From contig NZ_PYSY02000002.1 of NCBI RefSeq assembly GCF_003049685.1, positions 806,001 to 870,000 on the forward strand: DNA of 64,000 bases, read 5' to 3'. Below the pieces are notes generated by a model. It saw only the letters and a list, made by a program, of their open reading frames with translations. It did no database searches and was not told the DNA's origin. Origin of the DNA: Brucella pituitosa (GTDB taxonomy: Bacteria; Pseudomonadota; Alphaproteobacteria; Rhizobiales; Rhizobiaceae). This document shows, piece by piece, positions 1 to 64,000 of the stretch (its first letter is position 1; each line of letters opens with the position of its first letter). The translations under genes and the position numbers were made by a program.

Positions 1-327
1 TGGCAGCGTGTCCAGCTTGAAGCGACTTTTCCCAGATTTAACGACCAGATAACTGCCGTCGGCTTCCAAATTAACGTCGCCAGTTGCCTTCTTGGCAATG
101 TCTGCAAGCAACTTGCCTGCAACCGTGACTGTGCCGTCCTGACTGTCCAGAACCGGCAAGCTGGTGCTGATTTCCAGATCAAGATTTGTACCGGTGATGC
201 TCAGCTGTCCTTTGTCCGCGGACAAGAGCACGTTGCCAAGAATTGGGATTGTCGTTCTGGCCTCGACTGCCTTTGTCACGGTCGACAAGGCATGCGCAAG
301 CTGCGCTCGGTCAAGCGTTACCCGCAT
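1..327 (-). CDS. dnaN: Phage DNA polymerase III beta subunit (sliding clamp), N-terminal part
   Basis: The reading frame starts at ATG 325-327 and runs off the left edge, so only about 109 residues are seen. They match domain 1 of bacterial beta clamps: MRVTLDRAQLAHAL at the start, then TTIPILGNVLLSA, the strand SITGTNLDLEI, GTVTVAGKLLADI and SGKSRFKLDTLP near the edge. Beta clamps encircle DNA and tether polymerase. A clamp inside a phage early operon, after Sak4 and DUF669 genes, suggests that the phage supplies its own processivity factor. The start is preceded by the phage-wide ACACGAGGAG leader. This is unlikely to be the host dnaN given its prophage neighbours, but the C-terminal domains lie outside the window. 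Confidence 0.85.
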   Translation of the reverse strand, partial: MRVTLDRAQLAHALSTVTKAVEARTTIPILGNVLLSADKGQLSITGTNLDLEISTSLPVLDSQDGTVTVAGKLLADIAKKATGDVNLEADGSYLVVKSGKSRFKLDTLP

Positions 328-333
328 GGGTTT

Positions 334-347
334 CTCCTCGTGTTGGT
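334..347 (-). promoter_or_regulatory. Start-associated leader repeat before dnaN
   Basis: On the coding strand this reads CCAACACGAGGAG, 6-7 nt before the dnaN ATG. It is one of eleven copies of the same leader in the prophage. The GAGGAG part is a Shine-Dalgarno site; the CCAACAC part is not needed for that. Confidence 0.75.
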
Positions 348-383
348 GGTAGGCGCGGCTGGTGACCGCGCCGTGGTTGGTTC

Positions 384-943
384 TTACTTAGACCAGGGAC
401 GGCTGCCCGCAGCTTTTGCAGGCTGCGCTGGCTTGTTGTTGTTTGCAGCTGCAGGGCGGTTGTCATTGGCTGGTCGCTGCGCTGCCGCCGCAGGCTGCTG
501 AGCGTCAATGCTCGGCTCAGGCACGTTATTTTCGTCGGGGAAGAAATATTTCTTGATCTCGGCGCGCGCCGGATACTGGCCGTCCTTTGAAGGCTTGCCG
601 AGGGCCACTCGCACCGTGAACGACTTGAAGAGCAGGTCGTCGGTGTCTTCTACCGAGGACATTTCGAGCGCGCGGCAAAGGCTGGCGAACTGCCGCTGGC
701 CGATCTCTGCGCCTGCGGATTCTTATTCTCGATGTTGTAGTTGTTGAACAGCTTGCGATCAGCATATTCAACAGGCTCGAGCACCTTCATCGTGGTTTTC
801 AGAATCGTGCCGCTGCCGGTAGATGTTGCGGCAACGTCGGCCGCTTCGATTTCCATCTTGTATGTGCCGTTCGGCAGCTCGGAATAGTCCGACTGCGTCG
901 TGTCGTGTTGGGTGGCGTCAAACGCCGTTCCAAGTCTCGCCAT
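384..943 (-). pseudogene. DUF669 phage protein (single-strand-binding type), frameshifted
   Basis: Two frames together give one DUF669-like protein. The first, from ATG 943, contains LPNGTYKMEIEAADV and EPVEYADRKLFNNYNI. The second continues with EIGQRQFASLCRALEM, then ALGKPSKDGQYPARAEIKKYFF and an Ala/Pro/Asn-rich tail ending at 384. The frame changes near 706-710: restoring one G in the coding-strand stretch GCAGAGATCGG gives GCG CAG GAG ATC GGC and rejoins the frames. DUF669 proteins usually sit beside Sak4/AAA_24 ATPases, as here, and are thought to act as phage single-strand-binding proteins. The defect may be a real mutation or a sequencing error; no slippery heptamer is visible. Confidence 0.75.
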
Positions 944-950
944 GTGTTAG

Positions 951-965
951 TTCCTCGTGTTGGTG
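951..965 (-). promoter_or_regulatory. Start-associated leader repeat before the DUF669 gene
   Basis: The coding strand reads CACCAACACGAGGAAC, about 7-8 nt before ATG 943. The last G of GAGGAG is changed to A in this copy. Confidence 0.65.
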
Positions 966-983
966 ATGTGGTGAATGCGCAGA

Positions 984-1226
984 TTAAGATTTTGCGCGAA
1001 ACACGGTGGGTCGGAAGAACCCACCGATGAAGCCAAGCGCAGCGCCAATCTGCCAAAGTGACAAGTGACCAGCATTCACGCCTAACGCTGCAAGGAATTC
1101 CTGCACTGTTTCAGTGAAGAAGAAACCGACAACCCATCCCGAAAACGCGCCAAAGAGAACGCCGATTAGCGGTGCAAAGAAAAGGATGGCGGCAACCGTG
1201 ACCAGTCCCGCTAGTGCTTTTTCCAT
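984..1226 (-). CDS. Small phage membrane protein, unknown function
   Basis: An 80-residue protein starting MEKALAGLVTVAA. It has two or three hydrophobic segments (roughly residues 5-40 and 55-72) with Gly-rich faces such as GVLFGAFSGWVVGFFF and IGAALGFIGGFF, so it should sit in the inner membrane. The ATG at 1224-1226 overlaps the TGA of the Sak4-like gene (TGATG), which implies translational coupling. A longer in-frame start at 1256 lies inside the upstream gene and has no better ribosome site. I do not recognise the family; a holin or a membrane anchor for replication is possible but unsupported. Confidence 0.6.
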   Translation of the reverse strand: MEKALAGLVTVAAILFFAPLIGVLFGAFSGWVVGFFFTETVQEFLAALGVNAGHLSLWQIGAALGFIGGFFRPTVFRAKS

Positions 1227-1999
1227 CAAGCAGCCTCCTGCAGCGTGACCGGCCAATACTTCGCAAGCTCGGCGAAGCCCTGCCCTTTGCGGTATGGAAC
1301 GGCGTCGGGCATTGAATAGCGGTTCTTGGCATTGAAGCCAGCACCTTCATTCAGATGGATCTGGCGCTCTTTGCCGCCCTCTGCATGAGCGACCTTTGTC
1401 TGGCGCGCGACTTCCTTTTCCTTGATTGAAACGCGATAGTTCATGAACGCCACAACGTCAGACTTCTCGCGAACAAGTGCGTTGGCGCGCTTGTGAAGCT
1501 TCGGCTGATACCTCGAATAAGGATCGGTCGTCGGGCTATCGAACCGGACAATCTCGGGGTGGGCAAGGATGACCACATAAATGCCAGCTTGCGCGAGCGC
1601 CGACAGGGCCGACATGAGCTCATTCCATTCGGTGTCAGCTTCCACGTAGCCTTTTCCGAATCCAGCTTCCTCAATACTGGTGATGCCAAGGCGGGCACAG
1701 GTCGCAGCCCAGACAAGCGGTTCGAGGCCGTCCGCGCTGTCAATAATGACGGTGCGCCGATCGTGCTCAACTGTCAGCAGTTCGCCGATAATGTTGAGCA
1801 AGTCGTCGAAGCTTTCAATCGTGCCTGGCGTTGCCATTTCGACGTCGGACGGCGGACGCTCGCCTTCTGTGGCCAGATAGATCGGATCTGGAAACTCAGC
1901 GGCAAGACTGGTCTTTCCGATGCCGTCGACGCCATACAAAAGCATGACTGGCGGGTCGTTTCTCTTCGTCGATTTGAGGCTTGATAGGCTGATAGCCAT
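1226..1999 (-). CDS. Sak4-like RecA-fold phage ATPase (AAA_24)
   Basis: A 257-residue P-loop protein. Walker A is GVDGIGKTS at about residues 23-31; a Walker B-like strand RTVIIDSADGL follows at about 84-94; the later strand AGIYVVILAHPEIV and the segment RYQPKLHKRANALVREKSDVVAFMNYRV fit the AAA_24/Sak4 family of phage single-strand-annealing ATPases. Sak4 proteins promote homologous recombination with a phage SSB, and the DUF669 gene lies two genes downstream. The start chosen (ATG 1997-1999, MAISLSSLKS) follows a variant of the phage leader repeat. A longer in-frame start at 2128 would swallow the leader and overlap the preceding gene. Confidence 0.8.
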   Translation of the reverse strand: MAISLSSLKSTKRNDPPVMLLYGVDGIGKTSLAAEFPDPIYLATEGERPPSDVEMATPGTIESFDDLLNIIGELLTVEHDRRTVIIDSADGLEPLVWAATCARLGITSIEEAGFGKGYVEADTEWNELMSALSALAQAGIYVVILAHPEIVRFDSPTTDPYSRYQPKLHKRANALVREKSDVVAFMNYRVSIKEKEVARQTKVAHAEGGKERQIHLNEGAGFNAKNRYSMPDAVPYRKGQGFAELAKYWPVTLQEAA

Positions 2000-2005
2000 A
2001 AGTAA

Positions 2006-2023
2006 CTCCCCGTGTGTGTTTGG
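2006..2023 (-). promoter_or_regulatory. Start-associated leader repeat before the Sak4-like gene
   Basis: The coding strand reads CCAAACACACACGGGGAG, 6 nt before the ATG at 1999. This copy has GGGGAG in place of GAGGAG. Confidence 0.6.
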
Positions 2024-2061
2024 TTGGTAGTTAGTGGCGGAGCGAACCCCGCCAAGTTTGC

Positions 2062-2910
2062 TTATTGCAGCTGCAGCATTGGCACCGAGCCGCCCGGCAG
2101 CATCGTGGTTGGCAACTGGCCATTCCACTTTTCAGCTTGCGTCAGAGCCACAAGACCGGGATTTTCGCGAAGTGCATCGCCGCGTGCCTTGATCGAAGTC
2201 GCTTCTGCATCACCCTTAATCCGGATTGCTTCGGCTTCTGCATTCGCTTTTGCACGTACCGCGTCAGCGTTGGCCTTTGCCTGTGTGACCGTGATTTCTG
2301 CCTGCACCTTCTCACGTTCGGCGTTCTGGCGAAGTTTCTGCACCTCCACCTCTGCAAGCATGCGTTGCTCGATGCTGGCCTCGTAAGCATCTGAGAAGTC
2401 GATATTCTCAATCTGCACACTGTCGATGATGACCGGGCCTTTCACCGAACTTTGAATCGCAGAAGCGACTTCAAGATTAAGGCGGGATCGCTCCTGAATT
2501 GCTGCTACTGCAGTGAACTTGCCGAACACGGTTTTGAGGTCTTCATTCACTCGTCGATCGACGAGCCGAGACAAAAGACCATCCTCCCCGCCGTAGACGC
2601 TGTAGACTTCTGTCACCTTGTCGGCTGGAATTCGATAATTGACCGACAGGGAAAGAACCGCTGACTGCTGGTCTTTCGAGTAAGCTGGCACTTCCTTATA
2701 GAGCTGAGCTCGCGACTGGACTGAGACCTTCACCACCTCTTCGATCCAAGGTGTTTTGAAACCCAGACCAGGTTGAGCAGTACCCACAAGCGCGCCGTTG
2801 CGCAGCAGAACGCCTCGTTCGCCTTGGTCGATTGTGTACCAAGAGCCGAAAACAACTGTCAGCGTGATGATGAATGCAAAAAATCCGAAAATAGCTGCGA
2901 GAATACGCAT
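2062..2910 (-). CDS. Phage SPFH/prohibitin-family membrane protein
   Basis: A 282-residue protein with one N-terminal membrane segment (residues 2-22, ILAAIFGFFAFIITLTVV) followed by an SPFH (band 7) domain: TIDQGERGVLLRNG, PGLGFKTPWIEEVVKVSV, then NYRIPADKVTEVY. Residues about 180-250 form an Ala/Glu/Lys-rich coiled coil typical of prohibitins and HflK/C. Such proteins oligomerise on the inner membrane; HflKC modulates FtsH, which degrades the lambda CII activator. A similar role in the lysis-lysogeny choice is inference. The start at 2910 follows the phage leader repeat and overlaps the upstream stop (TAATG). Confidence 0.85.
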   Translation of the reverse strand: MRILAAIFGFFAFIITLTVVFGSWYTIDQGERGVLLRNGALVGTAQPGLGFKTPWIEEVVKVSVQSRAQLYKEVPAYSKDQQSAVLSLSVNYRIPADKVTEVYSVYGGEDGLLSRLVDRRVNEDLKTVFGKFTAVAAIQERSRLNLEVASAIQSSVKGPVIIDSVQIENIDFSDAYEASIEQRMLAEVEVQKLRQNAEREKVQAEITVTQAKANADAVRAKANAEAEAIRIKGDAEATSIKARGDALRENPGLVALTQAEKWNGQLPTTMLPGGSVPMLQLQ

Positions 2911-3020
2911 TATCTTCTCCTCGTGGTTGGTTTGGTGGTGGTTTTGATGATGATCTGAGCAACGCCGACCGCAATGATCCCGCATAGGACGAGGCCGCCG
3001 ATTAGAGCTAACGCGTTCAT
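2910..3020 (-). CDS. Tiny phage membrane peptide (36 aa)
   Basis: Reads MNALALIGGLVLCGIIAVGV then a Lys/Thr/Arg tail (KTTTKPTTRRR). One membrane span covers residues 3-24, with a basic C-terminus that is probably cytoplasmic. Its ATG (3018-3020) overlaps the TGA of the gene before and its TAA overlaps the ATG of the SPFH gene. The leader repeat for the SPFH gene lies inside its last codons and accounts for the sequence KPTTRRR. It may be a real peptide or simply an open leader; overlaps on both sides favour translation. Confidence 0.5.
   Translation of the reverse strand: MNALALIGGLVLCGIIAVGVAQIIIKTTTKPTTRRR
2917..2930 (-). promoter_or_regulatory. Start-associated leader repeat before the SPFH gene
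   Basis: The coding strand reads CCAACCACGAGGAG, 6 nt before ATG 2910. It is embedded in the end of the 36-codon gene. Confidence 0.7.
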
Positions 3021-3118
3021 GCCAGCCTCAATCCGATCATCATGGCCAGCAGGATAAGCGACCCGATCAGCCAGACTGGCGCAGAAGTTGTCAGCGTGGG
3101 GAACCGTGGGTAGGTCAC
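3017..3118 (-). CDS. Tiny phage membrane peptide (33 aa)
   Basis: A 33-residue frame from GTG (3116-3118): MTYPRFPTLTTSAPVWLIGS followed by a hydrophobic stretch LILLAMMIGL and RLA. There is one predicted membrane span at about residues 15-31. Its start overlaps the stop of the upstream gene as GTGA, and its stop overlaps the next ATG, so it is one link in a chain of coupled small genes. No family is recognised. Confidence 0.5.
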   Translation of the reverse strand: MTYPRFPTLTTSAPVWLIGSLILLAMMIGLRLA

Positions 3119-3264
3119 AACAGCACCCATGAGTAAAAGCCGATGGCCAGAGCTAATGCTGCAACAACTAACAGCCCTTGGACGAAGCGATCACCAAGGC
3201 CCAGCGTACTTTCGCTGGACAAGATGCGGTCGTCTTCGACTACGTAGTCTTTGAAGGGCGCCAT
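3115..3264 (-). CDS. Small phage membrane protein (49 aa)
   Basis: Begins MAPFKDYVVEDDRILSSEST and ends in a membrane span at about residues 29-48 (QGLLVVAALALAIGFYSWVL). The acidic N-terminus and C-terminal anchor suggest a tail-anchored topology. The ATG (3262-3264) overlaps the upstream TGA (TGATG), and the TGA overlaps the next GTG. The function is unknown. Three consecutive tiny membrane proteins before a prohibitin-like membrane protein suggest a membrane-acting module, which is inference. Confidence 0.55.
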   Translation of the reverse strand: MAPFKDYVVEDDRILSSESTLGLGDRFVQGLLVVAALALAIGFYSWVLL

Positions 3265-3569
3265 CAAGCTACTCCCCTCGTCTTTGTTTTTGCGGTCAGC
3301 TTCACACCCTTGGTGAAATCGACCGGAATGACATTGTCTTCTTCTGTGCCGATCTCAGAGCCGCCACCGCCGTCGCCATCATTGGCCGGTGGTTCGACTT
3401 CGAAGCGCGAAACTTCAATCGTCCCAAGCCCGGTGCCTGGTATCCAGAACCGCACTGTTAGGAACATGCAGCCATCTCGATCGCCGATAATGATGCCCTT
3501 CCATCCTGTCAGCTTGTGGGTCACAATTGAGCCGGGCAGATCCCAGCAGTCACCGCACTCGCAAGTCAC
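3264..3569 (-). CDS. Phage hypothetical protein, 101 aa
   Basis: Starts at GTG 3567-3569, overlapping the stop of the gene before (GTGA). The N-terminus CECGDCW may bind a metal. A compact beta-rich segment follows (VTHKLTGWKGIIIGDRDGCM), with strands typical of a small SH3-like barrel such as KLTGWKGII, then an acidic Gly-rich linker (NDGDGGGGSEIG) and a C-terminal VIPVDFTKGVKLTAKTK. I do not recognise a named family. Its place in the early operon suggests a DNA-metabolism accessory protein, but the sequence does not prove it. Confidence 0.65.
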   Translation of the reverse strand: MTCECGDCWDLPGSIVTHKLTGWKGIIIGDRDGCMFLTVRFWIPGTGLGTIEVSRFEVEPPANDGDGGGGSEIGTEEDNVIPVDFTKGVKLTAKTKTRGVA

Positions 3570-3769
3570 GCTGCACCCCGCTTCGTTCTGCTGAAGGACA
3601 CAGGAGCGTTCGAAACATACCGACCGTCTTTAAGGACGGCAGTGTCTCGGGCATGCAGCTTCTGCGCGGCTGTTCGATAAGGCTTGCGGTTCGTCGTGTC
3701 CCGCTCACCAGTCCGCGTGAATTTGGTTTGGTAAGCCTTGTGTGGCTCACGCAAGTTATGGGATTTCAT
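3566..3769 (-). CDS. Small basic phage protein, 67 aa
   Basis: Starts MKSHNLREPHKAYQTKF and is rich in Arg and Lys (about a quarter of residues), with no hydrophobic core or membrane span. It ends KRGAA, and its stop overlaps the next GTG. The ATG at 3767-3769 has a strong AGGAGG site 7 nt upstream. That site lies inside an inverted repeat (3778-3792). It could be a nucleic-acid-binding protein from its charge alone; no family is recognised. Confidence 0.6.
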   Translation of the reverse strand: MKSHNLREPHKAYQTKFTRTGERDTTNRKPYRTAAQKLHARDTAVLKDGRYVSNAPVSFSRTKRGAA

Positions 3770-3777
3770 TGATATTC

Positions 3778-3792
3778 CTCCTGTTAGGAGGT
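3778..3792 (-). promoter_or_regulatory. Inverted repeat containing the Shine-Dalgarno site
   Basis: The 15 bases are CCTCCT-GTT-AGGAGG on the plus strand, a perfect 6-bp inverted repeat with a 3-base spacer. In minus-strand RNA the AGGAGG used by the 67-aa gene can pair with its own CCTCCT. This could hide the ribosome site. The stem is short, so the effect is uncertain. Confidence 0.4.
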
Positions 3793-3849
3793 TGATCTGT
3801 GGCCGGTCAAAAATACGTAGGTTTATAATTCCGACGCGGCCATCGTTGC

Positions 3850-4128
3850 TCAGGCTGCTATTGCGCCCGGCTCGTAGTTATCGTTCGCGGCTTCTAGCGC
3901 ACGAATGCGTGGCATTGCGATATAACTGACGCAGTGATTGGCCGTGGACCATCCACCGTTCGAAACACACCGCACAACAATGCGGTCGGCTGTAGGTTTT
4001 GGTATCGGACGGCGCAGAATTGAGGCTACTGTCGATCTGGGCAGGCTAAGCGCGTTTCCAATCTCAGTCGGAGTGGCGCCCGCCTCGTGCATACGATGCA
4101 CCTCTTCTATTGTTTCATAATCTTTCAT
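3850..4128 (-). CDS. Small helix-turn-helix phage protein
   Basis: A 92-residue protein starting MKDYETIEEVHRMHEAGATP. Residues about 18-40 (TPTEIGNALSLPRSTVASIL) form a clear helix-turn-helix of the resolvase/MerR-like kind, and RRPIPKPTADRIVVR follows. The C-terminal part (SNGGWSTANHCVSY and ALEAANDNYEPG) is not recognised. The ATG at 4126-4128 directly follows a leader repeat, which decides against the longer in-frame start at 4296. Probably a DNA-binding regulator or replication accessory protein of the phage. Confidence 0.65.
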   Translation of the reverse strand: MKDYETIEEVHRMHEAGATPTEIGNALSLPRSTVASILRRPIPKPTADRIVVRCVSNGGWSTANHCVSYIAMPRIRALEAANDNYEPGAIAA

Positions 4129-4131
4129 GCT

Positions 4132-4144
4132 CTCCTCGTGTTGG
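4132..4144 (-). promoter_or_regulatory. Start-associated leader repeat before the HTH gene
   Basis: The coding strand reads CCAACACGAGGAG, 3 nt before ATG 4128, with a second CCAACA block just upstream. Confidence 0.7.
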
Positions 4145-4236
4145 TGTTGGTTGACAAATGGCCTTGGTGAAGCCATCTGTCTGGTCGGCCCGGGTGGTAC
4201 TGGGCAAGGAAACCAGCGTGTAGAAGCGGCGTAAGC

Positions 4237-4248
4237 CCTCCTCGTGTA
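4237..4248 (-). promoter_or_regulatory. Orphan copy of the leader repeat
   Basis: The coding strand reads TTACACGAGGAGGG with no start codon within the usual distance. It is probably a remnant of a lost gene start. Confidence 0.5.
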
Positions 4249-4309
4249 AGCGCTGGGATTACGAGGCGGAGCGAGCAGCGGGTGGTGCCGGCTCATAAAC
4301 TCCGCCTTT

Positions 4310-5158
4310 TTATGCTTTCGCCGCCTTATATTGCGACCAGATAATGGCGGCGAATTCTTGCCTGTCGGATTCGTCTAGGGCAGCCCATGCATCCCAGAAT
4401 GCCTGACGATTCTTGTCCTTATTAGACGCCACTGCTTTGGCAGCGTCGTCGGCAATGACATCAAACGCTTTGTCGGCAGTTATTGGCTTGGTATTCGGTG
4501 CTGGTCGAGCGCTCACTTTTTCACCCGCTTCGGCACGGGCGATGAGACTTTCGCGCTTGTCGGCGGTAAGCTTAATGAGCGCGTCCATTTCAACGCCACT
4601 GTCAAGGCTGGTATTCGCAATTTTTTGGGCATCATCGCCAAGCTCACGTGCGCGACGCAGCTTACGATTGATGTCAACCTTGGACGAACCTGTGACTTCT
4701 GCGAGTTCGGCTGCGAATTGTTTGTTCCCGCGCCCGGTAGTTCGTAAAGTGGAACAATTTGTTTCACTTTCTGACTTACTAATCTCACTCCAAATGACCT
4801 GCCTCCGCAAGATATGTGCGGCTTCCTGTGCTGGCGACAGTTCGGATCGAGCCAGATTTTCATCGATCTCCATCAGTTCAGCACGAAGTTCATCTACTTC
4901 GTAGACCTCACATTCGATCACTTCATGGCCGAGAGACTGCATGGCAAGTAAGCGATGCCGTCCGTAGATGAGGATGGGTACACGCCCCCATTCCTCACCA
5001 TCAATCACCATCGATTCAACCACGCGGACAGCAGGCGGATTCATCAGCCCGACCTCAGAGATGCTTTTTGCTATCTCTGCAACCTTTTCCATATTCGCGC
5101 CGCGCATGCGTTTATCGTCTATATGGATGTCCTGAATATCATACCGCCTGCGTGCCAT
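4310..5158 (-). CDS. ParB-domain phage protein
   Basis: A 282-residue protein. The N-terminal ParB/Srx fold covers about residues 5-105: IHIDDKRMRGANMEKVAEIAKSI, GLMNPPAVRVVE, then the nucleotide-binding style motif ILIYGRHRLLAMQSLG (GxRR-type box written GRHR), and ENLARSELSPAQEA. A central HTH-like segment (NKQFAAELAEVTGSSKVDINRKL) resembles the KorB/ParB DNA-binding helices, and the C-terminus is Ala/Lys-rich. Such proteins bind DNA and often hydrolyse CTP; phage versions occur near replication genes and DNA-modification genes. The upstream ParB-like gene ends 1 bp before its ATG, so the two are probably cotranslated. Confidence 0.8.
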   Translation of the reverse strand: MARRRYDIQDIHIDDKRMRGANMEKVAEIAKSISEVGLMNPPAVRVVESMVIDGEEWGRVPILIYGRHRLLAMQSLGHEVIECEVYEVDELRAELMEIDENLARSELSPAQEAAHILRRQVIWSEISKSESETNCSTLRTTGRGNKQFAAELAEVTGSSKVDINRKLRRARELGDDAQKIANTSLDSGVEMDALIKLTADKRESLIARAEAGEKVSARPAPNTKPITADKAFDVIADDAAKAVASNKDKNRQAFWDAWAALDESDRQEFAAIIWSQYKAAKA

Positions 5159-5159
5159 T

Positions 5160-6299
5160 TTAAGCTACCTTACGGATGTCTTTATTGAAGACGACTTCGC
5201 GGAGCTTGCCACCCGCCTTCCAAGAAATGAAATGATGAACAAATGCTCGCAGCCAACTTTCACGAGACAGCTTTAATTTGTGCTCGGAGTTGAACAATGC
5301 CTTATGAAGAATAAGAGCGGGATTGCCACGTTTCATGTCTTCCCCATTCCGAACACGTCGGAAGAAGTCATTAATGTCGTTCGAAATAAATCCGAGTGAC
5401 AGAAGATGAAGGGCAGCTACGCCACAAACAGACGGGCCAGCGCCCTTAACTGGCGTACCAGCAGCGCTAGCCGCTTCTTCAATCTGGTTGCGATTCTCGT
5501 GGAAATAGTCGTCGACCTCTGAAGGTGTCGGTGATCGATCAAAATATGTCTCGAAAGCAAAGGACGCGATTGCTGACAGGCGCACATAGTCGTTTACGCC
5601 GGCAATGGCTAATCGGTCCTTTGCTTGACGCTTATCGCCGATATCAACAGTCCGCATTGACTGCTTTGTAACACCGTATGAAACAACCGTCTCGATAGAC
5701 TTTCCAGTCAGAAGAACCCCAAAAGAGCGATGCTGACCATCGTTGACTGTTCCATCCTTGCAAATGATGATGGATTCACCGTTGACCTCAAAACGACCTT
5801 CGGCGATATCCCGCATGATCTTGGCAAGGTTTAGGGCTTTTACGCGACGATTACCGTCGTTGTTCAACAGAAGGATTTGAGCGCGTTCAGATGTGATGAT
5901 GTGAACATTTGCATGTGGCTCGCCGTCGGTAATCATTCGACGATGCCAGGCTATCGCCTTATTAAACTCAGGCGTGCCGCTGTAAACGAAGAAGCCTTCA
6001 TCGTTGTCTGCATTGATCAGACGCGCTGCGATACGGGCTGCCTCTTCAAAACGCCCTTCACGCACCAAGCGGAAGACCTTGTCGTGTTCAGTTTCATTCG
6101 TCGATGCATGCTTAACGGCTGCCGACCGAGTAGCAAGACCGGACGTAATTGCCGCCTTCGGCGCATCTTCTAAAATACGCGGCTTAGCTGCAGCCGCTGG
6201 CTTATTAAACAAAGCCTCCGCGCGAGCCCGCTCTGGCGTGTATCTTTTGTTACGGGTCATTACAGGAATTTCTCGGCCTCTGGCCTGCACAATCTGCAT
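5160..6299 (-). CDS. ParB/Srx-like phage protein with DGQHR motif
   Basis: Starts at ATG 6299 (MQIVQARGREIPV), 7 nt after a leader-repeat ribosome site, giving 379 residues; a longer in-frame start at 6374 lacks such a site. After a basic, Ala-rich N-terminus, residues about 130-215 hold a ParB/sulfiredoxin-like core: NLAKIMRDIAEGRFEVNGES, CKDGTVNDGQHRSFGVLLTG and YGVTKQSMRTVDIGDKRQAKD. The rest is helical. The DGQHR family is common in phages and unannotated islands; its activity is not established to my knowledge. It is the first large gene of the leftward operon, directly upstream of ParB. Confidence 0.7.
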   Translation of the reverse strand: MQIVQARGREIPVMTRNKRYTPERARAEALFNKPAAAAKPRILEDAPKAAITSGLATRSAAVKHASTNETEHDKVFRLVREGRFEEAARIAARLINADNDEGFFVYSGTPEFNKAIAWHRRMITDGEPHANVHIITSERAQILLLNNDGNRRVKALNLAKIMRDIAEGRFEVNGESIIICKDGTVNDGQHRSFGVLLTGKSIETVVSYGVTKQSMRTVDIGDKRQAKDRLAIAGVNDYVRLSAIASFAFETYFDRSPTPSEVDDYFHENRNQIEEAASAAGTPVKGAGPSVCGVAALHLLSLGFISNDINDFFRRVRNGEDMKRGNPALILHKALFNSEHKLKLSRESWLRAFVHHFISWKAGGKLREVVFNKDIRKVA

Positions 6300-6306
6300 A
6301 TCAATT

Positions 6307-6319
6307 CTCCTCATGGTTG
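6307..6319 (-). promoter_or_regulatory. Start-associated leader repeat before the DGQHR gene
   Basis: The coding strand reads CAACCATGAGGAG, 7 nt before ATG 6299. The central CACGAG is CATGAG in this copy. Confidence 0.65.
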
Positions 6320-6333
6320 TACTTTGTTTGGTT

Positions 6334-6359
6334 GCATGCTTATGGGTAGATGTCGGTGG
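6334..6359 (+). repeat. 26-bp direct repeat, copy 1
   Basis: GCATGCTTATG then a variable 6 bases then TGTCGGTGG. It shares 21 of 26 bases with 6656-6681 in the same orientation. Each copy lies about 130 bp upstream of a microprotein gene (starts 6470 and 6782), so it may be a duplicated promoter or operator element. Confidence 0.6.
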
Positions 6360-6469
6360 GGAGCAAATAGCCACTCTGCAGCTTCGGCTGTTCTCATGTA
6401 GGCGAAGCGGCGCATCACTGCGTTCGCTGAGAGGCGGCTTTAACCGTCAGAGCGTGGAGGTATTGGCTT

Positions 6470-6586
6470 ATGCTGAAACCTAAGTTGGTCGCAGTTCGTG
6501 CTTACGTTCGTCTGCGATTTGGCCGACTTGAGCATGTCAGTGCTCATTGGCGGTCGTGGCCGGGACAACTGGCCTTCGATTTCTAG
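6470..6586 (+). CDS. Phage microprotein A (38 aa), paralogue of microprotein B
   Basis: Reads MLKPKLVAVRAYVRLRFGRL and ends GQLAFDF. Over the last 29 residues 19 are identical to microprotein B at 6782-6904: the shared pattern is RxYVRxRxGRLExVxxHxRSWPxQLxFxF. The nucleotide sequences differ at many third positions and use different Arg codons, which is what selection on a protein produces. A GGAGG site lies 7 nt before the ATG. The protein is small, basic and amphipathic, with an aromatic C-terminus. It lies on the plus strand within the region crossed by the leftward early transcript. The function is unknown. Confidence 0.7.
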   Translation: MLKPKLVAVRAYVRLRFGRLEHVSAHWRSWPGQLAFDF

Positions 6587-6655
6587 GCTGACGTTACAAA
6601 CCAGCTCAATCCCCACCGGCACCTATTCTTTTGTTCTATATGCTTCTATTCTTGC

Positions 6656-6681
6656 GCATGCTTATGTGAGAGTGTCGGTGG
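6656..6681 (+). repeat. 26-bp direct repeat, copy 2
   Basis: Second copy of the GCATGCTTATG/TGTCGGTGG element, 126 bp before the start of microprotein B, against 136 bp for copy 1 and microprotein A. Confidence 0.6.
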
Positions 6682-6758
6682 CCGCTTTCCCCGTGCTCGA
6701 TGTGTGTCGTGTTAGCAAACACTGGTCATCCATGAATGGCCGTCAGTCTAAACACCCA

Positions 6759-6774
6759 CCAAACACGCGAGGAA
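6759..6774 (+). promoter_or_regulatory. Start-associated leader repeat before microprotein B
   Basis: Reads CCAAACACGCGAGGAA, 7 nt before ATG 6782. It supports microprotein B being a real gene despite its size. Confidence 0.65.
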
Positions 6775-6781
6775 CAGCAGC

Positions 6782-6904
6782 ATGAAAAAGATTATTGAAC
6801 GTCTCGTCCACATACGCTCTTATGTACGGTTCAGACTTGGAAGGCTTGAAAACGTCCGAGAGCACACCCGTTCCTGGCCTAATCAGCTTTCATTCAACTT
6901 CTAA
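6782..6904 (+). CDS. Phage microprotein B (40 aa), paralogue of microprotein A
   Basis: Starts MKKIIERLVHIRSYVRFRLG and ends RSWPNQLSFNF. The central and C-terminal part is clearly homologous to microprotein A at 6470-6586 (19 of 29 identical). It is basic and probably one amphipathic helix followed by the RSWP turn and an aromatic tail. The ATG is preceded by the phage leader repeat, and a 26-bp repeat shared with gene A lies 126 bp upstream. Together these look like a tandem duplication of element plus gene. I do not recognise the family and assign no function. Confidence 0.75.
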   Translation: MKKIIERLVHIRSYVRFRLGRLENVREHTRSWPNQLSFNF

Positions 6905-6984
6905 TATTGTACGGCCACCGGCACTCACTAATAAGCACGCGCAACATCGCCAGCCTCATATGTGAGGCCAGCGCTCCTGTTGGT

Positions 6985-7038
6985 CTACGGTGGGTATTTG
7001 TCGTTGACGGCGAAAAGCGCTCTGATCGAATTGGTCAT
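6985..7038 (-). CDS. Possible leader peptide of the leftward operon (17 aa; 48 aa from an upstream start)
   Basis: From ATG 7036-7038, which has the leader repeat before it, the frame gives MTNSIRALFAVNDKYPP and a stop at 6985. The same frame is open from another ATG at 7129-7131, preceded by AAAGGAG, which would give a 48-residue basic protein containing RSRSSRDRTDSYKKSQ. It is the first translatable unit after the leftward promoter. It could be a leader peptide or an antiterminator-like basic peptide; neither can be shown from sequence. Confidence 0.4.
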   Translation of the reverse strand: MTNSIRALFAVNDKYPP

Positions 7039-7044
7039 GATTTT

Positions 7045-7059
7045 CTCCTCGTGTATTGG
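7045..7059 (-). promoter_or_regulatory. Start-associated leader repeat before the leader peptide
   Basis: The coding strand reads CCAATACACGAGGAG, 6 nt before ATG 7038. Confidence 0.6.
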
Positions 7060-7172
7060 CTGGTCGTCTTGGGATTTTTTGTAGCTATCTGTCCGGTCGC
7101 GGGAGCTCCGGCTTCTCTTTGTGCAACTCATTCTCCTTTTGTGCGTCCCGACATTCTGTGTGTCGGCTGATG

Positions 7173-7206
7173 ATTGGAAGATATACGTGATTCGTATTTA
7201 TGTCAA
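7173..7206 (-). promoter_or_regulatory. Leftward early promoter (PL-like)
   Basis: On the minus strand TTGACA (7201-7206) is followed after 15-17 bases by TATATC/TATCTT, a good sigma-70 promoter. An ATACG-N5-CGTAT operator fills the spacer (7183-7197), and a second lies just upstream of the -35 box (7216-7230). Repressor binding should block RNA polymerase. The early replication operon lies directly downstream. Confidence 0.7.
7183..7197. promoter_or_regulatory. Repressor operator OL1
   Basis: ATACG-TGATT-CGTAT, a perfect inverted repeat with a 5-bp spacer, located between the -35 and -10 boxes of the leftward promoter. Confidence 0.8.
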
Positions 7207-7215
7207 CGAGATGTG

Positions 7216-7230
7216 ATACGTTTTTCGTAT
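7216..7230. promoter_or_regulatory. Repressor operator OL2
   Basis: ATACG-TTTTT-CGTAT, exactly 33 bp from OL1 and about 10 bp upstream of the leftward -35 box. Confidence 0.8.
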
Positions 7231-7245
7231 TTTTTAAAAGGATAA

Positions 7246-7270
7246 CAAAAAAGGCCGCTTGCGCGACCTT
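7246..7270 (-). terminator. Terminator after the repressor gene
   Basis: In the minus-strand RNA AAGGUCGC-GCAA-GCGGCCUU forms an 8-bp stem with one wobble pair and is followed by a run of U. It lies 23 bp after the repressor stop and before the leftward promoter, separating the two transcripts. Confidence 0.7.
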
Positions 7271-7292
7271 GAATATTCAAACGATAATCGTA

Positions 7293-7880
7293 TTAGAGTG
7301 AGCGCCAAAATTCCCTTGGCATCCGCATTACAAACTTCCTAGCCCACACAATTTCTACATCTTCGATATCCGGAGCATTTGTACTGGTTAAAGTGTAGAG
7401 GCCAGGAGCCACACCGCGACGAACGGTTTTTATAAGGACGCGACCATCTTGCAGTTCAACCATGCAAGTCTTGCCGAGTGCGTCTTCGGGTAGCATCTCG
7501 ATTCCTGAGTAGGCGACGAGATCCCCATCCTCAAAAATGGGATACATGCTGTCGCCGCGAACAATAGCGCCAACGGTGTCTTTCGGCAGCGCGCTACTGA
7601 TGGTCACGTCGTACAGTGGATCGCCATCGTCGATCGGGTAAACTTCGGCGCCAGCACCTACATATCCAAGCACAGGTATCTTTGTGCTACGATCCGGCAG
7701 TGCCATTCCGCTCAGCTTACTCATTATGACCATTTCATTGGCCTTGAGCTGACGCTTGCCTTTCAGAATTTCACTTATCGCAGGCTGTCGGTTTAATCCG
7801 AGCTCTTTGGCAACTTGTTCTTGCGTCAACCCACAAGCATCAAGCGCTTCAGCGAACCATTTAATTATATCCGTTTCCAT
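7293..7880 (-). CDS. CI-type phage repressor with S24 (LexA-like) peptidase domain
   Basis: From ATG 7878-7880, 195 residues. Residues about 6-55 are a helix-turn-helix (GLTQEQVAKELGLNRQPAIS then EILKGKRQL). The C-terminal S24 domain has the serine motif VRGDSMYPIFEDGDLV and a catalytic lysine in GRVLIKTVRRG; the self-cleavage site is probably in GYVGAGAEVYP. It should repress both early promoters through the four ATACG-N5-CGTAT sites around it, and RecA-stimulated self-cleavage would couple induction to DNA damage. An alternative longer frame to 8132 would run through the operators and is rejected. Confidence 0.9.
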   Translation of the reverse strand: METDIIKWFAEALDACGLTQEQVAKELGLNRQPAISEILKGKRQLKANEMVIMSKLSGMALPDRSTKIPVLGYVGAGAEVYPIDDGDPLYDVTISSALPKDTVGAIVRGDSMYPIFEDGDLVAYSGIEMLPEDALGKTCMVELQDGRVLIKTVRRGVAPGLYTLTSTNAPDIEDVEIVWARKFVMRMPREFWRSL

Positions 7881-7915
7881 AGAAGATATATCGCATAATC
7901 GTATAACTGTGTCAT

Positions 7916-7930
7916 ATACGCATTTCGTAT
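7916..7930. promoter_or_regulatory. Repressor operator OR2
   Basis: ATACG-CATTT-CGTAT, located 36 bp upstream of the repressor start and 8 bp before the rightward -35 box. It probably also affects the repressor's own promoter. Confidence 0.8.
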
Positions 7931-7937
7931 TTTCGAG

Positions 7938-7966
7938 TTGACAGCAAAATACGTTTATCGTATATG
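7938..7966 (+). promoter_or_regulatory. Rightward early promoter (PR-like)
   Basis: TTGACA (7938-7943), a spacer of exactly 17 bases, then TATATG (7961-7966). Operator OR1 (7949-7963) covers the spacer and the start of the -10 box. The row of small plus-strand genes begins 75 bp downstream. Confidence 0.8.
7949..7963. promoter_or_regulatory. Repressor operator OR1
   Basis: ATACG-TTTAT-CGTAT, 33 bp from OR2, the same spacing as the leftward pair. Confidence 0.8.
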
Positions 7967-8015
7967 TTTTTCCAACAGCACGAAGACACCCAGACGAACG
8001 GGCCGATCTGCTGAA

Positions 8016-8032
8016 CCAACCCACACGAGGAG
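8016..8032 (+). promoter_or_regulatory. Start-associated leader repeat before 8041
   Basis: Reads CCAACCCACACGAGGAG, 8 nt before ATG 8041. Confidence 0.7.
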
Positions 8033-8040
8033 TACCAATT

Positions 8041-8352
8041 ATGACTGCAGTTTCACCGAGAAGAAGAAGATCGCCAGCACCTCGCAAGAACGAAGTAATC
8101 GGCGGCGGATTCTTTGTATTCCGCCGCGGCAAAATAACCGGCCGCGTCAGCGTAGCTACTACCCTGCCTTATGAGCACGGCTCTTTTGAGCAAGCACTGG
8201 CTGAGGCAACACGCCTCGCCAAGCTCTGCCCGGGCGAAACATACGAAGTTTTCCAGACAAGCGGCGCTATTGCTACCAGCAATGAGGCCTTGTTTGACGC
8301 GCTGCCCGCCAGCGCAGAGCCTGCCGACGAAGCCATGGCGGAGGCTGCGTGA
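8041..8352 (+). CDS. Phage hypothetical protein, first gene of the rightward operon
   Basis: A 103-residue protein with a basic start (TAVSPRRRRSPAPRKNEV), then a small alpha/beta unit (GGGFFVFRRGKITGRVSVAT, FEQALAEATRLAKLCPGETY and EVFQTSGAIA) and an acidic Ala-rich tail. The ATG follows a leader repeat and lies 75 bp after the PR -10 box, where Cro sits in lambda. It has no helix-turn-helix, so it is not an evident Cro. The family resembles small conserved rhizobial prophage proteins of unknown role. Its TGA overlaps the next ATG. Confidence 0.65.
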   Translation: MTAVSPRRRRSPAPRKNEVIGGGFFVFRRGKITGRVSVATTLPYEHGSFEQALAEATRLAKLCPGETYEVFQTSGAIATSNEALFDALPASAEPADEAMAEAA

Positions 8353-8576
8353 TGAACCGCGCCCTGCTGGAAATGCTCGCCGACATGGAGCCAGACCTGC
8401 ACACCGAAGTGCATCGTGCTTGCAGTGACGAACCAATGCGTCGCCCGGATCACCGCGCCAAAAAGCACGCTCGCCCCATGCCTTGGATACGATACGCAGC
8501 GCGCGAAGCCGTTGAGATGACGGTTGTCATTGGCTTCTTTGTGACGGTTGGCGCAGTAGGGCTCGGCGTCACATGA
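8352..8576 (+). CDS. Small phage membrane protein (74 aa)
   Basis: From ATG 8352 (TGATG overlap with the gene before) the frame gives MNRALLEMLADMEPDLHTEV, then a basic segment RRPDHRAKKHARPMPW and a C-terminal hydrophobic stretch VVIGFFVTVGAVGLGV at about residues 56-72. This looks like a tail-anchored inner-membrane protein. The function is unknown; it is expressed first from PR, so an early host-takeover or immunity role is possible but is inference. Confidence 0.6.
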   Translation: MNRALLEMLADMEPDLHTEVHRACSDEPMRRPDHRAKKHARPMPWIRYAAREAVEMTVVIGFFVTVGAVGLGVT

Positions 8577-8669
8577 TTTATCGCGAAAGATAGCGACGGG
8601 GCGTAGCGCCTCAGGATTTCCCAAAAATCGACGATCCACGCGTTTTCACGCCACGGGTCGTCACGCTTA

Positions 8670-8687
8670 CCAACACCACACGAGGAG
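8670..8687 (+). promoter_or_regulatory. Start-associated leader repeat before 8693
   Basis: Reads CCAACACCACACGAGGAG, 5-8 nt before the tandem ATG codons at 8693 and 8696. It is one of the best copies. Confidence 0.7.
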
Positions 8688-8692
8688 CACCA

Positions 8693-8923
8693 ATGATGTC
8701 CGCAAGACAAATCCTTACCGCCGACGAGTTCATTGCTCAGGGAACGACCGCAGCAGCGATCCTTTCGATTGCCCGTTGGTATCGCGTGAGCGACCCGGCG
8801 ACTGCCGCAAAGATCAAAGACATTGCATATGATGTGTCACGCAAGACGGGCGAGCAGTTCCGTATGCGCCGCGTGCGACCGGTTAACGACAATCGCCGTC
8901 CTTTCAAGCGGAGGGCGGCGTGA
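8693..8923 (+). CDS. Phage hypothetical protein, 76 aa
   Basis: Starts with two ATG codons (8693 and 8696) after a leader repeat. The sequence SARQILTADEFIAQGTTAA, then ILSIARWYRVSDPATAAKIK, is helical and is followed by a basic tail with the PVNDNRRPFKRR pattern that recurs in rhizobial phage proteins. The stop overlaps the next ATG. No domain is recognised; the basic tail may bind nucleic acid. Confidence 0.6.
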   Translation: MMSARQILTADEFIAQGTTAAAILSIARWYRVSDPATAAKIKDIAYDVSRKTGEQFRMRRVRPVNDNRRPFKRRAA

Positions 8924-9111
8924 TGGACATACGAGCCCCAGACATACGCGGCAGCAATATCGACGCCGCATTCCTCAACGCGTTGCGGCTAGGCCCGCAG
9001 CGCATAGGGAACCACGGCATACCAGCGCCCGTTGCTCGCCGTCTGGCAGCAGCAGGTCGGGCTGTCGTCGTTGGTGATGAGATGCGTTATGTTGGTGAGG
9101 TCCTGCGATGA
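8923..9111 (+). CDS. Phage hypothetical protein, 62 aa
   Basis: Begins MDIRAPDIRGSNIDAAFLNA and ends AVVVGDEMRYVGEVLR. A GTG three bases earlier is an alternative start. The ATG overlaps the previous TGA, and the stop overlaps the next ATG (ATGA). No membrane span or recognised motif is seen. It belongs to the coupled rightward operon. Confidence 0.55.
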   Translation: MDIRAPDIRGSNIDAAFLNALRLGPQRIGNHGIPAPVARRLAAAGRAVVVGDEMRYVGEVLR

Positions 9112-9617
9112 ATAATTATCCACAGGCTGCAGGCGTCAGCGTCCAAAATAAGAACAAATGCGGATCAGATGGAGATTCCGCAGCCGCCCCATTCCTGCAA
9201 CGGGTGTCATCCCCACGTGCGCAGGCGTTGGAGGAAGCGGCTAAATGGCACGAGAGCGAAGCAGAAGGTTATGAGGCTGAAATCGGTGGTACTGACGTTA
9301 CTGGCCTAATGCTCGCTAAAGAACACCGTATCAGCGCTATAGCCATTCGTGCCCTTTCTTCTCAGCCTGTATCGGATGGCTGGTTGCCTACGCATCGGCA
9401 TAAGAAGCGCGGCACCGAGTACGCCCTGATCGGCATTGGAAAGATGCAGGCTGACAATTGGCAGGTGAGCCGTGATGGCTTTGACCAGTCAATTGATATG
9501 GAAGAAGTCGCAATCTATCGCAGCGTAGATGATGGCGCGATCTGGGTACGCCCACGTGAAGAGTTTGAAGACGGTCGCTTCGTCACCCTCCCAGCCTCAC
9601 CGGGAGCGTCGGAATGA
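9108..9617 (+). CDS. Phage protein with DUF1653-like C-terminal domain
   Basis: A 169-residue protein. After a low-complexity start, a helical region (EEAAKWHESEAEGYEAEI and LAKEHRISAIAIRAL) leads to a C-terminal beta domain at about residues 92-165: HRHKKRGTEYALIGIGKMQA, MEEVAIYRSVDDGAIWVRP and EEFEDGRF. That arrangement resembles the short beta-rich protein seen in many phages that combines a KRGTxY start with a WVRPxxEFxDGRF end. The activity is not known. The start overlaps the previous gene by ATGA and the stop overlaps the next ATG. Confidence 0.65.
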   Translation: MNNYPQAAGVSVQNKNKCGSDGDSAAAPFLQRVSSPRAQALEEAAKWHESEAEGYEAEIGGTDVTGLMLAKEHRISAIAIRALSSQPVSDGWLPTHRHKKRGTEYALIGIGKMQADNWQVSRDGFDQSIDMEEVAIYRSVDDGAIWVRPREEFEDGRFVTLPASPGASE

Positions 9618-9913
9618 GAGAGCTTTCAATAGATGCCCGCGTAATTGCTCAATCGGTTTTTGGTTTTGGTGAAAAATCAACACTCCGGGTAGGAGGGACC
9701 AGATCGGAAAACGTCCTAACCGACAGGTCTTTAACGGCTATCAATGAGTTGATCGAACATGGCTTTGTTCAGTCCCGACCTTTCAACGATTACGGTCGGA
9801 TAGAGTATCAAGGCACCGCGAAGCTATCTCAAATCCCTAAGCTAAGTTTTGCGGAAATGGAAACTCATGGACAGTTTTCACTAACCCGCCCGACAGGAGG
9901 AAGCAATGTCTAA
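9614..9913 (+). CDS. Phage hypothetical protein, 99 aa
   Basis: Starts MRELSIDARVIAQSVFGFGE, with NVLTDRSLTAINELIEHGFV in the middle, which reads like a winged-helix recognition region, and a short beta hairpin (RPFNDYGRIEYQGTAKL). A DNA-binding role is possible but weakly supported. It overlaps the previous stop by ATGA and the next start by 8 bases. Confidence 0.55.
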   Translation: MRELSIDARVIAQSVFGFGEKSTLRVGGTRSENVLTDRSLTAINELIEHGFVQSRPFNDYGRIEYQGTAKLSQIPKLSFAEMETHGQFSLTRPTGGSNV

Positions 9914-10547
9914 CCTTATTAGTCTGATTGACGCTCTGTTAGAACTTGATGCGAAAGGCGCTCTCGTTCCGCATGGCATCGGTGGACACGCAAGAACACT
10001 GCTTCAAAGGTGCAAGGATGAGCTTAACACCCGCCCCGCGCCTGCCGCTACAGATACGGGACTGGTGACGGTAGGATATGTGACACCCGGATGGCTCGCT
10101 AAGCATTGTTCGGCGCATACTATTACTGCACAACCAACTCCAGCATGGACAGAAGCAGTCGTCACCCGCTCGCAGGCCGAGGCCATCATTGCGGTGGAAC
10201 GGGCTATGCGCAAAACCGCAGAGCAACGTCTCGCACAATCTCAAGATGACTTGAAGCAAGTGAGAGCCGACAACGCGGCGCTGACTGTGGAGATAGAACG
10301 TCTGCAAAAGATCAACGCCATGATTATGGGCGATGATGAAGCTGCACCACGATACACGACTAAGCGGATGAAGCAGGAAGTCGAGCGCGCCACCCAAGTT
10401 ATGCGCGGAGAAGCATCAGATCGAGAAGCGTACGTCAGATCCCTCGAAACCCAACTCGCGGCAGCAAGGAAAGCGCTCGAGGAAATCGCCAGTTTCACCC
10501 AGACAACCGATCTTTGTGGTGGCAAGAACGCGCCCGCGCCGCCTTGA
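9906..10547 (+). CDS. Phage coiled-coil hypothetical protein, 213 aa
   Basis: The N-terminal part is compact (SNLISLIDALLELDAKGALV and VTVGYVTPGWLAKHC). From about residue 95 to 200 it is a long charged helix with heptad character (AERTMRK-like AVERAMRKTAEQRLAQ, NAALTVEIERLQKINAM and SLETQLAAARKALEEIAS), so it should dimerise through a coiled coil. The C-terminus is short and Pro-rich. Phage ea-type accessory proteins often look like this. It starts at ATG 9906, preceded by AGGAGGAA inside the previous gene. Confidence 0.6.
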   Translation: MSNLISLIDALLELDAKGALVPHGIGGHARTLLQRCKDELNTRPAPAATDTGLVTVGYVTPGWLAKHCSAHTITAQPTPAWTEAVVTRSQAEAIIAVERAMRKTAEQRLAQSQDDLKQVRADNAALTVEIERLQKINAMIMGDDEAAPRYTTKRMKQEVERATQVMRGEASDREAYVRSLETQLAAARKALEEIASFTQTTDLCGGKNAPAPP

Positions 10548-10556
10548 GACCGCCAC

Positions 10557-10742
10557 ATGACCCTCATTGACAGACTATCCAATCTGGACGGGCCTGATAG
10601 GGAAATAACCGAACGCGAAGGATATATTCGCGAACTCTCGAAAGGCACTCAATACGGATTTGAGAACGATGCGAAAGCTATTTCCCACCACATGGGTCGC
10701 ATCGCCCTCTTGCGCGCAAAGGAGGGCAGCAATGCCGAGTAA
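10557..10742 (+). CDS. Phage hypothetical protein, 61 aa
   Basis: Reads MTLIDRLSNLDGPDREITER and continues helical, with HHMGRIALLRAKEG near the end. It is soluble, charged and without a recognised motif. It begins 9 bp after the coiled-coil gene, its ribosome site is poor (GAGACCGCC), and it overlaps the start of the next gene by 11 bases, so coupling is likely. Confidence 0.5.
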   Translation: MTLIDRLSNLDGPDREITEREGYIRELSKGTQYGFENDAKAISHHMGRIALLRAKEGSNAE

Positions 10743-10917
10743 GGAACTCATAGAGATGGTCGCGTATGGCGACAGAACACAGGCAGAAGCGCTGCGTATC
10801 GCCTACGACCGTCTGAAGTCTCTTGGCTGGAAGTTCACCCATCACGATGTTGGAAGGGTTGCGAAGGAGATAATCGAAGCCCTCAACGCCAGCCCACTAG
10901 GGGAGCAGAGCGAATGA
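10732..10917 (+). CDS. Phage hypothetical protein, 61 aa
   Basis: From ATG 10732, with GGAGGG 6 nt upstream: MPSKELIEMVAYGDRTQAEA then LRIAYDRLKSLGWKFTHHDV. It is helical and soluble. A longer in-frame start at 10660 would lie inside the previous gene with no better site. The family is unknown; its stop overlaps the next ATG (ATGA). Confidence 0.5.
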   Translation: MPSKELIEMVAYGDRTQAEALRIAYDRLKSLGWKFTHHDVGRVAKEIIEALNASPLGEQSE

Positions 10918-11132
10918 ACCATCAGGAAATCTGGTGCCAGCCTTCCGACCAGCCAAAGCGCCAGTTTATAGTTCTGTTTGACGATATACAGATGGATATG
11001 GCCGTCTTTGATGATGAAGATGAAGCGCGGGATTATTGGGAAAAAGCAAACCTTAATTGGAATTGCTACCTACTCGGCACCATGCCTCGCACCCCTGCCG
11101 GTCGCCAAGCCCTGAAAGGCGGTGACGCGTGA
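10914..11132 (+). CDS. Phage hypothetical protein, 72 aa
   Basis: Starts MNHQEIWCQPSDQPKRQFIV. It has a small alpha/beta pattern with a beta strand FIVLFDDIQMDMAVF and an acidic helix DDEDEARDYWEKAN followed by WNCYLLGTMPRTPAG. This beta-alpha-beta arrangement with conserved aromatics is common in small phage proteins of unknown role. It is coupled to both neighbours (ATGA before, GTGA after). Confidence 0.55.
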   Translation: MNHQEIWCQPSDQPKRQFIVLFDDIQMDMAVFDDEDEARDYWEKANLNWNCYLLGTMPRTPAGRQALKGGDA

Positions 11133-11362
11133 GCAAATCAAATAATGAGGGAATCAATATGCAGCATGAAAACGACAACGAAGCTGATCTGCTTATGGGC
11201 GTCGAGCCTATCGCCAAGTATCTTGGTGTCACCAGGCGCCAAGCTTATCGGCTGGTTTACGATAAAATTATGCCTAGTTTCAAACTTGGTGGCACAGTCG
11301 CCGCTCGCCGATCCAGCCTCAAAAAATGGATGGAAAGCTTGGAAGCCGAGCGGACCGCGTAA
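11129..11362 (+). CDS. Excisionase/HTH_17-type DNA-binding protein
   Basis: A 77-residue protein from GTG 11129 (or 47 nt-downstream-type ATG starts such as 11159). Residues about 24-75 form a MerR-like winged helix of the excisionase family: GVEPIAKYLGVTRRQAYRLV, DKIMPSFKLGGTVAARRSSL and KKWMES. Such proteins bind attachment-site DNA or act as small regulators. Its position, last gene before the tRNA-Lys attachment site and next to a cluster of GCCATGTG repeats, fits an excisionase, although no integrase gene is visible here. Confidence 0.7.
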   Translation: MSKSNNEGINMQHENDNEADLLMGVEPIAKYLGVTRRQAYRLVYDKIMPSFKLGGTVAARRSSLKKWMESLEAERTA

Positions 11363-11370
11363 ACCGTGTG

Positions 11371-11460
11371 CCATGTGTCAAACCATGTGCCGCCGATTCC
11401 CCGCGCATTCCTGAAAATGCACGTTTTTCTGGGAAATTCGTGACCATCTGCGGCACATGG
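11371..11460. repeat. CCATGTG repeats flanking the phage end (candidate integrase or Xis arm sites)
   Basis: CCATGTGTC occurs at 11371-11379, CCATGTGCCGC at 11383-11393, and the exact inverse GCGGCACATGG at 11450-11460. The 11-bp inverted repeat with a 56-bp spacer lies between the excisionase-like gene and the tRNA. Integrase arm-type sites have this size and location. This is inference from position. Confidence 0.4.
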
Positions 11461-11508
11461 CTAAAGCTGCCACACCAAAATCAAACAATTGATATCGTTG
11501 AAGATTTT

Positions 11509-11584
11509 TGGTGAGCGCGCAGGGATTCGAACCCTGGACCTACTGATTAAAAGTCAGTTGCTCTACCGGCTGAGCTACGCGCTC
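11509..11584 (-). tRNA. tRNA-Lys(TTT), prophage attachment gene
   Basis: A complete cloverleaf on the minus strand: acceptor GAGCGCG/CGCGCTC, D-arm GTAGCTCAGCCGGTAGAGC, anticodon loop CTTTTAA with anticodon TTT, and T-arm CAGGGTTCGAATCCCTG. The terminal CCA is encoded (11509-11511). Phage genes lie against its 3' end, the usual geometry when a tyrosine integrase uses the tRNA 3' half as the crossover site and the element restores the gene. Confidence 0.95.
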
Positions 11585-11915
11585 CCTAGAGGAACAAATC
11601 GTCCCTGGAAGTGCGGCGGAACATAAGGGCGGCTTTCGCATTGGTCAACACCATAAAATCAAGTTTCTCCAACATAAATTCAAAAAATCAGCGCCAATTG
11701 ATCGAAACTCCGAGCCCACAGGGCTTGTCGATGAAATCGCCACGCTTGAATTCGTCTTTTTGGCAAAGAATTTGATCTGTTGCGTGCCGAAAAGATAGAA
11801 TCGCGCCGCTCAATAGCCGTTACAAAGAGCCTAAATGATTCCAGAAATCGATTCCGGTTGTCGAAATGATACTGTAGGCTACTCTGCGTAACTCATTCCA
11901 ACGTTTCGGTTTTTC
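11585..11915. other. Intergenic region upstream of tRNA-Lys and the hydrolase gene
   Basis: 331 bp without a supportable gene on either strand. It should hold the tRNA-Lys promoter (minus strand) and the promoter of the plus-strand hydrolase. AT-rich stretches occur around 11650-11690, but I see no clear -35/-10 pair. Confidence 0.5.
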
Positions 11916-13610
11916 ATGTCATTTGTCGCCAAAGCCGTTTTTCGTTTCAGACATTCCCTTTCCGGCATCGGGCTGGCACTGGGTACTCTGCTTTTCGCAG
12001 CAGCTCTGACACCGAGCCTCGTTCCACGAACATATGTGATGCAAGGTATCTTGTGCGGCGTGGCATTTGGTTCTGGATATGGTCTTGGCGTTTTTTGGCG
12101 TTGGATCTGGCACTACCTTGAATTGCCTGAACCTCACGACCGTTTACGCAGCCGCGTTAATCTGGTCGTCGGTCTTATTTGTCTGGCCGTCGCGATAGCA
12201 GCACTTTACCTTTCAGCTGGCTGGCAGAACTCGGTGCGATCTGTAATGGGCATGGAGCCCGTGCCAAGCGCTTATCCCGCAAGCGTCTGTGGATTGGCTA
12301 TCGTTACCTTTCTGATCCTGTTGCTGTTGACGCGCGCGCTCATCTGGCTTGGGCACTACATTTCAGCAAAAATATACCGCGTTGTGCCACGAAGAGTGGC
12401 CAATGTGGTGGGGATAGCGCTGACCGTCGCCCTGATCTGGACGATTGCGAACGGCCTTCTTATTCAATCAACATTTGAGGTGCTTGATCGCTCGTTCCGT
12501 GAGTTTGACGCATTGATTGAGCCAGATCGTCCGCAACCCGTCGCGGCTGATAAAACCGGAAGCGCCGCGTCTCTCCTGAAATGGCAAGAACTGGGACGTG
12601 CCGGTCGTGAATTTGTAGCATCAGGGCCAACTGCTGACGAAATCTCGTCATTCACAGGGCGTCAGGCTGTGGACCCTATCCGGGTCTATGCCGGCCTGAA
12701 TGTGGCCGATCAGCCCAGGCAGCGTGCAGAACGCGCCCTTGAAGAACTTAAGCGCCAAAACGGGTTTGACCGTTCGATCCTTGTCATCATCACGCCGACA
12801 GGTACGGGTTGGGTTGATCCGGCGGCAATGGATGGCCTTGAATTTCTTCATGATGGCGATGTTGCCAGCATTGCTATGCAATACTCCTATCTCAACAGCC
12901 CGCTTTCGCTGCTTTTCCAGCCCGAATATGGAGCGGAAGCCTCACGTGCACTGTTTACAACGGTTTATAACTACTGGAAAACCCTGCCGAAAGACCAGCG
13001 TCCGCGCTTGTATCTCTATGGCCTCAGCCTCGGTGCAATGAACTCCGAAAAATCCATTGCCCTGTTTGAAATGCTGGCAGATCCGATCAACGGAGCATTA
13101 TGGAGTGGACCACCCTTCCCAAGCCGGGATTGGAAACAGATCACACGGGACCGAAATGCGGGTTCTCCAGAATGGCTGCCTGTTTTCCGGGACGGCTCTT
13201 TTGCCCGTTTCATGAACCAAAAAGGAGAAGCTCCTGGCAACGGTAACCGGTGGGGGCCGCTTCGTATCGTCTATTTGCAATATGCGAGCGACGCCGTGGT
13301 CTTCTTTGACAGTCACGCATTCTATCGCCAGCCGGAGTGGATGAACGCTCCACGCGGATTCGATGTTTCACCGCAATTGCGGTGGTATCCGGTGGTTACG
13401 ATGTTACAGCTCGCGTTGGATATGGCTTTCGCGACCACAACACCGTTGGGTTACGGTCATGTTTATGCGCCGGAACACTATGTAGATGCATGGATTGAAG
13501 TCGCAGATGTCGATGGCTGGAGCGAAGATCAGATCAGTCGGCTCAAGCAGTATCTGCATCATAAGATGACCGGCGAAGACGTTGAAGGATACGACCAGCG
13601 CGGTGGTTAG
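11916..13610 (+). CDS. Membrane alpha/beta-hydrolase family protein
   Basis: A 564-residue protein. The N-terminal half has five or six membrane spans (for example GIGLALGTLLFAAALTPSLV near residue 20, then spans near 45, 80, 125 and 175). The C-terminal half is a periplasmic or cytosolic hydrolase with PIRVYAGLN, VIITPTGTGWVDPAAMDGLE and LYLYGLSLGAMNSE, where GLSLG is the nucleophile elbow. This two-part layout is that of the alpha/beta-hydrolase family typified by Mycobacterium and rhizobial proteins (PF15420 plus PF10081). Its substrate is not known. It is transcribed alone, away from the tRNA. Confidence 0.8.
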   Translation: MSFVAKAVFRFRHSLSGIGLALGTLLFAAALTPSLVPRTYVMQGILCGVAFGSGYGLGVFWRWIWHYLELPEPHDRLRSRVNLVVGLICLAVAIAALYLSAGWQNSVRSVMGMEPVPSAYPASVCGLAIVTFLILLLLTRALIWLGHYISAKIYRVVPRRVANVVGIALTVALIWTIANGLLIQSTFEVLDRSFREFDALIEPDRPQPVAADKTGSAASLLKWQELGRAGREFVASGPTADEISSFTGRQAVDPIRVYAGLNVADQPRQRAERALEELKRQNGFDRSILVIITPTGTGWVDPAAMDGLEFLHDGDVASIAMQYSYLNSPLSLLFQPEYGAEASRALFTTVYNYWKTLPKDQRPRLYLYGLSLGAMNSEKSIALFEMLADPINGALWSGPPFPSRDWKQITRDRNAGSPEWLPVFRDGSFARFMNQKGEAPGNGNRWGPLRIVYLQYASDAVVFFDSHAFYRQPEWMNAPRGFDVSPQLRWYPVVTMLQLALDMAFATTTPLGYGHVYAPEHYVDAWIEVADVDGWSEDQISRLKQYLHHKMTGEDVEGYDQRGG

Positions 13611-13668
13611 AGCGCATCCCGAAAAGTGTGAAACGGTTTTCGGACAAAGATGAGCGTTAAAACAAATA
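13611..13668. repeat. Dispersed palindromic repeat (GCATCCCGAAAAGTG family)
   Basis: AGAGCGCATCCCGAAAAGTG then an imperfect inverse (CGGTTTTCGGACAAAGATG). The same unit recurs at 39838-39995 and 42354-42435. It forms a long hairpin just after the hydrolase stop codon. Confidence 0.7.
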
Positions 13669-13702
13669 TTTGGAGCATCTACGAATTACCTCCAAACAAA
13701 AA

Positions 13703-13730
13703 ACAGCCGCCCTTTTGAGGCGGCTGTTTT
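13703..13730. terminator. Bidirectional terminator
   Basis: ACAGCCGCC-CTTTTGA-GGCGGCTGT, a perfect 9-bp stem with A-rich and T-rich flanks on opposite sides. It serves the plus-strand hydrolase and the convergent BA14K gene. Confidence 0.85.
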
Positions 13731-13746
13731 CCGAAAGCTTAATTTA

Positions 13747-14271
13747 TCAACGGTAAGGCGAATAGCACTGCTGACGCGGACCGTTGTAAGGCTGGAACGT
13801 ATTGTCCGAAGCACGGTAGGACTTGTAGCGGTTATAGCACCACTGAACGTGGTTGTTGCTATAACGATAAACCGGCTGAGGCGCAGGCTGTGCAATCGCA
13901 CCGCCGATAATTGCACCAGCGCCGAAGGCTGCCAGTGGATACCACCAGCCATCATTGTGACGACGGTAGCCATTGCGATAGTGGTTATAGCCGCGATGAC
14001 CGTTCCAATAACCTGGGCGCGGGCGATGATTGCCGTTCCAGCCCGGACGACCTGGGCGATGGCCATTCCAACCTGGACGACCCGGACGATGACCATTCCA
14101 ATTGCCGTGACCACGGCGATCCCAACGGTCATTCCGAACCGGAACGACGTTATCGCTGCCAGCCACCTGAGCAGTGAGCAAGACCGGAGCAGCAGAAACT
14201 GGCGCCATCGCACCGATCATAAAAGTCGCGCCGATTAAGCCAACCATCATTTTTTTCAAGGTGTTAATCAT
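13747..14271 (-). CDS. BA14K-family secreted protein
   Basis: From ATG 14269-14271 (GGAGAAC 4 nt upstream), 174 residues. A signal peptide covers about residues 1-28 ([18 protein letters not shown] then APVSAAP). A repeat-rich middle part has Gly/Asn/Arg/His/Trp units ([10 protein letters not shown] repeated three times). A hydrophobic segment follows ([13 protein letters not shown]) and then the BA14K signature near the end: [19 protein letters not shown] then [13 protein letters not shown]14K proteins are Brucella immunoreactive antigens with lectin-like properties. Upstream in-frame Met codons (to 14352) are less likely starts. Confidence 0.9.
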
Positions 14272-14614
14272 CTTGTTCTCCAGTTCAACTGCACACATCA
14301 TGGTCGATGTTAGATGAACGTGTGCTGAATGACAGCCAAGAATATATAGCACCCTATATATCTGGCAAGTGATGGGCCTGAGCTCAGCACAAACATAATT
14401 AATGCAAAACCAGCCTGGTGCCGATCCGGTGTCATGATAGCGAGTGCATTTTTCGAACCTGACGTATGAAATAGCATTTGCATTGGTCGGGATTCAAACG
14501 TCAAACTCTACCCACCAGGAATAAATGTGATTTTATTCGCAATTGCTGCCATTATCAGCTAACTTTACAACCTTCTAAAATGAGTTGTAACGGCGTGTGT
14601 GCGTTGGGGGTGTC
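14272..14614. other. Divergent intergenic region between BA14K and LOV-HK
   Basis: 343 bp with no supportable gene. It contains a TATATAGCACCCTATATA imperfect repeat at about 14343-14360, which may belong to the BA14K promoter, and an AT-rich stretch before the kinase gene. I see no clear regulator site. Confidence 0.5.
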
Positions 14615-16090
14615 GTGTCAACTGAATTAGAATCGGCCAGCAATTTCGCCTCGGACTTGATGTCAAAAGAGGCCAATCCATTTCTGGCTGCGGTGGAACA
14701 TACGCCGACGCCGATGCTGATCACCGATCCACGCTTGTTGGACAACCCAATCGTCTATGCGAACAAGGCCTTCCTGCAACTGACAGGCTATCTGCCAGAT
14801 GAAATCATCGGGAAAAATTGCAGGTTTCTGCAAGGCGTGGGAACGTCTCCCGAGCATGTGGCGAAAATCCGAGCCGCTTTGACGGCGGAAACATCCATCG
14901 ATGTCGACATATTGAACTATAAGAAATCTGGCGAGGCTTTTTGGAACAGACTGCATATTTCACCAGTCAAAGGCCCTGATGGCGCGCTTCAGCATTTTGT
15001 CTCAACTCAGCTTGATGTCACGCTCGAACTCAAACGGCTTGTCGAACTTCAACAAGAGCGAGACTCGCTATCCAATGAAACAAAACGCCGCCAGAACCAC
15101 CTCGATTACATCGTAGATGTTGCCAATATCGGCTATTGGACCCGTGATATGAAGACCGGCAACGTCACGGGTTCAGCTGAATGCCGTCGCATTTTTGGGT
15201 TCGAGGAAAGCGAACATATCCATTTTGACCAGATCATCGACATGGTAGTGCTCGAAGACAGAATGGCAGTGCTGCAGCAAACTGAAGAGGCCTTCGCGAC
15301 CGGCGAACCCTATTCCATGGAATATCGGATCGTAAACAGAGCCGGCGAAACCATATGGGTGGAAACACGTGCAAAAGCTCTGCTCGTTGAAAACCCGACA
15401 TTGCTTGGCGTGATGCTGGATGTCACTGAACGCAAGCAAACCGAAGCCGACAAAGCCCTCGTAACCCGCGAGATTTCTCACCGCTTCAAGAACTCGATGG
15501 CGATGGTGCAATCCATTGCTAACCAGACATTGCGCAATGCCAGCAATTCTGAGCAGGCAAGTCAGCTCTTCAACGAGCGTCTGCATGCGCTCGCCCAAGC
15601 ACATGATATGTTGCTTCAGGAAGACTGGGGCGGCGCGACCATCACGCAAATATCCAATATGGCGCTGGCTCCGTTCAACAGAACATTCGGCAACCGCATC
15701 CGCATGAGCGGCCCTTCGTTGTTCGTGAGTGACCGCGTGACAGTGTCACTTTCACTGGGGCTATATGAGCTTGCGACCAACGCCGTCAAATATGGCGCTC
15801 TATCCAATGAACACGGCAGCATCGATTTCAACTGGGACGTCGTCGATGATCAGGGTCAAAAGAAATTCCAGATGCGCTGGATAGAAACAAACGGACCGTC
15901 TGTCACGCGCCCGTCACACCGTGGTTTCGGCCAGCGCTTGTTACGCCTTGTGCTGGCGGAAGAACTGAAAGCACGATGCGATATTGATTTCGCCGCTTCA
16001 GGTCTGAAAATCAATGTTCTGGCACCGATCACCTCCGACGTGTTTCCTGGGTTCGACCACAAGATGAAATCAGGTCAATTGATCGCCTGA
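14615..16090 (+). CDS. Blue-light-activated LOV-HWE histidine kinase
   Basis: With the GTG start at 14615 the protein has 491 residues. A LOV domain (about residues 20-140) carries GKNCRFLQG, whose flavin-binding Cys is codon 69, the position known for Brucella LOV-HK; this decides the start over the GTG at 14597. A PAS domain follows (about 165-275), then an HWE kinase domain with the phospho-acceptor His near residue 289 ([17 protein letters not shown]), the N-box [12 protein letters not shown] and the G-box HRGFGQRLL. The Brucella orthologue is activated by light and increases virulence in macrophages. No response regulator gene is adjacent. Confidence 0.92.
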
Positions 16091-16165
16091 GTTTGCTCGA
16101 CGGCAATGCACAGAGGCATTTTGCCATCTGGCAGAGGCGCAGAAAAAGCGCCATATGCTGCTATC

Positions 16166-16948
16166 ATGAACGATAGCTCCTCCCCCCATTTCACCGCCCG
16201 CACGGACGAACCATTATCCTCCACGCGCGATACAGCATCCGGTGGAACGCATTTCCTGCCTCTGACTGCGGATGCTCCGGCAGTTGAATGGCTGATTGCT
16301 GAGGGTTTGACCGATTATGAAGAGGCGCTTGCCTTCATGGAAGCGCGCGTTCAGGCCATTCGCGAAGGTACGGCAAATGAGCTTGTCTGGCTCGTTGAGC
16401 ACCCTTCGCTTTATACGGCTGGCACGAGTGCCCATGCAGAAGATCTGCTGACACCTGATCGTTTTCCGGTCTTTAACACCGGGCGTGGCGGCGAATACAC
16501 CTATCATGGTCCCGGCCAGCGCGTGGCTTATATCATGCTCGACCTCAAACGACGCCGTGAAGATGTGCGCGCGTTTGTAACGGCGCTTGAACAATGGATC
16601 GTCGAGACGCTTGCGCAATTCAACATCAGGGGTGAACGACGCGCAGATCGCGTTGGCGTATGGGTTGTGCGCCCTGAAAAGCCGCCACTTGCCAATGGCG
16701 GCATGTGCGAAGACAAGATCGCGGCTATCGGCATTCGGCTGCGTCGCTGGGTCAGTTTCCACGGCATTGCAATCAATGTCGAGCCGGAACTCGAACATTT
16801 CGGCGGCATCGTTCCTTGTGGCATCGCCGAATATGGCGTTACCAGTCTGGTCGATCTGGGGCTTCCAGTGACTATGGGCGACGTGGATGTCGCACTCGGC
16901 AAGGCCTTCGAAAGCGTTTTCGGCCCTCGTCAGACAAAGGGAAATTAG
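16166..16948 (+). CDS. lipB: Octanoyl-[acyl carrier protein]:protein octanoyltransferase
   Basis: LipB transfers octanoate from ACP to lipoyl domains, the first step of lipoate synthesis. From ATG 16166 the protein has 260 residues. Seen are [16 protein letters not shown], the glycine-rich [17 protein letters not shown] (substrate pocket), a lysine in [20 protein letters not shown], and the catalytic Cys in [16 protein letters not shown] start 60 bp upstream (16106) is also open. The N-terminal 30 residues ([14 protein letters not shown]) extend beyond usual LipB. It is transcribed singly. Confidence 0.95.
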
Positions 16949-16988
16949 AGCATTTCTGATGATTCAACTTAATCTAGAAATGATCTAG
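16948..16988. repeat. Short palindromic intergenic repeat
   Basis: AGAGCATTTCTGATGATTCAACTTAATCTAGAAATGATCT resembles the AGAGCATTT unit seen at 27067 and can fold on itself. It lies between two convergent genes (lipB and the permease) and may help end transcription. Confidence 0.4.
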
Positions 16989-17935
16989 ACGGACTTCACG
17001 CGCCTCTCACGCATAAAGACATAGAAGCCCGATCCGACGATGATAAAGATGCCGAACCATTTCGACGGCGTTGGAAAATCACCGAAGACAATCAGTCCGA
17101 CCAGCACTGCATTGACGATTTCAAGATACTGGAATGGCGCAAGCATCGATGCAGGCGCAAGCTTGAACGCCTGCACGACCAGCAGATGACTGACGGTGCC
17201 AATCGTGCCCAGCAGAAGCAACAACAACCATGGTTGGAGGCTGTACGGGAGCGCGAAAGTCAGATCCTCGACACCGATGGCCGTGCCAAGCACCATAGCC
17301 AGACCTGCAAGAAAAGCACCGCCGATGCCTGCATAGAGTTGCATGACGACGGGGCTTTCCTTAGCGCCATATTTGCGATTCAGGATCAGATAGATTGCAA
17401 AGGTGACAGCGGTCGCCAAGGGCAGCAGTGATACTGCCCCGAAAATCTCAAAACTCGGCTGAATGACGATCATCGTACCGATCAGCCCGATGCCGACGGC
17501 ACTAAAACGACGCCAGCCAACCTTTTCTTTCAGAAACACAGCAGAAAGCAGCGTCAGGATCAGTGGTTCGGCGAAGAACACCGCCATGGCATCGGCCAGG
17601 GGCATATATTTGACCGCCGTGAAAAAGCATGTGCCACCAAACCCCATCAGGGCACCGCGAACCAGATTGCCGGTAAGATGCATCGTGCGCAAAGCTGTGA
17701 AGCCGCCCATGACGATCAACACCAGAAACATCAGCACGGACTGGATGAAAAATCGCATAAAGGTGACTGTTGCAGGCGGCATATTATCCATCATGGCAAG
17801 CCACTTGCCGATGGCATCCATAAGCGGCAGCAGCAACACCGAGAGCACCATGATTGCCATGCCCTTCACATGCGCTTCTACGCCAACTCTCGCACTGCCC
17901 TGCATTTCACCACTCGCAATTTTCTCACCACGCAT
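16985..17935 (-). CDS. EamA-family (DMT) permease
   Basis: A 316-residue inner-membrane protein with ten hydrophobic spans in two EamA repeats (about residues 25-155 and 175-305). Repeat 1 includes VLLLPLMDAIGKWLAMM and PLADAMAVFFAEPLILTLL; repeat 2 includes LAPASMLAPFQYLEIVNAVL, the usual sequence before the last spans. The substrate is not predictable. Start 17935 has a poor ribosome site; a Met 10 codons later (MQGSAR) is an alternative. Two more EamA proteins lie near 56 and 57 kb. Confidence 0.85.
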   Translation of the reverse strand: MRGEKIASGEMQGSARVGVEAHVKGMAIMVLSVLLLPLMDAIGKWLAMMDNMPPATVTFMRFFIQSVLMFLVLIVMGGFTALRTMHLTGNLVRGALMGFGGTCFFTAVKYMPLADAMAVFFAEPLILTLLSAVFLKEKVGWRRFSAVGIGLIGTMIVIQPSFEIFGAVSLLPLATAVTFAIYLILNRKYGAKESPVVMQLYAGIGGAFLAGLAMVLGTAIGVEDLTFALPYSLQPWLLLLLLGTIGTVSHLLVVQAFKLAPASMLAPFQYLEIVNAVLVGLIVFGDFPTPSKWFGIFIIVGSGFYVFMRERRVKSV

Positions 17936-18206
17936 TGCGCTTACGCGAATGGACTCTTCGTTTCCATCTTAATCAGCCTCAGAAAAGCGTGCGGTTTGAC
18001 TTTCGCCATGTTTCTGGTGCAAATCCCGTTGCGGACGAATAAAACCCTTTGATAAAGCCCGGCAAAAGCAGAACGTAAGGCGAACTTTAGTCGCCTTTCG
18101 TGAATTCCCGTGGCATCATCTATATGATTCGCAGACAGACTATTTTCGGCTTAAGCGTGCATGACGCTGCCCTCGTAGATTCAGACAGAAAGCTTTTCGG
18201 ACAAAG

Positions 18207-20315
18207 ATGGACGATAACGATCTCTTTTCCAGAGTAGTCAACAATGCCCGCGAACGGGTGCAGGAGCGACAGTCTGAAAAGGCTCCCGCCCCTCGACCTG
18301 TTGCGCAGCCGGCAGCGACACCGTTGCCATCTGCCCCAAAGCCCGCACCTGTTGCTACCAAGGCACCACCCGTCTCGTCGGGAAGCGATGATTATAACGC
18401 GTCATCTATTCGTGTCCTTGAAGGCTTGGAGCCGGTCCGTTTGCGCCCCGGCATGTATATTGGCGGCACGGACGAAAAGGCTCTGCATCACCTTTTTGCT
18501 GAAGTCATCGATAACTCGATGGACGAAGCGGTTGCAGGCCACGCCAACTTCATTGAAGTCAGTCTCGATGCTGAAGGCTTCCTGACTGTTAGCGACAATG
18601 GCCGCGGTATTCCGGTGGATGAGCACCCGCAGGTTCCGGGAAAATCCACGCTTGAAGTCATCATGACAAAGCTACATGCGGGCGGCAAGTTTGACGGCAA
18701 AGCCTATGAAACCTCCGGCGGTCTGCATGGCGTGGGTGTTTCGGTGGTCAACGCCCTTTCCGATGTTCTGGAAGTCGAAGTCGCACGCAATCGCCGCCTC
18801 TATCGTCAGCGCTTTTCGCGTGGCATTCCGCAGGGTGGTCTGGAAGATGCAGGCGAGGTGCATAACCGTCGCGGCACGCGTGTCCGCTTCCATCCAGACC
18901 CGGATATTTTTGGCAAAAGCGCCCATTTCGATCCGCACCGGCTTTATCGCATGGCGCGGTCGAAAGCCTATCTGTTTGGCGGCGTGGAAATCCGCTGGAG
19001 CTGCGACCCGGCTCTTCTCGACCCGAAAAAAGAAACGCCCGAAAAGGCCGTATTCCATTTCCCAGGTGGCCTGAAAGATTATCTTTCTGCGTCGCTGGGC
19101 AAAGAACATCAGGTTACGCGCGAGATTTTTGCAGGCCGTACTGAAAAACAAGGCGGGCATGGTGCAGTTGAATGGGCTGTATCGTGGTATGGCGGCGACG
19201 GCTTCGTGAATTCTTACTGTAATACGATCCCGACCGGCGATGGCGGCACGCACGAAGCAGGCTTACGCATTGCTTTGACGCGGGGCCTGAAAGCCTATGC
19301 AGAGTTGACCAACAACAAACGCGCTTCAATCATCACCACCGATGACGTGATGATTTCAGCGGCTGCCATGATGTCGGTTTTCATTCGCGAACCTGAATTC
19401 GTCGGACAGACCAAAGACAAGCTTGCGACGGTTGAAGCGCAGCGTATTGTGGAAAATGTCATCCGCGATCCGTTTGACCACTGGCTTACAGCTTCGCCAC
19501 AGGAAGCTTCACGCTTGCTCGACTGGGTTGTCGATCGCGCTGAAGAACGCCTGCGTCGCCGTCAGGAAAAGGAAACTGTCCGCAAAAGTGCTACGCGCAA
19601 GCTGCGCCTTCCCGGCAAGCTTGCCGACTGTACGCAGAACGCGGCGGCCGGTGCCGAACTGTTCATCGTCGAGGGTGACTCGGCTGGTGGTTCGGCGAAA
19701 CAGGCGCGCAATCGCTCCAATCAGGCGATCCTGCCACTGCGCGGCAAAATTCTGAACGTAGCGAGTGCAGGCCGCGAAAAGCTGACCGCAAACCAGCAGA
19801 TTGCCGATCTCGTGCAGGCGCTTGGTAGCGGTACGCGCAAGAATTATCGCGAAGATGACCTTCGCTATGATCGCGTCATCGTCATGACCGATGCTGACGT
19901 GGATGGCGCGCATATCGCATCGCTTCTGATTACATTCTTCTATCAGGAGATGCCGGACCTCATTCGTAACGGCCATCTCTATCTCGCCGTACCGCCGCTT
20001 TATCGTTTGAGCCAGGGCGGTAAAGTCGCTTATGCGCGCGATGATGCGCATAAGGACGAATTGCTTCGCACGCTGTTCACCGGACGCGGCAAGATTGAAA
20101 TCGGTCGCTTCAAAGGTCTTGGCGAGATGCGTGCCGAGCAGCTCAAGGAAACGACCATGGATCCCAAGAAACGCACGCTTCTGCGGGTACACGTCGATGA
20201 AGACTATATCGATGAGACGCGCAACACGGTCGATGATCTGATGGGCACAAAGCCGGAAGCCCGCTTCCGCTTCATTCAGGATCGTGCGGCCTTTGTGGAA
20301 GAGCTCGACATCTGA
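18207..20315 (+). CDS. parE: DNA topoisomerase IV subunit B
   Basis: A 702-residue type IIA topoisomerase B subunit. An extra Ala/Pro-rich N-terminus (residues 20-58) precedes the GHKL ATPase domain: EVIDNSMDEAVAG (N-box), SDNGRGIPVD (G1) and GGLHGVGVSVVNALS. The TOPRIM domain has FIVEGDSAGGSAKQARNR and the DxD metal motif in VMTDADVDGAHI. The length and the lack of the long GyrB insert fit ParE. With ParC it decatenates replicated chromosomes. It is monocistronic here, and no parC gene is nearby. Confidence 0.95.
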   Translation: MDDNDLFSRVVNNARERVQERQSEKAPAPRPVAQPAATPLPSAPKPAPVATKAPPVSSGSDDYNASSIRVLEGLEPVRLRPGMYIGGTDEKALHHLFAEVIDNSMDEAVAGHANFIEVSLDAEGFLTVSDNGRGIPVDEHPQVPGKSTLEVIMTKLHAGGKFDGKAYETSGGLHGVGVSVVNALSDVLEVEVARNRRLYRQRFSRGIPQGGLEDAGEVHNRRGTRVRFHPDPDIFGKSAHFDPHRLYRMARSKAYLFGGVEIRWSCDPALLDPKKETPEKAVFHFPGGLKDYLSASLGKEHQVTREIFAGRTEKQGGHGAVEWAVSWYGGDGFVNSYCNTIPTGDGGTHEAGLRIALTRGLKAYAELTNNKRASIITTDDVMISAAAMMSVFIREPEFVGQTKDKLATVEAQRIVENVIRDPFDHWLTASPQEASRLLDWVVDRAEERLRRRQEKETVRKSATRKLRLPGKLADCTQNAAAGAELFIVEGDSAGGSAKQARNRSNQAILPLRGKILNVASAGREKLTANQQIADLVQALGSGTRKNYREDDLRYDRVIVMTDADVDGAHIASLLITFFYQEMPDLIRNGHLYLAVPPLYRLSQGGKVAYARDDAHKDELLRTLFTGRGKIEIGRFKGLGEMRAEQLKETTMDPKKRTLLRVHVDEDYIDETRNTVDDLMGTKPEARFRFIQDRAAFVEELDI

Positions 20316-20395
20316 TCGGGTTCAATCGGGTGGTAATACGTGAAAATACAGATGGCAACTCATCAACAATGAGCTGCCGTTTCTCTGTAAAAAGA

Positions 20396-20578
20396 TCAAC
20401 TTTTCACATCAATCCCAAGCCTGCTCTCAATCTCTTCGGTGGATTCTTTGACAAAAAACGTGAGGTCCGTGCTCAGCGTTACGATGCGGGTTCCCGTCCC
20501 ATATGCATTATAGGAAAGAACGTGGTTGAAATTCACTGCAACCCGTTCGCCACTGACATCCGTAAGCATGATCCACAT
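20396..20578 (-). CDS. Small conserved hypothetical protein, FlbD-like pattern
   Basis: A 60-residue protein, MWIMLTDVSGERVAVNFNHV then TRIVTLSTDLTFFVKESTEE. The order Ile-x-Leu-Thr, Gly, Asn, Thr-x-Ile-x-Leu and VKES-x-E resembles the tiny FlbD/SwrD family, known from flagellar operons elsewhere, but there are no flagellar genes here. An AGGAGGAGG site lies 5 nt before ATG 20578, which makes it a convincing gene. Treat the family link as tentative. Confidence 0.55.
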   Translation of the reverse strand: MWIMLTDVSGERVAVNFNHVLSYNAYGTGTRIVTLSTDLTFFVKESTEEIESRLGIDVKS

Positions 20579-20702
20579 AAGCCCCTCCTCCTGAAAATAG
20601 TTGCTATAGAAGAGGATAGGAGCGCGTCTTGAAATGGCAATGCCCGCTTAGAGCGGGTCGCATTTCTTTATATCCATGTGGCACGTTTTAAGTCATTGTT
20701 TT

Positions 20703-20759
20703 CAAGCATGTCTTTATCCCAAAACCGGTTCCCACTTTTGGGCGACATGCTTTAGAGCT
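20703..20759. repeat. Dispersed palindromic repeat (AAGCATGTC family)
   Basis: AAGCATGTCTTTATCCCAAA followed by its near inverse ending GACATGCTTTAGAGCT. It overlaps the end of the GNAT gene and supplies its TAA stop (20752-20754). It is related to 42440-42500 and 50751-50809. Confidence 0.75.
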
Positions 20760-21243
20760 TTACCTGCATTCTGACTTTATCGACATTGCGACCAAAGCTC
20801 TCGGACCATTCTTCGCTGCGGTGATAGGTCCTGAACCCTGCTTTTTCATACAGCCCGATTGCCGGAAGATTATCGGCATGGGTGCCTATTTCGGCTTCCG
20901 CAAAACCATCGAGAACAATCTGCACCATCAGCGCGCCAAGCAATGCGCCACCCAATCCCTGGCCATGGTGGGCGGGATTAACCCAGAGGTCGGAAATATA
21001 GTTTGATTTCGGGACGCGCGCACCCCAACCGCAAATCTCACCGTCTAGCGATGCGACCAGAACGCCATCTGCATTCTCGTTCAGATCACGCAGGAATTTC
21101 GCTTTAAGCACAGACCGACTTTCATCCGTCAGCTCAATGTCTCGCGCCGCAGTTTGCCATGCACGAACGGCTAGTTCAGCCATAAAAACAAACTCGCCGG
21201 ACATTTCTGCCCGGCGAATGAGAGGTTCAGATTTTACCACCAT
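20752..21243 (-). CDS. GNAT-family N-acetyltransferase
   Basis: A 163-residue acetyltransferase fold. Motif A is [21 protein letters not shown] (R/QxxGxG/A as HHGQGLGGA), and the C-terminal motif is [19 protein letters not shown]. It overlaps the end of gatA by 10 bp on the same strand, so it is probably the last gene of the gatC-GNAT-gatA-GNAT run. The substrate cannot be named. A dispersed repeat forms its 3' end. Confidence 0.85.
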
Positions 21244-22715
21244 TTCTTCGGGGTAAAGCGTCCGGCTGCCTGCTCGATCGCACTGGCTGCCTGGAACAAG
21301 GTTTCTTCCTCAAACGGACGACCAATCAGCTGCAAGCCAAGCGGCAGGCCCTGATCGTTAAGACCCGCAGGAACAGCAATGCCCGGCAGACCGGCCATGT
21401 TGAGCGTAATGGTGAAGATGTCGTTGAGATACATCTTGACCGGATCGTTCGCCAGTTCCTTGTCGCCAATGCTGAACGCAGCAGACGGCGTTACAGGTGT
21501 CAGGATTGCATGAACGCCGCTTGCAAAGACGTTTTCAAAGTCTTTCTTGATCAGCGTGCGAACCTTCTGCGCGCGCAGATAATAGGCGTCGTAATAGCCA
21601 GCCGACAGGACATAGGTTCCGGACAGGATACGGCGCTTCACTTCCTTGCCAAAGCCAGCAGCGCGGCTCTGTTCGTACATATCGGCAATATCCTTGCCCG
21701 GTACGCGCAGACCATAACGCACACCATCATATCGTGCGAGGTTGGACGAAGCTTCTGCAGGCGCAACGATATAATAGGCGGCAAGTGCGTATTTGGTGTG
21801 CGGTAGCGAAACATTGACTATTTCTGCACCCGCATCTTTCAGATATTGGACGCCCTTCTGCCAGAGCGCTTCGATCTCTTCCGGCATGCCATCCATGCGA
21901 TATTCGTTCGGAATACCGATCTTGAGCCCCTTCAGGGACTTGCCGATAGCTGCTTCGTAATCCGGCACCGGCAGATCAACCGAGGTCGTATCTTTCAGAT
22001 CAAGCGATGCCATGGACTTGAGCAGGATCGCTGCATCACGCACATCGCGGGCAATCGGCCCAGCCTGATCAAGCGACGATGCATAAGCAACTGTGCCCCA
22101 GCGCGAAACGCGGCCATAGGTCGGCTTGATGCCGACAGTGCCTGTGAAAGCTGCGGGCTGGCGGATCGAGCCGCCCGTATCGGTTGCCGTAGCGCCTGCG
22201 CAAAGATGCGCCGCAACTGCTGCCGACGAACCACCCGAAGAGCCGCCCGGCACCAGATCGACGTCCGAGCCATCCGCACGCCATGGGTTTTTCACAGGAC
22301 CGTAATAGGAGCTTTCATTGGACGAGCCCATGGCAAATTCGTCCATGTTGAGCTTGCCCAGCATGACTGCGCCATCTGCCCAGAGATTGGCTGTTACGGT
22401 CGATTCATATTCCGGCTTGAAGCCATCAAGAACATGCGAACAAGCCTGCGTGTGAACACCCTTGGTCGCAAACAGATCTTTCACGCCAAGCGGAATACCT
22501 TCAAGCGCACCGGCTTTGCCTTCAGCGATACGCGCATCGGAAGCCTTTGCCATTTCGCGCGCCTTTTCAGGCGTCACAGCGACATAGGCATTGAGCTTGT
22601 CATTGGCGGAATCAATAGCCGCAATATAGGCATCTGTGAGTTCAGTCGCGGTAAATGCCTTGGCCTTCAGCTTGTCGCGCGCTTCGGCAATGGTCAGTGC
22701 GGTCAGTTCGCTCAT
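21234..22715 (-). CDS. gatA: Glutamyl-tRNA(Gln)/aspartyl-tRNA(Asn) amidotransferase subunit A
   Basis: The amidase subunit of GatCAB, which makes Gln-tRNA(Gln) in bacteria lacking GlnRS. From ATG 22715 it has 493 residues, the usual length (an in-frame Met at 22736 would add seven). The amidase signature has the Ser-cisSer-Lys triad: [11 protein letters not shown] for Lys, [18 protein letters not shown] for the serines and [13 protein letters not shown]. gatC lies upstream with a GNAT gene between; gatB is not in the window. Confidence 0.95.
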
Positions 22716-22732
22716 CGTCAAATCCTGTAAAG

Positions 22733-23206
22733 TCACGCCTCAACGAGACGCTTTTCAAAAAAGGCGCTGTATTCGGAGTCCGGATAATCCAGAACCACAC
22801 CACAGCGCACAAAACCCGAATTCTCATAAAGCCGCCAGGCGCCATCGAAGCCGGTGCCAGTGCCCGTTTCAAGGACCAAACGCGAAATACCCCTGGCTCT
22901 TGCCAGCTCGACAATCGCATCGACAAGAAGTGAACCGACACGCTTGCCGCGGACTTCCGGGCGAGTGAACATGCGCTTGAGTTCACCCACACCGTTGTCA
23001 TGCATTTTCAACGCACCACAACCAACAGCCTTGCCGTTCTCATCTCGTGCGACGAAAACCGTGGTATTCACCTCTGCCATCTGTTCGACAGTCATCTTGA
23101 ACTGGAACTCGAGAGGCGAAAGCGGCAGCATATGCGCATTCAGCGCTTCAACCAGATCGCGCACATCGTCCTGCAGTGGGGTCTCGACGGAAACCCGAAC
23201 GACCAT
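22733..23206 (-). CDS. GNAT-family acetyltransferase between gatC and gatA
   Basis: A 157-residue protein with [20 protein letters not shown]-type motif A ([20 protein letters not shown]) and [20 protein letters not shown] near the end, as in the PhnO/YsnE-like GNATs. Four bases separate it from the gatC stop, and gatA begins 18 bp after it, so it is an insertion in the gat operon, a layout I know from Brucella relatives. Its substrate is unknown. Confidence 0.85.
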
Positions 23207-23210
23207 CGAC

Positions 23211-23498
23211 TTACTCCACGACCTTTGGCACCACGAAGAAATTGTCTTCGGTTACAGGCGCATTGGCAACAACGGCATTGGCGATATTACCATCCGTCAC
23301 TGCGTCTTCACGCAGGCGCATCTTCATCGGCGTCACCGAAGTCATCGGCTCAACACCTTCAATATCGACTTCGTTCAACTGCTCGACAAAGCCCAGAATT
23401 GCATTGAGTTCACCGGTCATGCGTGCAGCTTCATCTTCACTGACAGCAATGCGCGCAAGATGCGCAACGCGCTTGACGGTGGAAATATCGACGGACAT
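23211..23498 (-). CDS. gatC: Amidotransferase subunit C
   Basis: A 95-residue GatC, the belt-like subunit that holds GatA and GatB together. Seen are [20 protein letters not shown], the Glu-rich hinge [20 protein letters not shown] and [16 protein letters not shown] at the end. It starts at ATG 23498 and is the first gene of the leftward run; the UPF0173 gene 116 bp upstream has a separate start. Confidence 0.93.
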
Positions 23499-23614
23499 CC
23501 TGTTCTCCGCAAATGCTTGAGTAGGACAGCATGAGGCTGCCCCGGAAAGGTTCTTTTACCGGCTATAACGGTGCGGGTGGGGAAGCGCAACATTTCTTGC
23601 GCTTCCATCCGCAG

Positions 23615-24322
23615 TTAGAAACTGTGAACAGTGCCGGGTTCAGCCACCAGCACCTTTGTTTCCTTGTGATCGGCCATTGCCGCAACGAATTTGTCTGCTG
23701 TCTTTTCAATGAACGGGAACGAGCCGTAATGGCACGGCAACACGGTCTTGAAATTGAAATAGCGCTGGCAGGCGAGTGCGGCAACAGCGCCACCCATGGT
23801 GAAGCGATCACCAACCGGCACGATGCCGATTTCTGGCTGATGCAGTTCATTGATGAGAGCCATGTCGGAGAAAATATCCGTGTCACCCATATGATATAGT
23901 GTCGGCGCATTTTCGAAATGGAACACCAGGCCGTTCGGATTGCCCATTGATTGCGTGATGCCATCTTCAGTCATCAGTGCAGAAGAATGCAACGCGTTGA
24001 CAAACGTCACGCTGAAGCCATCGCGAACAATCGTGCCGCCGGTATTGCCCATGCTGAAATTTTCAAGGCCCTGGCGACCGAGCCAGCCAGTTATTTCAGG
24101 GTTTGCGATAACCGTTGCACCATGCTCTTTGGCGATTTCGACTGTATCGCCGATATGGTCGCCATGACCATGGGTCAGCGTAATATGCGTGACACCCTGC
24201 GTTGCTTCTTTAAAATCGATGCCTTTGGCGCCAGGGTTTCCATTGATGAATGGATCGATCAGAATGACCGCTTTGTCCGTTTCAACACGATAGGCTGCGT
24301 GGCCCAACCAGGTGATTTTCAT
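23615..24322 (-). CDS. UPF0173 metal-dependent hydrolase (metallo-beta-lactamase fold)
   Basis: A 235-residue MBL-fold protein: [30 protein letters not shown], then the zinc motif [13 protein letters not shown] at about residues 51-62, [15 protein letters not shown] (third-motif Asp) and the late His in [12 protein letters not shown]. The length matches UPF0173. Its substrate is not established. It is monocistronic, with gatC downstream. Confidence 0.9.
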
Positions 24323-24433
24323 TGCAGTACTCCTTGCGGCTCGATTTTCAGTTTTAAAACAGATATTACGCGAATGAAGTTTCAGGCAATATGACGCCTG
24401 ATCAAAATGCTATGAGGAACCCAAAGAGGAACA

Positions 24434-24928
24434 ATGGCCGTCGTTGAAATCGAAGACGTTTTGGAAATTCTGCAACCTGGCCAGACCATTGCCGGTCTTG
24501 ATCTTGGCACCAAAACCATTGGCCTTGCCGTTTCCGATCTTGGCCTGTCCTTTGCCAATCCTCGACCTGTTATCAAACGTGCCAAGTTCACAATCGATGC
24601 ACAGGTGCTGCTCAAAGCGCTCGAAGCCGACAAAGTTGGCGTCATCATTATCGGCCTGCCGATGAACATGGACGGCACTGCGGGCCCACGCGTTCAGGCA
24701 ACACGCGCATTTGTACGCACCATGCAGCCGCTGACCGATCTGCCATTCGTATTCTGGGACGAACGGCTCTCGACAGTTGCTGCCGAACGCGTACTGATCG
24801 GCATGGATGTTTCTCGCGGCAAGCGGGCCGAACGCATCGATTCAGCCGCTGCATCATTCATTCTGCAAGGCGCACTGGATCGCCTTCACCTGCTCGATCG
24901 TCAAAGACACGAGAACAATCCCGAATAG
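24434..24928 (+). CDS. ruvX: RuvX/YqgF-family Holliday-junction resolvase or rRNA nuclease
   Basis: A 164-residue RNase H-like protein. [20 protein letters not shown] has the first catalytic Asp, [18 protein letters not shown] the conserved turn, [19 protein letters not shown] the Asp-Glu-Arg motif, and [17 protein letters not shown] the last Asp. The family takes part in pre-16S rRNA processing and possibly junction resolution. It is divergent from the UPF0173 gene. Confidence 0.93.
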
Positions 24929-25001
24929 TGGTTCGGATAACCGACAGTCCACAAATTAATGGTCGGCAGAAAAAACTAAAAAATAAATGATTTCACTTGC
25001 T

Positions 25002-25018
25002 CCTCTAGTCACTAGAGG
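25002..25018. other. Hairpin upstream of the zinc-ribbon gene
   Basis: CCTCTAGTCACTAGAGG is a 17-base palindrome, 44 bp before ATG 25062. It may be the end of the ruvX transcript or an operator; it has no U-run, so it is a poor terminator. Confidence 0.4.
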
Positions 25019-25061
25019 ATTTAGACTCGCAAAATAGTTACTTATTTTACGAGATAAATTT

Positions 25062-25409
25062 ATGAGTTTTTTACAAAATTTTATGCGCCGATACGTCGGC
25101 AATATGAGCAATGGACATAACGATTATAGAAATGGAACGAACCATGGAAATGGTTATGGGCAGGGCAAATGTCACGGCTCCAAACATGGCAGTTATTCTC
25201 CATGGGAAAATCAGCAGGCACAACCAACGCCACAACTGAAGGCCTGTCTGGCATGCAATTTCGGCGCTGACGCCTCAGCATCATATTGTTCGAAGTGCGG
25301 TTCCGCCTTTGCAAAACCAAACGAGCAGACCTGCTCCAGATGCCAGACTATGTTGTCATCTGATAGCCGGTTCTGTTCTCAGTGCGGGCAACAAATCAAT
25401 CCGGCTTGA
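25062..25409 (+). CDS. Double zinc-ribbon protein
   Basis: A 115-residue protein. The first half is Asn/Gly/His-rich and unstructured (NGHNDYRNGTNHGNGYGQGK). Two zinc ribbons follow: CLACNFGADASASYCSKCG and CSRCQTMLSSDSRFCSQCG, each with four Cys in CxxC...CxxC form. Both ribbons are intact. The family is found as a short orphan in rhizobia; a protein- or nucleic-acid-binding role is likely but unknown. The leader is AT-rich and different from its neighbours, with a weak ribosome site (GAGATAAATTT). Confidence 0.7.
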   Translation: MSFLQNFMRRYVGNMSNGHNDYRNGTNHGNGYGQGKCHGSKHGSYSPWENQQAQPTPQLKACLACNFGADASASYCSKCGSAFAKPNEQTCSRCQTMLSSDSRFCSQCGQQINPA

Positions 25410-25416
25410 CCTTTGA

Positions 25417-27048
25417 TCAGCTACTCTCTGGATAGAGCTGATCGAGGATCCTGTTGGCATTGTGGCGCGCGTCGAGCATGCCATAAGTCGAGCGCCACTG
25501 CCCACCGAGCCGGGTTTCAATGAAAGCATCCGCAATGTCGTCTGCACCAAGATTACGCAGTTCGGCGGCAGCGGCGGCATAGGCAAGCTGTTCCGTTAGC
25601 AGACGCGCGACGCCCTGATCGGTTTCAGTCAGCTGCAATGCGGCCTGAAGCACATCGATTGTGCCCTGCCCACGCACACCCAGTTGTTCGCTGATCCAGT
25701 CCAGCACTTCATCGAAAAGCGACGGTGCGCGTGACAGCACCCGGGCTACATCGAGCGCCATCACATTGCCCGAGCCTTCCCAGATCGCGTTGACAGGAGC
25801 TTCACGATAGGCGCGGGCGAGATTGCCCTCCTCAATGTAACCATTGCCACCAAGGCATTCCATGGCTTCATAAAGCAGTGACGGCGCGATCTTGCAGACC
25901 CAATATTTGACAACCGGTGTCATACAGCGGGCAAAAGCGGCTTCCGCCCGGTCACTTGCGGCCATATCGAAAGCACGCGCAAGGCGCATGGAAAGTGCCG
26001 TCGCACCTGCAACATCAAGCGCCATATCAGCCAAAACGCGGCTCATGAGCGGCTGTTCGATCAATGGTTTATCGAACACTACCCGATGACGCGCATGATG
26101 AACGGCTTCAGCCAGGCCTGAACGCATCAAACCAGCGGAGGCAACCGCACAATCAAGCCGGGTCAACGTTACCATATCCATAATGGTCTTCACGCCCTCG
26201 CCGGGATTTCCGACAAGATGGCCGATAGCACCGTCAAATTCGACTTCTGCGGAAGCGTTGGATTTATTGCCCAGTTTGTCTTTCAGGCGCTGGAAGAAGA
26301 AGCCATTTCCAGCGGCTTCGTTGGTCAAACGTGGCAACAGGAAGCATGAAAGGCCCTCTTCCGCTTGAGCCAGCACGAGAAATGCATCGGACATTGGAGC
26401 CGACATAAACCATTTGTGTCCGCTCAGTGTGTAAGTGCCATCCTCTTTGCGTTCAGCACGGGTCGTATTGGCACGCACATCTGTGCCGCCCTGCTTTTCG
26501 GTCATGCCCATGCCGAGCGTGATGCCCTGCTTGTTGAATGCAGGCTTTTGCGAAGAATCATATTTGCGCGACAGAACCTGTGGCGACCATTCCTTGTATA
26601 GTTCGGACGACGCCATCACGGCGGCAAGCGATGCATTCGTCATCGTCAGTGGACAAAGATGTCCGGCTTCAAGCTGCGCTGTCAGATAAAAACGCGCGGC
26701 ACGTGCCTGATGCCTGCGACCTGTCTCAAGAGGATTGGCCTCCCAGATCGAGCAATGCAGCCCTTGCGCAATCGAACGGCGCATCAAGGCATGGTAAGCG
26801 GGATGATATTCAACAAGATCGACACGTCGTCCCTGCCGGTCATGCGTACGCAGTTTCGGCAATTCGGTATTTGCAAGCCGTGCGAGATCCTGCGCTTCCG
26901 CCGACAAGACAAAACGTCCGGTATTCTCCAGATCGGTATGAAGCTCTTTCGGAAAACGCGCTGCGATTTGTATCAGAAGCGGATCGCCCAGATATGCATT
27001 GGTGCCCGTCATGGACGGTGTCTGGTTGGTGACTTCGTGAGTTTTCAC
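25417..27048 (-). CDS. aidB: AidB-type acyl-CoA dehydrogenase family protein
   Basis: A 543-residue flavoprotein. The N-terminal helices (LIQIAARFPKELHTDLENTG) precede the acyl-CoA dehydrogenase core: GMGMTEKQGGTDVRANTTRA (FAD-binding middle domain), YTLSGHKWFMSAPMSD and, later, ECLGGNGYIEEGNLARAYRE. AidB is longer than metabolic acyl-CoA dehydrogenases because of a C-terminal DNA-binding region and is induced by alkylating agents in E. coli; Brucella has an AidB found at the poles. It converges with the zinc-ribbon gene. Confidence 0.88.
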   Translation of the reverse strand: MKTHEVTNQTPSMTGTNAYLGDPLLIQIAARFPKELHTDLENTGRFVLSAEAQDLARLANTELPKLRTHDRQGRRVDLVEYHPAYHALMRRSIAQGLHCSIWEANPLETGRRHQARAARFYLTAQLEAGHLCPLTMTNASLAAVMASSELYKEWSPQVLSRKYDSSQKPAFNKQGITLGMGMTEKQGGTDVRANTTRAERKEDGTYTLSGHKWFMSAPMSDAFLVLAQAEEGLSCFLLPRLTNEAAGNGFFFQRLKDKLGNKSNASAEVEFDGAIGHLVGNPGEGVKTIMDMVTLTRLDCAVASAGLMRSGLAEAVHHARHRVVFDKPLIEQPLMSRVLADMALDVAGATALSMRLARAFDMAASDRAEAAFARCMTPVVKYWVCKIAPSLLYEAMECLGGNGYIEEGNLARAYREAPVNAIWEGSGNVMALDVARVLSRAPSLFDEVLDWISEQLGVRGQGTIDVLQAALQLTETDQGVARLLTEQLAYAAAAAELRNLGADDIADAFIETRLGGQWRSTYGMLDARHNANRILDQLYPESS

Positions 27049-27066
27049 AGGCTTATCCGTTTGGTT

Positions 27067-27170
27067 AGAGCATTTGAGCCAAAAGTGCGAAGCGGTTTTG
27101 CGTGAGGCAAATGCGTAAGAACAAGTAGTTAGAGCGATTTCAGCGATTCAGTCTTAACTGGAACCACTCT
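27067..27170. repeat. Long dispersed repeat (about 100 bp), copy 1
   Basis: Begins AGAGCATTT, then AAAAGTGCGAAGCGGTTTTG, AACAAGTAGTT and CGATTCAGTCTTAACTGGA. The same blocks in the same order occur at 57891-57990. The half from CGATTCAGTCTTAACTGGA is also conserved, so the unit is more than a simple palindrome. Confidence 0.75.
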
Positions 27171-27287
27171 AAGGTCTGTTGAGAATTAAAGCGGGTACAG
27201 AATTCAATTTATGCCCTCATGCATTCCAATTTCCTAACATTTTCCAACGGACGTGCAATTTCCACCCAAAAGAATACAGGTTTTTCT

Positions 27288-27314
27288 TTGTGAATCGACC
27301 AAAGCCATTATAAG
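27288..27314 (+). promoter_or_regulatory. Candidate pyrB promoter
   Basis: TTGTGA (27288-27293) then 15 bases then TATAAG (27309-27314), 46 bp before pyrB. The spacing is short, so it is only a candidate. Confidence 0.35.
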
Positions 27315-27359
27315 GGCGGTTGCGGTCCAGCTTTCGCAGCTCTATACGGGTGACTTGCC

Positions 27360-28331
27360 ATGACAAACCAAACGGTCTCTCCGCTATTCCCTCACCGCCA
27401 CCTGCTTGGCATCAAGGGGCTATCGCCCCTGGACATTCTTTGCCTTCTTGATCTTGCTGATCAGGAAGTCGCTGTTTCAAGACAGCCAGAAAAGGAAAAG
27501 TCCGTGCTGCGCGGTCGCACGCAAATCAACCTCTTCTTTGAAGCATCGACGCGAACACAATCTTCGTTCGAACTGGCTGGAAAACGGCTGGGCGCTGACG
27601 TGATGAACATGTCCGTCGGCAATTCGTCGGTCAAAAAAGGCGAAACGCTGATCGATACGGCCATGACGCTCAACGCCATGCAGCCCGATATTCTGGTCAT
27701 TCGCCATGCTTCGGCCGGTGCTGCGGCACTGCTTGCGCAAAAAGTCGGCTGTGCAGTCGTCAATGCAGGCGACGGTGCCCATGAGCATCCGACCCAGGCA
27801 CTGCTTGATGCGCTCACCATCCGTCGCGCCAAGGGCGAAATCGGAAACCTTATCGTTGCGATTTGCGGCGATGTACTTCACTCACGCGTTGCGCGCTCCA
27901 ATATCCTTCTTCTCAATGCACTCGGGGCACGCGTTCGTGTTGTTGCTCCTTCGACGCTGCTGCCCGCTGGCATCGCTGATATGAGTGTCGAAGTTTACAA
28001 TACCATGGAAGAAGGCTTGAAAGACGCTGATGTCGTCATGATGTTGCGCCTTCAACGCGAGCGTATGGCCGGTTCCTTCGTGCCTTCGGTGCGCGAATAT
28101 TTCCATTTTTATGGGCTCGACACCGAAAAGCTCAAATATGCAAAGCCTGATGCTCTCGTCATGCATCCTGGCCCGATGAACCGCGGCGTTGAAATCGCCT
28201 CCGACATTGCCGATGGTCCACAAAGCATGATCCAGCAGCAGGTTGAAATGGGCGTGGCCGTTCGTATGGCGGTCATGGAAGCGCTGCTTGATCCCCGACG
28301 TAGCCAATCGAGCACCGGAGAACGAGCATGA
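27360..28331 (+). CDS. pyrB: Aspartate carbamoyltransferase catalytic subunit
   Basis: Condenses carbamoyl phosphate with aspartate in pyrimidine synthesis. It has 323 residues. Carbamoyl-phosphate contacts [20 protein letters not shown] and [11 protein letters not shown], the [12 protein letters not shown] loop, [15 protein letters not shown] and [13 protein letters not shown] are all present. It overlaps the dihydroorotase-like gene by 4 bases (ATGA), the standard layout of the ATCase/pseudo-DHOase complex. Confidence 0.95.
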
Positions 28332-29614
28332 GCGCGGTCCTGTTTGAAAATGCCCGCATCGTTGACCCTTCTCGCGGGCTGGACGAAAACGGCAGCTTGC
28401 TCATCCAGGATGGCAAGATTGTCGCAAGTGGTGCCGATGCGCGCAATCAGGGCGCTCCAGAAGGCGCGGAAATCGTTGATCTCAACGGCATGGCAATCCT
28501 GCCCGGTCTGGTTGACTCGCGTGTTTTCATCGGTGAACCCGGTGCCGAACATCGCGAAACCATCGCTTCTGCAAGCCGTGCGGCGGCAGCCGGTGGTGTC
28601 ACCTCCATCATCATGATGCCCGATACAGATCCGGTCATTGATGATGTTGCGCTTGTTGAATTCGTCAAGCGTACTGCGCGCGACACGGCCATCGTCAATG
28701 TCCATCCGGCAGCAGCCATTACCAAGGGACTGCATGGCGAGGAAATGACCGAGATCGGTCTGCTTCGCAATGCGGGAGCCGTTGCATTCACCGAAGGTCG
28801 TCACACGATTGCCAACACGCAATTGATGCGCCGTGCACTGACCTATGCCCGTGACTTTGACGCGGTCATTGCCTGCGAAACCCGCGATCCCTATCTCGGC
28901 GCAAATGGCGTGATGAATGAAGGCTTGTTCGCAAGCTGGCTCGGTCTGTCCGGCAGCCCACGTGAAGCTGAAGTCATCCCGCTCGAACGCGACCTGCGGC
29001 TCGCCGCACTGACCAGAAGCAAATATCACGCAGCCCAGATTTCCTGCGCCATGTCTGCCGATGCTTTGCGCCGCTCAAAAGAACTCGGCACGAAAGTCAC
29101 TGCCGGCGTTTCCATCAACCACCTGTCGCTCAACGAAAACGATATTGGCGAGTTCAGGACATTCTTTCGTCTTTCGCCGCCTCTGCGCAGCGAGGAAGAT
29201 CGTCTGGCGATGGTTGAAGCAGTCAGGAATGGAACAATTGATATTGTCGTTTCTGCCCATGATCCGCAGGATGTCGACACCAAGCGTCTTCCCTTCGCAG
29301 ATGCCGAAGCTGGTGCCATTGGCCTGGAAACGCTGCTCGCAGCGGCTCTTCGCCTCTACCACAATGACAGCATTCCTTTGCTGCGCCTTACGGAAGTGCT
29401 TTCGACCGCGCCCGCGCGTATTTTCGGCCTTGATGCCGGAACGCTCAAGCCCGGTGCAAAAGCTGACCTTGCCATCGTTGATCTCGACGAGCCGTGGGTC
29501 GTTCGCGAGCAGGATCTGCATTCGCGCTCGAAGAACAGCTGCTTTGAGGGTGCTCGCTTCCAGGGGCGTGTGAACCGCACCATAGTTGGTGGCAAAACCG
29601 TTTACACAGCTTAG
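28328..29614 (+). CDS. Dihydroorotase-like protein, probably inactive (PyrX type)
   Basis: A 428-residue protein aligned end to end with type I dihydroorotases ([45 protein letters not shown] and [20 protein letters not shown]). The metal ligands are missing: the DxHxHxREPG motif reads [10 protein letters not shown], the later His positions are ACET and QISC, and the final Asp lies in a non-canonical AHDPQ. It is therefore likely a non-catalytic partner that stabilises the overlapping pyrB product. It is usually annotated pyrC in this group. Pyrimidine synthesis needs another, active dihydroorotase elsewhere. Confidence 0.88.
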
Positions 29615-29678
29615 CAATCGCTTAAATAAGCATCCAGAATAATGCCTTAGGCTTTTCTGGCAGCTCTCACAAATTTTA

Positions 29679-29712
29679 GAAAAGCCGTCTTGCTTTTAGG
29701 CGGCTTTTCTTC
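29679..29712. terminator. Terminator after the pyrBC-like pair
   Basis: AGAAAAGCCG ... CGGCTTTTCT with a T-rich 3' side gives a strong 10-bp stem. It separates the pyrimidine genes from plsY. Confidence 0.8.
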
Positions 29713-29747
29713 TCAATTGATTTAATAAAGAAGATATGGGGAGTTTC

Positions 29748-30353
29748 ATGGCCGAAACAGGCATGGTCAATTTGGTGACGCTCGGCACGCTGATATTCGG
29801 CTATATCCTTGGTTCCATTCCCTTCGGGCTTATCCTGACGCGGCTTGCAGGGCTAGGCGATGTGCGTTCAATCGGTTCCGGCAATATTGGCGCAACCAAC
29901 GTTTTGCGCACCGGAAACAAGAAACTTGCTGCTGCAACGCTTCTTCTCGATGCGTTTAAAGGCACCGTCGCCGTGCTGATTGCCTCGCGCTTTGGTGAGC
30001 ATGCTGCGATTGCAGCCGGGTTTGGTGCCTTTGTCGGCCACCTCTTCCCCGTCTGGATCGGCTTCAAAGGTGGCAAGGGTGTCGCGACCTATCTCGGTAT
30101 CCTGCTTGGACTTGCCTGGCCCGGTGCGCTGGTGTTCATCGCCGCCTGGATCATCACGGCCTTACTGACCCGCTATTCATCGCTTTCAGCTCTTGTTGCG
30201 ACCCTCATTGTCCCGATTGCACTTTACGTGCGTGGAGATCTTGCGATTGCAGCATTGTTTGCCGTCATGACGGTGATCATCTTCATCAAACATCATGCCA
30301 ATATTTCGCGACTTCTGAGCGGCACCGAAAGCAAGATCGGCAAAAAGGGATGA
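29748..30353 (+). CDS. plsY: Acyl-phosphate glycerol-3-phosphate acyltransferase
   Basis: A membrane enzyme making lysophosphatidate from acyl phosphate and glycerol-3-phosphate. From ATG 29748 (GGGGA site before it) it has 201 residues and five membrane spans. The conserved loops are [51 protein letters not shown] and, near the end, [20 protein letters not shown]. An earlier in-frame ATG at 29736 lacks a good site. Its stop overlaps the dprA start by 4 bases. Confidence 0.93.
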
Positions 30354-31522
30354 AAGAGGGCGCGAATTCGAAGACTGGAATTCGCCTCTCCGACCGCCAG
30401 CGGATAAACTGGCTGCGTCTTATCCGAACCGAAAACATCGGTCCTGTCGCCTTTCGCGATCTCATTCTCTTTTGCGGCTCTGCAGCCAACGCAATCGAAC
30501 GCTTGCCCGATCTCAATATTCGTGGCGGCGGCTCGCGGCCAGTGCGCGTTTCGTCATTGGACGATGCCGAGCGCGAGCTTGAAGCCATTGAGCATATGGG
30601 AGCCCGCCTTGTCGGCATGGGCGAGCCGGACTATCCGCAGCAACTGAAAAACTGTGAAGCACCACCACCATTGGTCACCATAAAGGGCGATGCGAATGTG
30701 TTTCGCAAACCGCCCGTAGCAATCGTCGGTTCGCGCAATGCCTCAGTCGTTGGCGCACGTTTCACCGAAAAACTTGCGCGCGATCTGGGTGATGCCGGAT
30801 TCGCCATCGTTTCAGGACTGGCACGCGGCATCGATGCAGCGGCCCATAAGGCCAGCATGGCAAGTGGCACGATTGCAGTTCTGGCTGGCGGTCTCGACCG
30901 GCCCTACCCACCTGAAAATCTGCCAATCTATCGCGCAATTCCCGAAAACGGCGGCGCACTGATTACAGAAATGCCGATGGGTGCAGAGCCCCGCGCGCGC
31001 GATTTTCCACGACGCAATCGAATTATTGCAGGGCTGTCGTTGGGTCTGATTGTCATTGAAGCGGCTGAACGCTCCGGCTCGCTTATCAGCGCGCGCATGG
31101 CTGGCGAAATGGGGCGAACGGTTTTTGCCGTGCCAGGCTCTCCGCTTGATCCGCGCGCTCGCGGTACAAATGCCCTCCTCAAGCAGGGTGCGACACTCGT
31201 TACGGGTGCGGACGACGTGATCGAATCTCTGGCACCACTCATGCCGGACGGCAGCACTGTACCCAATCCGATACAGACTGATCTCCTGAACCAGCTTGAT
31301 GAAGAACCGGCAGTGCTGCAGCCGATCACTACAGACATGGAGCGCGATCTTATGGTCGACGCGCTTGGCCCTGTGCCGATTGATGTGGACGCTTTGGTCA
31401 GGCATGTCGGCATCAATGCTGGTTCAGCACAACTGATCTTGCTGGAACTTGATCTTGCCGGGAGGCTGTTACGCTATCCCGGCAATCAGGTGGCTCTCAT
31501 GCCGCAAGAGGAACATTTTTAA
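30350..31522 (+). CDS. dprA: DNA processing protein, RecA loader in transformation
   Basis: A 390-residue DprA with a SAM-like N-terminus, a Rossmann-fold core ([90 protein letters not shown]) and a C-terminal winged-helix ([20 protein letters not shown]). DprA shields incoming single-stranded DNA and recruits RecA. It is cotranscribed with plsY. Confidence 0.95.
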
Positions 31523-31524
31523 AG

Positions 31525-31692
31525 TCAGTCATATATATAGCTATGTTGATTGTCTCGCGCTTCCTGCAGTGCCATATCCATCAGATAGACCAGAAGATGA
31601 CTATCGGTTGTCCTTGCCATTTTGACGAGTTCTTGCAGCATTTCTTCAATATACGCCAATGTCTCACGGTGAGTTGTCTCCCGTTGAACCAT
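31525..31692 (-). CDS. Small conserved protein, 55 aa, convergent with dprA
   Basis: From ATG 31690-31692: MVQRETTHRETLAYIEEMLQ, then ELVKMARTTDSHLLVYLMDM, ending ALQEARDNQHSYIYD. It is all-helical with regular Leu/Met spacing, and its pattern (RETLxYIExMLxELxxMAR... LxYLxxMAxxEAxD) is one I associate with short conserved proteins of rhizobia. The stop codon is 3 bp from the dprA stop. It is too short for common gene-length cut-offs and easily missed. The function is unknown. Confidence 0.65.
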   Translation of the reverse strand: MVQRETTHRETLAYIEEMLQELVKMARTTDSHLLVYLMDMALQEARDNQHSYIYD

Positions 31693-31940
31693 TTATGCCC
31701 CCACGACGTTTCCGTTTCCATCACGTGAAAATCACCCTTCTGGTTCAAACCCATCGGATATACCCCAATCGAATACTACCACTGGCTTCACAATCTACAA
31801 TAGCAATCTTAGGTTGTATTTGACGAATTTTGCCATCATGCTCTTGACCAAACGCAAACCGCTGTTCATGTGAAAGGCAACAATTTGAACGCGATGAAAG
31901 GGCATTTTGCCTTGGAAGGTCGCGAATCTAGGCTGCTTTA

Positions 31941-34595
31941 ATGAACGTTGTCGTTGTCGAATCGCCTGCCAAGGCCAAAACCATCAACAAATATCTCGGC
32001 TCGAACTATAAGGTTCTGGCCACGTTTGGTCACGTACGAGATCTGCCAGCCAAGGATGGCTCCGTCCGTCCGGACGAAGATTTTGCCATGTCCTGGGAGG
32101 TGGACAGTAATTCCGCCAAGCGTCTGGCAGATATTGTCAAAGCGCTGAAGGACAGCGACGGACTGTTTCTGGCAACTGACCCTGATCGCGAAGGGGAAGC
32201 CATTTCGTGGCATGTGCTGGAAGTTCTCAACCAGAAAAAGGCTCTCAAGGGCAAAACGGTAAAGCGTGTTGCCTTCAACGCGATCACCAAGAAGGCCGTT
32301 CTTGATGCTATCGCCAACCCTCGTGACATCGACGAGCCTCTGGTTGACGCCTATCTGGCTCGCCGTGCTCTCGATTATCTGGTCGGTTTTACCTTGTCGC
32401 CGGTTCTGTGGCGCAAGTTGCCGGGTGCCCGTTCTGCTGGACGCGTGCAGTCGGTGGCCCTTCGTCTGGTCTGTGATCGCGAGTCCGAGATCGAGCGCTT
32501 CATCCGCGAAGAATACTGGAACATTGCCGCGCTTCTGAAAACGCCACGCAATGATAACTTCACGGCACGTCTCACAGCTGTCGATGGCAAGCGTCTTGGC
32601 AAGCTCGACATCAAGAATGAAGAGCAGGCAAGCGCAATCCGAACCATGCTTGAAGGCGCAAGCTTCAAGGCAGTCTCCGTTGAAGCTAAGCCAACCAAGC
32701 GCAATCCGGGCCCTCCGTTCACGACCTCGACTTTGCAGCAGGCAGCATCCGGTCAGCTCGGCTTTTCAGCATCCCGCACCATGCAGGTGGCGCAGCGCCT
32801 TTATGAAGGCGTGGACATTGGCGGCGAAACCACCGGTCTCATCACCTATATGCGTACCGACGGCGTGCAAATGGCTCCGGAAGCGATCACTGCTGCCCGC
32901 GACGCGATTGGCAAAAGCTTTGGCCCGAACTACGTGCCTGAAAAGCCACGTTACTATGCCAGCAAGGCCAAGAACGCGCAGGAAGCGCACGAAGCAATTC
33001 GCCCAACCGACTTTATGCGCCACCCGAAAGAAGTGCGCCGTTATCTCGACGAAGATCAGGCACGCCTTTACGAACTGATCTGGAAGCGCGCTATCGCAAG
33101 TCAGATGCAGGCAGCCGACATCGAACGCACGACAGCAGACATCGAAGCCTTGAACGGCTCGAAGTCGGCAATGCTGCGTGCCAACGGCTCCGTCACAAAA
33201 TTCGACGGCTTCCTCGCCGCCTATATGGATCATCGCGAAGAAGAAGATGAGGACGAAGACAGCGCAAAGCTGCCTGAAATCCGCTCCGGCGAAACGATTG
33301 CACGTGAAAAGATCGATGCGACGCAGCATTCGACCGAACCACCACCGCGCTATTCTGAAGCTTCTCTCATCAAGAAGATGGAAGAGCTCGGTATTGGTCG
33401 TCCTTCGACCTATGCTGCAACGCTCGCAACCCTTCGCGACCGTGAATATATCACCATCGACAAGCGCAAGCTTATGCCGGAACCGAAGGGCCGTCTGGTT
33501 ATTTCGTTCCTCGAAAGCTTCTTCAAACGCTATGTTGAATATGATTTCACAGCGGACCTCGAAGAAAAGCTCGATCTGATTTCCGATGGCAAGCTGTCAT
33601 GGAAAGACGTGCTGCGCGACTTCTGGCGTGATTTCTCCGGCTCTGTCGATGACATCAAGGAACTGCGTGTTACCAATGTCCTCGATGCGCTCAACGAAGA
33701 ACTGGCAACGCTTGCCTTCCCGGATCGCGGTGATGGCAGCGATCCACGCACCTGCCCGACTTGCGGAACCGGTCAGCTTTCGCTGAAGCTCGGCAAGTAT
33801 GGCGCATTTGTCGGCTGCTCCAATTATCCGGAGTGCAAGTTCACCCGTCAGCTCGGCGGTGAAGGCAATGGCGATGCAGCGGCTTCTGATGAGCCGAAGT
33901 CACTCGGCAAAGATCCATTCACCGGCGAAGAGATCACGGCACGCACCGGACGCTTCGGACCTTATATCCAGCGTGGTGAGGGCAAAGAAGCCAAACGTGC
34001 CAGCCTGCCGAAAGGCTGGTCGGTCGATACACTTGATCATGAAAAGGCGATGGCCCTTCTGTCATTGCCGCGTGATGTCGGACAACACCCCGAAACAGGC
34101 AAAATGATTTCAGCCGGCATTGGGCGCTATGGTCCTTATGTCAGCCATGATGGCACTTTCGCAAACCTTGAAAACGCAGACGAAGTTTTCTCGGTCGGTC
34201 TCAACCGTGCGGTTGCCGTACTAGCCGACAAACAGTCCAAGGGTGCGGGTCGTGGACGTTCCACACCTGCAGCGCTTGCCACGCTTGGCGATCATCCTGA
34301 TGGCGGCTCAATCACCGTCCGTGATGGCCGCTATGGTCCGTATGTCAATTGGGGCAAGGTCAACGCTACACTGCCAAAGGGCAAAGACCCGGCAAGTGTA
34401 ACACTTGAAGAAGCCTTGGTGCTGATTGCGGCCAAGGCCGGAAGCACCAAAACAAAAAAGGCTCCTGCACGCAAATCTGCCGCTAAGACCGCAGATGGCG
34501 AAAAGAAAGCCGCACCGAAAAAAGCTGCCGCCAAGAAGCCGGCTGCGAAGAAAAAAGCCCCTTCCAAAGCAAAGGCGAAGGCGGCAGAGGAGTAA
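31941..34595 (+). CDS. topA: DNA topoisomerase I
   Basis: An 884-residue type IA topoisomerase. TOPRIM: MNVVVVESPAKAKTINKYLG and LFLATDPDREGEAISWHVLE (DxD). The catalytic tyrosine lies in GLITYMRTDGVQMAPEAI at about residue 305. A C-terminal zinc finger (CPTCGTGQLSLKLGKYGAFV, then GCSNYPECKFTRQLGG) and several topA_C repeats (RFGPYIQRGEGKEA, RYGPYVSHDG, RYGPYVNWGK) follow, then an Ala/Lys/Pro-rich basic tail. It relaxes negative supercoils. It is the first gene of the topA-rnr-DUF983 run. Confidence 0.96.
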   Translation: MNVVVVESPAKAKTINKYLGSNYKVLATFGHVRDLPAKDGSVRPDEDFAMSWEVDSNSAKRLADIVKALKDSDGLFLATDPDREGEAISWHVLEVLNQKKALKGKTVKRVAFNAITKKAVLDAIANPRDIDEPLVDAYLARRALDYLVGFTLSPVLWRKLPGARSAGRVQSVALRLVCDRESEIERFIREEYWNIAALLKTPRNDNFTARLTAVDGKRLGKLDIKNEEQASAIRTMLEGASFKAVSVEAKPTKRNPGPPFTTSTLQQAASGQLGFSASRTMQVAQRLYEGVDIGGETTGLITYMRTDGVQMAPEAITAARDAIGKSFGPNYVPEKPRYYASKAKNAQEAHEAIRPTDFMRHPKEVRRYLDEDQARLYELIWKRAIASQMQAADIERTTADIEALNGSKSAMLRANGSVTKFDGFLAAYMDHREEEDEDEDSAKLPEIRSGETIAREKIDATQHSTEPPPRYSEASLIKKMEELGIGRPSTYAATLATLRDREYITIDKRKLMPEPKGRLVISFLESFFKRYVEYDFTADLEEKLDLISDGKLSWKDVLRDFWRDFSGSVDDIKELRVTNVLDALNEELATLAFPDRGDGSDPRTCPTCGTGQLSLKLGKYGAFVGCSNYPECKFTRQLGGEGNGDAAASDEPKSLGKDPFTGEEITARTGRFGPYIQRGEGKEAKRASLPKGWSVDTLDHEKAMALLSLPRDVGQHPETGKMISAGIGRYGPYVSHDGTFANLENADEVFSVGLNRAVAVLADKQSKGAGRGRSTPAALATLGDHPDGGSITVRDGRYGPYVNWGKVNATLPKGKDPASVTLEEALVLIAAKAGSTKTKKAPARKSAAKTADGEKKAAPKKAAAKKPAAKKKAPSKAKAKAAEE

Positions 34596-34598
34596 GAA

Positions 34599-36995
34599 TT
34601 GGCGCGTCGTTTCCCCAAACCCGATACCGGACGGTCCGCAAGGACCGAGCGGCGTGCTAACAAGGCAAAATCCGAGGCTGCTCAGTCCGGAAACCCAGCC
34701 TCCTATTTGCCGACGCGTGAAGAAGTCCTCAAGTTCATTGAGGAAAATCCTGATCGCGCTGGCAAGCGTGAACTGGCCAAGGCATTCAACATCAAGGGCG
34801 ACGCACGCGTCTATCTGAAAGACCTGTTGCGTGAACTCGCCGATGAAGGGCTCGTTCAAAAGCGCGATCGCAAATTGTCGCGCCCTGGTTCGCTGCCCCC
34901 AATCACCACTTTGAACGTCACGGGACGCGACAATGATGGTGGCCTTGTGGCTCGCCCAACGGACTGGGACGAAGTGGAATACGGTCAGGCACCTGTGGTG
35001 CTGATCCGCCGTACGCGTCTCAATAAAGCCTCCGATGGCCCCACTGTGGGTGTCGGCGACCGCGTATTGGCAAAGATTTTCCGCAGCAAGGAAAATGACG
35101 GTCCGGAATATTCAGCGCGCGTCATCAAGGTAATCGACCACAGCAGCAATGCAGTGCTCGGCGTGTTGCGCAAGTTGAGCAACGGCGAATGGCGGTTGGA
35201 GCCGGTTAACCGTAAGCAGCCGGAAGTGCAGCTGGACCCGCAATCTCTACAGGATGCTAAAAGCGGCGATCTGGTCGAAGTCGAGCTTACATCGTCACGC
35301 CGCTACGGCCTGCCAGCAGGCAAGGTGCGTCAGGTGGTCGGTTCCATAGACAGTGAAAAAGCGCTGTCGATGATTGCGATCCATGAACATGAAATCCCGC
35401 ATATTTTCCCGGATGATGTGATCCGCGAAGCGGAAAGCGCCAAGCCTGCAACGTTGGACGGTAGGGAAGACTGGCGTAAGGTTCCACTCGTCACCATCGA
35501 TCCGGCAGATGCCAAGGATCATGACGACGCGGTCTATGCAGAGCCCGATACGGACCCGGATAATCCCGGCGGACATATCGTTGTCGTCGCTATTGCCGAT
35601 GTTGCAGCCTATGTGCGCCCTGATTCCGCACTCGATCGTGAAGCACTGAAACGCGGCAATTCGGTCTACTTCCCCGACCGGGTTGTACCGATGCTGCCAG
35701 AACGCATTTCCAACGATCTCTGCTCGCTGCGTGAATTAGAAGATCGCCCGGCACTTGCAGTGCGTATGGTGTTCGATGCCAACGGTCACAAGAAGTCGCA
35801 CAAGTTCCACCGCATTCTGATGCGTTCGGCCGCAAAACTGGCCTATCCGCAGGCACAGGCAGCGATTGACGGTGCGACTGACGATAAGACCGCACCTATA
35901 CTCGATACCATTCTCAAGCCGCTGTGGAACGCCTATGCAGCACTGAAGCGTGGTCGCGATGCCCGTGAACCGCTCGAGCTGGACCTTCCAGAAAAGAAAA
36001 TTCTGCTGGCACCCGATGGCAAGGTCGACAAGGTCATCGTGCCGGAACGGCTTGATGCGCATAAGCTCATCGAAGAGTTCATGATTCAGGCCAATGTGGC
36101 CGCGGCTGAAGTGCTTGAAGCACGTCGCCAGCCGCTGATCTTCCGTATTCACGATGCGCCTGCACTCGCAAAGCAGGAAAGCCTGCGTGAGTTTCTCCGC
36201 ACGCTTGATATGAACCTCGCAAAGGGTGCTGAACTCAGACCGGGCCAGTTCAATCGTATTCTCGAAGCTGTTGAAGGTACTGATCATCAGGAACTGGTCA
36301 ATCAGGTTGTGCTGCGCACACAAAGTCAGGCGATCTACAGCCCTGACAATATCGGCCATTTTGGTTTGAATTTGCACAAATACGCGCATTTCACATCGCC
36401 AATTCGCCGTTATGCCGATCTGATCGTCCATCGCGCCCTGATCAAGGCTCTTGGACTGGGTAACGATGGGCTGACCACAATAGAAGAATCGCAACTCGAC
36501 GAAACTGCCGCGTTGATTTCTTCAACTGAACGACGCGCGATGCTTGCCGAACGAGAAACGGTTGATCGTCTGATTGCGCACTTCCTCGCCGCCCATCTTG
36601 GTGACGATTATGAAGCCCGTGTTACAGGCGTTACCAGAGCCGGTCTTTTCGTGTCTCTTGCGACATATGGCGCAGACGGACTTGTGCCCATTTCAACTTT
36701 GGGTGATGAATACTATCTATATGACGAAGCGAACCATGCGATCGCCGGAGAAAGAAGCGGAAAAGGCTTCCGCTTGGGCGATACTGTCACGGTAAGGCTT
36801 GTTGAAGCGCTCCCCGTTGCGGGCGCGCTTCGTTTTGAGATGGTTTCAGAACCGCATTCCCTGCCGATGTCGACACGTTCGCATCATAAGGCAAGTAGGG
36901 GAATGCGCGGGCGCAAAGGAAAGCCAGCAGGCTTCTCCAGCTCCCCCAAAACAGGGTCGAAGAAAGCAGGCCCTAAGAGAAAAGGTCGCAGATGA
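34599..36995 (+). CDS. rnr: Ribonuclease R
   Basis: A 798-residue 3'-5' exoribonuclease. It has an N-terminal winged-helix (TREEVLKFIEENPDRAGKRE), cold-shock domains, and an RNB catalytic domain with VTIDPADAKDHDDAVYAEPD (metal-binding aspartates), AVRMVFDANGHKKSH and FGLNLHKYAHFTSPIRRYAD. An S1 domain and a Lys/Gly-rich tail (RGRKGKPAGFSSSPKTGSKK) follow. It starts at TTG 34599, with GAGG 8 nt before it, 3 bp after topA, so it depends on coupling. It degrades structured RNA. Confidence 0.95.
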   Translation: MARRFPKPDTGRSARTERRANKAKSEAAQSGNPASYLPTREEVLKFIEENPDRAGKRELAKAFNIKGDARVYLKDLLRELADEGLVQKRDRKLSRPGSLPPITTLNVTGRDNDGGLVARPTDWDEVEYGQAPVVLIRRTRLNKASDGPTVGVGDRVLAKIFRSKENDGPEYSARVIKVIDHSSNAVLGVLRKLSNGEWRLEPVNRKQPEVQLDPQSLQDAKSGDLVEVELTSSRRYGLPAGKVRQVVGSIDSEKALSMIAIHEHEIPHIFPDDVIREAESAKPATLDGREDWRKVPLVTIDPADAKDHDDAVYAEPDTDPDNPGGHIVVVAIADVAAYVRPDSALDREALKRGNSVYFPDRVVPMLPERISNDLCSLRELEDRPALAVRMVFDANGHKKSHKFHRILMRSAAKLAYPQAQAAIDGATDDKTAPILDTILKPLWNAYAALKRGRDAREPLELDLPEKKILLAPDGKVDKVIVPERLDAHKLIEEFMIQANVAAAEVLEARRQPLIFRIHDAPALAKQESLREFLRTLDMNLAKGAELRPGQFNRILEAVEGTDHQELVNQVVLRTQSQAIYSPDNIGHFGLNLHKYAHFTSPIRRYADLIVHRALIKALGLGNDGLTTIEESQLDETAALISSTERRAMLAERETVDRLIAHFLAAHLGDDYEARVTGVTRAGLFVSLATYGADGLVPISTLGDEYYLYDEANHAIAGERSGKGFRLGDTVTVRLVEALPVAGALRFEMVSEPHSLPMSTRSHHKASRGMRGRKGKPAGFSSSPKTGSKKAGPKRKGRR

Positions 36996-37456
36996 GCACG
37001 TTAGAGGCCAATTCCACCAATAGTCATGTTCAGGTTTTCGGCGGCGAAAGCCATAAAACCGCACGTCCCAGCCGCCCTCTCGGCCAAGCTCTCTGGCGCG
37101 GATTCAAATGCCGCTGCCCGCATTGTGGCGAGGGAAAGCTGTTTCGCGCCTTCGTAAAGCCAGTCGATCATTGCTCTGTCTGTGGTGAAGATTATACGGA
37201 GCAGCGCGCTGATGATCTTCCAGCTTACCTGACAATTCTGATCGTCGGCCACATCGTGGTTGGCGCATTCATGGGCGTGGAAGCCACAACCAACCTGTCA
37301 TTATGGGCTCATATGGCGATATGGGGTCCGATGATTGTGATCATGTCCCTGCTCTTGCTACAGCCTATCAAGGGCGCGACCATCGGCCTGCAATGGGCAT
37401 TGTTCATGCACGGTTTCGGTGGACAGGGTGAAGGCGATTACGGCGACGTCACTTAA
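36992..37456 (+). CDS. DUF983 membrane protein
   Basis: A 154-residue protein with a Cys pair motif typical of DUF983: CRCPHCGEGKLFRAFVKPVD, HCSVCGEDY, then DDLPAYLTILIVGHIVVGAF and two membrane spans (about 85-105 and 112-132), ending GFGGQGEGDYGDVT. It overlaps the rnr stop by ATGA. Found in rhizobia next to rnr; its function is unknown. Confidence 0.88.
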   Translation: MSTLEANSTNSHVQVFGGESHKTARPSRPLGQALWRGFKCRCPHCGEGKLFRAFVKPVDHCSVCGEDYTEQRADDLPAYLTILIVGHIVVGAFMGVEATTNLSLWAHMAIWGPMIVIMSLLLLQPIKGATIGLQWALFMHGFGGQGEGDYGDVT

Positions 37457-37470
37457 CAGGCGATTCTGCC

Positions 37471-38253
37471 GTGACCTCCCCCGTCCGTTCCAATCAGTCA
37501 TCAACTCAATCGGCGCTGCGTCCACACGATGCAGCGTCGTTGTTGTTGATTGACCGGACAGGCCCCACGCCGCGCATTTTGATGGGCAAACGTCATTCTA
37601 GTCTGGTTTTCATGCCGGGCAAATTTGTCTTCCCCGGTGGACGGGCAGACGCAGTGGATGGCGCAATAGCGGCGGCAACAGAACTCAGTTCCAACGACAC
37701 GCAAAAACTCATGACAGGCATGGGAGCACGTGCTTCACTGCGCCGAGCACGTGCGCTTGGGCTTTGCGCTATCCGGGAAACTTTCGAGGAAACCGGACTG
37801 CGGATTGCGCGCACGTCCTTTGACAAGCAATCCTCTGATCAACCCTCTTCTGCCAAACGATTGTCATCTGGCAACATAATAATGCCTGATAACAAGGATT
37901 GGTGTGCATTCCTTGAACATGGTGCGTTGCCAGCGCTTGGTGATCTACGCTATTTCGCTCGGGCGGTAACGCCACCCGGCAATGTCCGTCGGTTTGATGC
38001 GCGTTTTTTTATCGTTTTTCGTGACAGCTTGCCGGAACTTGAAACAGCAAAACTTGTTCCAAGTGGGGAACTCGAAGATTTGGATTGGGTGGCTATCGAT
38101 GAAGTTGATAAACTCGACGTCGCCCGTATTACTCAGGCCATTCTAAAGGAAGCGCGAATGCTGCTCACAGAAACCCGGCTCGACCTGCCTGCCACCTTGC
38201 CTGTGGCACAATACAGCAAGCGGCATGGCCGCTTTGTCCGTGAAGTGATCTGA
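37471..38253 (+). CDS. Nudix hydrolase
   Basis: A 260-residue Nudix-fold protein. KFVFPGGRADAVDGAIAAAT begins the fold, and the Nudix-type helix is in RRARALGLCAIRETFEETGL, where the RExxxExxG core reads RETFEETGL. It is longer than housekeeping Nudix enzymes, with inserted loops. The substrate cannot be predicted; the group is often annotated as NUDIX/MutT-like. The start is a GTG-type codon at 37471, 14 bp after the DUF983 gene. Confidence 0.85.
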   Translation: MTSPVRSNQSSTQSALRPHDAASLLLIDRTGPTPRILMGKRHSSLVFMPGKFVFPGGRADAVDGAIAAATELSSNDTQKLMTGMGARASLRRARALGLCAIRETFEETGLRIARTSFDKQSSDQPSSAKRLSSGNIIMPDNKDWCAFLEHGALPALGDLRYFARAVTPPGNVRRFDARFFIVFRDSLPELETAKLVPSGELEDLDWVAIDEVDKLDVARITQAILKEARMLLTETRLDLPATLPVAQYSKRHGRFVREVI

Positions 38254-38257
38254 ACTT

Positions 38258-39469
38258 ATGAACAAAGAAATCCACCCCGCCGATCTTGCCTCCCGGGAAC
38301 CGGAAGGCGGGCCGAATGAGGGCCAGATGCATTGGCGTTCGCTTGCTGCAGCAATTGCCACGATCAGCGCCATGGGCGCTGCAATTGGCTTGGGCATACC
38401 CCTCCTGAGCGTACTTCTTGAAGCACGCGGTCACTCCGCAAGCCTGATCGGCGCTAATACGGCTGTCGCAGGACTTGCGTCGATTGTCGCCGCACCACTC
38501 GCAGCACCTATTGCAGCCAGGCTTGGCGTCGCACGCGCCATTGTGCTGATGCTCATCATCGGTAGCGTCGCCTTCCTCGGCTTCCACTTCCTGCAGCCGC
38601 TTTGGGCATGGTTTGCGCTGCGAATCGTGCTGCATTTTGCGCTGACAGTACTGTTCGTCCTGTCTGAGTACTGGATCAACGCCTCGGCCCCACCCGAAAA
38701 ACGCGGGCTTGTGCTCGGTATCTATGCGACATCACTTTCGCTGGGTTTCGCTCTCGGGCCGTGGCTGTTCTCGAAAATAGGCAGTGCGGGAGGCATGCCC
38801 TTCTATGTGGGCTTTGCAATTATACTGGTCGCTATTGTGCCGGTGCTGCTCGCCTGGCGCGACAGCCCGGACTTTGAAGAAGGAGACCATGTTCCCTTCC
38901 TGCCGTTCATCTTTGCCGTTCCGACAGCAACCATGGCGGTCTTCGTATTCGGTGCCGTTGAAACAGGCGGTTTCGCGCTCTTCCCGGTTTTTGGCGCACG
39001 AGTCGGATATGACGAAGGGGATGCAGCACTGCTGCTGACAATGATCGGTCTTGGCAATGTGCTGATGCAGATCCCGCTCGGCATCATAAGCGACCGTATT
39101 TCAGACCGGCGCAAGTTGCTTCTGTTCTGTGCTGTGACAGGCCTCATCGGCATGATCGCCCTGCCGTATCTTATGCAGAGCTGGTACCTGATGGCTGCTG
39201 TCCTGTTTTTGTGGGGTGGTGTTGTGGCCGGACTTTACACAGTCGGCCTCGCACATCTTGGCTCAGAGCTGACTGGGCGTGAACTGGCGTCCGCCAATGC
39301 CGCCTTTGTTTTCTGCTATGCAATCGGCATGCTCGCTGGACCTCAAGCGGTCGGTGTGGGCATGGATGCGATGGGTCCAAAGGGTTTCCCGCTCACTCTT
39401 GGCATCTTTTTTGCAGCTTTTGCACTCTTTGCTGCGATAAGACTTGTTCAAAGGAAGAAGCGGGGTTGA
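38258..39469 (+). CDS. Major facilitator superfamily transporter
   Basis: A 403-residue protein with about twelve spans. After a hydrophilic start come AAAIATISAMGAAIGLGIPL, VLLEARGHSASLIGANTAVA and a GxxxR-type loop 2 (PIAARLGVARAIVLMLII). SEYWINASAPPEKRGLVLGI and GIISDRISDRRKLLLF are MFS signatures. It resembles the YcaD/UMF-type MFS group with unknown substrate. Four bases separate it from the Nudix gene, so it ends this operon. Confidence 0.85.
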   Translation: MNKEIHPADLASREPEGGPNEGQMHWRSLAAAIATISAMGAAIGLGIPLLSVLLEARGHSASLIGANTAVAGLASIVAAPLAAPIAARLGVARAIVLMLIIGSVAFLGFHFLQPLWAWFALRIVLHFALTVLFVLSEYWINASAPPEKRGLVLGIYATSLSLGFALGPWLFSKIGSAGGMPFYVGFAIILVAIVPVLLAWRDSPDFEEGDHVPFLPFIFAVPTATMAVFVFGAVETGGFALFPVFGARVGYDEGDAALLLTMIGLGNVLMQIPLGIISDRISDRRKLLLFCAVTGLIGMIALPYLMQSWYLMAAVLFLWGGVVAGLYTVGLAHLGSELTGRELASANAAFVFCYAIGMLAGPQAVGVGMDAMGPKGFPLTLGIFFAAFALFAAIRLVQRKKRG

Positions 39470-39567
39470 CTTTTCGCCCTCAATCCGTAGTGTCGCGCCG
39501 AATTTCCGCTTCTAGCCAATTGGCGAGACTCGCAGCGGTTTAATCATGAAAGAGCAGGTATTTCGAT

Positions 39568-39735
39568 ATGGCCAAGGCTACGACCATCAAGATCAAGCTT
39601 TTGTCGACCGCTGACACCGGCTTCTTCTACGTAACGAAGAAGAACAGCCGCACGATGACGGAAAAGATGACAAAGACAAAGTACGACCCGATTGCGCGCA
39701 AGCACGTCGACTTCAAGGAAACGAAGATCAAGTAA
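39568..39735 (+). CDS. rpmG: Ribosomal protein bL33
   Basis: A 55-residue bL33: [20 protein letters not shown] then [20 protein letters not shown], with basic residues throughout. The zinc-binding Cys residues of the other paralogue type are absent (zinc-free C- form). It starts at ATG 39568 and ends before a strong terminator. Confidence 0.95.
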
Positions 39736-39772
39736 TTTTCGTTTCCGCCGCCAGACATCACTGGCAGGAATC

Positions 39773-39803
39773 AAAAAGCCGTCTCTTACGAGACGGCTTT
39801 TTT
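39773..39803 (+). terminator. rpmG terminator
   Basis: AAAAAGCCGTCTC-TTAC-GAGACGGCTTTTTT, a perfect 13-bp stem with a U-run. Confidence 0.92.
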
Positions 39804-39837
39804 CGTTTGCACACGGGATGCGCTTTAACATTTTTTG

Positions 39838-39995
39838 ACGCGCATCTTGCCCGAAAACCGCTTTGCACTTTTCGGGATGGGTTTTTATCCGTCGCGCATC
39901 TTGTCCGAAAACCGCTTCGCACTTTTCGGGATGCGTTTTTTATCCGTCGCGCATCTTGTCCGAAAACCGCTTCGCACTTTTCGGGATGCGCTCTA
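39838..39995. repeat. Three tandem copies of the CCGAAAACCGCTT palindromic repeat
   Basis: Three units of about 55 bp: GCGCATCTTG(C/T)CCGAAAA, then CCGCTT(T/C)GCACTTTTCGG, GATG and GGTTTTTATCC, at 39841, 39894 and 39950. Units 2 and 3 are nearly identical. The last unit supplies the stop codon end of pleD (39993-39995). Confidence 0.85.
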
Positions 39996-41381
39996 AGCAG
40001 CAGACAGAACAATCCTGTTGCGGCCGTTTTTCTTGGCTTCATATAATGCGGCATCAGTCCGTGAGAAAAGCGCCTCGGCAGTGTCACCGCCCATAAGGCG
40101 CAGCGATGCAATGCCGATACTGATCGTCATATTTATAGTGTATTTGCCACCGGCCAGCAGGAAAGGTTTCTCCGCAACGGCTTCGCGAATGCGTTCAGCC
40201 ACTGCGGCGGCTGCCATAATATCGGTATCGGGCAAGACGATTGCGAATTCCTCCCCACCGTAGCGGCACATGACATCCATGCCACGAATCTTCTTGCGCA
40301 GCCGCACTGCGAACTCCCGCAGCACATCATCGCCGCCATCATGGCCATATTGGTCGTTCACACGCTTGAAATGGTCAAAGTCGATCATAACGACTGATAA
40401 AGGCCGCTCCCGCCCCGTAGCGCGCGAAAGCAGCACCGGCATGTGTGTATCAAGGTATCGACGGTTATGCAGCCCTGTGAGGCTGTCTGTCACCGCCATG
40501 GTGATTGTGCGGTGCAGGCTTTGACGCAAAAGATCGTTGTAGCACTTTCGCTTGATCTGCGTACGCAGCCGCGCATAAAGCTCAAGCTTCTCCAAAGGTC
40601 GCATCACATAGTCATTTACGCCCAGCTCAAGAGCACGGACCACCAGCGAACCTTCATCCTCGTTCACGATCAGGATGATCGGCACAAGCCTTGTACGCTC
40701 GATTGTACGCATCTGCGAGCAGAGCCGTAGCGGATCGTAATAGGTAAAATCGGCTGAAATGACGATACTGTCGTAGTCACTCTCAATCGCCTTGATCAGC
40801 GCGCCATTGGCATCATGCGCAACATCGACAAAATAATCTTCACCCAAAATCATGCGAAGGCGAGCGGCAGCCAGTTCGTTCTCATCTACAACGAGAATGC
40901 GTGCGGCATCCTCGCCGCCCCCAAAACGACCGGAGAGCTTAGTGACAAGCAGCGCTTCCACTTCCGTGTCGGCAACTGTTCCGGTGCGCTGGAACAATTC
41001 GTCGGAAACCATCTTGAGCCGGGCAAGGCTCTTGACGCGGGAAAGCAGCTGAAGATCTTTGACTGGCTTCGACATGAAGTCATCTGCGCCTGCTTCAAGT
41101 CCCTTGATTTTGTCTTCTGCGCCATCCAGCGCTGTCAGGATCACAACAGGAATATTGGTAGTGCGCGGGTCATCTTTTAAGCGGCGGCAAACTTCAAAGC
41201 CATCCATTTCGGGCAGCAAGACATCGAGTATGACCACATCAATCTGACCACCGAGGCAAATTTCGATGGCTTCTGCGCCGTTACTGGCGGTCACAACCTC
41301 GTAGTACTCGCGCAAGAGCAGAGCTTCCAGCAGCTTTACGTGTGATTCCGCATCGTCAACGACGAGAATTCTTGCCGTCAT
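39993..41381 (-). CDS. pleD: PleD-type diguanylate cyclase response regulator
   Basis: A 462-residue protein with two receiver domains (TARILVVDDAESHVKLLEAL and DVVILDVLLPEMDGFEVCRR, Asp about residue 53; the second begins ARILVVDENELAAARLRMIL) and a C-terminal GGDEF domain. The active site is RYGGEEFAIVLPDTD, and the inhibitory I-site RGMD lies five residues before it. It makes cyclic di-GMP after phosphorylation. divK is 54 bp upstream on the same strand, as in Caulobacter and Brucella, where both act with PleC and DivJ in cell-cycle polarity. Confidence 0.95.
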   Translation of the reverse strand: MTARILVVDDAESHVKLLEALLLREYYEVVTASNGAEAIEICLGGQIDVVILDVLLPEMDGFEVCRRLKDDPRTTNIPVVILTALDGAEDKIKGLEAGADDFMSKPVKDLQLLSRVKSLARLKMVSDELFQRTGTVADTEVEALLVTKLSGRFGGGEDAARILVVDENELAAARLRMILGEDYFVDVAHDANGALIKAIESDYDSIVISADFTYYDPLRLCSQMRTIERTRLVPIILIVNEDEGSLVVRALELGVNDYVMRPLEKLELYARLRTQIKRKCYNDLLRQSLHRTITMAVTDSLTGLHNRRYLDTHMPVLLSRATGRERPLSVVMIDFDHFKRVNDQYGHDGGDDVLREFAVRLRKKIRGMDVMCRYGGEEFAIVLPDTDIMAAAAVAERIREAVAEKPFLLAGGKYTINMTISIGIASLRLMGGDTAEALFSRTDAALYEAKKNGRNRIVLSAA

Positions 41382-41435
41382 GATTGCCTAGCCCCCCAGA
41401 TCCTCACGCCGTAAACTTCCCCGCCTTGGAAGTGA

Positions 41436-41807
41436 TCAGGCGTCACCCAGATAAGATTTTATGGTCTCGATAAAACGCGGAACCGAAATCGGTTTGGAAA
41501 TATAGGCCTCACAGCCTCCCTGACGAATACGTTCCTCATCGCCTTTCATGGCAAAGGCCGTCACTGCAATCACCGGTATGTGGCGCAGTTCTTCATCATC
41601 CTTGAGCCATTTCGTCACTTCCAGCCCGGAAACTTCAGGAAGCTGAATATCCATCAAGATAAGATCAGGGCGATGCTCGCGGGCAAGATCAAGCGCCTCA
41701 AGACCGCTTCGGGTCCTGATGGTTTCATATCCGCTGGCTTCGATAAGATCGCGAAACAACTTCATATTGAGTTCGTTGTCCTCGACGATCATCACACTTT
41801 TGGTCAT
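41436..41807 (-). CDS. divK: Single-domain response regulator DivK
   Basis: A 123-residue receiver-only protein: [20 protein letters not shown], the acidic pocket and phospho-Asp in [20 protein letters not shown] (about residue 53), and the switch Thr/Lys in [20 protein letters not shown] and YISKPISVP. Orthologues in Brucella and Caulobacter control CtrA through DivJ/PleC. Its order with pleD supports the name. Confidence 0.95.
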
Positions 41808-42017
41808 CGAATATTCCCTGGCCTTATTCTTTCCTGTTCAAAGACAGGTTTGTCTGCCCATCACACCGATATCGTTCCTATATAGTCTAAGCGCATTTCA
41901 TTGACGAATGGCAAATATTCACCAAATCTCACGTTGTCGCGCAGCTATTGTAAGATATATCCCAGAAGAACAGGAATCGGCGTTTCGGGGCCTGAAATGC
42001 CAAAACAATGATCGAAA

Positions 42018-42317
42018 GTGAAGAAGCAGATGAAAAGCCTCATGAGCCAAACGGATGCAGAAAACCTTGCAGTCGAAGCACTTGTATGGCTGGCTCAGGA
42101 CAAGGATCTGATGCCGCGTTTTCTCGCACTCACGGGCATAGAAGTTTCGTCAATTCGGTCTGCTGCTCAGGAACCGGGTTTTCTGGCGGGCGTTCTGCAG
42201 TTTTATCTCGGTCACGAACCGACCCTGCTACGCTTTTGCGAAGAGACTGGGCGCGATCCTGCGACCATTGAAAAGGCAGCCTCACTGTTGCCCGGCGGCT
42301 TAAATCATCATCTTTAA
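42018..42317 (+). CDS. DUF3572 family protein
   Basis: A 99-residue helical protein: TDAENLAVEALVWLAQDKDL then MPRFLALTGIEVSSIRSAAQ, ending with ATIEKAASLLPGG. This is the DUF3572 family found throughout rhizobia, function unknown. The start is uncertain among ATG codons at 42018, 42030 and 42042; the last begins MSQTDAEN and fits the family best. Confidence 0.8.
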   Translation: MKKQMKSLMSQTDAENLAVEALVWLAQDKDLMPRFLALTGIEVSSIRSAAQEPGFLAGVLQFYLGHEPTLLRFCEETGRDPATIEKAASLLPGGLNHHL

Positions 42318-42353
42318 AGCACGTCGCCTTTTATCATGCCCAGACGACGCTTT

Positions 42354-42435
42354 AGAGCGCGTTTCGATCTGATTATTTGTTTTAACGCGCATCTTTGTCC
42401 GAAAACCGTTTCACACTTTTCGGGATGCGCTCTAA
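42354..42435. repeat. Dispersed palindromic repeat (GCATCCCGAAAAGTG family)
   Basis: AGAGCGCGTTTCGATCTGAT, then GCGCATCTTTGTCCGAAAAC and CACTTTTCGGGATGCGCTCT. It is the same family as 13611 and 39838. Confidence 0.7.
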
Positions 42436-42439
42436 GTCT

Positions 42440-42500
42440 TTGTTTTTACGCATATCGTTAACGGAAAACCGGTCCCCACTTTTCCGCGACATGCTTTAGA
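42440..42500. repeat. Dispersed palindromic repeat (GACATGCTTTAG family)
   Basis: AACGGAAAACCGGTCCCCAC then TTTTCCGCGACATGCTTTAG, related to 20703-20759 and 50751-50809. It directly follows another repeat family, as a mosaic. Confidence 0.65.
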
Positions 42501-42543
42501 ACGGCACAGCGAATGCTGAACCAGCTCAACAGTTCTCCAATAT

Positions 42544-42571
42544 AAAAAGCGCCCTTACGAGGCGCTTTTTT
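42544..42571 (-). terminator. Terminator of the rnk-like gene
   Basis: AAAAGCGCC-CTTACGA-GGCGCTTTT, a perfect 9-bp stem with a run of U in the minus-strand transcript, 14 bp after the rnk-like stop. Confidence 0.85.
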
Positions 42572-42584
42572 ACGTCACTAAAAT

Positions 42585-42998
42585 TTACTCTGCGCTTGCA
42601 GCTTCTGCAGCCGACACGCTCAAAACGCTCAGCTCATGTGCTTTGCCGTCGCGCGCAATCCAAGACATGGACTGACCTGGCGTCAGACCGATAAGTGCCG
42701 TGCCGATTGGCGTCAGAATAGAAATCTTGCCCTGAGCAATATCCGCCTCGCCCGGATAAACCAGCGTGACCTTGCGCTCGTGCCCGTCATTGGAGCGAAA
42801 TTCGACTGTCGAGCCCATATGTACGACATCCACCGGCAGTTTCTTCTGCGGCACCACCTTGGCGCGGTCGAGTTCCTGCAACAATTCCTCGGCCACTTCC
42901 TCCAGCTTTTCGGAGACGTTCCCGGCCAGAATTGTCAGGCGTTCGTGGTCGATGTCGCTGACGACGATCTTGGGCTTCTTGCGATTCTTTACGCTCAT
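42585..42998 (-). CDS. rnk: Rnk/GreA-type nucleoside-diphosphate kinase regulator
   Basis: A 137-residue protein with a GreA/B C-terminal-like domain: VVHMGSTVEFRSNDGHERKV, TLVYPGEADIAQGKISILTP, IGTALIGLTPGQSM and a short helical start (ILAGNVSEKLEEVAEELL). Rnk-type proteins bind RNA polymerase like Gre factors and affect NDP kinase levels. It starts at ATG 42998. A terminator and intergenic repeats follow. Confidence 0.88.
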   Translation of the reverse strand: MSVKNRKKPKIVVSDIDHERLTILAGNVSEKLEEVAEELLQELDRAKVVPQKKLPVDVVHMGSTVEFRSNDGHERKVTLVYPGEADIAQGKISILTPIGTALIGLTPGQSMSWIARDGKAHELSVLSVSAAEAASAE

Positions 42999-43322
42999 GA
43001 CGATAGCTCACTGCTGTCTAATGATAATTGTTCCCCGTAACGATTCCGGTCCGGAGTAACTGATTGAATTTTGGAAGAAAGCGCTTTTAGTAATTCCGCT
43101 TGAAGGCAAGCGGCAAACCGTCCCCCGGAATCCTCTGCGCTGAGCAGGACTCGAGGGTTGCTATCCCGTGATCGGTTGAACCCGATGGAGTATGGAAGCA
43201 AAACGGTTGTTCATGATGCTAAACTTGGTGATATCCTTGCCAATGTCAAGTGCACTGCTGACAGGACATGAGAGTGGCGGTGGCATTGCCAGGCTTTAGT
43301 GCTATAAAACGATGTTCCTTTT
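42999..43322. other. Intergenic region before dinB
   Basis: 324 bp without a supportable gene. It holds short hairpins (GATTCCGGTCCGGAGTAA, CCGCTTGAAGGCAAGCGG and GATCGGTTGAACCCGATGG), which may be parts of a structured leader or an unrecognised RNA. A minus-strand frame at 42995-43201 starts with TTG, has no ribosome site and is not credible. Confidence 0.45.
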
Positions 43323-44684
43323 ATGTTCATGAAATCGCACGCAGCCATGGTCGATCAGTTCGCAGAAAATAGTTCAGAGCAAGGTTTCTGCCGCGATTGC
43401 TTGTCGCTGCAAAAGCTCGAGTCTGCGCGACGCTGTCGTGCCTGTGGCAGTCCACGTCTGGTTCGCCATAAAGAACTTTACAAATTGTCGCTCGCCCATG
43501 TCGATTGCGATGCTTTTTATGCCTCAGTTGAAAAGCGAGACAATCCGGAGCTTCGCGACAAGCCGCTTATCATTGGCGGCGGCACGCGTGGCGTGGTTTC
43601 GACCGCTTGTTATATTGCGCGCATTCATGGTGTGCGGTCTGCCATGCCAATGTTCAAAGCACTGGAGGCCTGTCCCGAAGCGGTTGTGGTTAAGCCAAAT
43701 ATGGAGAAATACGTTCGCGTCGGGCGTGAAGTCCGACAGCTGATGCTCGACCTTACCCCACTTGTCGAACCCATTTCCATTGATGAGGCATTTCTCGATC
43801 TGGGGGGAACTGAGCGGCTGCATCGTGCACCGGCGGCGATTGTGCTGGCGCGTTTTGCCAAACGTGTCGAAGAAGAAATTGGCATCACCATTTCGGTCGG
43901 TCTGTCCTATTGTAAATATCTGGCGAAGGTCGCGTCTGATCTTGAGAAGCCGCGCGGCTTCTCGGTCATCGGCGAAGCCGAAGCGCTCGATTTTCTGCGT
44001 AACAAGCCGGTCAGCATGATCTGGGGTGTCGGAAAATCCTTCAACGCCAAGCTTGAAAGCGACGGCATTCGCACAATCGGGCAACTTCAGACCATGGATG
44101 AAGGTTCGCTCATGAAAGCCTATGGCACCATGGGTCAGCGGCTATTCAGGCTTTCACGTGGACAAGATAGCCGCAAAGTTGAGCCCGAACACGATATGAA
44201 AAGTGTTTCGGCCGAAACAACATTCAACAAGGACCTCTCGCAAGCGAGCGATCTGGTGCCGGTGCTGCGCGCCTTGTCTGAGAAGGTTTCGCAGCGTCTG
44301 AAGGCTGGCGACATTGCCGGACGGACGGTCGTGCTCAAGCTTAAAACACAAGATTTCAAATTGCGGACGCGCAATCGTCAGCTTGCAGATCCTACTCAGC
44401 TTGCAGATCGTATTTTCCGTACGGGCCTTCAGCTTCTGGAAAAAGAACTGGATGGAACCAAGTTCCGGCTGCTTGGCATCGGGGTTGGTGAACTCTCGCC
44501 GGACGACCGCGCCGACCCGCCGGATCTCGTTGACACACAGGCTACAAAGCGTGCGGTCGCAGAAGGCGCTATCGATCGCTTGCGCAACAAGTTTGGTCGC
44601 AACGCAGTCGAAACCGGCTACACATTCTCAAAAGGCAATCTCGCACGCCCGCAAACGCCCGCCGACCGTGACCCGGACGAATGA
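43323..44684 (+). CDS. dinB: DNA polymerase IV with N-terminal zinc-ribbon extension
   Basis: A 453-residue Y-family polymerase. The catalytic domain has [40 protein letters not shown] and [15 protein letters not shown] (metal-binding Asp/Glu), then helix-hairpin-helix and little-finger domains. The first 60 residues are unusual: [20 protein letters not shown] reads as two CxxC pairs, a small zinc ribbon. DinB does translesion synthesis. The start may be 43323 or the Met at 43347; the ribbon is present either way. Confidence 0.93.
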
Positions 44685-44821
44685 CACTGCCCTCGACAAC
44701 CCGCAACAAAGCCTGGGAGAAAAATAAATCAATCACGGCTAACCGCTTGACGAAGCGTGTCTGGATCAATATTGGAACTGCTCAAGAGAGCGCTGACTGA
44801 TTTGACAGACCTCTTACGGAT

Positions 44822-44895
44822 GGCCTCATGGCGGAGTGGTTACGCAGAGGACTGCAAATCCTTGCACCCCGGTTCGATTCCGGGTGAGGCCTCCA
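44822..44895 (+). tRNA. tRNA-Cys(GCA)
   Basis: A complete cloverleaf: acceptor GGCCTCA/TGAGGCC, D-arm GGCGGAGTGGTTACGC, anticodon loop CTGCAAA with anticodon GCA, T-arm CCCGGTTCGATTCCGGG, discriminator T and encoded CCA. It lies between dinB and a higBA remnant; no mobile element is visible at its 3' end. Confidence 0.97.
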
Positions 44896-45210
44896 ACATT
44901 TTCCCCAACGAAAACAATATGTTAAGATGCATCGCAGGCTTATGTCAGCCTGATTACATGTTGCATCTTGTCACAAATAGATTCCCTGCAATTACAACTG
45001 GTTACAAAAAACCCCGGCGAATCCATGCAACATGGAATGCCGATTAATGCCTTTAGGAATCACCCCTTTTTATCCTGCGCCGACACAGCAAGAACCTGAT
45101 CAAGACGTGTGTTTGTTCCGCTTGAAACCTCGCGCGTCTCGTCCGGCAATTCTCTTACACTATCTCGCAATTGCTTTCCTTAATGCACTGGTGTCCAGAC
45201 TGAGTGTATC
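44896..45210. other. Intergenic region between tRNA-Cys and the higBA remnant
   Basis: About 315 bp with no supportable gene. A G+C-poor stretch at 44905-44945 follows the tRNA. No attachment-site duplication of the tRNA 3' end is seen. Confidence 0.5.
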
Positions 45211-45361
45211 GCGATACGATCTTATAGGGATGCCACTACAGCAACAGCCGCCAGCGGCAAGACATCGAAAGGCTTCCCGGCAGATTTGTTAAAGTCGGCA
45301 TTTTTGCTTTGTTTGGACGGATGCAGGCGCTGAACAAGTTGAGATTGTTGATTACCATTAA
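45211..45361 (+). pseudogene. higB: higB-type toxin remnant (RelE/HigB family)
   Basis: Two pieces of a HigB toxin remain in one short space. The N-terminal piece, at about 45214, reads IRSYRDATTATAASGKTSKG then FPADLLK, but the start codon has become GCG-ATA. The C-terminal piece reads FVWTDAGAEQVEIVDYH and ends at TAA 45359-45361. The middle (about 50 codons, including the usual RKL and PPANRLEAL segment) is deleted. The result cannot be a toxin. The antitoxin remnant starts 32 bp downstream, which is the usual spacing. Confidence 0.75.
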
Positions 45362-45392
45362 TATCAGCCAAGACAATCCAAGGAGGGTGATC

Positions 45393-45690
45393 ATGGCGAA
45401 TATTCAACTACCCCCGGTCCATCCCGGCGAAATCCTTCGTGAGGAGTACCTTATTCCGCTTGGCATGATTGCTGGAGCGCTTGCCAAGGAATGAAACGTC
45501 CCTCGCACTCGTATTGAGCGCTTGCTAAAGAACAGACTTCCTTGACACCAGACACTGCTTTGCGCCTTGCCAAGTTCCTCCGTACAACACCAGAATTCTG
45601 GATAAACATGCAGGCAAGCTATGACCTTAAGACGGAAGCCGCAGCCATTAAGGATGAACTTGCGGAAATACATGAGCTTGAAGCTGCTCG
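45393..45690 (+). pseudogene. higA: higA-type antitoxin remnant
   Basis: From ATG 45393 with AGGAGGG before it: IQLPPVHPGEILREEYLIPL then GMIAGALAKE and a TGA where the family has a Leu codon. After it the frame continues as NVPRTRIERLLK. A one-base deletion in AAGGAACAG breaks the frame, and the other frame continues as SLTPDTALRLAKFLRTTPEF, WINMQASYDLKTEAAAIKDE and LAEIHELEA. One nonsense and one frameshift mutation mean it is dead, matching the damaged toxin before it. This is HigA with a Cro/CI-type helix-turn-helix. Confidence 0.85.
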
Positions 45691-45696
45691 ATGCCC

Positions 45697-45719
45697 CCCC
45701 GCTTCGGCGGGGTTTTTAT
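45697..45719 (+). terminator. Terminator after the higA remnant
   Basis: CCCCGC-TTCG-GCGGGG followed by TTTTT. A 6-bp GC-rich stem with a stable UUCG loop. Confidence 0.85.
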
Positions 45720-45845
45720 TTGCCTCGACACACTCCTCCGACTTACTGCAGAGTAGGATGGGGTATCGTCATCATCGGCCTTGACTCGACATCCCCATAT
45801 CGGAACATCATTGCCTCTAACGTCTGCGCGGTCGAAAGGCATATC

Positions 45846-46142
45846 ATGCGCATTATTATCATTCTCGGCTGCCTAATCGTTGGAACGGTTCTTGGTATTT
45901 ATCTGTTTGGAGTTATCTGGCGCGCCAGTTCTCAGGAAGGATCAATGGCAATGATCGTTGGAGGAGGAACACCGGTTGTCCTTGCCGCACTGGCGTTTCT
46001 CAATACAAGAGGAGCGGATGGTCAGCTGCCAAGCCTCGGAAACGTGCGGACATGGCTCACCCTTTTGGGAATAGCAGCACTTGCAGCGGGGCTCTTCGTG
46101 ATTTTGATCATCGCTCTGTTCCTGCTGGTTCAGCGCGGCTAG
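45846..46142 (+). CDS. Small membrane protein, unknown
   Basis: From ATG 45846, 98 residues: MRIIIILGCLIVGTVLGIYL and further spans near 33-52 and 70-95 (LTLLGIAALAAGLFVILIIA). Three membrane segments. An in-frame start at 45621 lies in the antitoxin remnant and is unlikely. The function is unknown. Confidence 0.6.
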   Translation: MRIIIILGCLIVGTVLGIYLFGVIWRASSQEGSMAMIVGGGTPVVLAALAFLNTRGADGQLPSLGNVRTWLTLLGIAALAAGLFVILIIALFLLVQRG

Positions 46143-46396
46143 AGACCGAATTTTGCCCCGTGCGGTCAGTGTGTGTCATGTTGACACGAATAGTTTTGGT
46201 GCGGCCTTCCAAGAAAACACCCTCTGGCATCTGTTGCGCGGAAGGGCTTTGCACGGTTTCGTTTGCCGATACCGAAATTTGGGTCGTCTGCTGAGATGCG
46301 AACCGGATCCAGTGTGTTACGCTGGCAATCGGTCCTGTCCATACCTACCTTGTCCATATTAGGTTAGTATTCATCACTGGCCTATAAGGGAGGCGT

Positions 46397-46768
46397 ATGA
46401 GAAACCTGATATTACTTGGAATTGCTGCACTCGCATTGAATCCGGCCGTCGCGCTTGCTGCCACGGATGCGGAAATAGTGACCGAAATGGCAACCAAGTG
46501 CTGGATACTCCCCGAAGGCGTTGATTACCAAAGGGCTTCAGCCACATTCGAAGTCACTTACAACTCAGACGGTGAGTTATCGCGTGTTGTAACAGTAGAC
46601 TATCAGCCTGTACGCAAGGCCGGTGAAGTATTTGCTATCAGCGCCCAACAGGCATTGATGGAATGTGCAAACAAGACCTCTGTTAAATCGAGAACCATAC
46701 GCGTTGTCATGAGGTTTACAGCCCCTCAATCAAACGGGCCGTTGATAATGAAAAGGCCTCTTCGTTAA
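46397..46768 (+). CDS. Secreted TolA/TonB C-terminal-like protein
   Basis: A 123-residue protein with a signal peptide (RNLILLGIAALALNPAVALA, cleavage near residue 21). The rest resembles a TolA C-terminal domain: TEMATKCWILPEGVDYQRAS, ATFEVTYNSDGELSRVVTV and AISAQQALMECA, with two Cys that can pair. A stand-alone periplasmic domain like this occurs in rhizobia; its role is unknown. A GGAGG site lies 6 nt before the ATG. Confidence 0.65.
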   Translation: MRNLILLGIAALALNPAVALAATDAEIVTEMATKCWILPEGVDYQRASATFEVTYNSDGELSRVVTVDYQPVRKAGEVFAISAQQALMECANKTSVKSRTIRVVMRFTAPQSNGPLIMKRPLR

Positions 46769-46880
46769 ACTTCTCCACTGAAGTCCCAGCCTCGACGCTT
46801 ACAAGCCGTGAGTTACGCATCAAAGCCAGAAGCCGCCGGTTACGTTTGGTTGCCTCGGTGACCGGGCTTATTTCCCAATT

Positions 46881-48668
46881 TTATCCCTCTTCCCCCGCAA
46901 GTTTCGTAATCTTGCCGGGCGGCGTCAGAGGCTCAGGAACCGGAACGCCTGTGTGCAGCTGTTCAAGGCCAGAATAGAGATCGCCCTGCACCTGAGCTGT
47001 CAGTCGTTCGGCATCGCGCATGCGAATATCGCGTAGCGTGTCCTCTGCCAGGCTTTCATCCAAGCCAAGCTCGCAAAGCGCTTCCTTTCCGAAAAGAAGT
47101 GCGGATTCAAACGTTTCGCGTAACTCGAAATCCACGCCCGCTTTCAACAACTCAATGGAATGCGTGCGATCAAAGGAACGCACCATGATCTTGGCCGCCG
47201 GAAAATGAGATTTGACCAGATCCACGATCCGGTTGGCCGTCTTCCGGTCATCCACGCATATCATGACGACTTCAGCCTCGTCGGCGCCCGAATGATGCAG
47301 GATATCGAGACGCGATCCATCGCCATAAAATATCTTGAATCCGAACCGCCCAGCTTCGCGAATACGGTTGGGATCAGCCTCTATAATCGAAACATCCGAT
47401 CTCTGGGCAAGGAGCAATTGCGCCGCAATTTGTCCGAAGCGCCCGAAGCCGATCATCAATACCCGGCCTTTGAGATTGTGCGCGGATTCAACGCCTTCGA
47501 GAGACGGCGCTTCCTCGCGCAGAAGCCGGGAACCCAGAAGCAGCACAAACGGTGTAACGGCCATCGACAAAATGATGACGGTTGAAAACAACGCGTTGTC
47601 GCGTGCTGAAAGCAGCCCGTTACCGAATGCCGACGTGTAGAGCACGAAGGCGAATTCGCCGCCCTGCGCAAAAAGCAGTGTCCGTTCGAGCGCCGAACGA
47701 TGGTTGGAGCCGAAAATTCGGGCGACGGCATAGATGCCGATTGCCTTGGTAATCACATAGGCAATGAGGAAGATGAGGACTGTGGACCAGTCCGAAGCAA
47801 CCACGCCAAGATCGAGCGACATGCCGACAGCCAGAAAGAACAGCCCCATCAGGAGTCCCTTGAATGGCTCGATGTCGCTTTCGATCTGGTGCCTGTAACT
47901 TGAACCGGACAGCATGACCCCGGCCAGGAAAGCGCCCATCGCCATGGAAAGGCCACTTGCTTCCATCAGCAGAGCCGCCCCGAGCACGACAATCAGGGCG
48001 CCAGCCGTCAGGACTTCGCGCGCTCTCGCACGCGCCAGCAAGGAGAAGAAGGGATCAAGCAGCCAGCGCCCGACAGCAATCAGCAGCAAAATAGCGCCAA
48101 TGGCCGTTGCAATGCCCAGGATTCCACCGGATTCATGCTGGGAAGGTGAAAGAAAAGCAACGAGCGCCAGCAGCGGCACGATCATCAGGTCTTCAAGCAG
48201 GAGGATGGATACGGCCTTCTGGCCATCGGACGTGGCGATTTCCCCTCGCTCCTGCAGTATCGACATGATGACGGCTGTGGACGACAGCACGAAACCGGCC
48301 CCCGCGATCAAGGCCGTTATCGGAGATAGGCCCAGAAGAACCCCCGTCCCCGTCAGAAGGACGATACAGCCGAGAACCTGTGCAAGACCGAGACCGAATA
48401 TCTGCTGCCGCATCGTCCAGAGCTTGCCGGGGCGCATTTCAAGTCCGATAACGAACAGGAACATCACCACGCCAAGCTCGGAAAAATGCAGGATCGTAGC
48501 GGGATCTGTGAAGAACCCGAAAACCGAAGGCCCCACCAGAGCACCGGCAGCGAAATATCCCAGCACCGAACCGAGACCCAGTTTCCGAAACAGCGGCACC
48601 GCCACAACACCGGCGGCGAGCAGAACCACTGCGGGCCCAAGTGTCTGTCCAAGTCCTTCAGTCGCCAT
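46881..48668 (-). CDS. CPA2-type K+/H+ antiporter with RCK domain (KefB/KefC type)
   Basis: A 595-residue protein. Twelve or thirteen spans in the first 390 residues include LGVVMFLFVIGLEMRPGKLW, IAGAGFVLSSTAVIMSILQE and LLLEDLMIVPLLALVAFL (exchanger signature). A TrkA-N/RCK domain follows: GRVLMIGFGRFGQIAAQLLL with a dinucleotide-binding GxGxxG. It should export K+ in exchange for protons and be gated by NAD(H) or a glutathione adduct. No KefF/KefG partner gene is adjacent. Confidence 0.92.
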   Translation of the reverse strand: MATEGLGQTLGPAVVLLAAGVVAVPLFRKLGLGSVLGYFAAGALVGPSVFGFFTDPATILHFSELGVVMFLFVIGLEMRPGKLWTMRQQIFGLGLAQVLGCIVLLTGTGVLLGLSPITALIAGAGFVLSSTAVIMSILQERGEIATSDGQKAVSILLLEDLMIVPLLALVAFLSPSQHESGGILGIATAIGAILLLIAVGRWLLDPFFSLLARARAREVLTAGALIVVLGAALLMEASGLSMAMGAFLAGVMLSGSSYRHQIESDIEPFKGLLMGLFFLAVGMSLDLGVVASDWSTVLIFLIAYVITKAIGIYAVARIFGSNHRSALERTLLFAQGGEFAFVLYTSAFGNGLLSARDNALFSTVIILSMAVTPFVLLLGSRLLREEAPSLEGVESAHNLKGRVLMIGFGRFGQIAAQLLLAQRSDVSIIEADPNRIREAGRFGFKIFYGDGSRLDILHHSGADEAEVVMICVDDRKTANRIVDLVKSHFPAAKIMVRSFDRTHSIELLKAGVDFELRETFESALLFGKEALCELGLDESLAEDTLRDIRMRDAERLTAQVQGDLYSGLEQLHTGVPVPEPLTPPGKITKLAGEEG

Positions 48669-48829
48669 AGAGTCTCCGTGTCGGGATCTGTTTATTCCGC
48701 CTTACTAATATAACAAGTCAATAAAAACTGAACAATTAATCCATTTCCGTCAACCGGTTTTGAACTCCATCCATGCTGTCAAGGCCAAGCTAATTAGCAA
48801 TTATATTACAAGCAGTTAGACAGAAAAGC

Positions 48830-49750
48830 CTATTGCGGATCGGTAAGCTGCGACTTGGCAACTGTCTTGACCACCCAGTCGGCAAAGACGCGAAGGCGGT
48901 TGCTGAGATGCCGGTTGGGTGGATAAACCAGATAAATCGGCATCGGCTCGATCTGCCATTCCTGCAGGACAGGGCGCAACGTGCCGTTTTCGATGTCGTC
49001 CCTCACCATGAACAAAGGTGCCTGCACCACGCCCAATCCAGCGCGCGCGGCGGCGAGATAGGTGGTCGATTCGTTCGCTGCCACGACGTAGCGCCCATTG
49101 ACTTCGATTTCCTCCGTTCCTTTTTTGAAACGGAACGGCATCTGCTGGCCAGTTGTGGGGCGGAAATAGCCGACCACCGTGCAGTTCCTGCTCAGATCGG
49201 ATGGATGGAGCGGCGTGGAACAACGGTCGAGATATTCGGCGGAAGCACAGGCGATGAAATGCATGTCGCCGATGCGCCGCGCAATCAGCGACTGATCGGC
49301 CAGCTCGCCAATGCGGATGGCGCAATCGACGTTCTCCGCCACATAATCGACAGGCCGGTCCGATACGCCGAGATCGATCTGGATATCCGGATAACGCTGG
49401 TGAAACTCGATCAGCGCCGGAATGATGATCAGATTGGCGACCGCGCTCGCCATTTCAACGCGCAGACGCCCCTTGGGCAAGGTCTGAGCACTCGACAGGC
49501 TGCCGTCAAGTTCCGCGAGATCGGCCAGTAATCGTGCTGCGCGCTCATAGTAAAGTGCGCCGTCCGGTGTTACGAGAACACGGCGGGTCGTACGATTGAG
49601 GAGTTTTGTACGAAGATGGGCTTCCAATCCCTGAATGAGATTACTGATCGTGGCTTTAGGCACATTGAGAGACGCGGAGGCGCGCGTAAAATTCCCGGTT
49701 TCAACGACCCGGAGAAACGCGCGCATGGCCGAGAGTTGATCCATTTTCAA
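48830..49750 (-). CDS. LysR-family transcriptional regulator
   Basis: A 306-residue LTTR. The N-terminal winged helix is [20 protein letters not shown] then [20 protein letters not shown] and [15 protein letters not shown]; the C-terminal part is the substrate-binding fold. It is divergent from the HSL-like gene 185 bp away, and the RND pump is downstream of that gene. LTTRs commonly control divergent neighbours, so those genes are the likely targets. Confidence 0.9.
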
Positions 49751-49935
49751 TAGCCATCATTGTTCGAGATTATGGATAGTGTAACCAATTTAAGGTGACT
49801 ATTCCAGACAGTAGACAATGATACTATCTCAACATGGCAGTTTGCCGCTAGTGGTTTGATTCCGACATTTGCTCTTAAGTGCTACGACTGTCGATAAATG
49901 CCGGAAACAGACCACTAGTCACGAAAGCAAGAAAG

Positions 49936-50751
49936 ATGTGCGAGAAATTTACGGTTGGAACAATGCAGGCTGGTGATACCGACTGCACGGCGCGCATTTA
50001 TCGCGGTGCCAAGTTGCTTTCACCGCCGCCAGTGGTTTTACACCTGCATGGGGGAGCGTTCTCGAATAGCTGTCTTGGTGCCTGCGAACGCGTTGCAGAA
50101 ACACTTGCCGAGGCAGGTGCGGTAGTCGTGTCGCCGGAATATTCATCGGCCTGTCTCAATCCGTTCCCGGCGGCGCTTGAGGTGGCTTATTCAATTATGA
50201 CTTCGATGCGCGCACGTTGCCCGGAGTTTGCGCACAAGAAGTCGATGCTGTTCGTCGCCGGTGAAGAGGCGGGTGGCAACATTGCTGCCGGTTTGGCGCT
50301 CATGGCGCGAGATCAAAATCTGGCAGAGCTCAAGGGTCAGATATTGCTTTCGCCTATGCTCGACCCCTGCCTCGCTACAGCGTCTTTCCGCAAATATTGT
50401 CCGGAAAGTGCGGTTCAGTCGATGGCGGATGGCTGGCAGAATTATCTTGGAGAGTGTGCAGGGTTTACGCACCCTTATGCTGCTCCCGCACTTTGTACGC
50501 GTCTGGCGGGGCTGGTGCCAACTCTGCTTGTGTCCAGTGCCCAGTGCCCGATGCGCGATGAAACGCAGGCCTATGCCGAGCGTCTCCGTCAGGCGGGCGT
50601 GAAGGTACAATCGCATGTCCTGCCCGGAAAAGCCGGCTGGATAGCCGAAAACAAGGTGGCGGGCACCGACTGGTCGCCACAGGAACATAAACTTATCGAC
50701 CTGTTTTCCGATTTCTTCCGGCAGGCAGGAGCAAAGTCAATCGCAGCATAA
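49936..50751 (+). CDS. HSL-like alpha/beta hydrolase fold protein lacking the catalytic serine
   Basis: A 271-residue alpha/beta-hydrolase of the hormone-sensitive-lipase type: oxyanion-hole HGGAF is intact (PVVLHLHGGAFSNSCL), and the elbow is FVAGEEAGGNIAAGLALMAR, where the nucleophile in GDSAGG is replaced by Glu (GEEAGG). The usual final His region reads LPGKAGWIAENK without a His. It is therefore probably not a hydrolase. ATG 49936 is chosen; GTG 49879 is open in frame. It lies between the divergent LysR gene and the RND pump. Confidence 0.75.
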   Translation: MCEKFTVGTMQAGDTDCTARIYRGAKLLSPPPVVLHLHGGAFSNSCLGACERVAETLAEAGAVVVSPEYSSACLNPFPAALEVAYSIMTSMRARCPEFAHKKSMLFVAGEEAGGNIAAGLALMARDQNLAELKGQILLSPMLDPCLATASFRKYCPESAVQSMADGWQNYLGECAGFTHPYAAPALCTRLAGLVPTLLVSSAQCPMRDETQAYAERLRQAGVKVQSHVLPGKAGWIAENKVAGTDWSPQEHKLIDLFSDFFRQAGAKSIAA

Positions 50752-50809
50752 AGCATGTCTCCCAAAAGTGGGAACCGGTTTTGGGATAAAGACATGCTTG
50801 AAATAACCA
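50751..50809. repeat. Dispersed palindromic repeat (AAGCATGTC family)
   Basis: AAGCATGTCTCCCAAAAGTG then GGAACCGGTTTTGGGATAAA and GACATGCTT. It directly follows the stop codon of the HSL-like gene, as copy 20703 does in another gene. Confidence 0.75.
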
Positions 50810-50957
50810 GTTTTAAAGTCCTCCCAAGCTTTGATCTGGTGCTCACATTGAAGCCGGCCCCCATCGGTTAGAGCGAAGCTCTAACCTCCTTTATTGAAAG
50901 CATAATCTGACCGATCCTCGTTCCCCTCCGGTCGGATTATGCTCCAGGAGATACACA

Positions 50958-52148
50958 ATGACATCGATCACAGCCCGCCGGGCCCTATGGGGCGCCGGCC
51001 TGAGCATCCTATTGTCTGCAGCTGGCGGCGGCGCCATTCTCTTCGGCGCGCCTCACCTCAAGGCCGATGCTGCAACCGATATTTCCGCTCCACCGCCTGC
51101 CGTGCCGGTATCGGTCGCCAAGGCAGAATCGCGACGCATCGTGAGCTGGGAAGAATTTTCCGGTCGTCTGGAAGCCATTGACCGGGTGGAAATTCGCCCA
51201 CGCGTCGGCGGCGCCATCCTGAAAGCCCATTTCCGCGAAGGCGCTCTGGTGAAACAGGGCGATCTGCTCGTCACCATCGATCCAGAGCCCTACGCGGCAG
51301 CGGTCGAAAAGGCAAAAGCGCAGGTTTCAGCCGAAGAGGCCCGCGTCGCGCTGGCCAAGACCGAACTGGAACGTGGGCGCCAGCTCGTGACCACCCGTAC
51401 GATCGCCCAAAGCGGCCTCGACCAGCGCTCCAGCGCCTATGACGAGACGCAGGCAACCTTACGTTCCGCCAAGGCTGCCCTGCGTTCAGCCGAGCTCGAT
51501 CTTCAATATACCGAAGTGCGCGCACCGATTTCCGGTCGCGTCGGGCGGCTGGAAGTCACGGCGGGCAATCTCGTTGCGGCAAGTTCCGCCTCGCCGGTTC
51601 TGACCACACTTGTTTCGGTCGATCCGATCTATGCAAGCTTCAGCGCCAATGAGGAAGTCGTCACCAAGGCGCTTGCCAAGCTTGCAGCCTCGCCGGGCGG
51701 AAGCGCCATCGAGCGCATTCCTGTCCAGATCGGCACTGCTTCCGATGAAGGCACCCCGATTTCCGGCCATATCCAGCTCATCAACAATGAAGTCGATGCC
51801 ACAACCGGCACAATTCGGGTTCGTGCGGCAATCGACAATCCGGACGGAAGGCTCATTCCGGGCCAGTTTGTCCGCATTCGTTTCGGCGAGCCGGAACCGG
51901 ATGAAAAACTGGTGGTGAGCGACCGGGCGATTTCTTCCGATCAGGATAAGAAGTTTGTTTTCGTGGTCGGCACGGATAACAAGGTTGAATACCGGCAGGT
52001 GGTTCTCGGTCGCAACTATGACGGCTTGCGTATTGTCGAAAGCGGGTTGAAGCCCGGCGAGAATATCGTCGTAAACGGCCTGCAGCGCATTCGTCCGGGC
52101 GTGGTCGTCGCACCGCAACCCGTCACCGAAACGCTTGCAAAAAATTGA
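50958..52148 (+). CDS. RND efflux periplasmic adaptor
   Basis: A 396-residue membrane-fusion protein. The signal anchor is RRALWGAGLSILLSAAGGGA. The lipoyl/barrel-sandwich halves are DRVEIRPRVGGAILKAHFRE and YTEVRAPISGRVGRLEVTAG, flanking a coiled-coil hairpin (EKAKAQVSAEEARVALAKTE). Together with the RND gene it forms a MexEF/BepFG-like tripartite pump that needs a TolC-like outer-membrane protein encoded elsewhere. No TetR gene is adjacent; the LysR gene is the closest regulator. Confidence 0.9.
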   Translation: MTSITARRALWGAGLSILLSAAGGGAILFGAPHLKADAATDISAPPPAVPVSVAKAESRRIVSWEEFSGRLEAIDRVEIRPRVGGAILKAHFREGALVKQGDLLVTIDPEPYAAAVEKAKAQVSAEEARVALAKTELERGRQLVTTRTIAQSGLDQRSSAYDETQATLRSAKAALRSAELDLQYTEVRAPISGRVGRLEVTAGNLVAASSASPVLTTLVSVDPIYASFSANEEVVTKALAKLAASPGGSAIERIPVQIGTASDEGTPISGHIQLINNEVDATTGTIRVRAAIDNPDGRLIPGQFVRIRFGEPEPDEKLVVSDRAISSDQDKKFVFVVGTDNKVEYRQVVLGRNYDGLRIVESGLKPGENIVVNGLQRIRPGVVVAPQPVTETLAKN

Positions 52149-52256
52149 TCGCAGCAGTGCGCGCCTGAAGCGCGCATAAACGCAAACGCTCAGCCTAAGC
52201 AACCCGCGAGAACACTTGTTCCCGCGGGCCGGGAGAGTCTTTGCCTTCCCGCTTAC

Positions 52257-52302
52257 GGCATCGGCCCAAAAATCGGAACCGATTTTTGGAAAGCACGATG
52301 CC
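52257..52302. repeat. Palindromic repeat between adaptor and pump genes
   Basis: GGCATCGGCCCAAAAATCGG then AACCGATTTTTGGAAAGCAC and GATGCC, a hairpin of the dispersed family. It may modulate expression of the pump gene relative to the adaptor. Confidence 0.6.
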
Positions 52303-52316
52303 TAGGCCCAACAGTT

Positions 52317-52356
52317 AGAGCGTCCTTTGTGCGTCCGGACGGACGCACGGCGCTCT
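52317..52356 (+). other. Two-level hairpin upstream of the RND pump gene
   Basis: AGAGCG...CGCTCT encloses GTGCGTCC-GGAC-GGACGCAC. It ends 16 bp before the pump ATG (52372), close to its ribosome site (AGGGGGAT), so it could act as a processing site or translational control. Confidence 0.55.
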
Positions 52357-52371
52357 AAGGGGGATAAACAG

Positions 52372-55300
52372 ATGAACTTTTCACGCTTTTTCGTCGACCG
52401 CCCGGTCTTCGCTGGCGTTCTGTCGGTCCTGATCTTCGTTGCCGGTCTGATCGGCATGACAGGTTTGCCGATCTCGGAATATCCGGAAGTCGTGCCGCCA
52501 CAGATTGTGGTTCGCGCACAATATCCGGGCGCCAACCCAGCCGTTATTTCCGAAACCGTCGCCACGCCGCTTGAAGAACAGATCAACGGCGTCGAAGGCA
52601 TGCTTTATATGCAGAGCCAGGCGACCGCCGACGGCGTCATGACGCTGACCGTCACATTTGCGCTCGGCACCGATCCCGATCAGGCCCAGCAGCTGGTGCA
52701 GAACCGTATTTCGCAGGCCGAACCGCGCCTGCCGGAAGAAGTGCGTACCCTTGGCGTCACAACCGCCAAAAGCTCGCCCGACCTGACGCTGGTCGTTCAC
52801 CTTATCTCGCCCGATGGGCGATATGACGTGAACTATCTGCGCAACTACGCCGTTCTGAAAGTCAAGGACCGTATCGCCCGTATTCCGGGTGTCGGTCAGG
52901 TGCAGATATTCGGCGGCGGCGATTATTCGATGCGCGTCTGGATTGACCCGCAGAAAGCAGCCGAACGCGGACTTTCTGCAAGTGACATCGCCACTGCCAT
53001 CCGCCAGCAGAACGTTCAGGCTGCGGCCGGTGTCATCGGCGCATCACCGTCCGTTTCGGGCCTCGACCTTCAGCTATCCGTCAATGCGCAAGGCCGTCTC
53101 CAGTCACCGGAAGAATTTGCCAACATCGTCGTGAAATCGGGCAGCGAAGGTGAAATCACCCGGCTGGGCGACGTTGCCCGTGTCGAAATGGGCGCCGCCG
53201 ATTATTCCCTGCGCTCGCTGCTCGACAACAAGTCGGCTGTCGGCATGGGTGTATTTCAGGCACCCGGCTCCAATGCGCTTGAAATTTCCGAAAACGTCCA
53301 TGCCGCCATGGCTGACCTGAAGAAAACCATGCCGGAAGGTGTGGATTTCGACATCGTCTATGACACGACGGCGTTTGTGAAAGCCTCTATCGAGTCTGTC
53401 ATTCACACCCTGCTCGAAGCCATTGTTCTCGTGGTGATCGTCGTCATCATGTTCCTGCAGACATGGCGCGCCTCCATCATTCCACTGGTTGCCGTTCCCG
53501 TCTCCATCGTCGGCACGTTTGCCGTCATGTATGTATTCGGCTTCTCCATCAATGCACTCAGCCTCTTCGGCCTCGTGCTTGCCATCGGCATCGTGGTCGA
53601 TGACGCCATCGTAGTGGTGGAAAATGTCGAGCGTAACATCGAACAGGGCCTGTCGCCGGTCGAGGCAACCTATCGCGCCATGCAGGAAGTGTCCGGGCCG
53701 ATCATCGCCATCGCACTGGTGCTGGTTGCGGTCTTCGTGCCGCTTGCCTTCATCACCGGCCTGACCGGTCAGTTCTACCGCCAGTTCGCTCTCACCATCG
53801 CGATCTCGACGGTGATTTCCGCCTTCAACTCGCTGACGCTTTCACCTGCTCTTGCAGCTCTGCTGCTACGCGGCCACGATGCGCCGAAGGATCGGCTGAC
53901 CCGCATCATGGACAGGCTGTTCGGCTGGTTCTTCCGTGGCTTCAACCGTTTCTTTGGTGCAAGTTCAAACGCCTATGGACGCGGCGTTGGCAGCATTCTC
54001 TCGCGCAAGTCGCTGGTGATGGGCCTCTATGTCGTGCTGCTCGGCGTCACCTTCGTGCTGTTCCGCGCAGTGCCCGGCGGCTTCGTTCCGGCGCAGGACA
54101 AGCAATATCTGATCGGCTTCGCGCAATTGCCGGATGCGGCAACGCTCGACCGTTCGGAAGATGTGATCCGCCGCATGAGCGACATTGCCCTCAAGCATCC
54201 GGGCGTGGCCAATGCCATCGCCTTCCCCGGCCTGTCGATCAATGGTTTCACCAACTCGTCGAACTCCGGCATCGTTTTCGTGACGCTGAAGCCGTTCGAA
54301 GAACGTAAAACCCCGGAACTTTCGGCCAATGCAATCACGGGAGAACTGAACCAGCAGTTCGGCGCCATTCAGGATGCTTTCATCGCCATGTTCCCGCCGC
54401 CGCCCGTTCAGGGTCTCGGCACAACAGGCGGTTTCAAGCTCCAGCTTGAGGATCGCAACGGGCTTGGCTTCAAGGCGCTGGACGATGCGACCAAGGCGTT
54501 TCTCGCCAAGGCCTATCAGACACCCGAGCTGGCCGGTCTCTATTCGAGCTACCAGATCAACGTGCCCCAGCTTTATGCCGATCTCGACCGCACGAAGGCA
54601 CGGCAGCTGGGCGTGGCGGTGACTGACGTGTTCGAAACCCTGCAGATTTATCTGGGTTCGCTCTATGTCAACGACTTCAATGCCTTTGGACGCACCTACA
54701 GCGTGCGCATTCAGGCCGATGCGAATTATCGCAGCCACGCCGAGGACATCGGCAAGCTGAAGGTTCGTTCGCAGTCGGGCGAGATGATCCCGCTGTCGGC
54801 TCTTCTGAAAGTCGAGCAAACTGTAGGTGCGGAACGCGCCATCCGTTATAACGGCTTCCTTTCCGCCGATATCAACGGCAACCCGGCTCCCGGCTTCTCG
54901 TCCGGCCAGGCACAGGCTGCCATCGAACGGATCGCGGAAGAAACCCTGCCTCCGGGCATCGCCTACGAGTGGACCGATCTGACCTACCAGCAGATTCTTG
55001 CCGGTAATTCAGGTTTCCTCGTCTTCCCGCTGGCGCTGCTGCTCGTCTATCTGGTGCTGGCTGCGCAATATGAAAGCCTTGCCCTGCCGTTATCGATTAT
55101 CATGATCGTGCCGATGGGGATCATGGCCGCGCTCACCGGTGTCTGGCTGACAGGAGGTGACAACAACGTCTTCACCCAGATCGGCTTGATAGTCCTTGTG
55201 GGGCTATCGGCGAAGAACGCGATCCTGATCGTGGAATTCGCCCGCGAGCTGGAGCTGTCCGGACGAAGCGTCGTGCAGGCGGCGGTCGAGGCAAGCCGGT

Positions 55301-55557
55301 TGCGTCTGCGCCCGATCCTGATGACCTCGATGGCCTTCATCATGGGCGTGGTGCCTCTGGTGACATCGACAGGTGCGGGTGCGGAAATGCGCTCAGCCAT
55401 GGGCATCGCGGTCTTTGCAGGCATGATCGGCGTGACGGCCTTCGGCATCTTCATGACGCCGGTGTTCTATGTGCTGATCCGCAAGCTCTCCGGCGAACGC
55501 CCGTTGAAACATGCAGGCGCCAAGATCGAAGCCCCGCATCTGGCGCCGGGGGAATAA
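52372..55557 (+). CDS. RND multidrug efflux pump, inner-membrane subunit
   Basis: A 1061-residue HAE1-type pump of twelve spans. Seen are FSRFFVDRPVFAGVLSVLIF, LPISEYPEVVPPQIVVRAQY, the proton-relay region with LAIGIVVDDAIVVVENVERN (Asp pair in span 4), and the later IVLVGLSAKNAILIVEFARE. Homologues in Brucella (BepE/BepG) export dyes, detergents and antibiotics. The start follows the AGGGGGAT site; a frame extended to 52327 crosses the hairpin and is not preferred. It pairs with the adaptor gene 223 bp upstream. Confidence 0.93.
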   Translation: MNFSRFFVDRPVFAGVLSVLIFVAGLIGMTGLPISEYPEVVPPQIVVRAQYPGANPAVISETVATPLEEQINGVEGMLYMQSQATADGVMTLTVTFALGTDPDQAQQLVQNRISQAEPRLPEEVRTLGVTTAKSSPDLTLVVHLISPDGRYDVNYLRNYAVLKVKDRIARIPGVGQVQIFGGGDYSMRVWIDPQKAAERGLSASDIATAIRQQNVQAAAGVIGASPSVSGLDLQLSVNAQGRLQSPEEFANIVVKSGSEGEITRLGDVARVEMGAADYSLRSLLDNKSAVGMGVFQAPGSNALEISENVHAAMADLKKTMPEGVDFDIVYDTTAFVKASIESVIHTLLEAIVLVVIVVIMFLQTWRASIIPLVAVPVSIVGTFAVMYVFGFSINALSLFGLVLAIGIVVDDAIVVVENVERNIEQGLSPVEATYRAMQEVSGPIIAIALVLVAVFVPLAFITGLTGQFYRQFALTIAISTVISAFNSLTLSPALAALLLRGHDAPKDRLTRIMDRLFGWFFRGFNRFFGASSNAYGRGVGSILSRKSLVMGLYVVLLGVTFVLFRAVPGGFVPAQDKQYLIGFAQLPDAATLDRSEDVIRRMSDIALKHPGVANAIAFPGLSINGFTNSSNSGIVFVTLKPFEERKTPELSANAITGELNQQFGAIQDAFIAMFPPPPVQGLGTTGGFKLQLEDRNGLGFKALDDATKAFLAKAYQTPELAGLYSSYQINVPQLYADLDRTKARQLGVAVTDVFETLQIYLGSLYVNDFNAFGRTYSVRIQADANYRSHAEDIGKLKVRSQSGEMIPLSALLKVEQTVGAERAIRYNGFLSADINGNPAPGFSSGQAQAAIERIAEETLPPGIAYEWTDLTYQQILAGNSGFLVFPLALLLVYLVLAAQYESLALPLSIIMIVPMGIMAALTGVWLTGGDNNVFTQIGLIVLVGLSAKNAILIVEFARELELSGRSVVQAAVEASRLRLRPILMTSMAFIMGVVPLVTSTGAGAEMRSAMGIAVFAGMIGVTAFGIFMTPVFYVLIRKLSGERPLKHAGAKIEAPHLAPGE

Positions 55558-55586
55558 CCCCGGCGTCATTCCTTATGTTTCTAATG

Positions 55587-55731
55587 AGCGTCTGAATCAA
55601 AAAGCGGCAGGCCGAGGCGAAAATGGTAATTTTCGAGTACCGGAGCGCAGCGTACTTAAAGGTACGTGAGCACCGGAACGGAGGCAAATTGCCATTTGCA
55701 GACCGGCATGGCGACTTTTGGAACAGACGCT
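55587..55731. repeat. Large imperfect inverted repeat, RIME-like element
   Basis: AGCGTCTG ... CAGACGCT encloses AAAAAGCGG/GGCGACTTTT, TGGTAATTTTCG/GCAAATTGCCAT, TACCGGAGC/GAGCACCGGA and a central AGCGTACTTAAAGGTACGT hairpin. It resembles Rhizobium intergenic mosaic elements. About 145 bp. It probably folds into a long RNA hairpin after the pump gene. Confidence 0.7.
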
Positions 55732-55860
55732 GAGGGCCGGGGCAATCCGGCCCTTCCTTCGTGCAAATTATGGACTGGCATCCGCCGTCGCCCCCAGATC
55801 TATCCGTCAATAGATCAAACTCTCTCAACCGCAAGCCCATGCGAAGAGGAGGTTTGCACC

Positions 55861-56757
55861 TCAGCCGGGCTGGACGGCACGTACCCGCCCGGCCCTCTTT
55901 TCCCACGCGACAAGCACAAGGCTGGAGCAAACAATCAACACCGCACCGAATGCGACGTTTGAGGCCGGAACTTCTGCCCAAATCGCATAACCATAGAGGA
56001 ATGCCCAGATAAGCCCGGTAAATTCAGTTGGTGCGAGCGCCGAGGCTGGTGCATAGCGGAAACCTTCATAAAGAAGATACTGCCCGACCGTTGCGACAAG
56101 ACCAAGGCCAATCATCAGGATCCACGCTGACACGTCGGGTGTCTTCCACACCCATGGGAAGGAAACCGCGCAAGCGATACCAAACAACAGGCTCGTTGCC
56201 CACATCTGGGTCAGGGTTGTTTCAGTTCTGCTGACAAGGCGGATCAGGATGGTGCTCAAAGCCCAACAGAAACCGGCAATCACGCACATGATGGCGGGGA
56301 TCAGGTTTGGCGAATGGGTTGGGTTGGCGGCGATGAGTACACCCACGAACCCGCCGAAACATGCCACCCAACGTCCAGCTCCGATCTTCTCTTTGAGAAT
56401 GAAGATCGACAGGAACATCACCATAATCGGCGCTGAGAAGTAGAGCGTCGTCAGTTCCGCAAGGCCGAGATGGCGAGCCGCATTATAAAAGAGCAGCCAG
56501 GCAAGCAGCATCAAACCAGCCCGCAGAACAAGCGTATTGCGATATTTGCTTTTAAAGACGGACGGGTGGCCGAGGCGCCAGGCAAGGCTACCGGTGATGA
56601 TCACAATGACGAGGCTTCGCATGAAAAGAATTTGCGGAACCGCATAATCGGCAACGAGCCATTTGACGATGGCATCTTGCAGAGCGAAGCAGGCATAACC
56701 TGCGGAGGCGAGTGCAATCCCGAAGATCGGCTTCGACTCAGCGTTTCCAGAATTCAT
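55861..56757 (-). CDS. EamA-family (DMT) permease
   Basis: A 298-residue permease with ten spans in two EamA repeats. Seen are GIALASAGYACFALQDAIVK, LAELTTLYFSAPIMVMFLSI (end of repeat 1) and FRYAPASALAPTEFTGLIWA (repeat 2). It is paired with another EamA gene (56973) in divergent orientation, 215 bp apart. The substrate is unknown. Confidence 0.88.
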   Translation of the reverse strand: MNSGNAESKPIFGIALASAGYACFALQDAIVKWLVADYAVPQILFMRSLVIVIITGSLAWRLGHPSVFKSKYRNTLVLRAGLMLLAWLLFYNAARHLGLAELTTLYFSAPIMVMFLSIFILKEKIGAGRWVACFGGFVGVLIAANPTHSPNLIPAIMCVIAGFCWALSTILIRLVSRTETTLTQMWATSLLFGIACAVSFPWVWKTPDVSAWILMIGLGLVATVGQYLLYEGFRYAPASALAPTEFTGLIWAFLYGYAIWAEVPASNVAFGAVLIVCSSLVLVAWEKRAGRVRAVQPG

Positions 56758-56972
56758 GATGACCTCACAGTGAAGCGAAGCCGCTATAGCTCACGGCGAG
56801 CCACTTGAGAAGGCTTGTTCTGAGGTGCGTCAGGCACAGTCCATCTTGCAAAGGCATAACGCGAGGAGTAAGCAGTTCTCATTCAAACATGCAGCGAGAT
56901 TATCCGGCAAACTTCAGCGATGGATTTGCGCGCGAGAACGCGTTGAACCAGTGGTCGGAGCACCCCTAGATT

Positions 56973-57890
56973 ATGAATAAAAAAGCGGCTTTAGCCGTGG
57001 GCGGCAACGCTGTGCTGGCTGGTATTCTTTTGATGTTGCTCGGCGATTTCATGTTCGCTTTGAACGACGCCATGGGCAAATGGCTTGTAGCCAGTTTCTC
57101 GGTCGGTCAGGTTTTGTTGATCCGCTCATTCGGCGCATTCTTTGTGCTCGGCCCGATGTTGTCACGACAACCAGTCAGCGCATTGTTTCAGGTTGAGAAA
57201 CCTTCGCTGCAACTGGCAAGAGTCGTTTTGGCAACGGCTGACACTGGCCTGTTCTACGCAGCGGTTACATTCCTTCCGCTCGCAGACGTCATGACCTTCT
57301 ACATGGCCGGACCGATCTATGTGGCAGCCCTCTCCCATTTCCTGCTCGGTGAACGTATCGGTTGGCGACGCTGGCTGGCGGTCTTCATTGGCTTCATCGG
57401 TGTCATCATTGCATTGCGCCCGTCTTCGGCAATGCTCTCATGGCCGTCAGTGTTCGGCCTTCTGGGTAGCATTTCTTTCGCTATGACGCTTGTGCTTGGA
57501 CGCGTGTTGCGTTCCACACCGGACGCGACGCTGGTAACCTGGCAGACTTTGGGCTGTCTCGTCGTTGGCGCGGTCCTTAGCATTGGACATTGGACGCCCT
57601 TTACCACAGGCGAGTTGCTGGCTTTGCTCCTGCTCGGAATCGTTGCTTGCCTTGCACATCTGCTGATTACCCGCGCACTCAAACTTGCGCCGGCATCTGT
57701 ACTGGCACCCTTGCAATATACGCTGTTGCTATGGGCGATCATTTTCGGATGGATGTTCTTCAACGACTTGCCCGATCAGCAAACCCTCTTTGGAGCAGCC
57801 ATCATCGTGCTGGCCGGACTGTTCATCTTCCACAGAGACAAGGTCAAAAAGGTCACGCCGCTGGTGCCAAATGATGCCAGCCACGGTTAA
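56973..57890 (+). CDS. EamA-family (DMT) permease
   Basis: A 305-residue permease, also with two EamA repeats: LLMLLGDFMFALNDAMGKWL, FLPLADVMTFYMAGPIYVAA and LKLAPASVLAPLQYTLLLWA. It is similar in plan to the proteins at 16985 and 55861, so three members occur in the window. A dispersed repeat follows its stop codon. Confidence 0.88.
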   Translation: MNKKAALAVGGNAVLAGILLMLLGDFMFALNDAMGKWLVASFSVGQVLLIRSFGAFFVLGPMLSRQPVSALFQVEKPSLQLARVVLATADTGLFYAAVTFLPLADVMTFYMAGPIYVAALSHFLLGERIGWRRWLAVFIGFIGVIIALRPSSAMLSWPSVFGLLGSISFAMTLVLGRVLRSTPDATLVTWQTLGCLVVGAVLSIGHWTPFTTGELLALLLLGIVACLAHLLITRALKLAPASVLAPLQYTLLLWAIIFGWMFFNDLPDQQTLFGAAIIVLAGLFIFHRDKVKKVTPLVPNDASHG

Positions 57891-57990
57891 AGCATTTCCA
57901 GCAAAAAGTGCGAAGCGGTTTTGCGTAGGATAATGCACAAAAACAAGTAGTTGCAGCGGCTCCAACGATTCAGTCTTAACTGGAGCTGCT
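57891..57990. repeat. Long dispersed repeat (about 100 bp), copy 2
   Basis: AGCATTT, then AAAAAGTGCGAAGCGGTTTT, AACAAGTAGTT and CGATTCAGTCTTAACTGGA in the same order as 27067-27170. Confidence 0.75.
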
Positions 57991-58007
57991 GTCAGTAGAC
58001 CCATTTG

Positions 58008-59054
58008 TCAATTCGCAGCTGTATCAACCCGAACCACGACAGACATGCCGGGTGCCAGCAGATCGGCATCCGGTTGGCCGTCATCAATGGCTATACGCAC
58101 TGACAATCGCTGGGTAATCTTGGTGAAATTACCGGTTGCATTGTCGGATTTGATAACGCTGAATTCCGAACCCGCTGCTGGCGCAAATGCCTCCAAGTGC
58201 CCCCTTAATTCGGCATGACGCAGCGCATCAACCGTAAAGGTCACAGGCTGGCCAACCTTCATGCCGTAAAGCTGGGTTTCCTTGAAATTTGCAATGATCC
58301 ACTTGGTGTTGGGCACGAGCGAGACAAGCTGAGTGCCGGCCGTCACATACTGACCAAGACGAACACCAACTTCGCCCAGCTTGCCATCGCGCGGCGCAAT
58401 GATCCTGGTGTTCTGAAGATCAATCTTCGCCAGCTCTACCGTGGCTTCCGCACTGGCAATATCCGCATTGAGGCTTTCACGATTAACAATTATGGATTGA
58501 AGGTCTTGTTTGGCGACAGCAAGAGTGGCCTCGGCTTCAGCAACTGTTGCCTGCGCCTGAAGCAGCGTGCCATGCGCAGTATCGGCCGAACTTTGTGTCG
58601 TTACACCACGGGGCAGCAAGGCTTCAACGCGCTTTGCATTGGCCTGCGCAACTTCCAAAGCAGCGTTAGCGCCTGAAATCTGTGCCTGCCGCGACTGGAT
58701 TGTCGCTTCTGCAGAACGTTGGCTTTGTTCAGAATTGGCAAGGGCTGCTTTCTTCGTCGCGAGCGATGCCTCTGCCTGATCGAGCTTTTGCTGGTAGCTT
58801 CGGCTGTCGATCTCAAACAGAAGCTGTCCCTGCTTCACGACTTCATAGTCGTTCGCATCGACTTTGGTGACATAGCCCGCGACTTGTGGGCTGATGACTG
58901 TGACTTGCCCACGAACATAGGCATTATCCGTTGTCTCAACGCTGCGCTTGAATGGTGGCAATTGCCACGCCCACAGAACCATCAGCACGCCAGCAAGACC
59001 GATGATAAGCGCTAAGCCACCGCGAGTATATTGCTTCCCGACTGACATTCTCAA
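58008..59054 (-). CDS. HlyD/EmrA-type membrane-fusion protein
   Basis: A 348-residue adaptor. The N-terminal membrane anchor is GLALIIGLAGVLMVLWAWQL. The barrel halves are RGQVTVISPQVAGYVTKVDA and ARTRIIAP-like LQNTRIIAPRDGKLGEVGVR, flanking a long coiled coil (Ala/Gln/Glu-rich). It partners the DHA2 transporter encoded just upstream (12 bp), and both lie downstream of a marR gene on the same strand, so they form a marR-emrB-emrA-type operon. Confidence 0.9.
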   Translation of the reverse strand: MRMSVGKQYTRGGLALIIGLAGVLMVLWAWQLPPFKRSVETTDNAYVRGQVTVISPQVAGYVTKVDANDYEVVKQGQLLFEIDSRSYQQKLDQAEASLATKKAALANSEQSQRSAEATIQSRQAQISGANAALEVAQANAKRVEALLPRGVTTQSSADTAHGTLLQAQATVAEAEATLAVAKQDLQSIIVNRESLNADIASAEATVELAKIDLQNTRIIAPRDGKLGEVGVRLGQYVTAGTQLVSLVPNTKWIIANFKETQLYGMKVGQPVTFTVDALRHAELRGHLEAFAPAAGSEFSVIKSDNATGNFTKITQRLSVRIAIDDGQPDADLLAPGMSVVVRVDTAAN

Positions 59055-59065
59055 CAGACCCTAAA

Positions 59066-60700
59066 CTAACTTGCCGTTACTTCTGAGTGGCGGCGGATTT
59101 GCATATTTTCAAAAAGCCGATAAGCGATCAGGCATCCGAGCGAGACAATCGCAATGACAGAAATCGCTAGAAATGCATCATTGTAGGAAAGCACCGTTGC
59201 CTCGCGTGTGACCTGCTGTCCCAACAGGACCAGCCCTTCGGCCCTGGTCAGTCCCTGATCGGCGAGAACCTTTGAATAGCTGCCTGAAAGCGCCTGAACA
59301 CGCTGCGCGACGACCGGATTGGACATCACAAGCTGTTCGACCAGATGAGCGGAGTGGTATTTCTCGCGGATCGAAATGAATGTGCTGAACACTGCCGAGC
59401 CGATCAGTCCTCCAATATTCTGCGTAAACAGGAAGATGACGATGAAGCTCGTCATGAATGTTGGCCCTTGCTTCATCGCTTTGGTGATGCCAGCCAGCAT
59501 GGCGGGAGGCAAAAACAGAGCCCCACCAAAAGCAATCAATGCCTGACTGAGATAGGCGTTGTGTGGACGTGTCAGATTGGTCGCGTGACTATCCATGAAC
59601 GCCCCCACAGCGATGAAGACCAGTGCCAATCCGAAGATGGTCGTGACACGTTCGATATTCATCCACATGCCACAGAACAGGCCTCCCGCAAGTGACGCGG
59701 CGAGGATGATGAGATAAAGCCCCTGACTTTGCCCATCCTGTAAGCCAAAAGCTTGAAACAGGCCCACCGCACCTGTCGTCTGTTCAGCAAGCACAATACG
59801 AAAGACAAACAGGATCAGCGTGAAGCGCAGAATTTCCGGTGAAAATAGCCAGTGAAGATTCATCAGCGGCTGTTCGCGGTTAATTTCAATCGCGGCAGCG
59901 CAGGCAAGTGCGGCGATGGAGATGGCGAGGCAAACGCCGATCCATGGCGCTTCGAACCACCAATAATTTTTGCCCTGAACAAGAATGACGGCCAGAAGGC
60001 CGAAGCCGATGGCGATCAATCCATAGGCCACAAAATCCAGCCAATGCAGAACTTTGGCACGCGGAACCTGTGTCATCGGCAACACATATACGACAGCAAA
60101 AGCCGCCAGCGACAGGCCTATTTCGACCATATAAAGCTGCTGCCATTGCCCGATATCAAACAGCATCGGCGAAATCACGCGCGCGAATGGCCCAGCAGCC
60201 GCTGAGCATGTGAGTGCGAGGCTTAGGCCCCAGGTCATCTTCTTTGCAGGCGGAAAAGCTTCCAGCATATAGAGAAAGCCGATGGTCGAAACGGGCGCTG
60301 CGGCAGCACCCGCAATGAAGCGGATCGGAATGGCCGACCAGATATCATAGACCAGCAAATGCAGTAACGATGACACGAGAAAGATTGCGATAGCAATTTC
60401 TGCAAAGCGACGAAGCCCAAATTGCGTGCGTATCTTGACCAGCAAAATGGTGAGACTTGCATAGGGCGCCATATAGGCCGCAATAAGCCACGAGGTTTCT
60501 GTCAGGGTTGCGCCCAGCGAACCTTGAATCTGCTGCGTATTGGCCGAGATGAAATACATGCTGAGGCCGCGCGTCGACCACATAAGAACAGACGCTGCGA
60601 TATAAATTGCAGACATATAAACCGGCATATGCGGAACCGCAGGCGTAGGAACCTGCTGTTGGCTCGGCATTGTCGGTTTATCATCACCTCTCTCAGACAT
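59066..60700 (-). CDS. DHA2-type MFS multidrug transporter (EmrB-like)
   Basis: A 544-residue transporter with fourteen predicted spans. Signatures are LTETSWLIAAYMAPYASLTI (span 2 region), FIAGAAAAPVSTIGFLYMLE and LAMSLG-like later segments. It exports lipophilic compounds in EmrAB-type pumps together with the HlyD protein, across both membranes with a TolC-like channel. It starts 6 bp after the marR stop. Confidence 0.88.
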   Translation of the reverse strand: MSERGDDKPTMPSQQQVPTPAVPHMPVYMSAIYIAASVLMWSTRGLSMYFISANTQQIQGSLGATLTETSWLIAAYMAPYASLTILLVKIRTQFGLRRFAEIAIAIFLVSSLLHLLVYDIWSAIPIRFIAGAAAAPVSTIGFLYMLEAFPPAKKMTWGLSLALTCSAAAGPFARVISPMLFDIGQWQQLYMVEIGLSLAAFAVVYVLPMTQVPRAKVLHWLDFVAYGLIAIGFGLLAVILVQGKNYWWFEAPWIGVCLAISIAALACAAAIEINREQPLMNLHWLFSPEILRFTLILFVFRIVLAEQTTGAVGLFQAFGLQDGQSQGLYLIILAASLAGGLFCGMWMNIERVTTIFGLALVFIAVGAFMDSHATNLTRPHNAYLSQALIAFGGALFLPPAMLAGITKAMKQGPTFMTSFIVIFLFTQNIGGLIGSAVFSTFISIREKYHSAHLVEQLVMSNPVVAQRVQALSGSYSKVLADQGLTRAEGLVLLGQQVTREATVLSYNDAFLAISVIAIVSLGCLIAYRLFENMQIRRHSEVTAS

Positions 60701-60706
60701 AGTGCA

Positions 60707-61165
60707 TCACCTGTCTTTATCAGTGAGCGCCGTTTCAACGGTCTGGCTGATTTCCTGAAAGACAGTGAGCGCTGTTTCGAGGGCTTGCGGGGAGATCCTC
60801 TGCAATAATTCTGCACGGATGGCTTGCGTGATGGCCTGAAGCTGTTTGACCTGTGCCTGTGCTTCGTCCGTGAGCTCAATGCGCTTGGCGCGCCGATCCC
60901 CTTCTACAGCAGCACGATAGATAAGCCCCTGTTTTTCCAAACCATCGAGAAGCCGAACCACAGATGGATGCTCTATTTCAAGCGCATCTGCCAGTTCGCG
61001 CTGGTTCCAGTTTCTTTGCTCCGCAAGAAGCAGAAGCACGCGGGCTCGCGCAAGTGTCAGCCCCCGCTCGCGAACACGGGAGTCAAAAAGATTGCGCATT
61101 TTTCGGGCCGCAGTGGAAAGACCCATAGTGAATGCGGCTTCGAGCTCTTGCTTGGTCAGAGACAT
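60707..61165 (-). CDS. MarR-family regulator of the efflux operon
   Basis: From ATG 61163-61165 (MSLTKQELEAAF), 152 residues with a winged helix: RVLLLLAEQRNWNQRELADA then LEIEHPSVVRLLDGLEKQGL and IYRAAVEGDRRAKRIELTDE. It is the first gene of the marR-emrB-emrA-type operon. A palindrome (61169-61195) covers the region just upstream of its start, so it probably represses itself and the pump. Longer frames to 61210 run through this operator. Confidence 0.92.
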   Translation of the reverse strand: MSLTKQELEAAFTMGLSTAARKMRNLFDSRVRERGLTLARARVLLLLAEQRNWNQRELADALEIEHPSVVRLLDGLEKQGLIYRAAVEGDRRAKRIELTDEAQAQVKQLQAITQAIRAELLQRISPQALETALTVFQEISQTVETALTDKDR

Positions 61166-61168
61166 TGT

Positions 61169-61195
61169 GTAGCTATCTATAATATGAGTAGCTAC
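61169..61195. promoter_or_regulatory. MarR operator
   Basis: GTAGCTA ... TAGCTAC, a perfect 7-bp inverted repeat with a 13-bp AT-rich spacer (tctataatatgag), 3 bp before the marR start. The central TATAAT-like sequence may be the -10 box on one strand. Confidence 0.8.
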
Positions 61196-61366
61196 ATATA
61201 TAACTCCCAATCAATCAATGATCAATACTGTTCTAATTTTCTGCGCGCTAATGAAAGAACCGTTCGGCCAATCTGATTATTTTTTACGCCTCGGGAATAA
61301 AATCGGCTTTCCGATTGTCTTACGTCATATCGCATGTCGCGATTGGAAATTTGTGTGAGGCAAACC

Positions 61367-61747
61367 ATGAAAACCGCAACTTTTATGTCTGTTTTGGCAA
61401 TTGCAACGGTAGCGGCATCTTCCGTGCTGGCGGCACCCGCAGTCAAGGCAATGGACACCTCCAAAGGACAGGTTCTGGCTGGTTCAAAAGATATGACGCT
61501 CTACACTTTTGACAAAGATAGCAAAGGCATGTCCAACTGCTATGATACTTGTGCAACCAATTGGCCGCCCTTCATGGCCGCAAAAGGTGCCAAGGCCTCT
61601 GGCGCATATACGCTTGCAAAGCGCAAGGATGGCAGCGAACAATGGGCGAAAGACGGAATGCCGCTTTATTACTTCATAAAGGACAAGAAAGCTGGCGATG
61701 TGACTGGAGACGGCGTTAATGGAGTCTGGCACGCCGCAAAGCCATGA
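61367..61747 (+). CDS. Secreted COG4315-type lipoprotein-like repeat protein
   Basis: From ATG 61367, 126 residues with a signal peptide (ATFMSVLAIATVAASSVLAA). Two copies of the family repeat follow: LYTFDKDSKGMSNCYDTCAT then NWPPFMA, and PLYYFIKDKKAGDVTGDGVN then GVWHAAKP. The family (secreted repeat of unknown function) is often induced by stress. It directly precedes and overlaps the sigma-factor gene (29 bp if that gene starts at 61719), so it may be an output of that sigma factor. A GTGAGG site is before the ATG. Confidence 0.85.
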   Translation: MKTATFMSVLAIATVAASSVLAAPAVKAMDTSKGQVLAGSKDMTLYTFDKDSKGMSNCYDTCATNWPPFMAAKGAKASGAYTLAKRKDGSEQWAKDGMPLYYFIKDKKAGDVTGDGVNGVWHAAKP

Positions 61748-62270
61748 GGCTGATTTGAGCCGTCCCGCTCCCGACAGTTTTGAGGGCCAGCTTCTGGCCC
61801 TCCTGCCGATCATGCGGCGCTATTCGCGCAGCCTTGCGAAATCGGACGCCGAGGGCGAGGATTTGCTGCAAGACTGCGTGACCAAAGCGCTATCCCGGCG
61901 CAACCAATGGCGTGGCCTCAATCTGCGTGGGTGGATACTCACGATCATGACCAATCTTTATCGCAACAGCTACAAAAGCAAAGCGCGCACCCAATACGAA
62001 ACGCTGGACGCAGCCGAGAACATAAGCGCTGCCACTGCGGACGATGATCCATTCCAGTTGCAGCAGCTTGAAGTGGCAATCAACAGCCTGTCAGAAGATA
62101 ATCGTGCCGTCTTGATGTTGATTGTTGTCGAGGGATACAGCTATGGCGAGACTGCGGGAATACTCAAAATCCCCGTTGGCACGGTCATGTCGCGCCTGTC
62201 ACGTGCCCGGCAACGCCTTGGGGAACATATGAACGGCGCGAACGTGGTTACGCTTCGGAGAAACAAATGA
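61719..62270 (+). CDS. ECF sigma factor
   Basis: A 183-residue (at most) group-4 sigma factor. Region 2: LLPIMRRYSRSLAKSDAEGE then DLLQDCVTKALSRRNQW. Region 4: LSEDNRAVLMLIVVEGYSYG then ETAGILKIPVGTVMSRLSRA and RQRL. Two starts are possible: ATG 61719, inside the previous gene, and TTG 61755 with AGG just upstream. It should read promoters for itself and its neighbours. The next gene, overlapping it by ATGA, encodes the anti-sigma. Confidence 0.92.
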   Translation: MESGTPQSHEADLSRPAPDSFEGQLLALLPIMRRYSRSLAKSDAEGEDLLQDCVTKALSRRNQWRGLNLRGWILTIMTNLYRNSYKSKARTQYETLDAAENISAATADDDPFQLQQLEVAINSLSEDNRAVLMLIVVEGYSYGETAGILKIPVGTVMSRLSRARQRLGEHMNGANVVTLRRNK

Positions 62271-63046
62271 CAAACCGCAATTCTCCGATAAGTGAAGTCG
62301 AACTACATAGCTTCGTGGACGGTCAATTGTCCGATGAAGAAAGAACCCGTATAGCGGCCATCCTTGAGAACGATCCCGAACAGGCAGCACTGGCTGAGGA
62401 ATGGCGCAAACAGAATGAGGGCATCAGGCAGTTATTTGGCGGTTATGCGCTCGAAAAAAATGGTGATGTTGGGCTGATCCGCTCGTCAACCAGGCAACGC
62501 GAACACAAGTATCGCTGGGCTGTCGCAGCGTCCATTCTGGCTGCGTTGGTGATTGGCGGCTTTGGTGGTTTTGCAGGCTCCCGCATTTATGACCAGCCCC
62601 GACAAACCGCAACTATTGACGCCCTGCCACAACAGGCCCAAGCCGCATATTTGATTTATGCCAGCGAAGTGCGTCACCCAGTTGAAGTTTTCTCAGAGGA
62701 AGAGGCCCATCTGGCAACATGGCTTGGAAAGCGGCTCAATATAGCTGACCTTAAAATCCCCGATCTCAGCACGTTTGGCTTCCAGCTCGTTGGTGGGCGT
62801 TTGCTTCCGGTTGATAATAAACCCGGTGCATTCTTCATGTATGAAGATACGGCCGGAAAGCGTCTTTCAGTCATCGTTGGGCGAAACCCGCAAAACCGTG
62901 ACACGAGCTTTCGCTTTGCATCAAGTGATGGCGTTGAAACCTTCTATTGGATAGACGGCGAACTCGGCTATGCGGTGAGTGGTGAGATATCCCGCGACCA
63001 GCTTCGGCAGATCGCAGAGGAGTGTTATCGGCAGTTTCCTGGCTGA
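62267..63046 (+). CDS. Transmembrane anti-sigma factor
   Basis: A 259-residue protein overlapping the sigma gene by 4 bases. The N-terminus has an anti-sigma-domain pattern (VELHSFVDGQLSDEERTRIA), followed by one span (WAVAASILAALVIGGFGGFA, about residues 84-105) and a periplasmic part with RLLPVDNKPGAFFMYEDTAG and YWIDGELGYAVSGEISRDQL. It probably holds the sigma factor at the membrane until a signal in the periplasm releases it. No zinc-binding HxxxCxxC motif is seen, so it differs from ZAS-type anti-sigmas. Confidence 0.88.
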   Translation: MTNRNSPISEVELHSFVDGQLSDEERTRIAAILENDPEQAALAEEWRKQNEGIRQLFGGYALEKNGDVGLIRSSTRQREHKYRWAVAASILAALVIGGFGGFAGSRIYDQPRQTATIDALPQQAQAAYLIYASEVRHPVEVFSEEEAHLATWLGKRLNIADLKIPDLSTFGFQLVGGRLLPVDNKPGAFFMYEDTAGKRLSVIVGRNPQNRDTSFRFASSDGVETFYWIDGELGYAVSGEISRDQLRQIAEECYRQFPG

Positions 63047-63230
63047 AGACATCGCCTAAAGAAGCATTACCAAATATGATGTGATTGCATCCGTCGGGCA
63101 CCATTCTCAGCAAACAGCTTTGGATTGGTTAAACAATCTAGCCAAATCGATTGATCAGATCATGCTAATCCTGCAACGTCAGGGGGTATTGGGCACGACC
63201 TTCTGAATCCCGTCAAATGAGGATTATTCA

Positions 63231-64000
63231 ATGACTGCGAATGCGCTTGTCTGGTTGCGCAACGATCTGCGCCTTGCCGACAATCCTGCCCTTCAAGCCG
63301 CTGTTAAACTGGACGGCAAGATCACAGCGCTTTATGTTCATGAAATCAATCCGCATTTGCGTGCGCCCGGCAGCGCTGTACTCTGGTGGCTGGAACAGAG
63401 CCTCAGTTCGCTTGAAAAAAGCCTCAATGAACGCAATGTCGAATTGCTTGTGGCACGCGGCGAAGCACTCGATATTATCGAGAAGCTGATTGAGGAAAAC
63501 AGCTTCGATACTGTTTTCTGGAACCGTCGCTACGCTCCGCAGGAGCGGGATGTCGATGCTATCGTCAAATCCACATTGAAAGACAAGGGACTGACTGTGG
63601 AGTCCTTTACAGGCAATCTTCTGACTGAACCCTGGGAAATTAAAACCGGCAGCGGCGGTCCTTATCAGGTCTTTACACCCTATGCCAAAACTCTGCGCCA
63701 GCAGGGCGTTAACCGACCGCTATCCTCGTCTGACTGGAAAGCCGAACAATCGACCATCAAGCAAAAGCCCGCACGAGAGGCTTACAAGCAGCCGTTCTGG
63801 TCAAAAAAGATGAATGGTTTTTGGGAGATAGGCGAAGCGGCTGCCATCGATCAGTTATATCATTTCTTCGATGAGACTATTCGCAACTATGCTGGTGATC
63901 GTGATCGCCCGAATGTCGAAGGCACATCAAAACTTTCGCCGCATCTGCGCTTTGGTGAGATCAGTCCAAGGCAGGCATGGTATGCCACGCTTTCACTGAT
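63231..64000 (+). CDS. phrB: Deoxyribodipyrimidine photolyase, N-terminal part
   Basis: The frame starts at ATG 63231 and continues past the window edge (about 256 codons seen). It begins MTANALVWLRNDLRLADNPA with the photolyase N-terminal domain, then FWNRRYAPQERDVDAIVKST and, later, KLSPHLRFGEISPRQAWYAT, which belongs to the FAD-binding core. It repairs UV dimers with light. It follows the ECF sigma/anti-sigma genes after 184 bp, as in Rhodobacter, where the sigma factor controls photolyase. Confidence 0.92.
   Translation, partial: MTANALVWLRNDLRLADNPALQAAVKLDGKITALYVHEINPHLRAPGSAVLWWLEQSLSSLEKSLNERNVELLVARGEALDIIEKLIEENSFDTVFWNRRYAPQERDVDAIVKSTLKDKGLTVESFTGNLLTEPWEIKTGSGGPYQVFTPYAKTLRQQGVNRPLSSSDWKAEQSTIKQKPAREAYKQPFWSKKMNGFWEIGEAAAIDQLYHFFDETIRNYAGDRDRPNVEGTSKLSPHLRFGEISPRQAWYATLSL

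What the first reader, a model, noticed from the sequence alone, without database searches (positions are those of the whole stretch)
334..8687. A start-associated leader repeat (CCAACACACGAGGAG) marks most phage transcription-unit heads on both strands
Eleven copies occur in 8.4 kb (334, 951, 2006, 2917, 4132, 4237, 6307, 7045 on the minus strand; 6759, 8016, 8670 on the plus strand), almost always 3-8 nt before an ATG. Only GAGGAG is explained by the Shine-Dalgarno rule; the CCAACAC part is conserved for another reason. Internal, coupled genes lack it. Cluster K mycobacteriophages have similar start-associated sequences of unknown role. It may be a shared translational or regulatory signal of this phage, for example a binding site for a phage RNA- or DNA-binding protein.
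Basis: partly seen in the sequence, partly recalled or inferred. Interest (0 to 1): 0.75.

Follow-up and report, generated by a model that had tools for sequence, protein, structure and literature searches.

The report
Repeated RNA leader before phage genes
A group of bacterial viruses puts a similar small RNA signal (an A/C-rich stretch and ribosome site, sometimes with a hairpin) in front of many unrelated genes, which points to a shared, apparently undescribed way of controlling their translation.

Summary
The repeat is real, but the stated consensus is a chimera. The core is CACGAGGR behind an A/C-rich tract, 3-8 nt before an ATG. With tract and ATG it gives 11 rows (10 sites) in the 5.52-Mb genome, all in this 80-kb 16-3-like prophage. 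All 11 listed positions carry the core with at most one mismatch; 10 precede a start codon. It does not mark transcription-unit heads. Relatives in Rhizobium and others use a different Shine-Dalgarno flank, ACCACCACA-n-GAGGAGAC; in 24 homologous gene pairs the core is on the Brucella-group side in 20 and on the other side in 0. About a quarter of leader families also have a hairpin with free stem and ACCA loop; 54 of 61 unique YYACCAR hairpins precede an SD and start, against 2 of 53 on the opposite strand and 401 of 11,663 with other loops. ACCA is enriched in the tract too. Rfam searches gave no match. Best reading: an RNA-level translation-initiation element, probably read by an unidentified ACCA-binding factor. 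Nearest known kind: start-associated sequences of cluster K mycobacteriophages, whose sequence definition it fails.

The parts
334..373 (-). Full leader of the DNA polymerase sliding-clamp gene (start 327): hairpin 352-372 (GGCGCGG-UCACCAG-CCGCGCC), 12-nt A/C-rich tract, SD GAGGAG
   Evidence: R1 covariance model 48.9 bits (a training row differs from it by one base, so not independent); fold z -2.67; gene phrog_947
4132..4178 (-). Full leader of a gene with a weak HTH match (start 4128): hairpin with loop (U)CACCA(A), A/C tract, CACGAGGAG
   Evidence: R1 45.1 bits; fold z -4.24; PF25787 below its cut-off
951..973 (-). A/C tract + CACGAGGAA before the SSB-like gene (start 943)
   Evidence: gene families
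2006..2054 (-). Leader of the Sak4-like gene (start 1999): UUCG-loop hairpin 2035-2054, A/C tract, CACGGGGAG
   Evidence: gene phrog_124
2917..2945 (-). ACCA-containing A/C tract + CACGAGGAG before the phrog_200-like gene (start 2910); no strong hairpin found
6307..6334 (-). A/C-rich tract + CATGAGGAG variant before the phrog_5931 gene (start 6299)
7045..7068 (-). A/C-rich tract + CACGAGGAG before a 17-codon ORF (start 7038)
6754..6774 (+). ACCCACCAAACACGCGAGGAA leader before a 40-codon ORF (6782-6904)
8014..8032 (+). AACCAACCCACACGAGGAG leader before gene 8041-8352
8669..8687 (+). ACCAACACCACACGAGGAG leader before gene 8693-8923; an imperfect hairpin is predicted upstream at 8630-8662
   Evidence: fold z -1.55, not significant
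4238..4246 (-). CACGAGGAG without a start codon: probably not a leader (falls in the frame of ORF 3850-4296)
11509..11558 (.). Right attachment repeat (50 bp) within tRNA-Lys 11509-11584; left copy at G000:C2:737201, so the prophage is 80.3 kb

Best explanation
A cis-acting mRNA leader module for translation initiation of mostly non-structural genes in 16-3-like phages of Rhizobiales. Shown from sequence: (1) the module sits immediately before start codons, on the sense strand; (2) full copies consist of a GC-rich hairpin with variable stem and conserved loop YYACCAR, an A/C-rich tract (10-17 nt in 69 of 79 sites) enriched in ACCA beyond its composition, and an SD with a group-specific flank (CAC|GAGGAG in Brucella/Ochrobactrum phages, mostly GAGGAG|AC in Rhizobium-type phages); (3) most copies lack the strict ACCA hairpin and keep the tract; (4) dozens of unrelated gene families share it. 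Inferred: ACCA in loop and tract is read by a common factor, phage- or host-encoded, that changes translation of these genes together; the hairpin usually ends 22-29 nt before the start codon, just behind where a 30S subunit would sit (footprint recalled), so it could act without blocking initiation. The factor and the sign of regulation are unknown.
For: Restriction to the prophage in the own genome. ACCACCACA...GAGGAGAC leaders in 16-3, TM3_3_14B, AP-16-3, X2_25. Of 102 Sak4 loci 58 are labelled A, 38 B, 6 neither; all 10 named Brucella/Ochrobactrum/Falsochrobactrum loci are A. A/C>=11 leaders: A set 67 protein families, 49 with CACGAGGR; B set 65 families, 1 with CACGAGGR, 42 with GGAGAC. 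In 24 homologous A/B pairs CACGAGGR is on the A side in 20 and on the B side in 0; GGAGAC on the B side in 14 and the A side in 4. Hairpin: 30 of 132 family representatives vs shuffled mean 0.9, max 5; 79 of 251 loop sites, chosen without regard to stem, have stems >=5 bp vs about 5 when arms are permuted, all four Watson-Crick types at 7 of 9 stem positions; 54 of 61 unique hairpins followed by SD + start vs 2 of 53 opposite-strand and 401 of 11,663 other loops; 22-29 nt to the start in 112 of 128 copies, redundant. ACCA enrichment in the tract z 11.9 (A, n=46), 12.5 (B, n=55; 11.6 with n=37 chosen by GGAGAC only). Tract unpaired 0.69 (A), 0.66 (B) vs 0.45 in 60 host leaders.
Against: No expression data; no trans-acting factor identified. 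Predicted accessibility of the SD is not above host (0.43 A, 0.50 B, 0.43 host). Only 14 of 67 A and 16 of 65 B representatives have the strict ACCA hairpin. Leaders without it do not make up with more ACCA copies in the last 20 nt (1.45 vs 1.43). Flanks are not absolute: 17 of 67 A families also show GGAGAC, two B loci have one A match each, 8 of 38 B loci rest on one match, 18 of 67 A families lack the core, and a single B-type leader lies in a same-genus genome (L432). Covariation on A1 used sites chosen for stem >=7; the permutation test is the fairer one. A second, mosaic Brucella-group prophage type carries the A flank without most 16-3-like early genes, so a phage-encoded factor is not required. 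22 of 33 long-gap genes of 16-3 have no leader and 2 of 59 short-gap genes do.
Confidence: 0.6

Rival explanations
1. An efficient generic ribosome site: the A/C tract is an unstructured standby/S1 landing region and the hairpin only insulates it from upstream RNA; no dedicated factor exists.
For: Tract is unpaired; any-loop hairpins are also enriched upstream (20 of 67 A, 23 of 65 B, vs shuffled means 1.7 and 2.9); the Sak4 leader in the window has a UUCG hairpin instead; most copies lack the ACCA hairpin.
Against: Loop YYACCAR is conserved while the stem varies; ACCA is enriched beyond A/C composition; SD accessibility is not raised; it was not found before host genes.
Confidence: 0.27
2. 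An mRNA processing or stabilising hairpin that defines new 5' ends inside the long early transcript.
For: Leaders lie inside same-strand gene runs; hairpins are GC-rich and followed by single-stranded RNA.
Against: The narrow spacing to the start codon and conserved SD flanks are not needed for processing; no cleavage data.
Confidence: 0.12
3. Recombination junctions: repeated leaders let genes be swapped or inserted between modules, and repetition is the result.
For: Nearly identical hairpin + tract leaders stand before unrelated genes (A02, A41, A47, A48; A12, A46, A52; A22, A33, A35).
Against: Recombination needs sequence identity, not a conserved loop on a freely varying stem; the element adjoins the start codon even after long gaps.
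Confidence: 0.12
4. A transcriptional element (promoter, operator or antitermination site) near gene starts.
For: Sits in intergenic gaps; hairpin plus linear element recalls nut-like sites (recalled).
Against: First genes after the annotated 16-3 promoters lack it; stems share no sequence, so no DNA operator; the hairpins are followed by A/C, not a U run; many copies per phage, beside start codons.
Confidence: 0.06

Closest known systems
Start-associated sequences (SAS/ESAS) of cluster K mycobacteriophages (PMC3203893, PMC12699233; passages read)
   Same: Short repeat over the SD, a few nt before mostly ATG starts, mainly in non-structural genes after large gaps, absent from the host, with conservation not explained by 16S pairing
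   Different: Consensus GGGATAGGAGCCC is not in this prophage part or the 16-3 half tested; ESAS is a conserved-sequence 17-bp inverted repeat that its authors thought unlikely to be an RNA hairpin, whereas here stem sequences are free and the loop is conserved
T4 RegB target sites and RegA operators (PMC3014915; passages read)
   Same: One phage-wide post-transcriptional signal at many early translation starts
   Different: RegB consensus GGAGRAYARAA occurs in 0 of 132 representative leaders; RegA sites are A+U-rich and unstructured; no RegB or RegA gene was sought
CsrA-type regulation (recalled; only a search listing with abstract starts was seen)
   Same: One short motif shown in a hairpin loop and again near the SD
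   Different: The motif in these loops is ACCA, not GGA; no link to CsrA was tested

Membership tests
Cluster K SAS | 13-bp GGGATAGGAGCCC with at most 2 deviations | tested here: not met
   Window: 2 matches, 0.88 expected, neither in the prophage; half of 16-3 (L009): 0. The rest of the prophage and the other half of 16-3 were not searched
Cluster K SAS | A few nt upstream of mostly ATG start codons, one orientation | tested here: met
   10 of 11 window sites; 14 of 16 prophage cores
Cluster K SAS | Associated with larger intergenic gaps and non-structural genes | tested here: met
   16-3: 11 of 33 genes with gap >60 nt, 2 of 10 with 21-60, 2 of 59 with <=20; one capsid-gene exception at 4109 (102 annotated CDS used, 7 nested or opposite-overlapping ones left out)
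Cluster K ESAS | 17-bp inverted repeats of conserved sequence upstream | tested here: not met
   Stem sequences vary freely; only the loop is conserved
Rfam 15 families | Match at or near a family threshold | tested here: not met
   Window 1-12000 at E<=1: only tRNA-Lys and a weak hit on its opposite strand; L009, L010, L013 at gathering: only int-alpA, elsewhere
CsrA binding sites | GGA in the hairpin loop (recalled) | tested here: inconclusive
   The hairpin class was selected by ACC-containing loops, so absence of GGA is built in; other hairpins were not examined for GGA
T4 RegB sites | GGAGRAYARAA | tested here: not met
   0 of 132 representative leaders
Ordinary host ribosome sites | Same element before host genes | tested here: not met
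   No match outside the prophage genome-wide; 0 of 60 host leaders with CACGAGGA

The most novel reading that the evidence does not exclude
16-3-like phages run a translational regulon: dozens of unrelated genes, mostly early, carry a leader that shows ACCA next to the ribosome site and often again in a hairpin loop, read by one dedicated RNA-binding factor, and the SD flank was changed in concert across the whole genome when the phages moved between host groups.
Probability: 0.38. Interest if true: 0.85.

Novelty: new variant of a known kind. Interest (0 to 1): 0.7.

Why it matters
Cluster K start-associated sequences have been unexplained since 2011 (PMC3203893; still called in need of verification in PMC12699233). 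A second case in unrelated Rhizobiales phages, with a covarying hairpin and a defined loop, makes the question testable: loop and ACCA tract are a ready bait for a binding factor, and two groups with different SD flanks but the same loop are natural controls. If a factor is found, it would show a phage steering translation of much of its early programme through one repeated RNA element.

Tried and rejected
Literal 15-mer consensus: rejected. Transcription-unit-head idea: rejected on the annotated 16-3 promoters. Host genus as sole cause: two other Ochrobactrum phages (50,000 of 59,782 bases of POI1126; 41,000 of 41,655 of POA1180) have none of three leader patterns, so host alone does not dictate it; a second prophage type in the same genus does carry it, but it shares the head module and some other genes with 16-3-like phages, so phage-versus-host determination stays open. 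A candidate factor, a 264-435-aa family near the terminase genes: no Pfam match in three members, and a locus without recognised leaders (L429) also has it, so not supported. Sponge RNA: no two ACCA hairpins within 250 nt in 157 loci. Signature A on the Sak4 tree is nearly one clade (two changes; many forks weakly supported), so the tree cannot separate host from phage ancestry. More ACCA copies in place of a missing hairpin: not borne out. Wider search: class sample of 289 genomes, besides the own genome three single weak hits; family sample of 294, 12 genomes with hits at E<=1e-4, own genus included; both with stricter filters. Literature: searches listed no description of this element; in PMC10460002, PMC5537653, PMC5492332, PMC2864571 and PMC11409702 only passages found by terms were read.
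Full report
Where it lies. Window 1-11558 is the right end of an 80.3-kb prophage between a 50-bp direct repeat of part of tRNA-Lys (G000:C2:737201 and 817509). Its Sak4-like protein is 82% identical to that of Rhizobium phage 16-3 and 96-98% to the three closest named genome loci, all Ochrobactrum/Brucella, so I take it for a 16-3-like prophage; such regions are reported as highly prevalent in Ochrobactrum (PMC5492332, passages). No phage record matches its DNA closely.

The observation. The stated 15-mer does not occur exactly. The true core is CACGAGGR: 8 exact copies in the window, all at 334-8687; the other three listed sites are one-mismatch variants. 10 of 11 sites precede an ATG by 3-8 nt; 4238-4246 has no start codon and falls in an open frame. 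With the A/C tract and the start codon the pattern gives 11 rows (10 sites) in 5.52 Mb, all in the prophage, reversed control 0. In the prophage 14 of 16 CACGAGGR sites precede an ATG ORF (one of them, 783902, without an A/C-rich tract); in 252 kb of host DNA there are 2 sites, neither before an ATG. Among 60 host leaders none has CACGAGGA, and 1 of 60 has 12 or more A/C in the 14 nt tested against 8 of 43 prophage leaders (crude ORF calling, few host genes).

Spread. In a family sample of 297 genomes 40 have a match, but 3 or more occur only in the own genus; in that genus 22 of 35 genomes have a match and 13 have none, up to 12 rows per genome, by eye mostly in prophage-sized stretches (the reversed control matched once). 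Two unrelated Ochrobactrum phages lack it.

Not transcription-unit heads. In annotated phage 16-3 the leader (A/C tract with CAC + SD) precedes 2 of 59 genes with an upstream gap of 20 nt or less, 2 of 10 with 21-60 and 11 of 33 with more than 60 (102 CDS used, seven nested or opposite-overlapping ones left out). The first genes after promoters PR, PL and Pc (as annotated) lack it. After gaps of 138-435 nt it still adjoins the start codon (the 1134-nt gap printed there shrinks to 164 if the left-out p071 is counted).

Two groups, two flanks. 16-3, TM3_3_14B, AP-16-3 and X2_25 use ACCACCACA-n-GAGGAGAC; X2_26 has a third form, AACGCMAACGGAGT. Of 102 Sak4 loci 58 are labelled A (3 or more CACGAGGR leaders, no B), 38 B (1 or more B leaders, at most one A), 6 neither; 8 of the 38 B loci rest on one match and two of them also have one A match. 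All 10 named Brucella/Ochrobactrum/Falsochrobactrum loci are A; the 10 named B loci include Rhizobium, Agrobacterium, Neorhizobium, Shinella, Devosia and Pseudaminobacter; Limoniibacter and Consotaella have neither. On a tree of 76 Sak4 proteins A (41 rows) is nearly one clade and B (29) is spread (many forks weak). Leaders with A/C>=11 of 14 and an SD: 623 rows in 67 protein families (A), 284 rows in 65 families (B); 49 A families and 1 B family have CACGAGGR; 42 B and 17 A families have GGAGAC. In 24 homologous A/B pairs the A side has CACGAGGR in 20 and the B side in 0; GGAGAC is on the B side in 14 and the A side in 4. So the A core, above all, changed in concert over many dispersed genes. 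Against this, one B-type leader lies in a same-genus genome (L432).

The hairpin. Upstream of the tract a number of leaders have a GC-rich hairpin with unrelated stems and loop YYACCAR. Representatives of 30 of 132 families have an ACCA-loop hairpin with stem >=6, against a shuffled mean of 0.9 (max 5). Of 251 unique sites chosen by loop, SD and start but not by stem, 79 have stems of >=5 bp; permuting arms gives about 5. All eight pairs of alignment A1 show compensating changes (98% paired, covariation 1.09 against at most 0.21 for slid partners), but those sequences were picked for stem >=7. 54 of 61 unique YYACCAR hairpins are followed by SD and start, 2 of 53 with the reverse-complement loop, 401 of 11,663 with other loops. 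The distance to the start codon is 22-29 nt in 112 of 128 copies (redundant). Model R1 finds 9 matches at E<=1 in the own genome, all in the prophage; two strong ones are in the window, 334-373 and 4132-4178. Rfam searches gave none.

Sequence beyond composition. In the tract, ACCA is enriched over within-tract shuffles: z 11.9 in A (46 leaders), 12.5 in B (55), 11.6 in B when chosen by GGAGAC only (37). Loop and tract thus share ACCA in both groups while the SD flank is group-specific. By my own pairing of the leader with the 16S tail (recalled), only AGGAG plus a G-U pair is accounted for.

Mechanism. Position and strand put the element in mRNA at translation initiation. The tract is predicted unpaired, but the SD is no more accessible than in host leaders, so 'more open ribosome site' alone is a weak account. 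I favour a factor that reads ACCA in the tract and, where present, the loop. This is inference: leaders without the hairpin do not have more ACCA, and no factor was found. Phage or host origin is open: a second prophage type of the same genus, with different early genes, carries flank A.

Compared with known systems. It behaves like the cluster K start-associated sequences (PMC3203893: position, gaps, non-structural genes, absence from host) but fails their sequence and inverted-repeat definitions where tested, so it is not filed as a member. No description was listed in the searches named under Tried and rejected.

Noticed in passing
window 384-943 (-): The SSB-like gene appears as two overlapping frames (650-943 and 384-662), while related SSB-like proteins in other phages are about 185-207 aa in one frame.
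   Followed up: no
window 6470-6586 and 6782-6904 (+): Two adjacent very small ORFs encode related peptides ending in SWPxQLxFxF; only the second has the leader.
   Followed up: no
G000:C2:737201-817558: The 80.3-kb element has two integrase-like genes (737314-738456 and 773388-774599) and what look like two sets of portal/terminase genes, so it may be a composite or nested prophage.
   Followed up: partly
L011 (phage X2_26): A third repeated leader, AACGCMAACGGAGT, before several genes.
   Followed up: no
L340, L364, L375 and the window leader 334-373: Nearly identical hairpin leaders stand before different genes, as if genes were inserted at the leader.
   Followed up: partly
L285, L417-L423: A second prophage type of the same genus group (integrase, Toprim, AAA_25; head module like TM3_3_14B) carries flank A leaders.
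   Followed up: partly
L432 about 1825: A single B-type leader in a same-genus genome, outside the 16-3-like prophage examined there.
   Followed up: no
L013 46107-46172: int-alpA RNA (RF02996) in Rhizobium phage X2_25.
   Followed up: no
L171: A viral contig piece with no 16-3-like protein among 14 ORFs has several ACC-rich leaders, perhaps an independent case.
   Followed up: no
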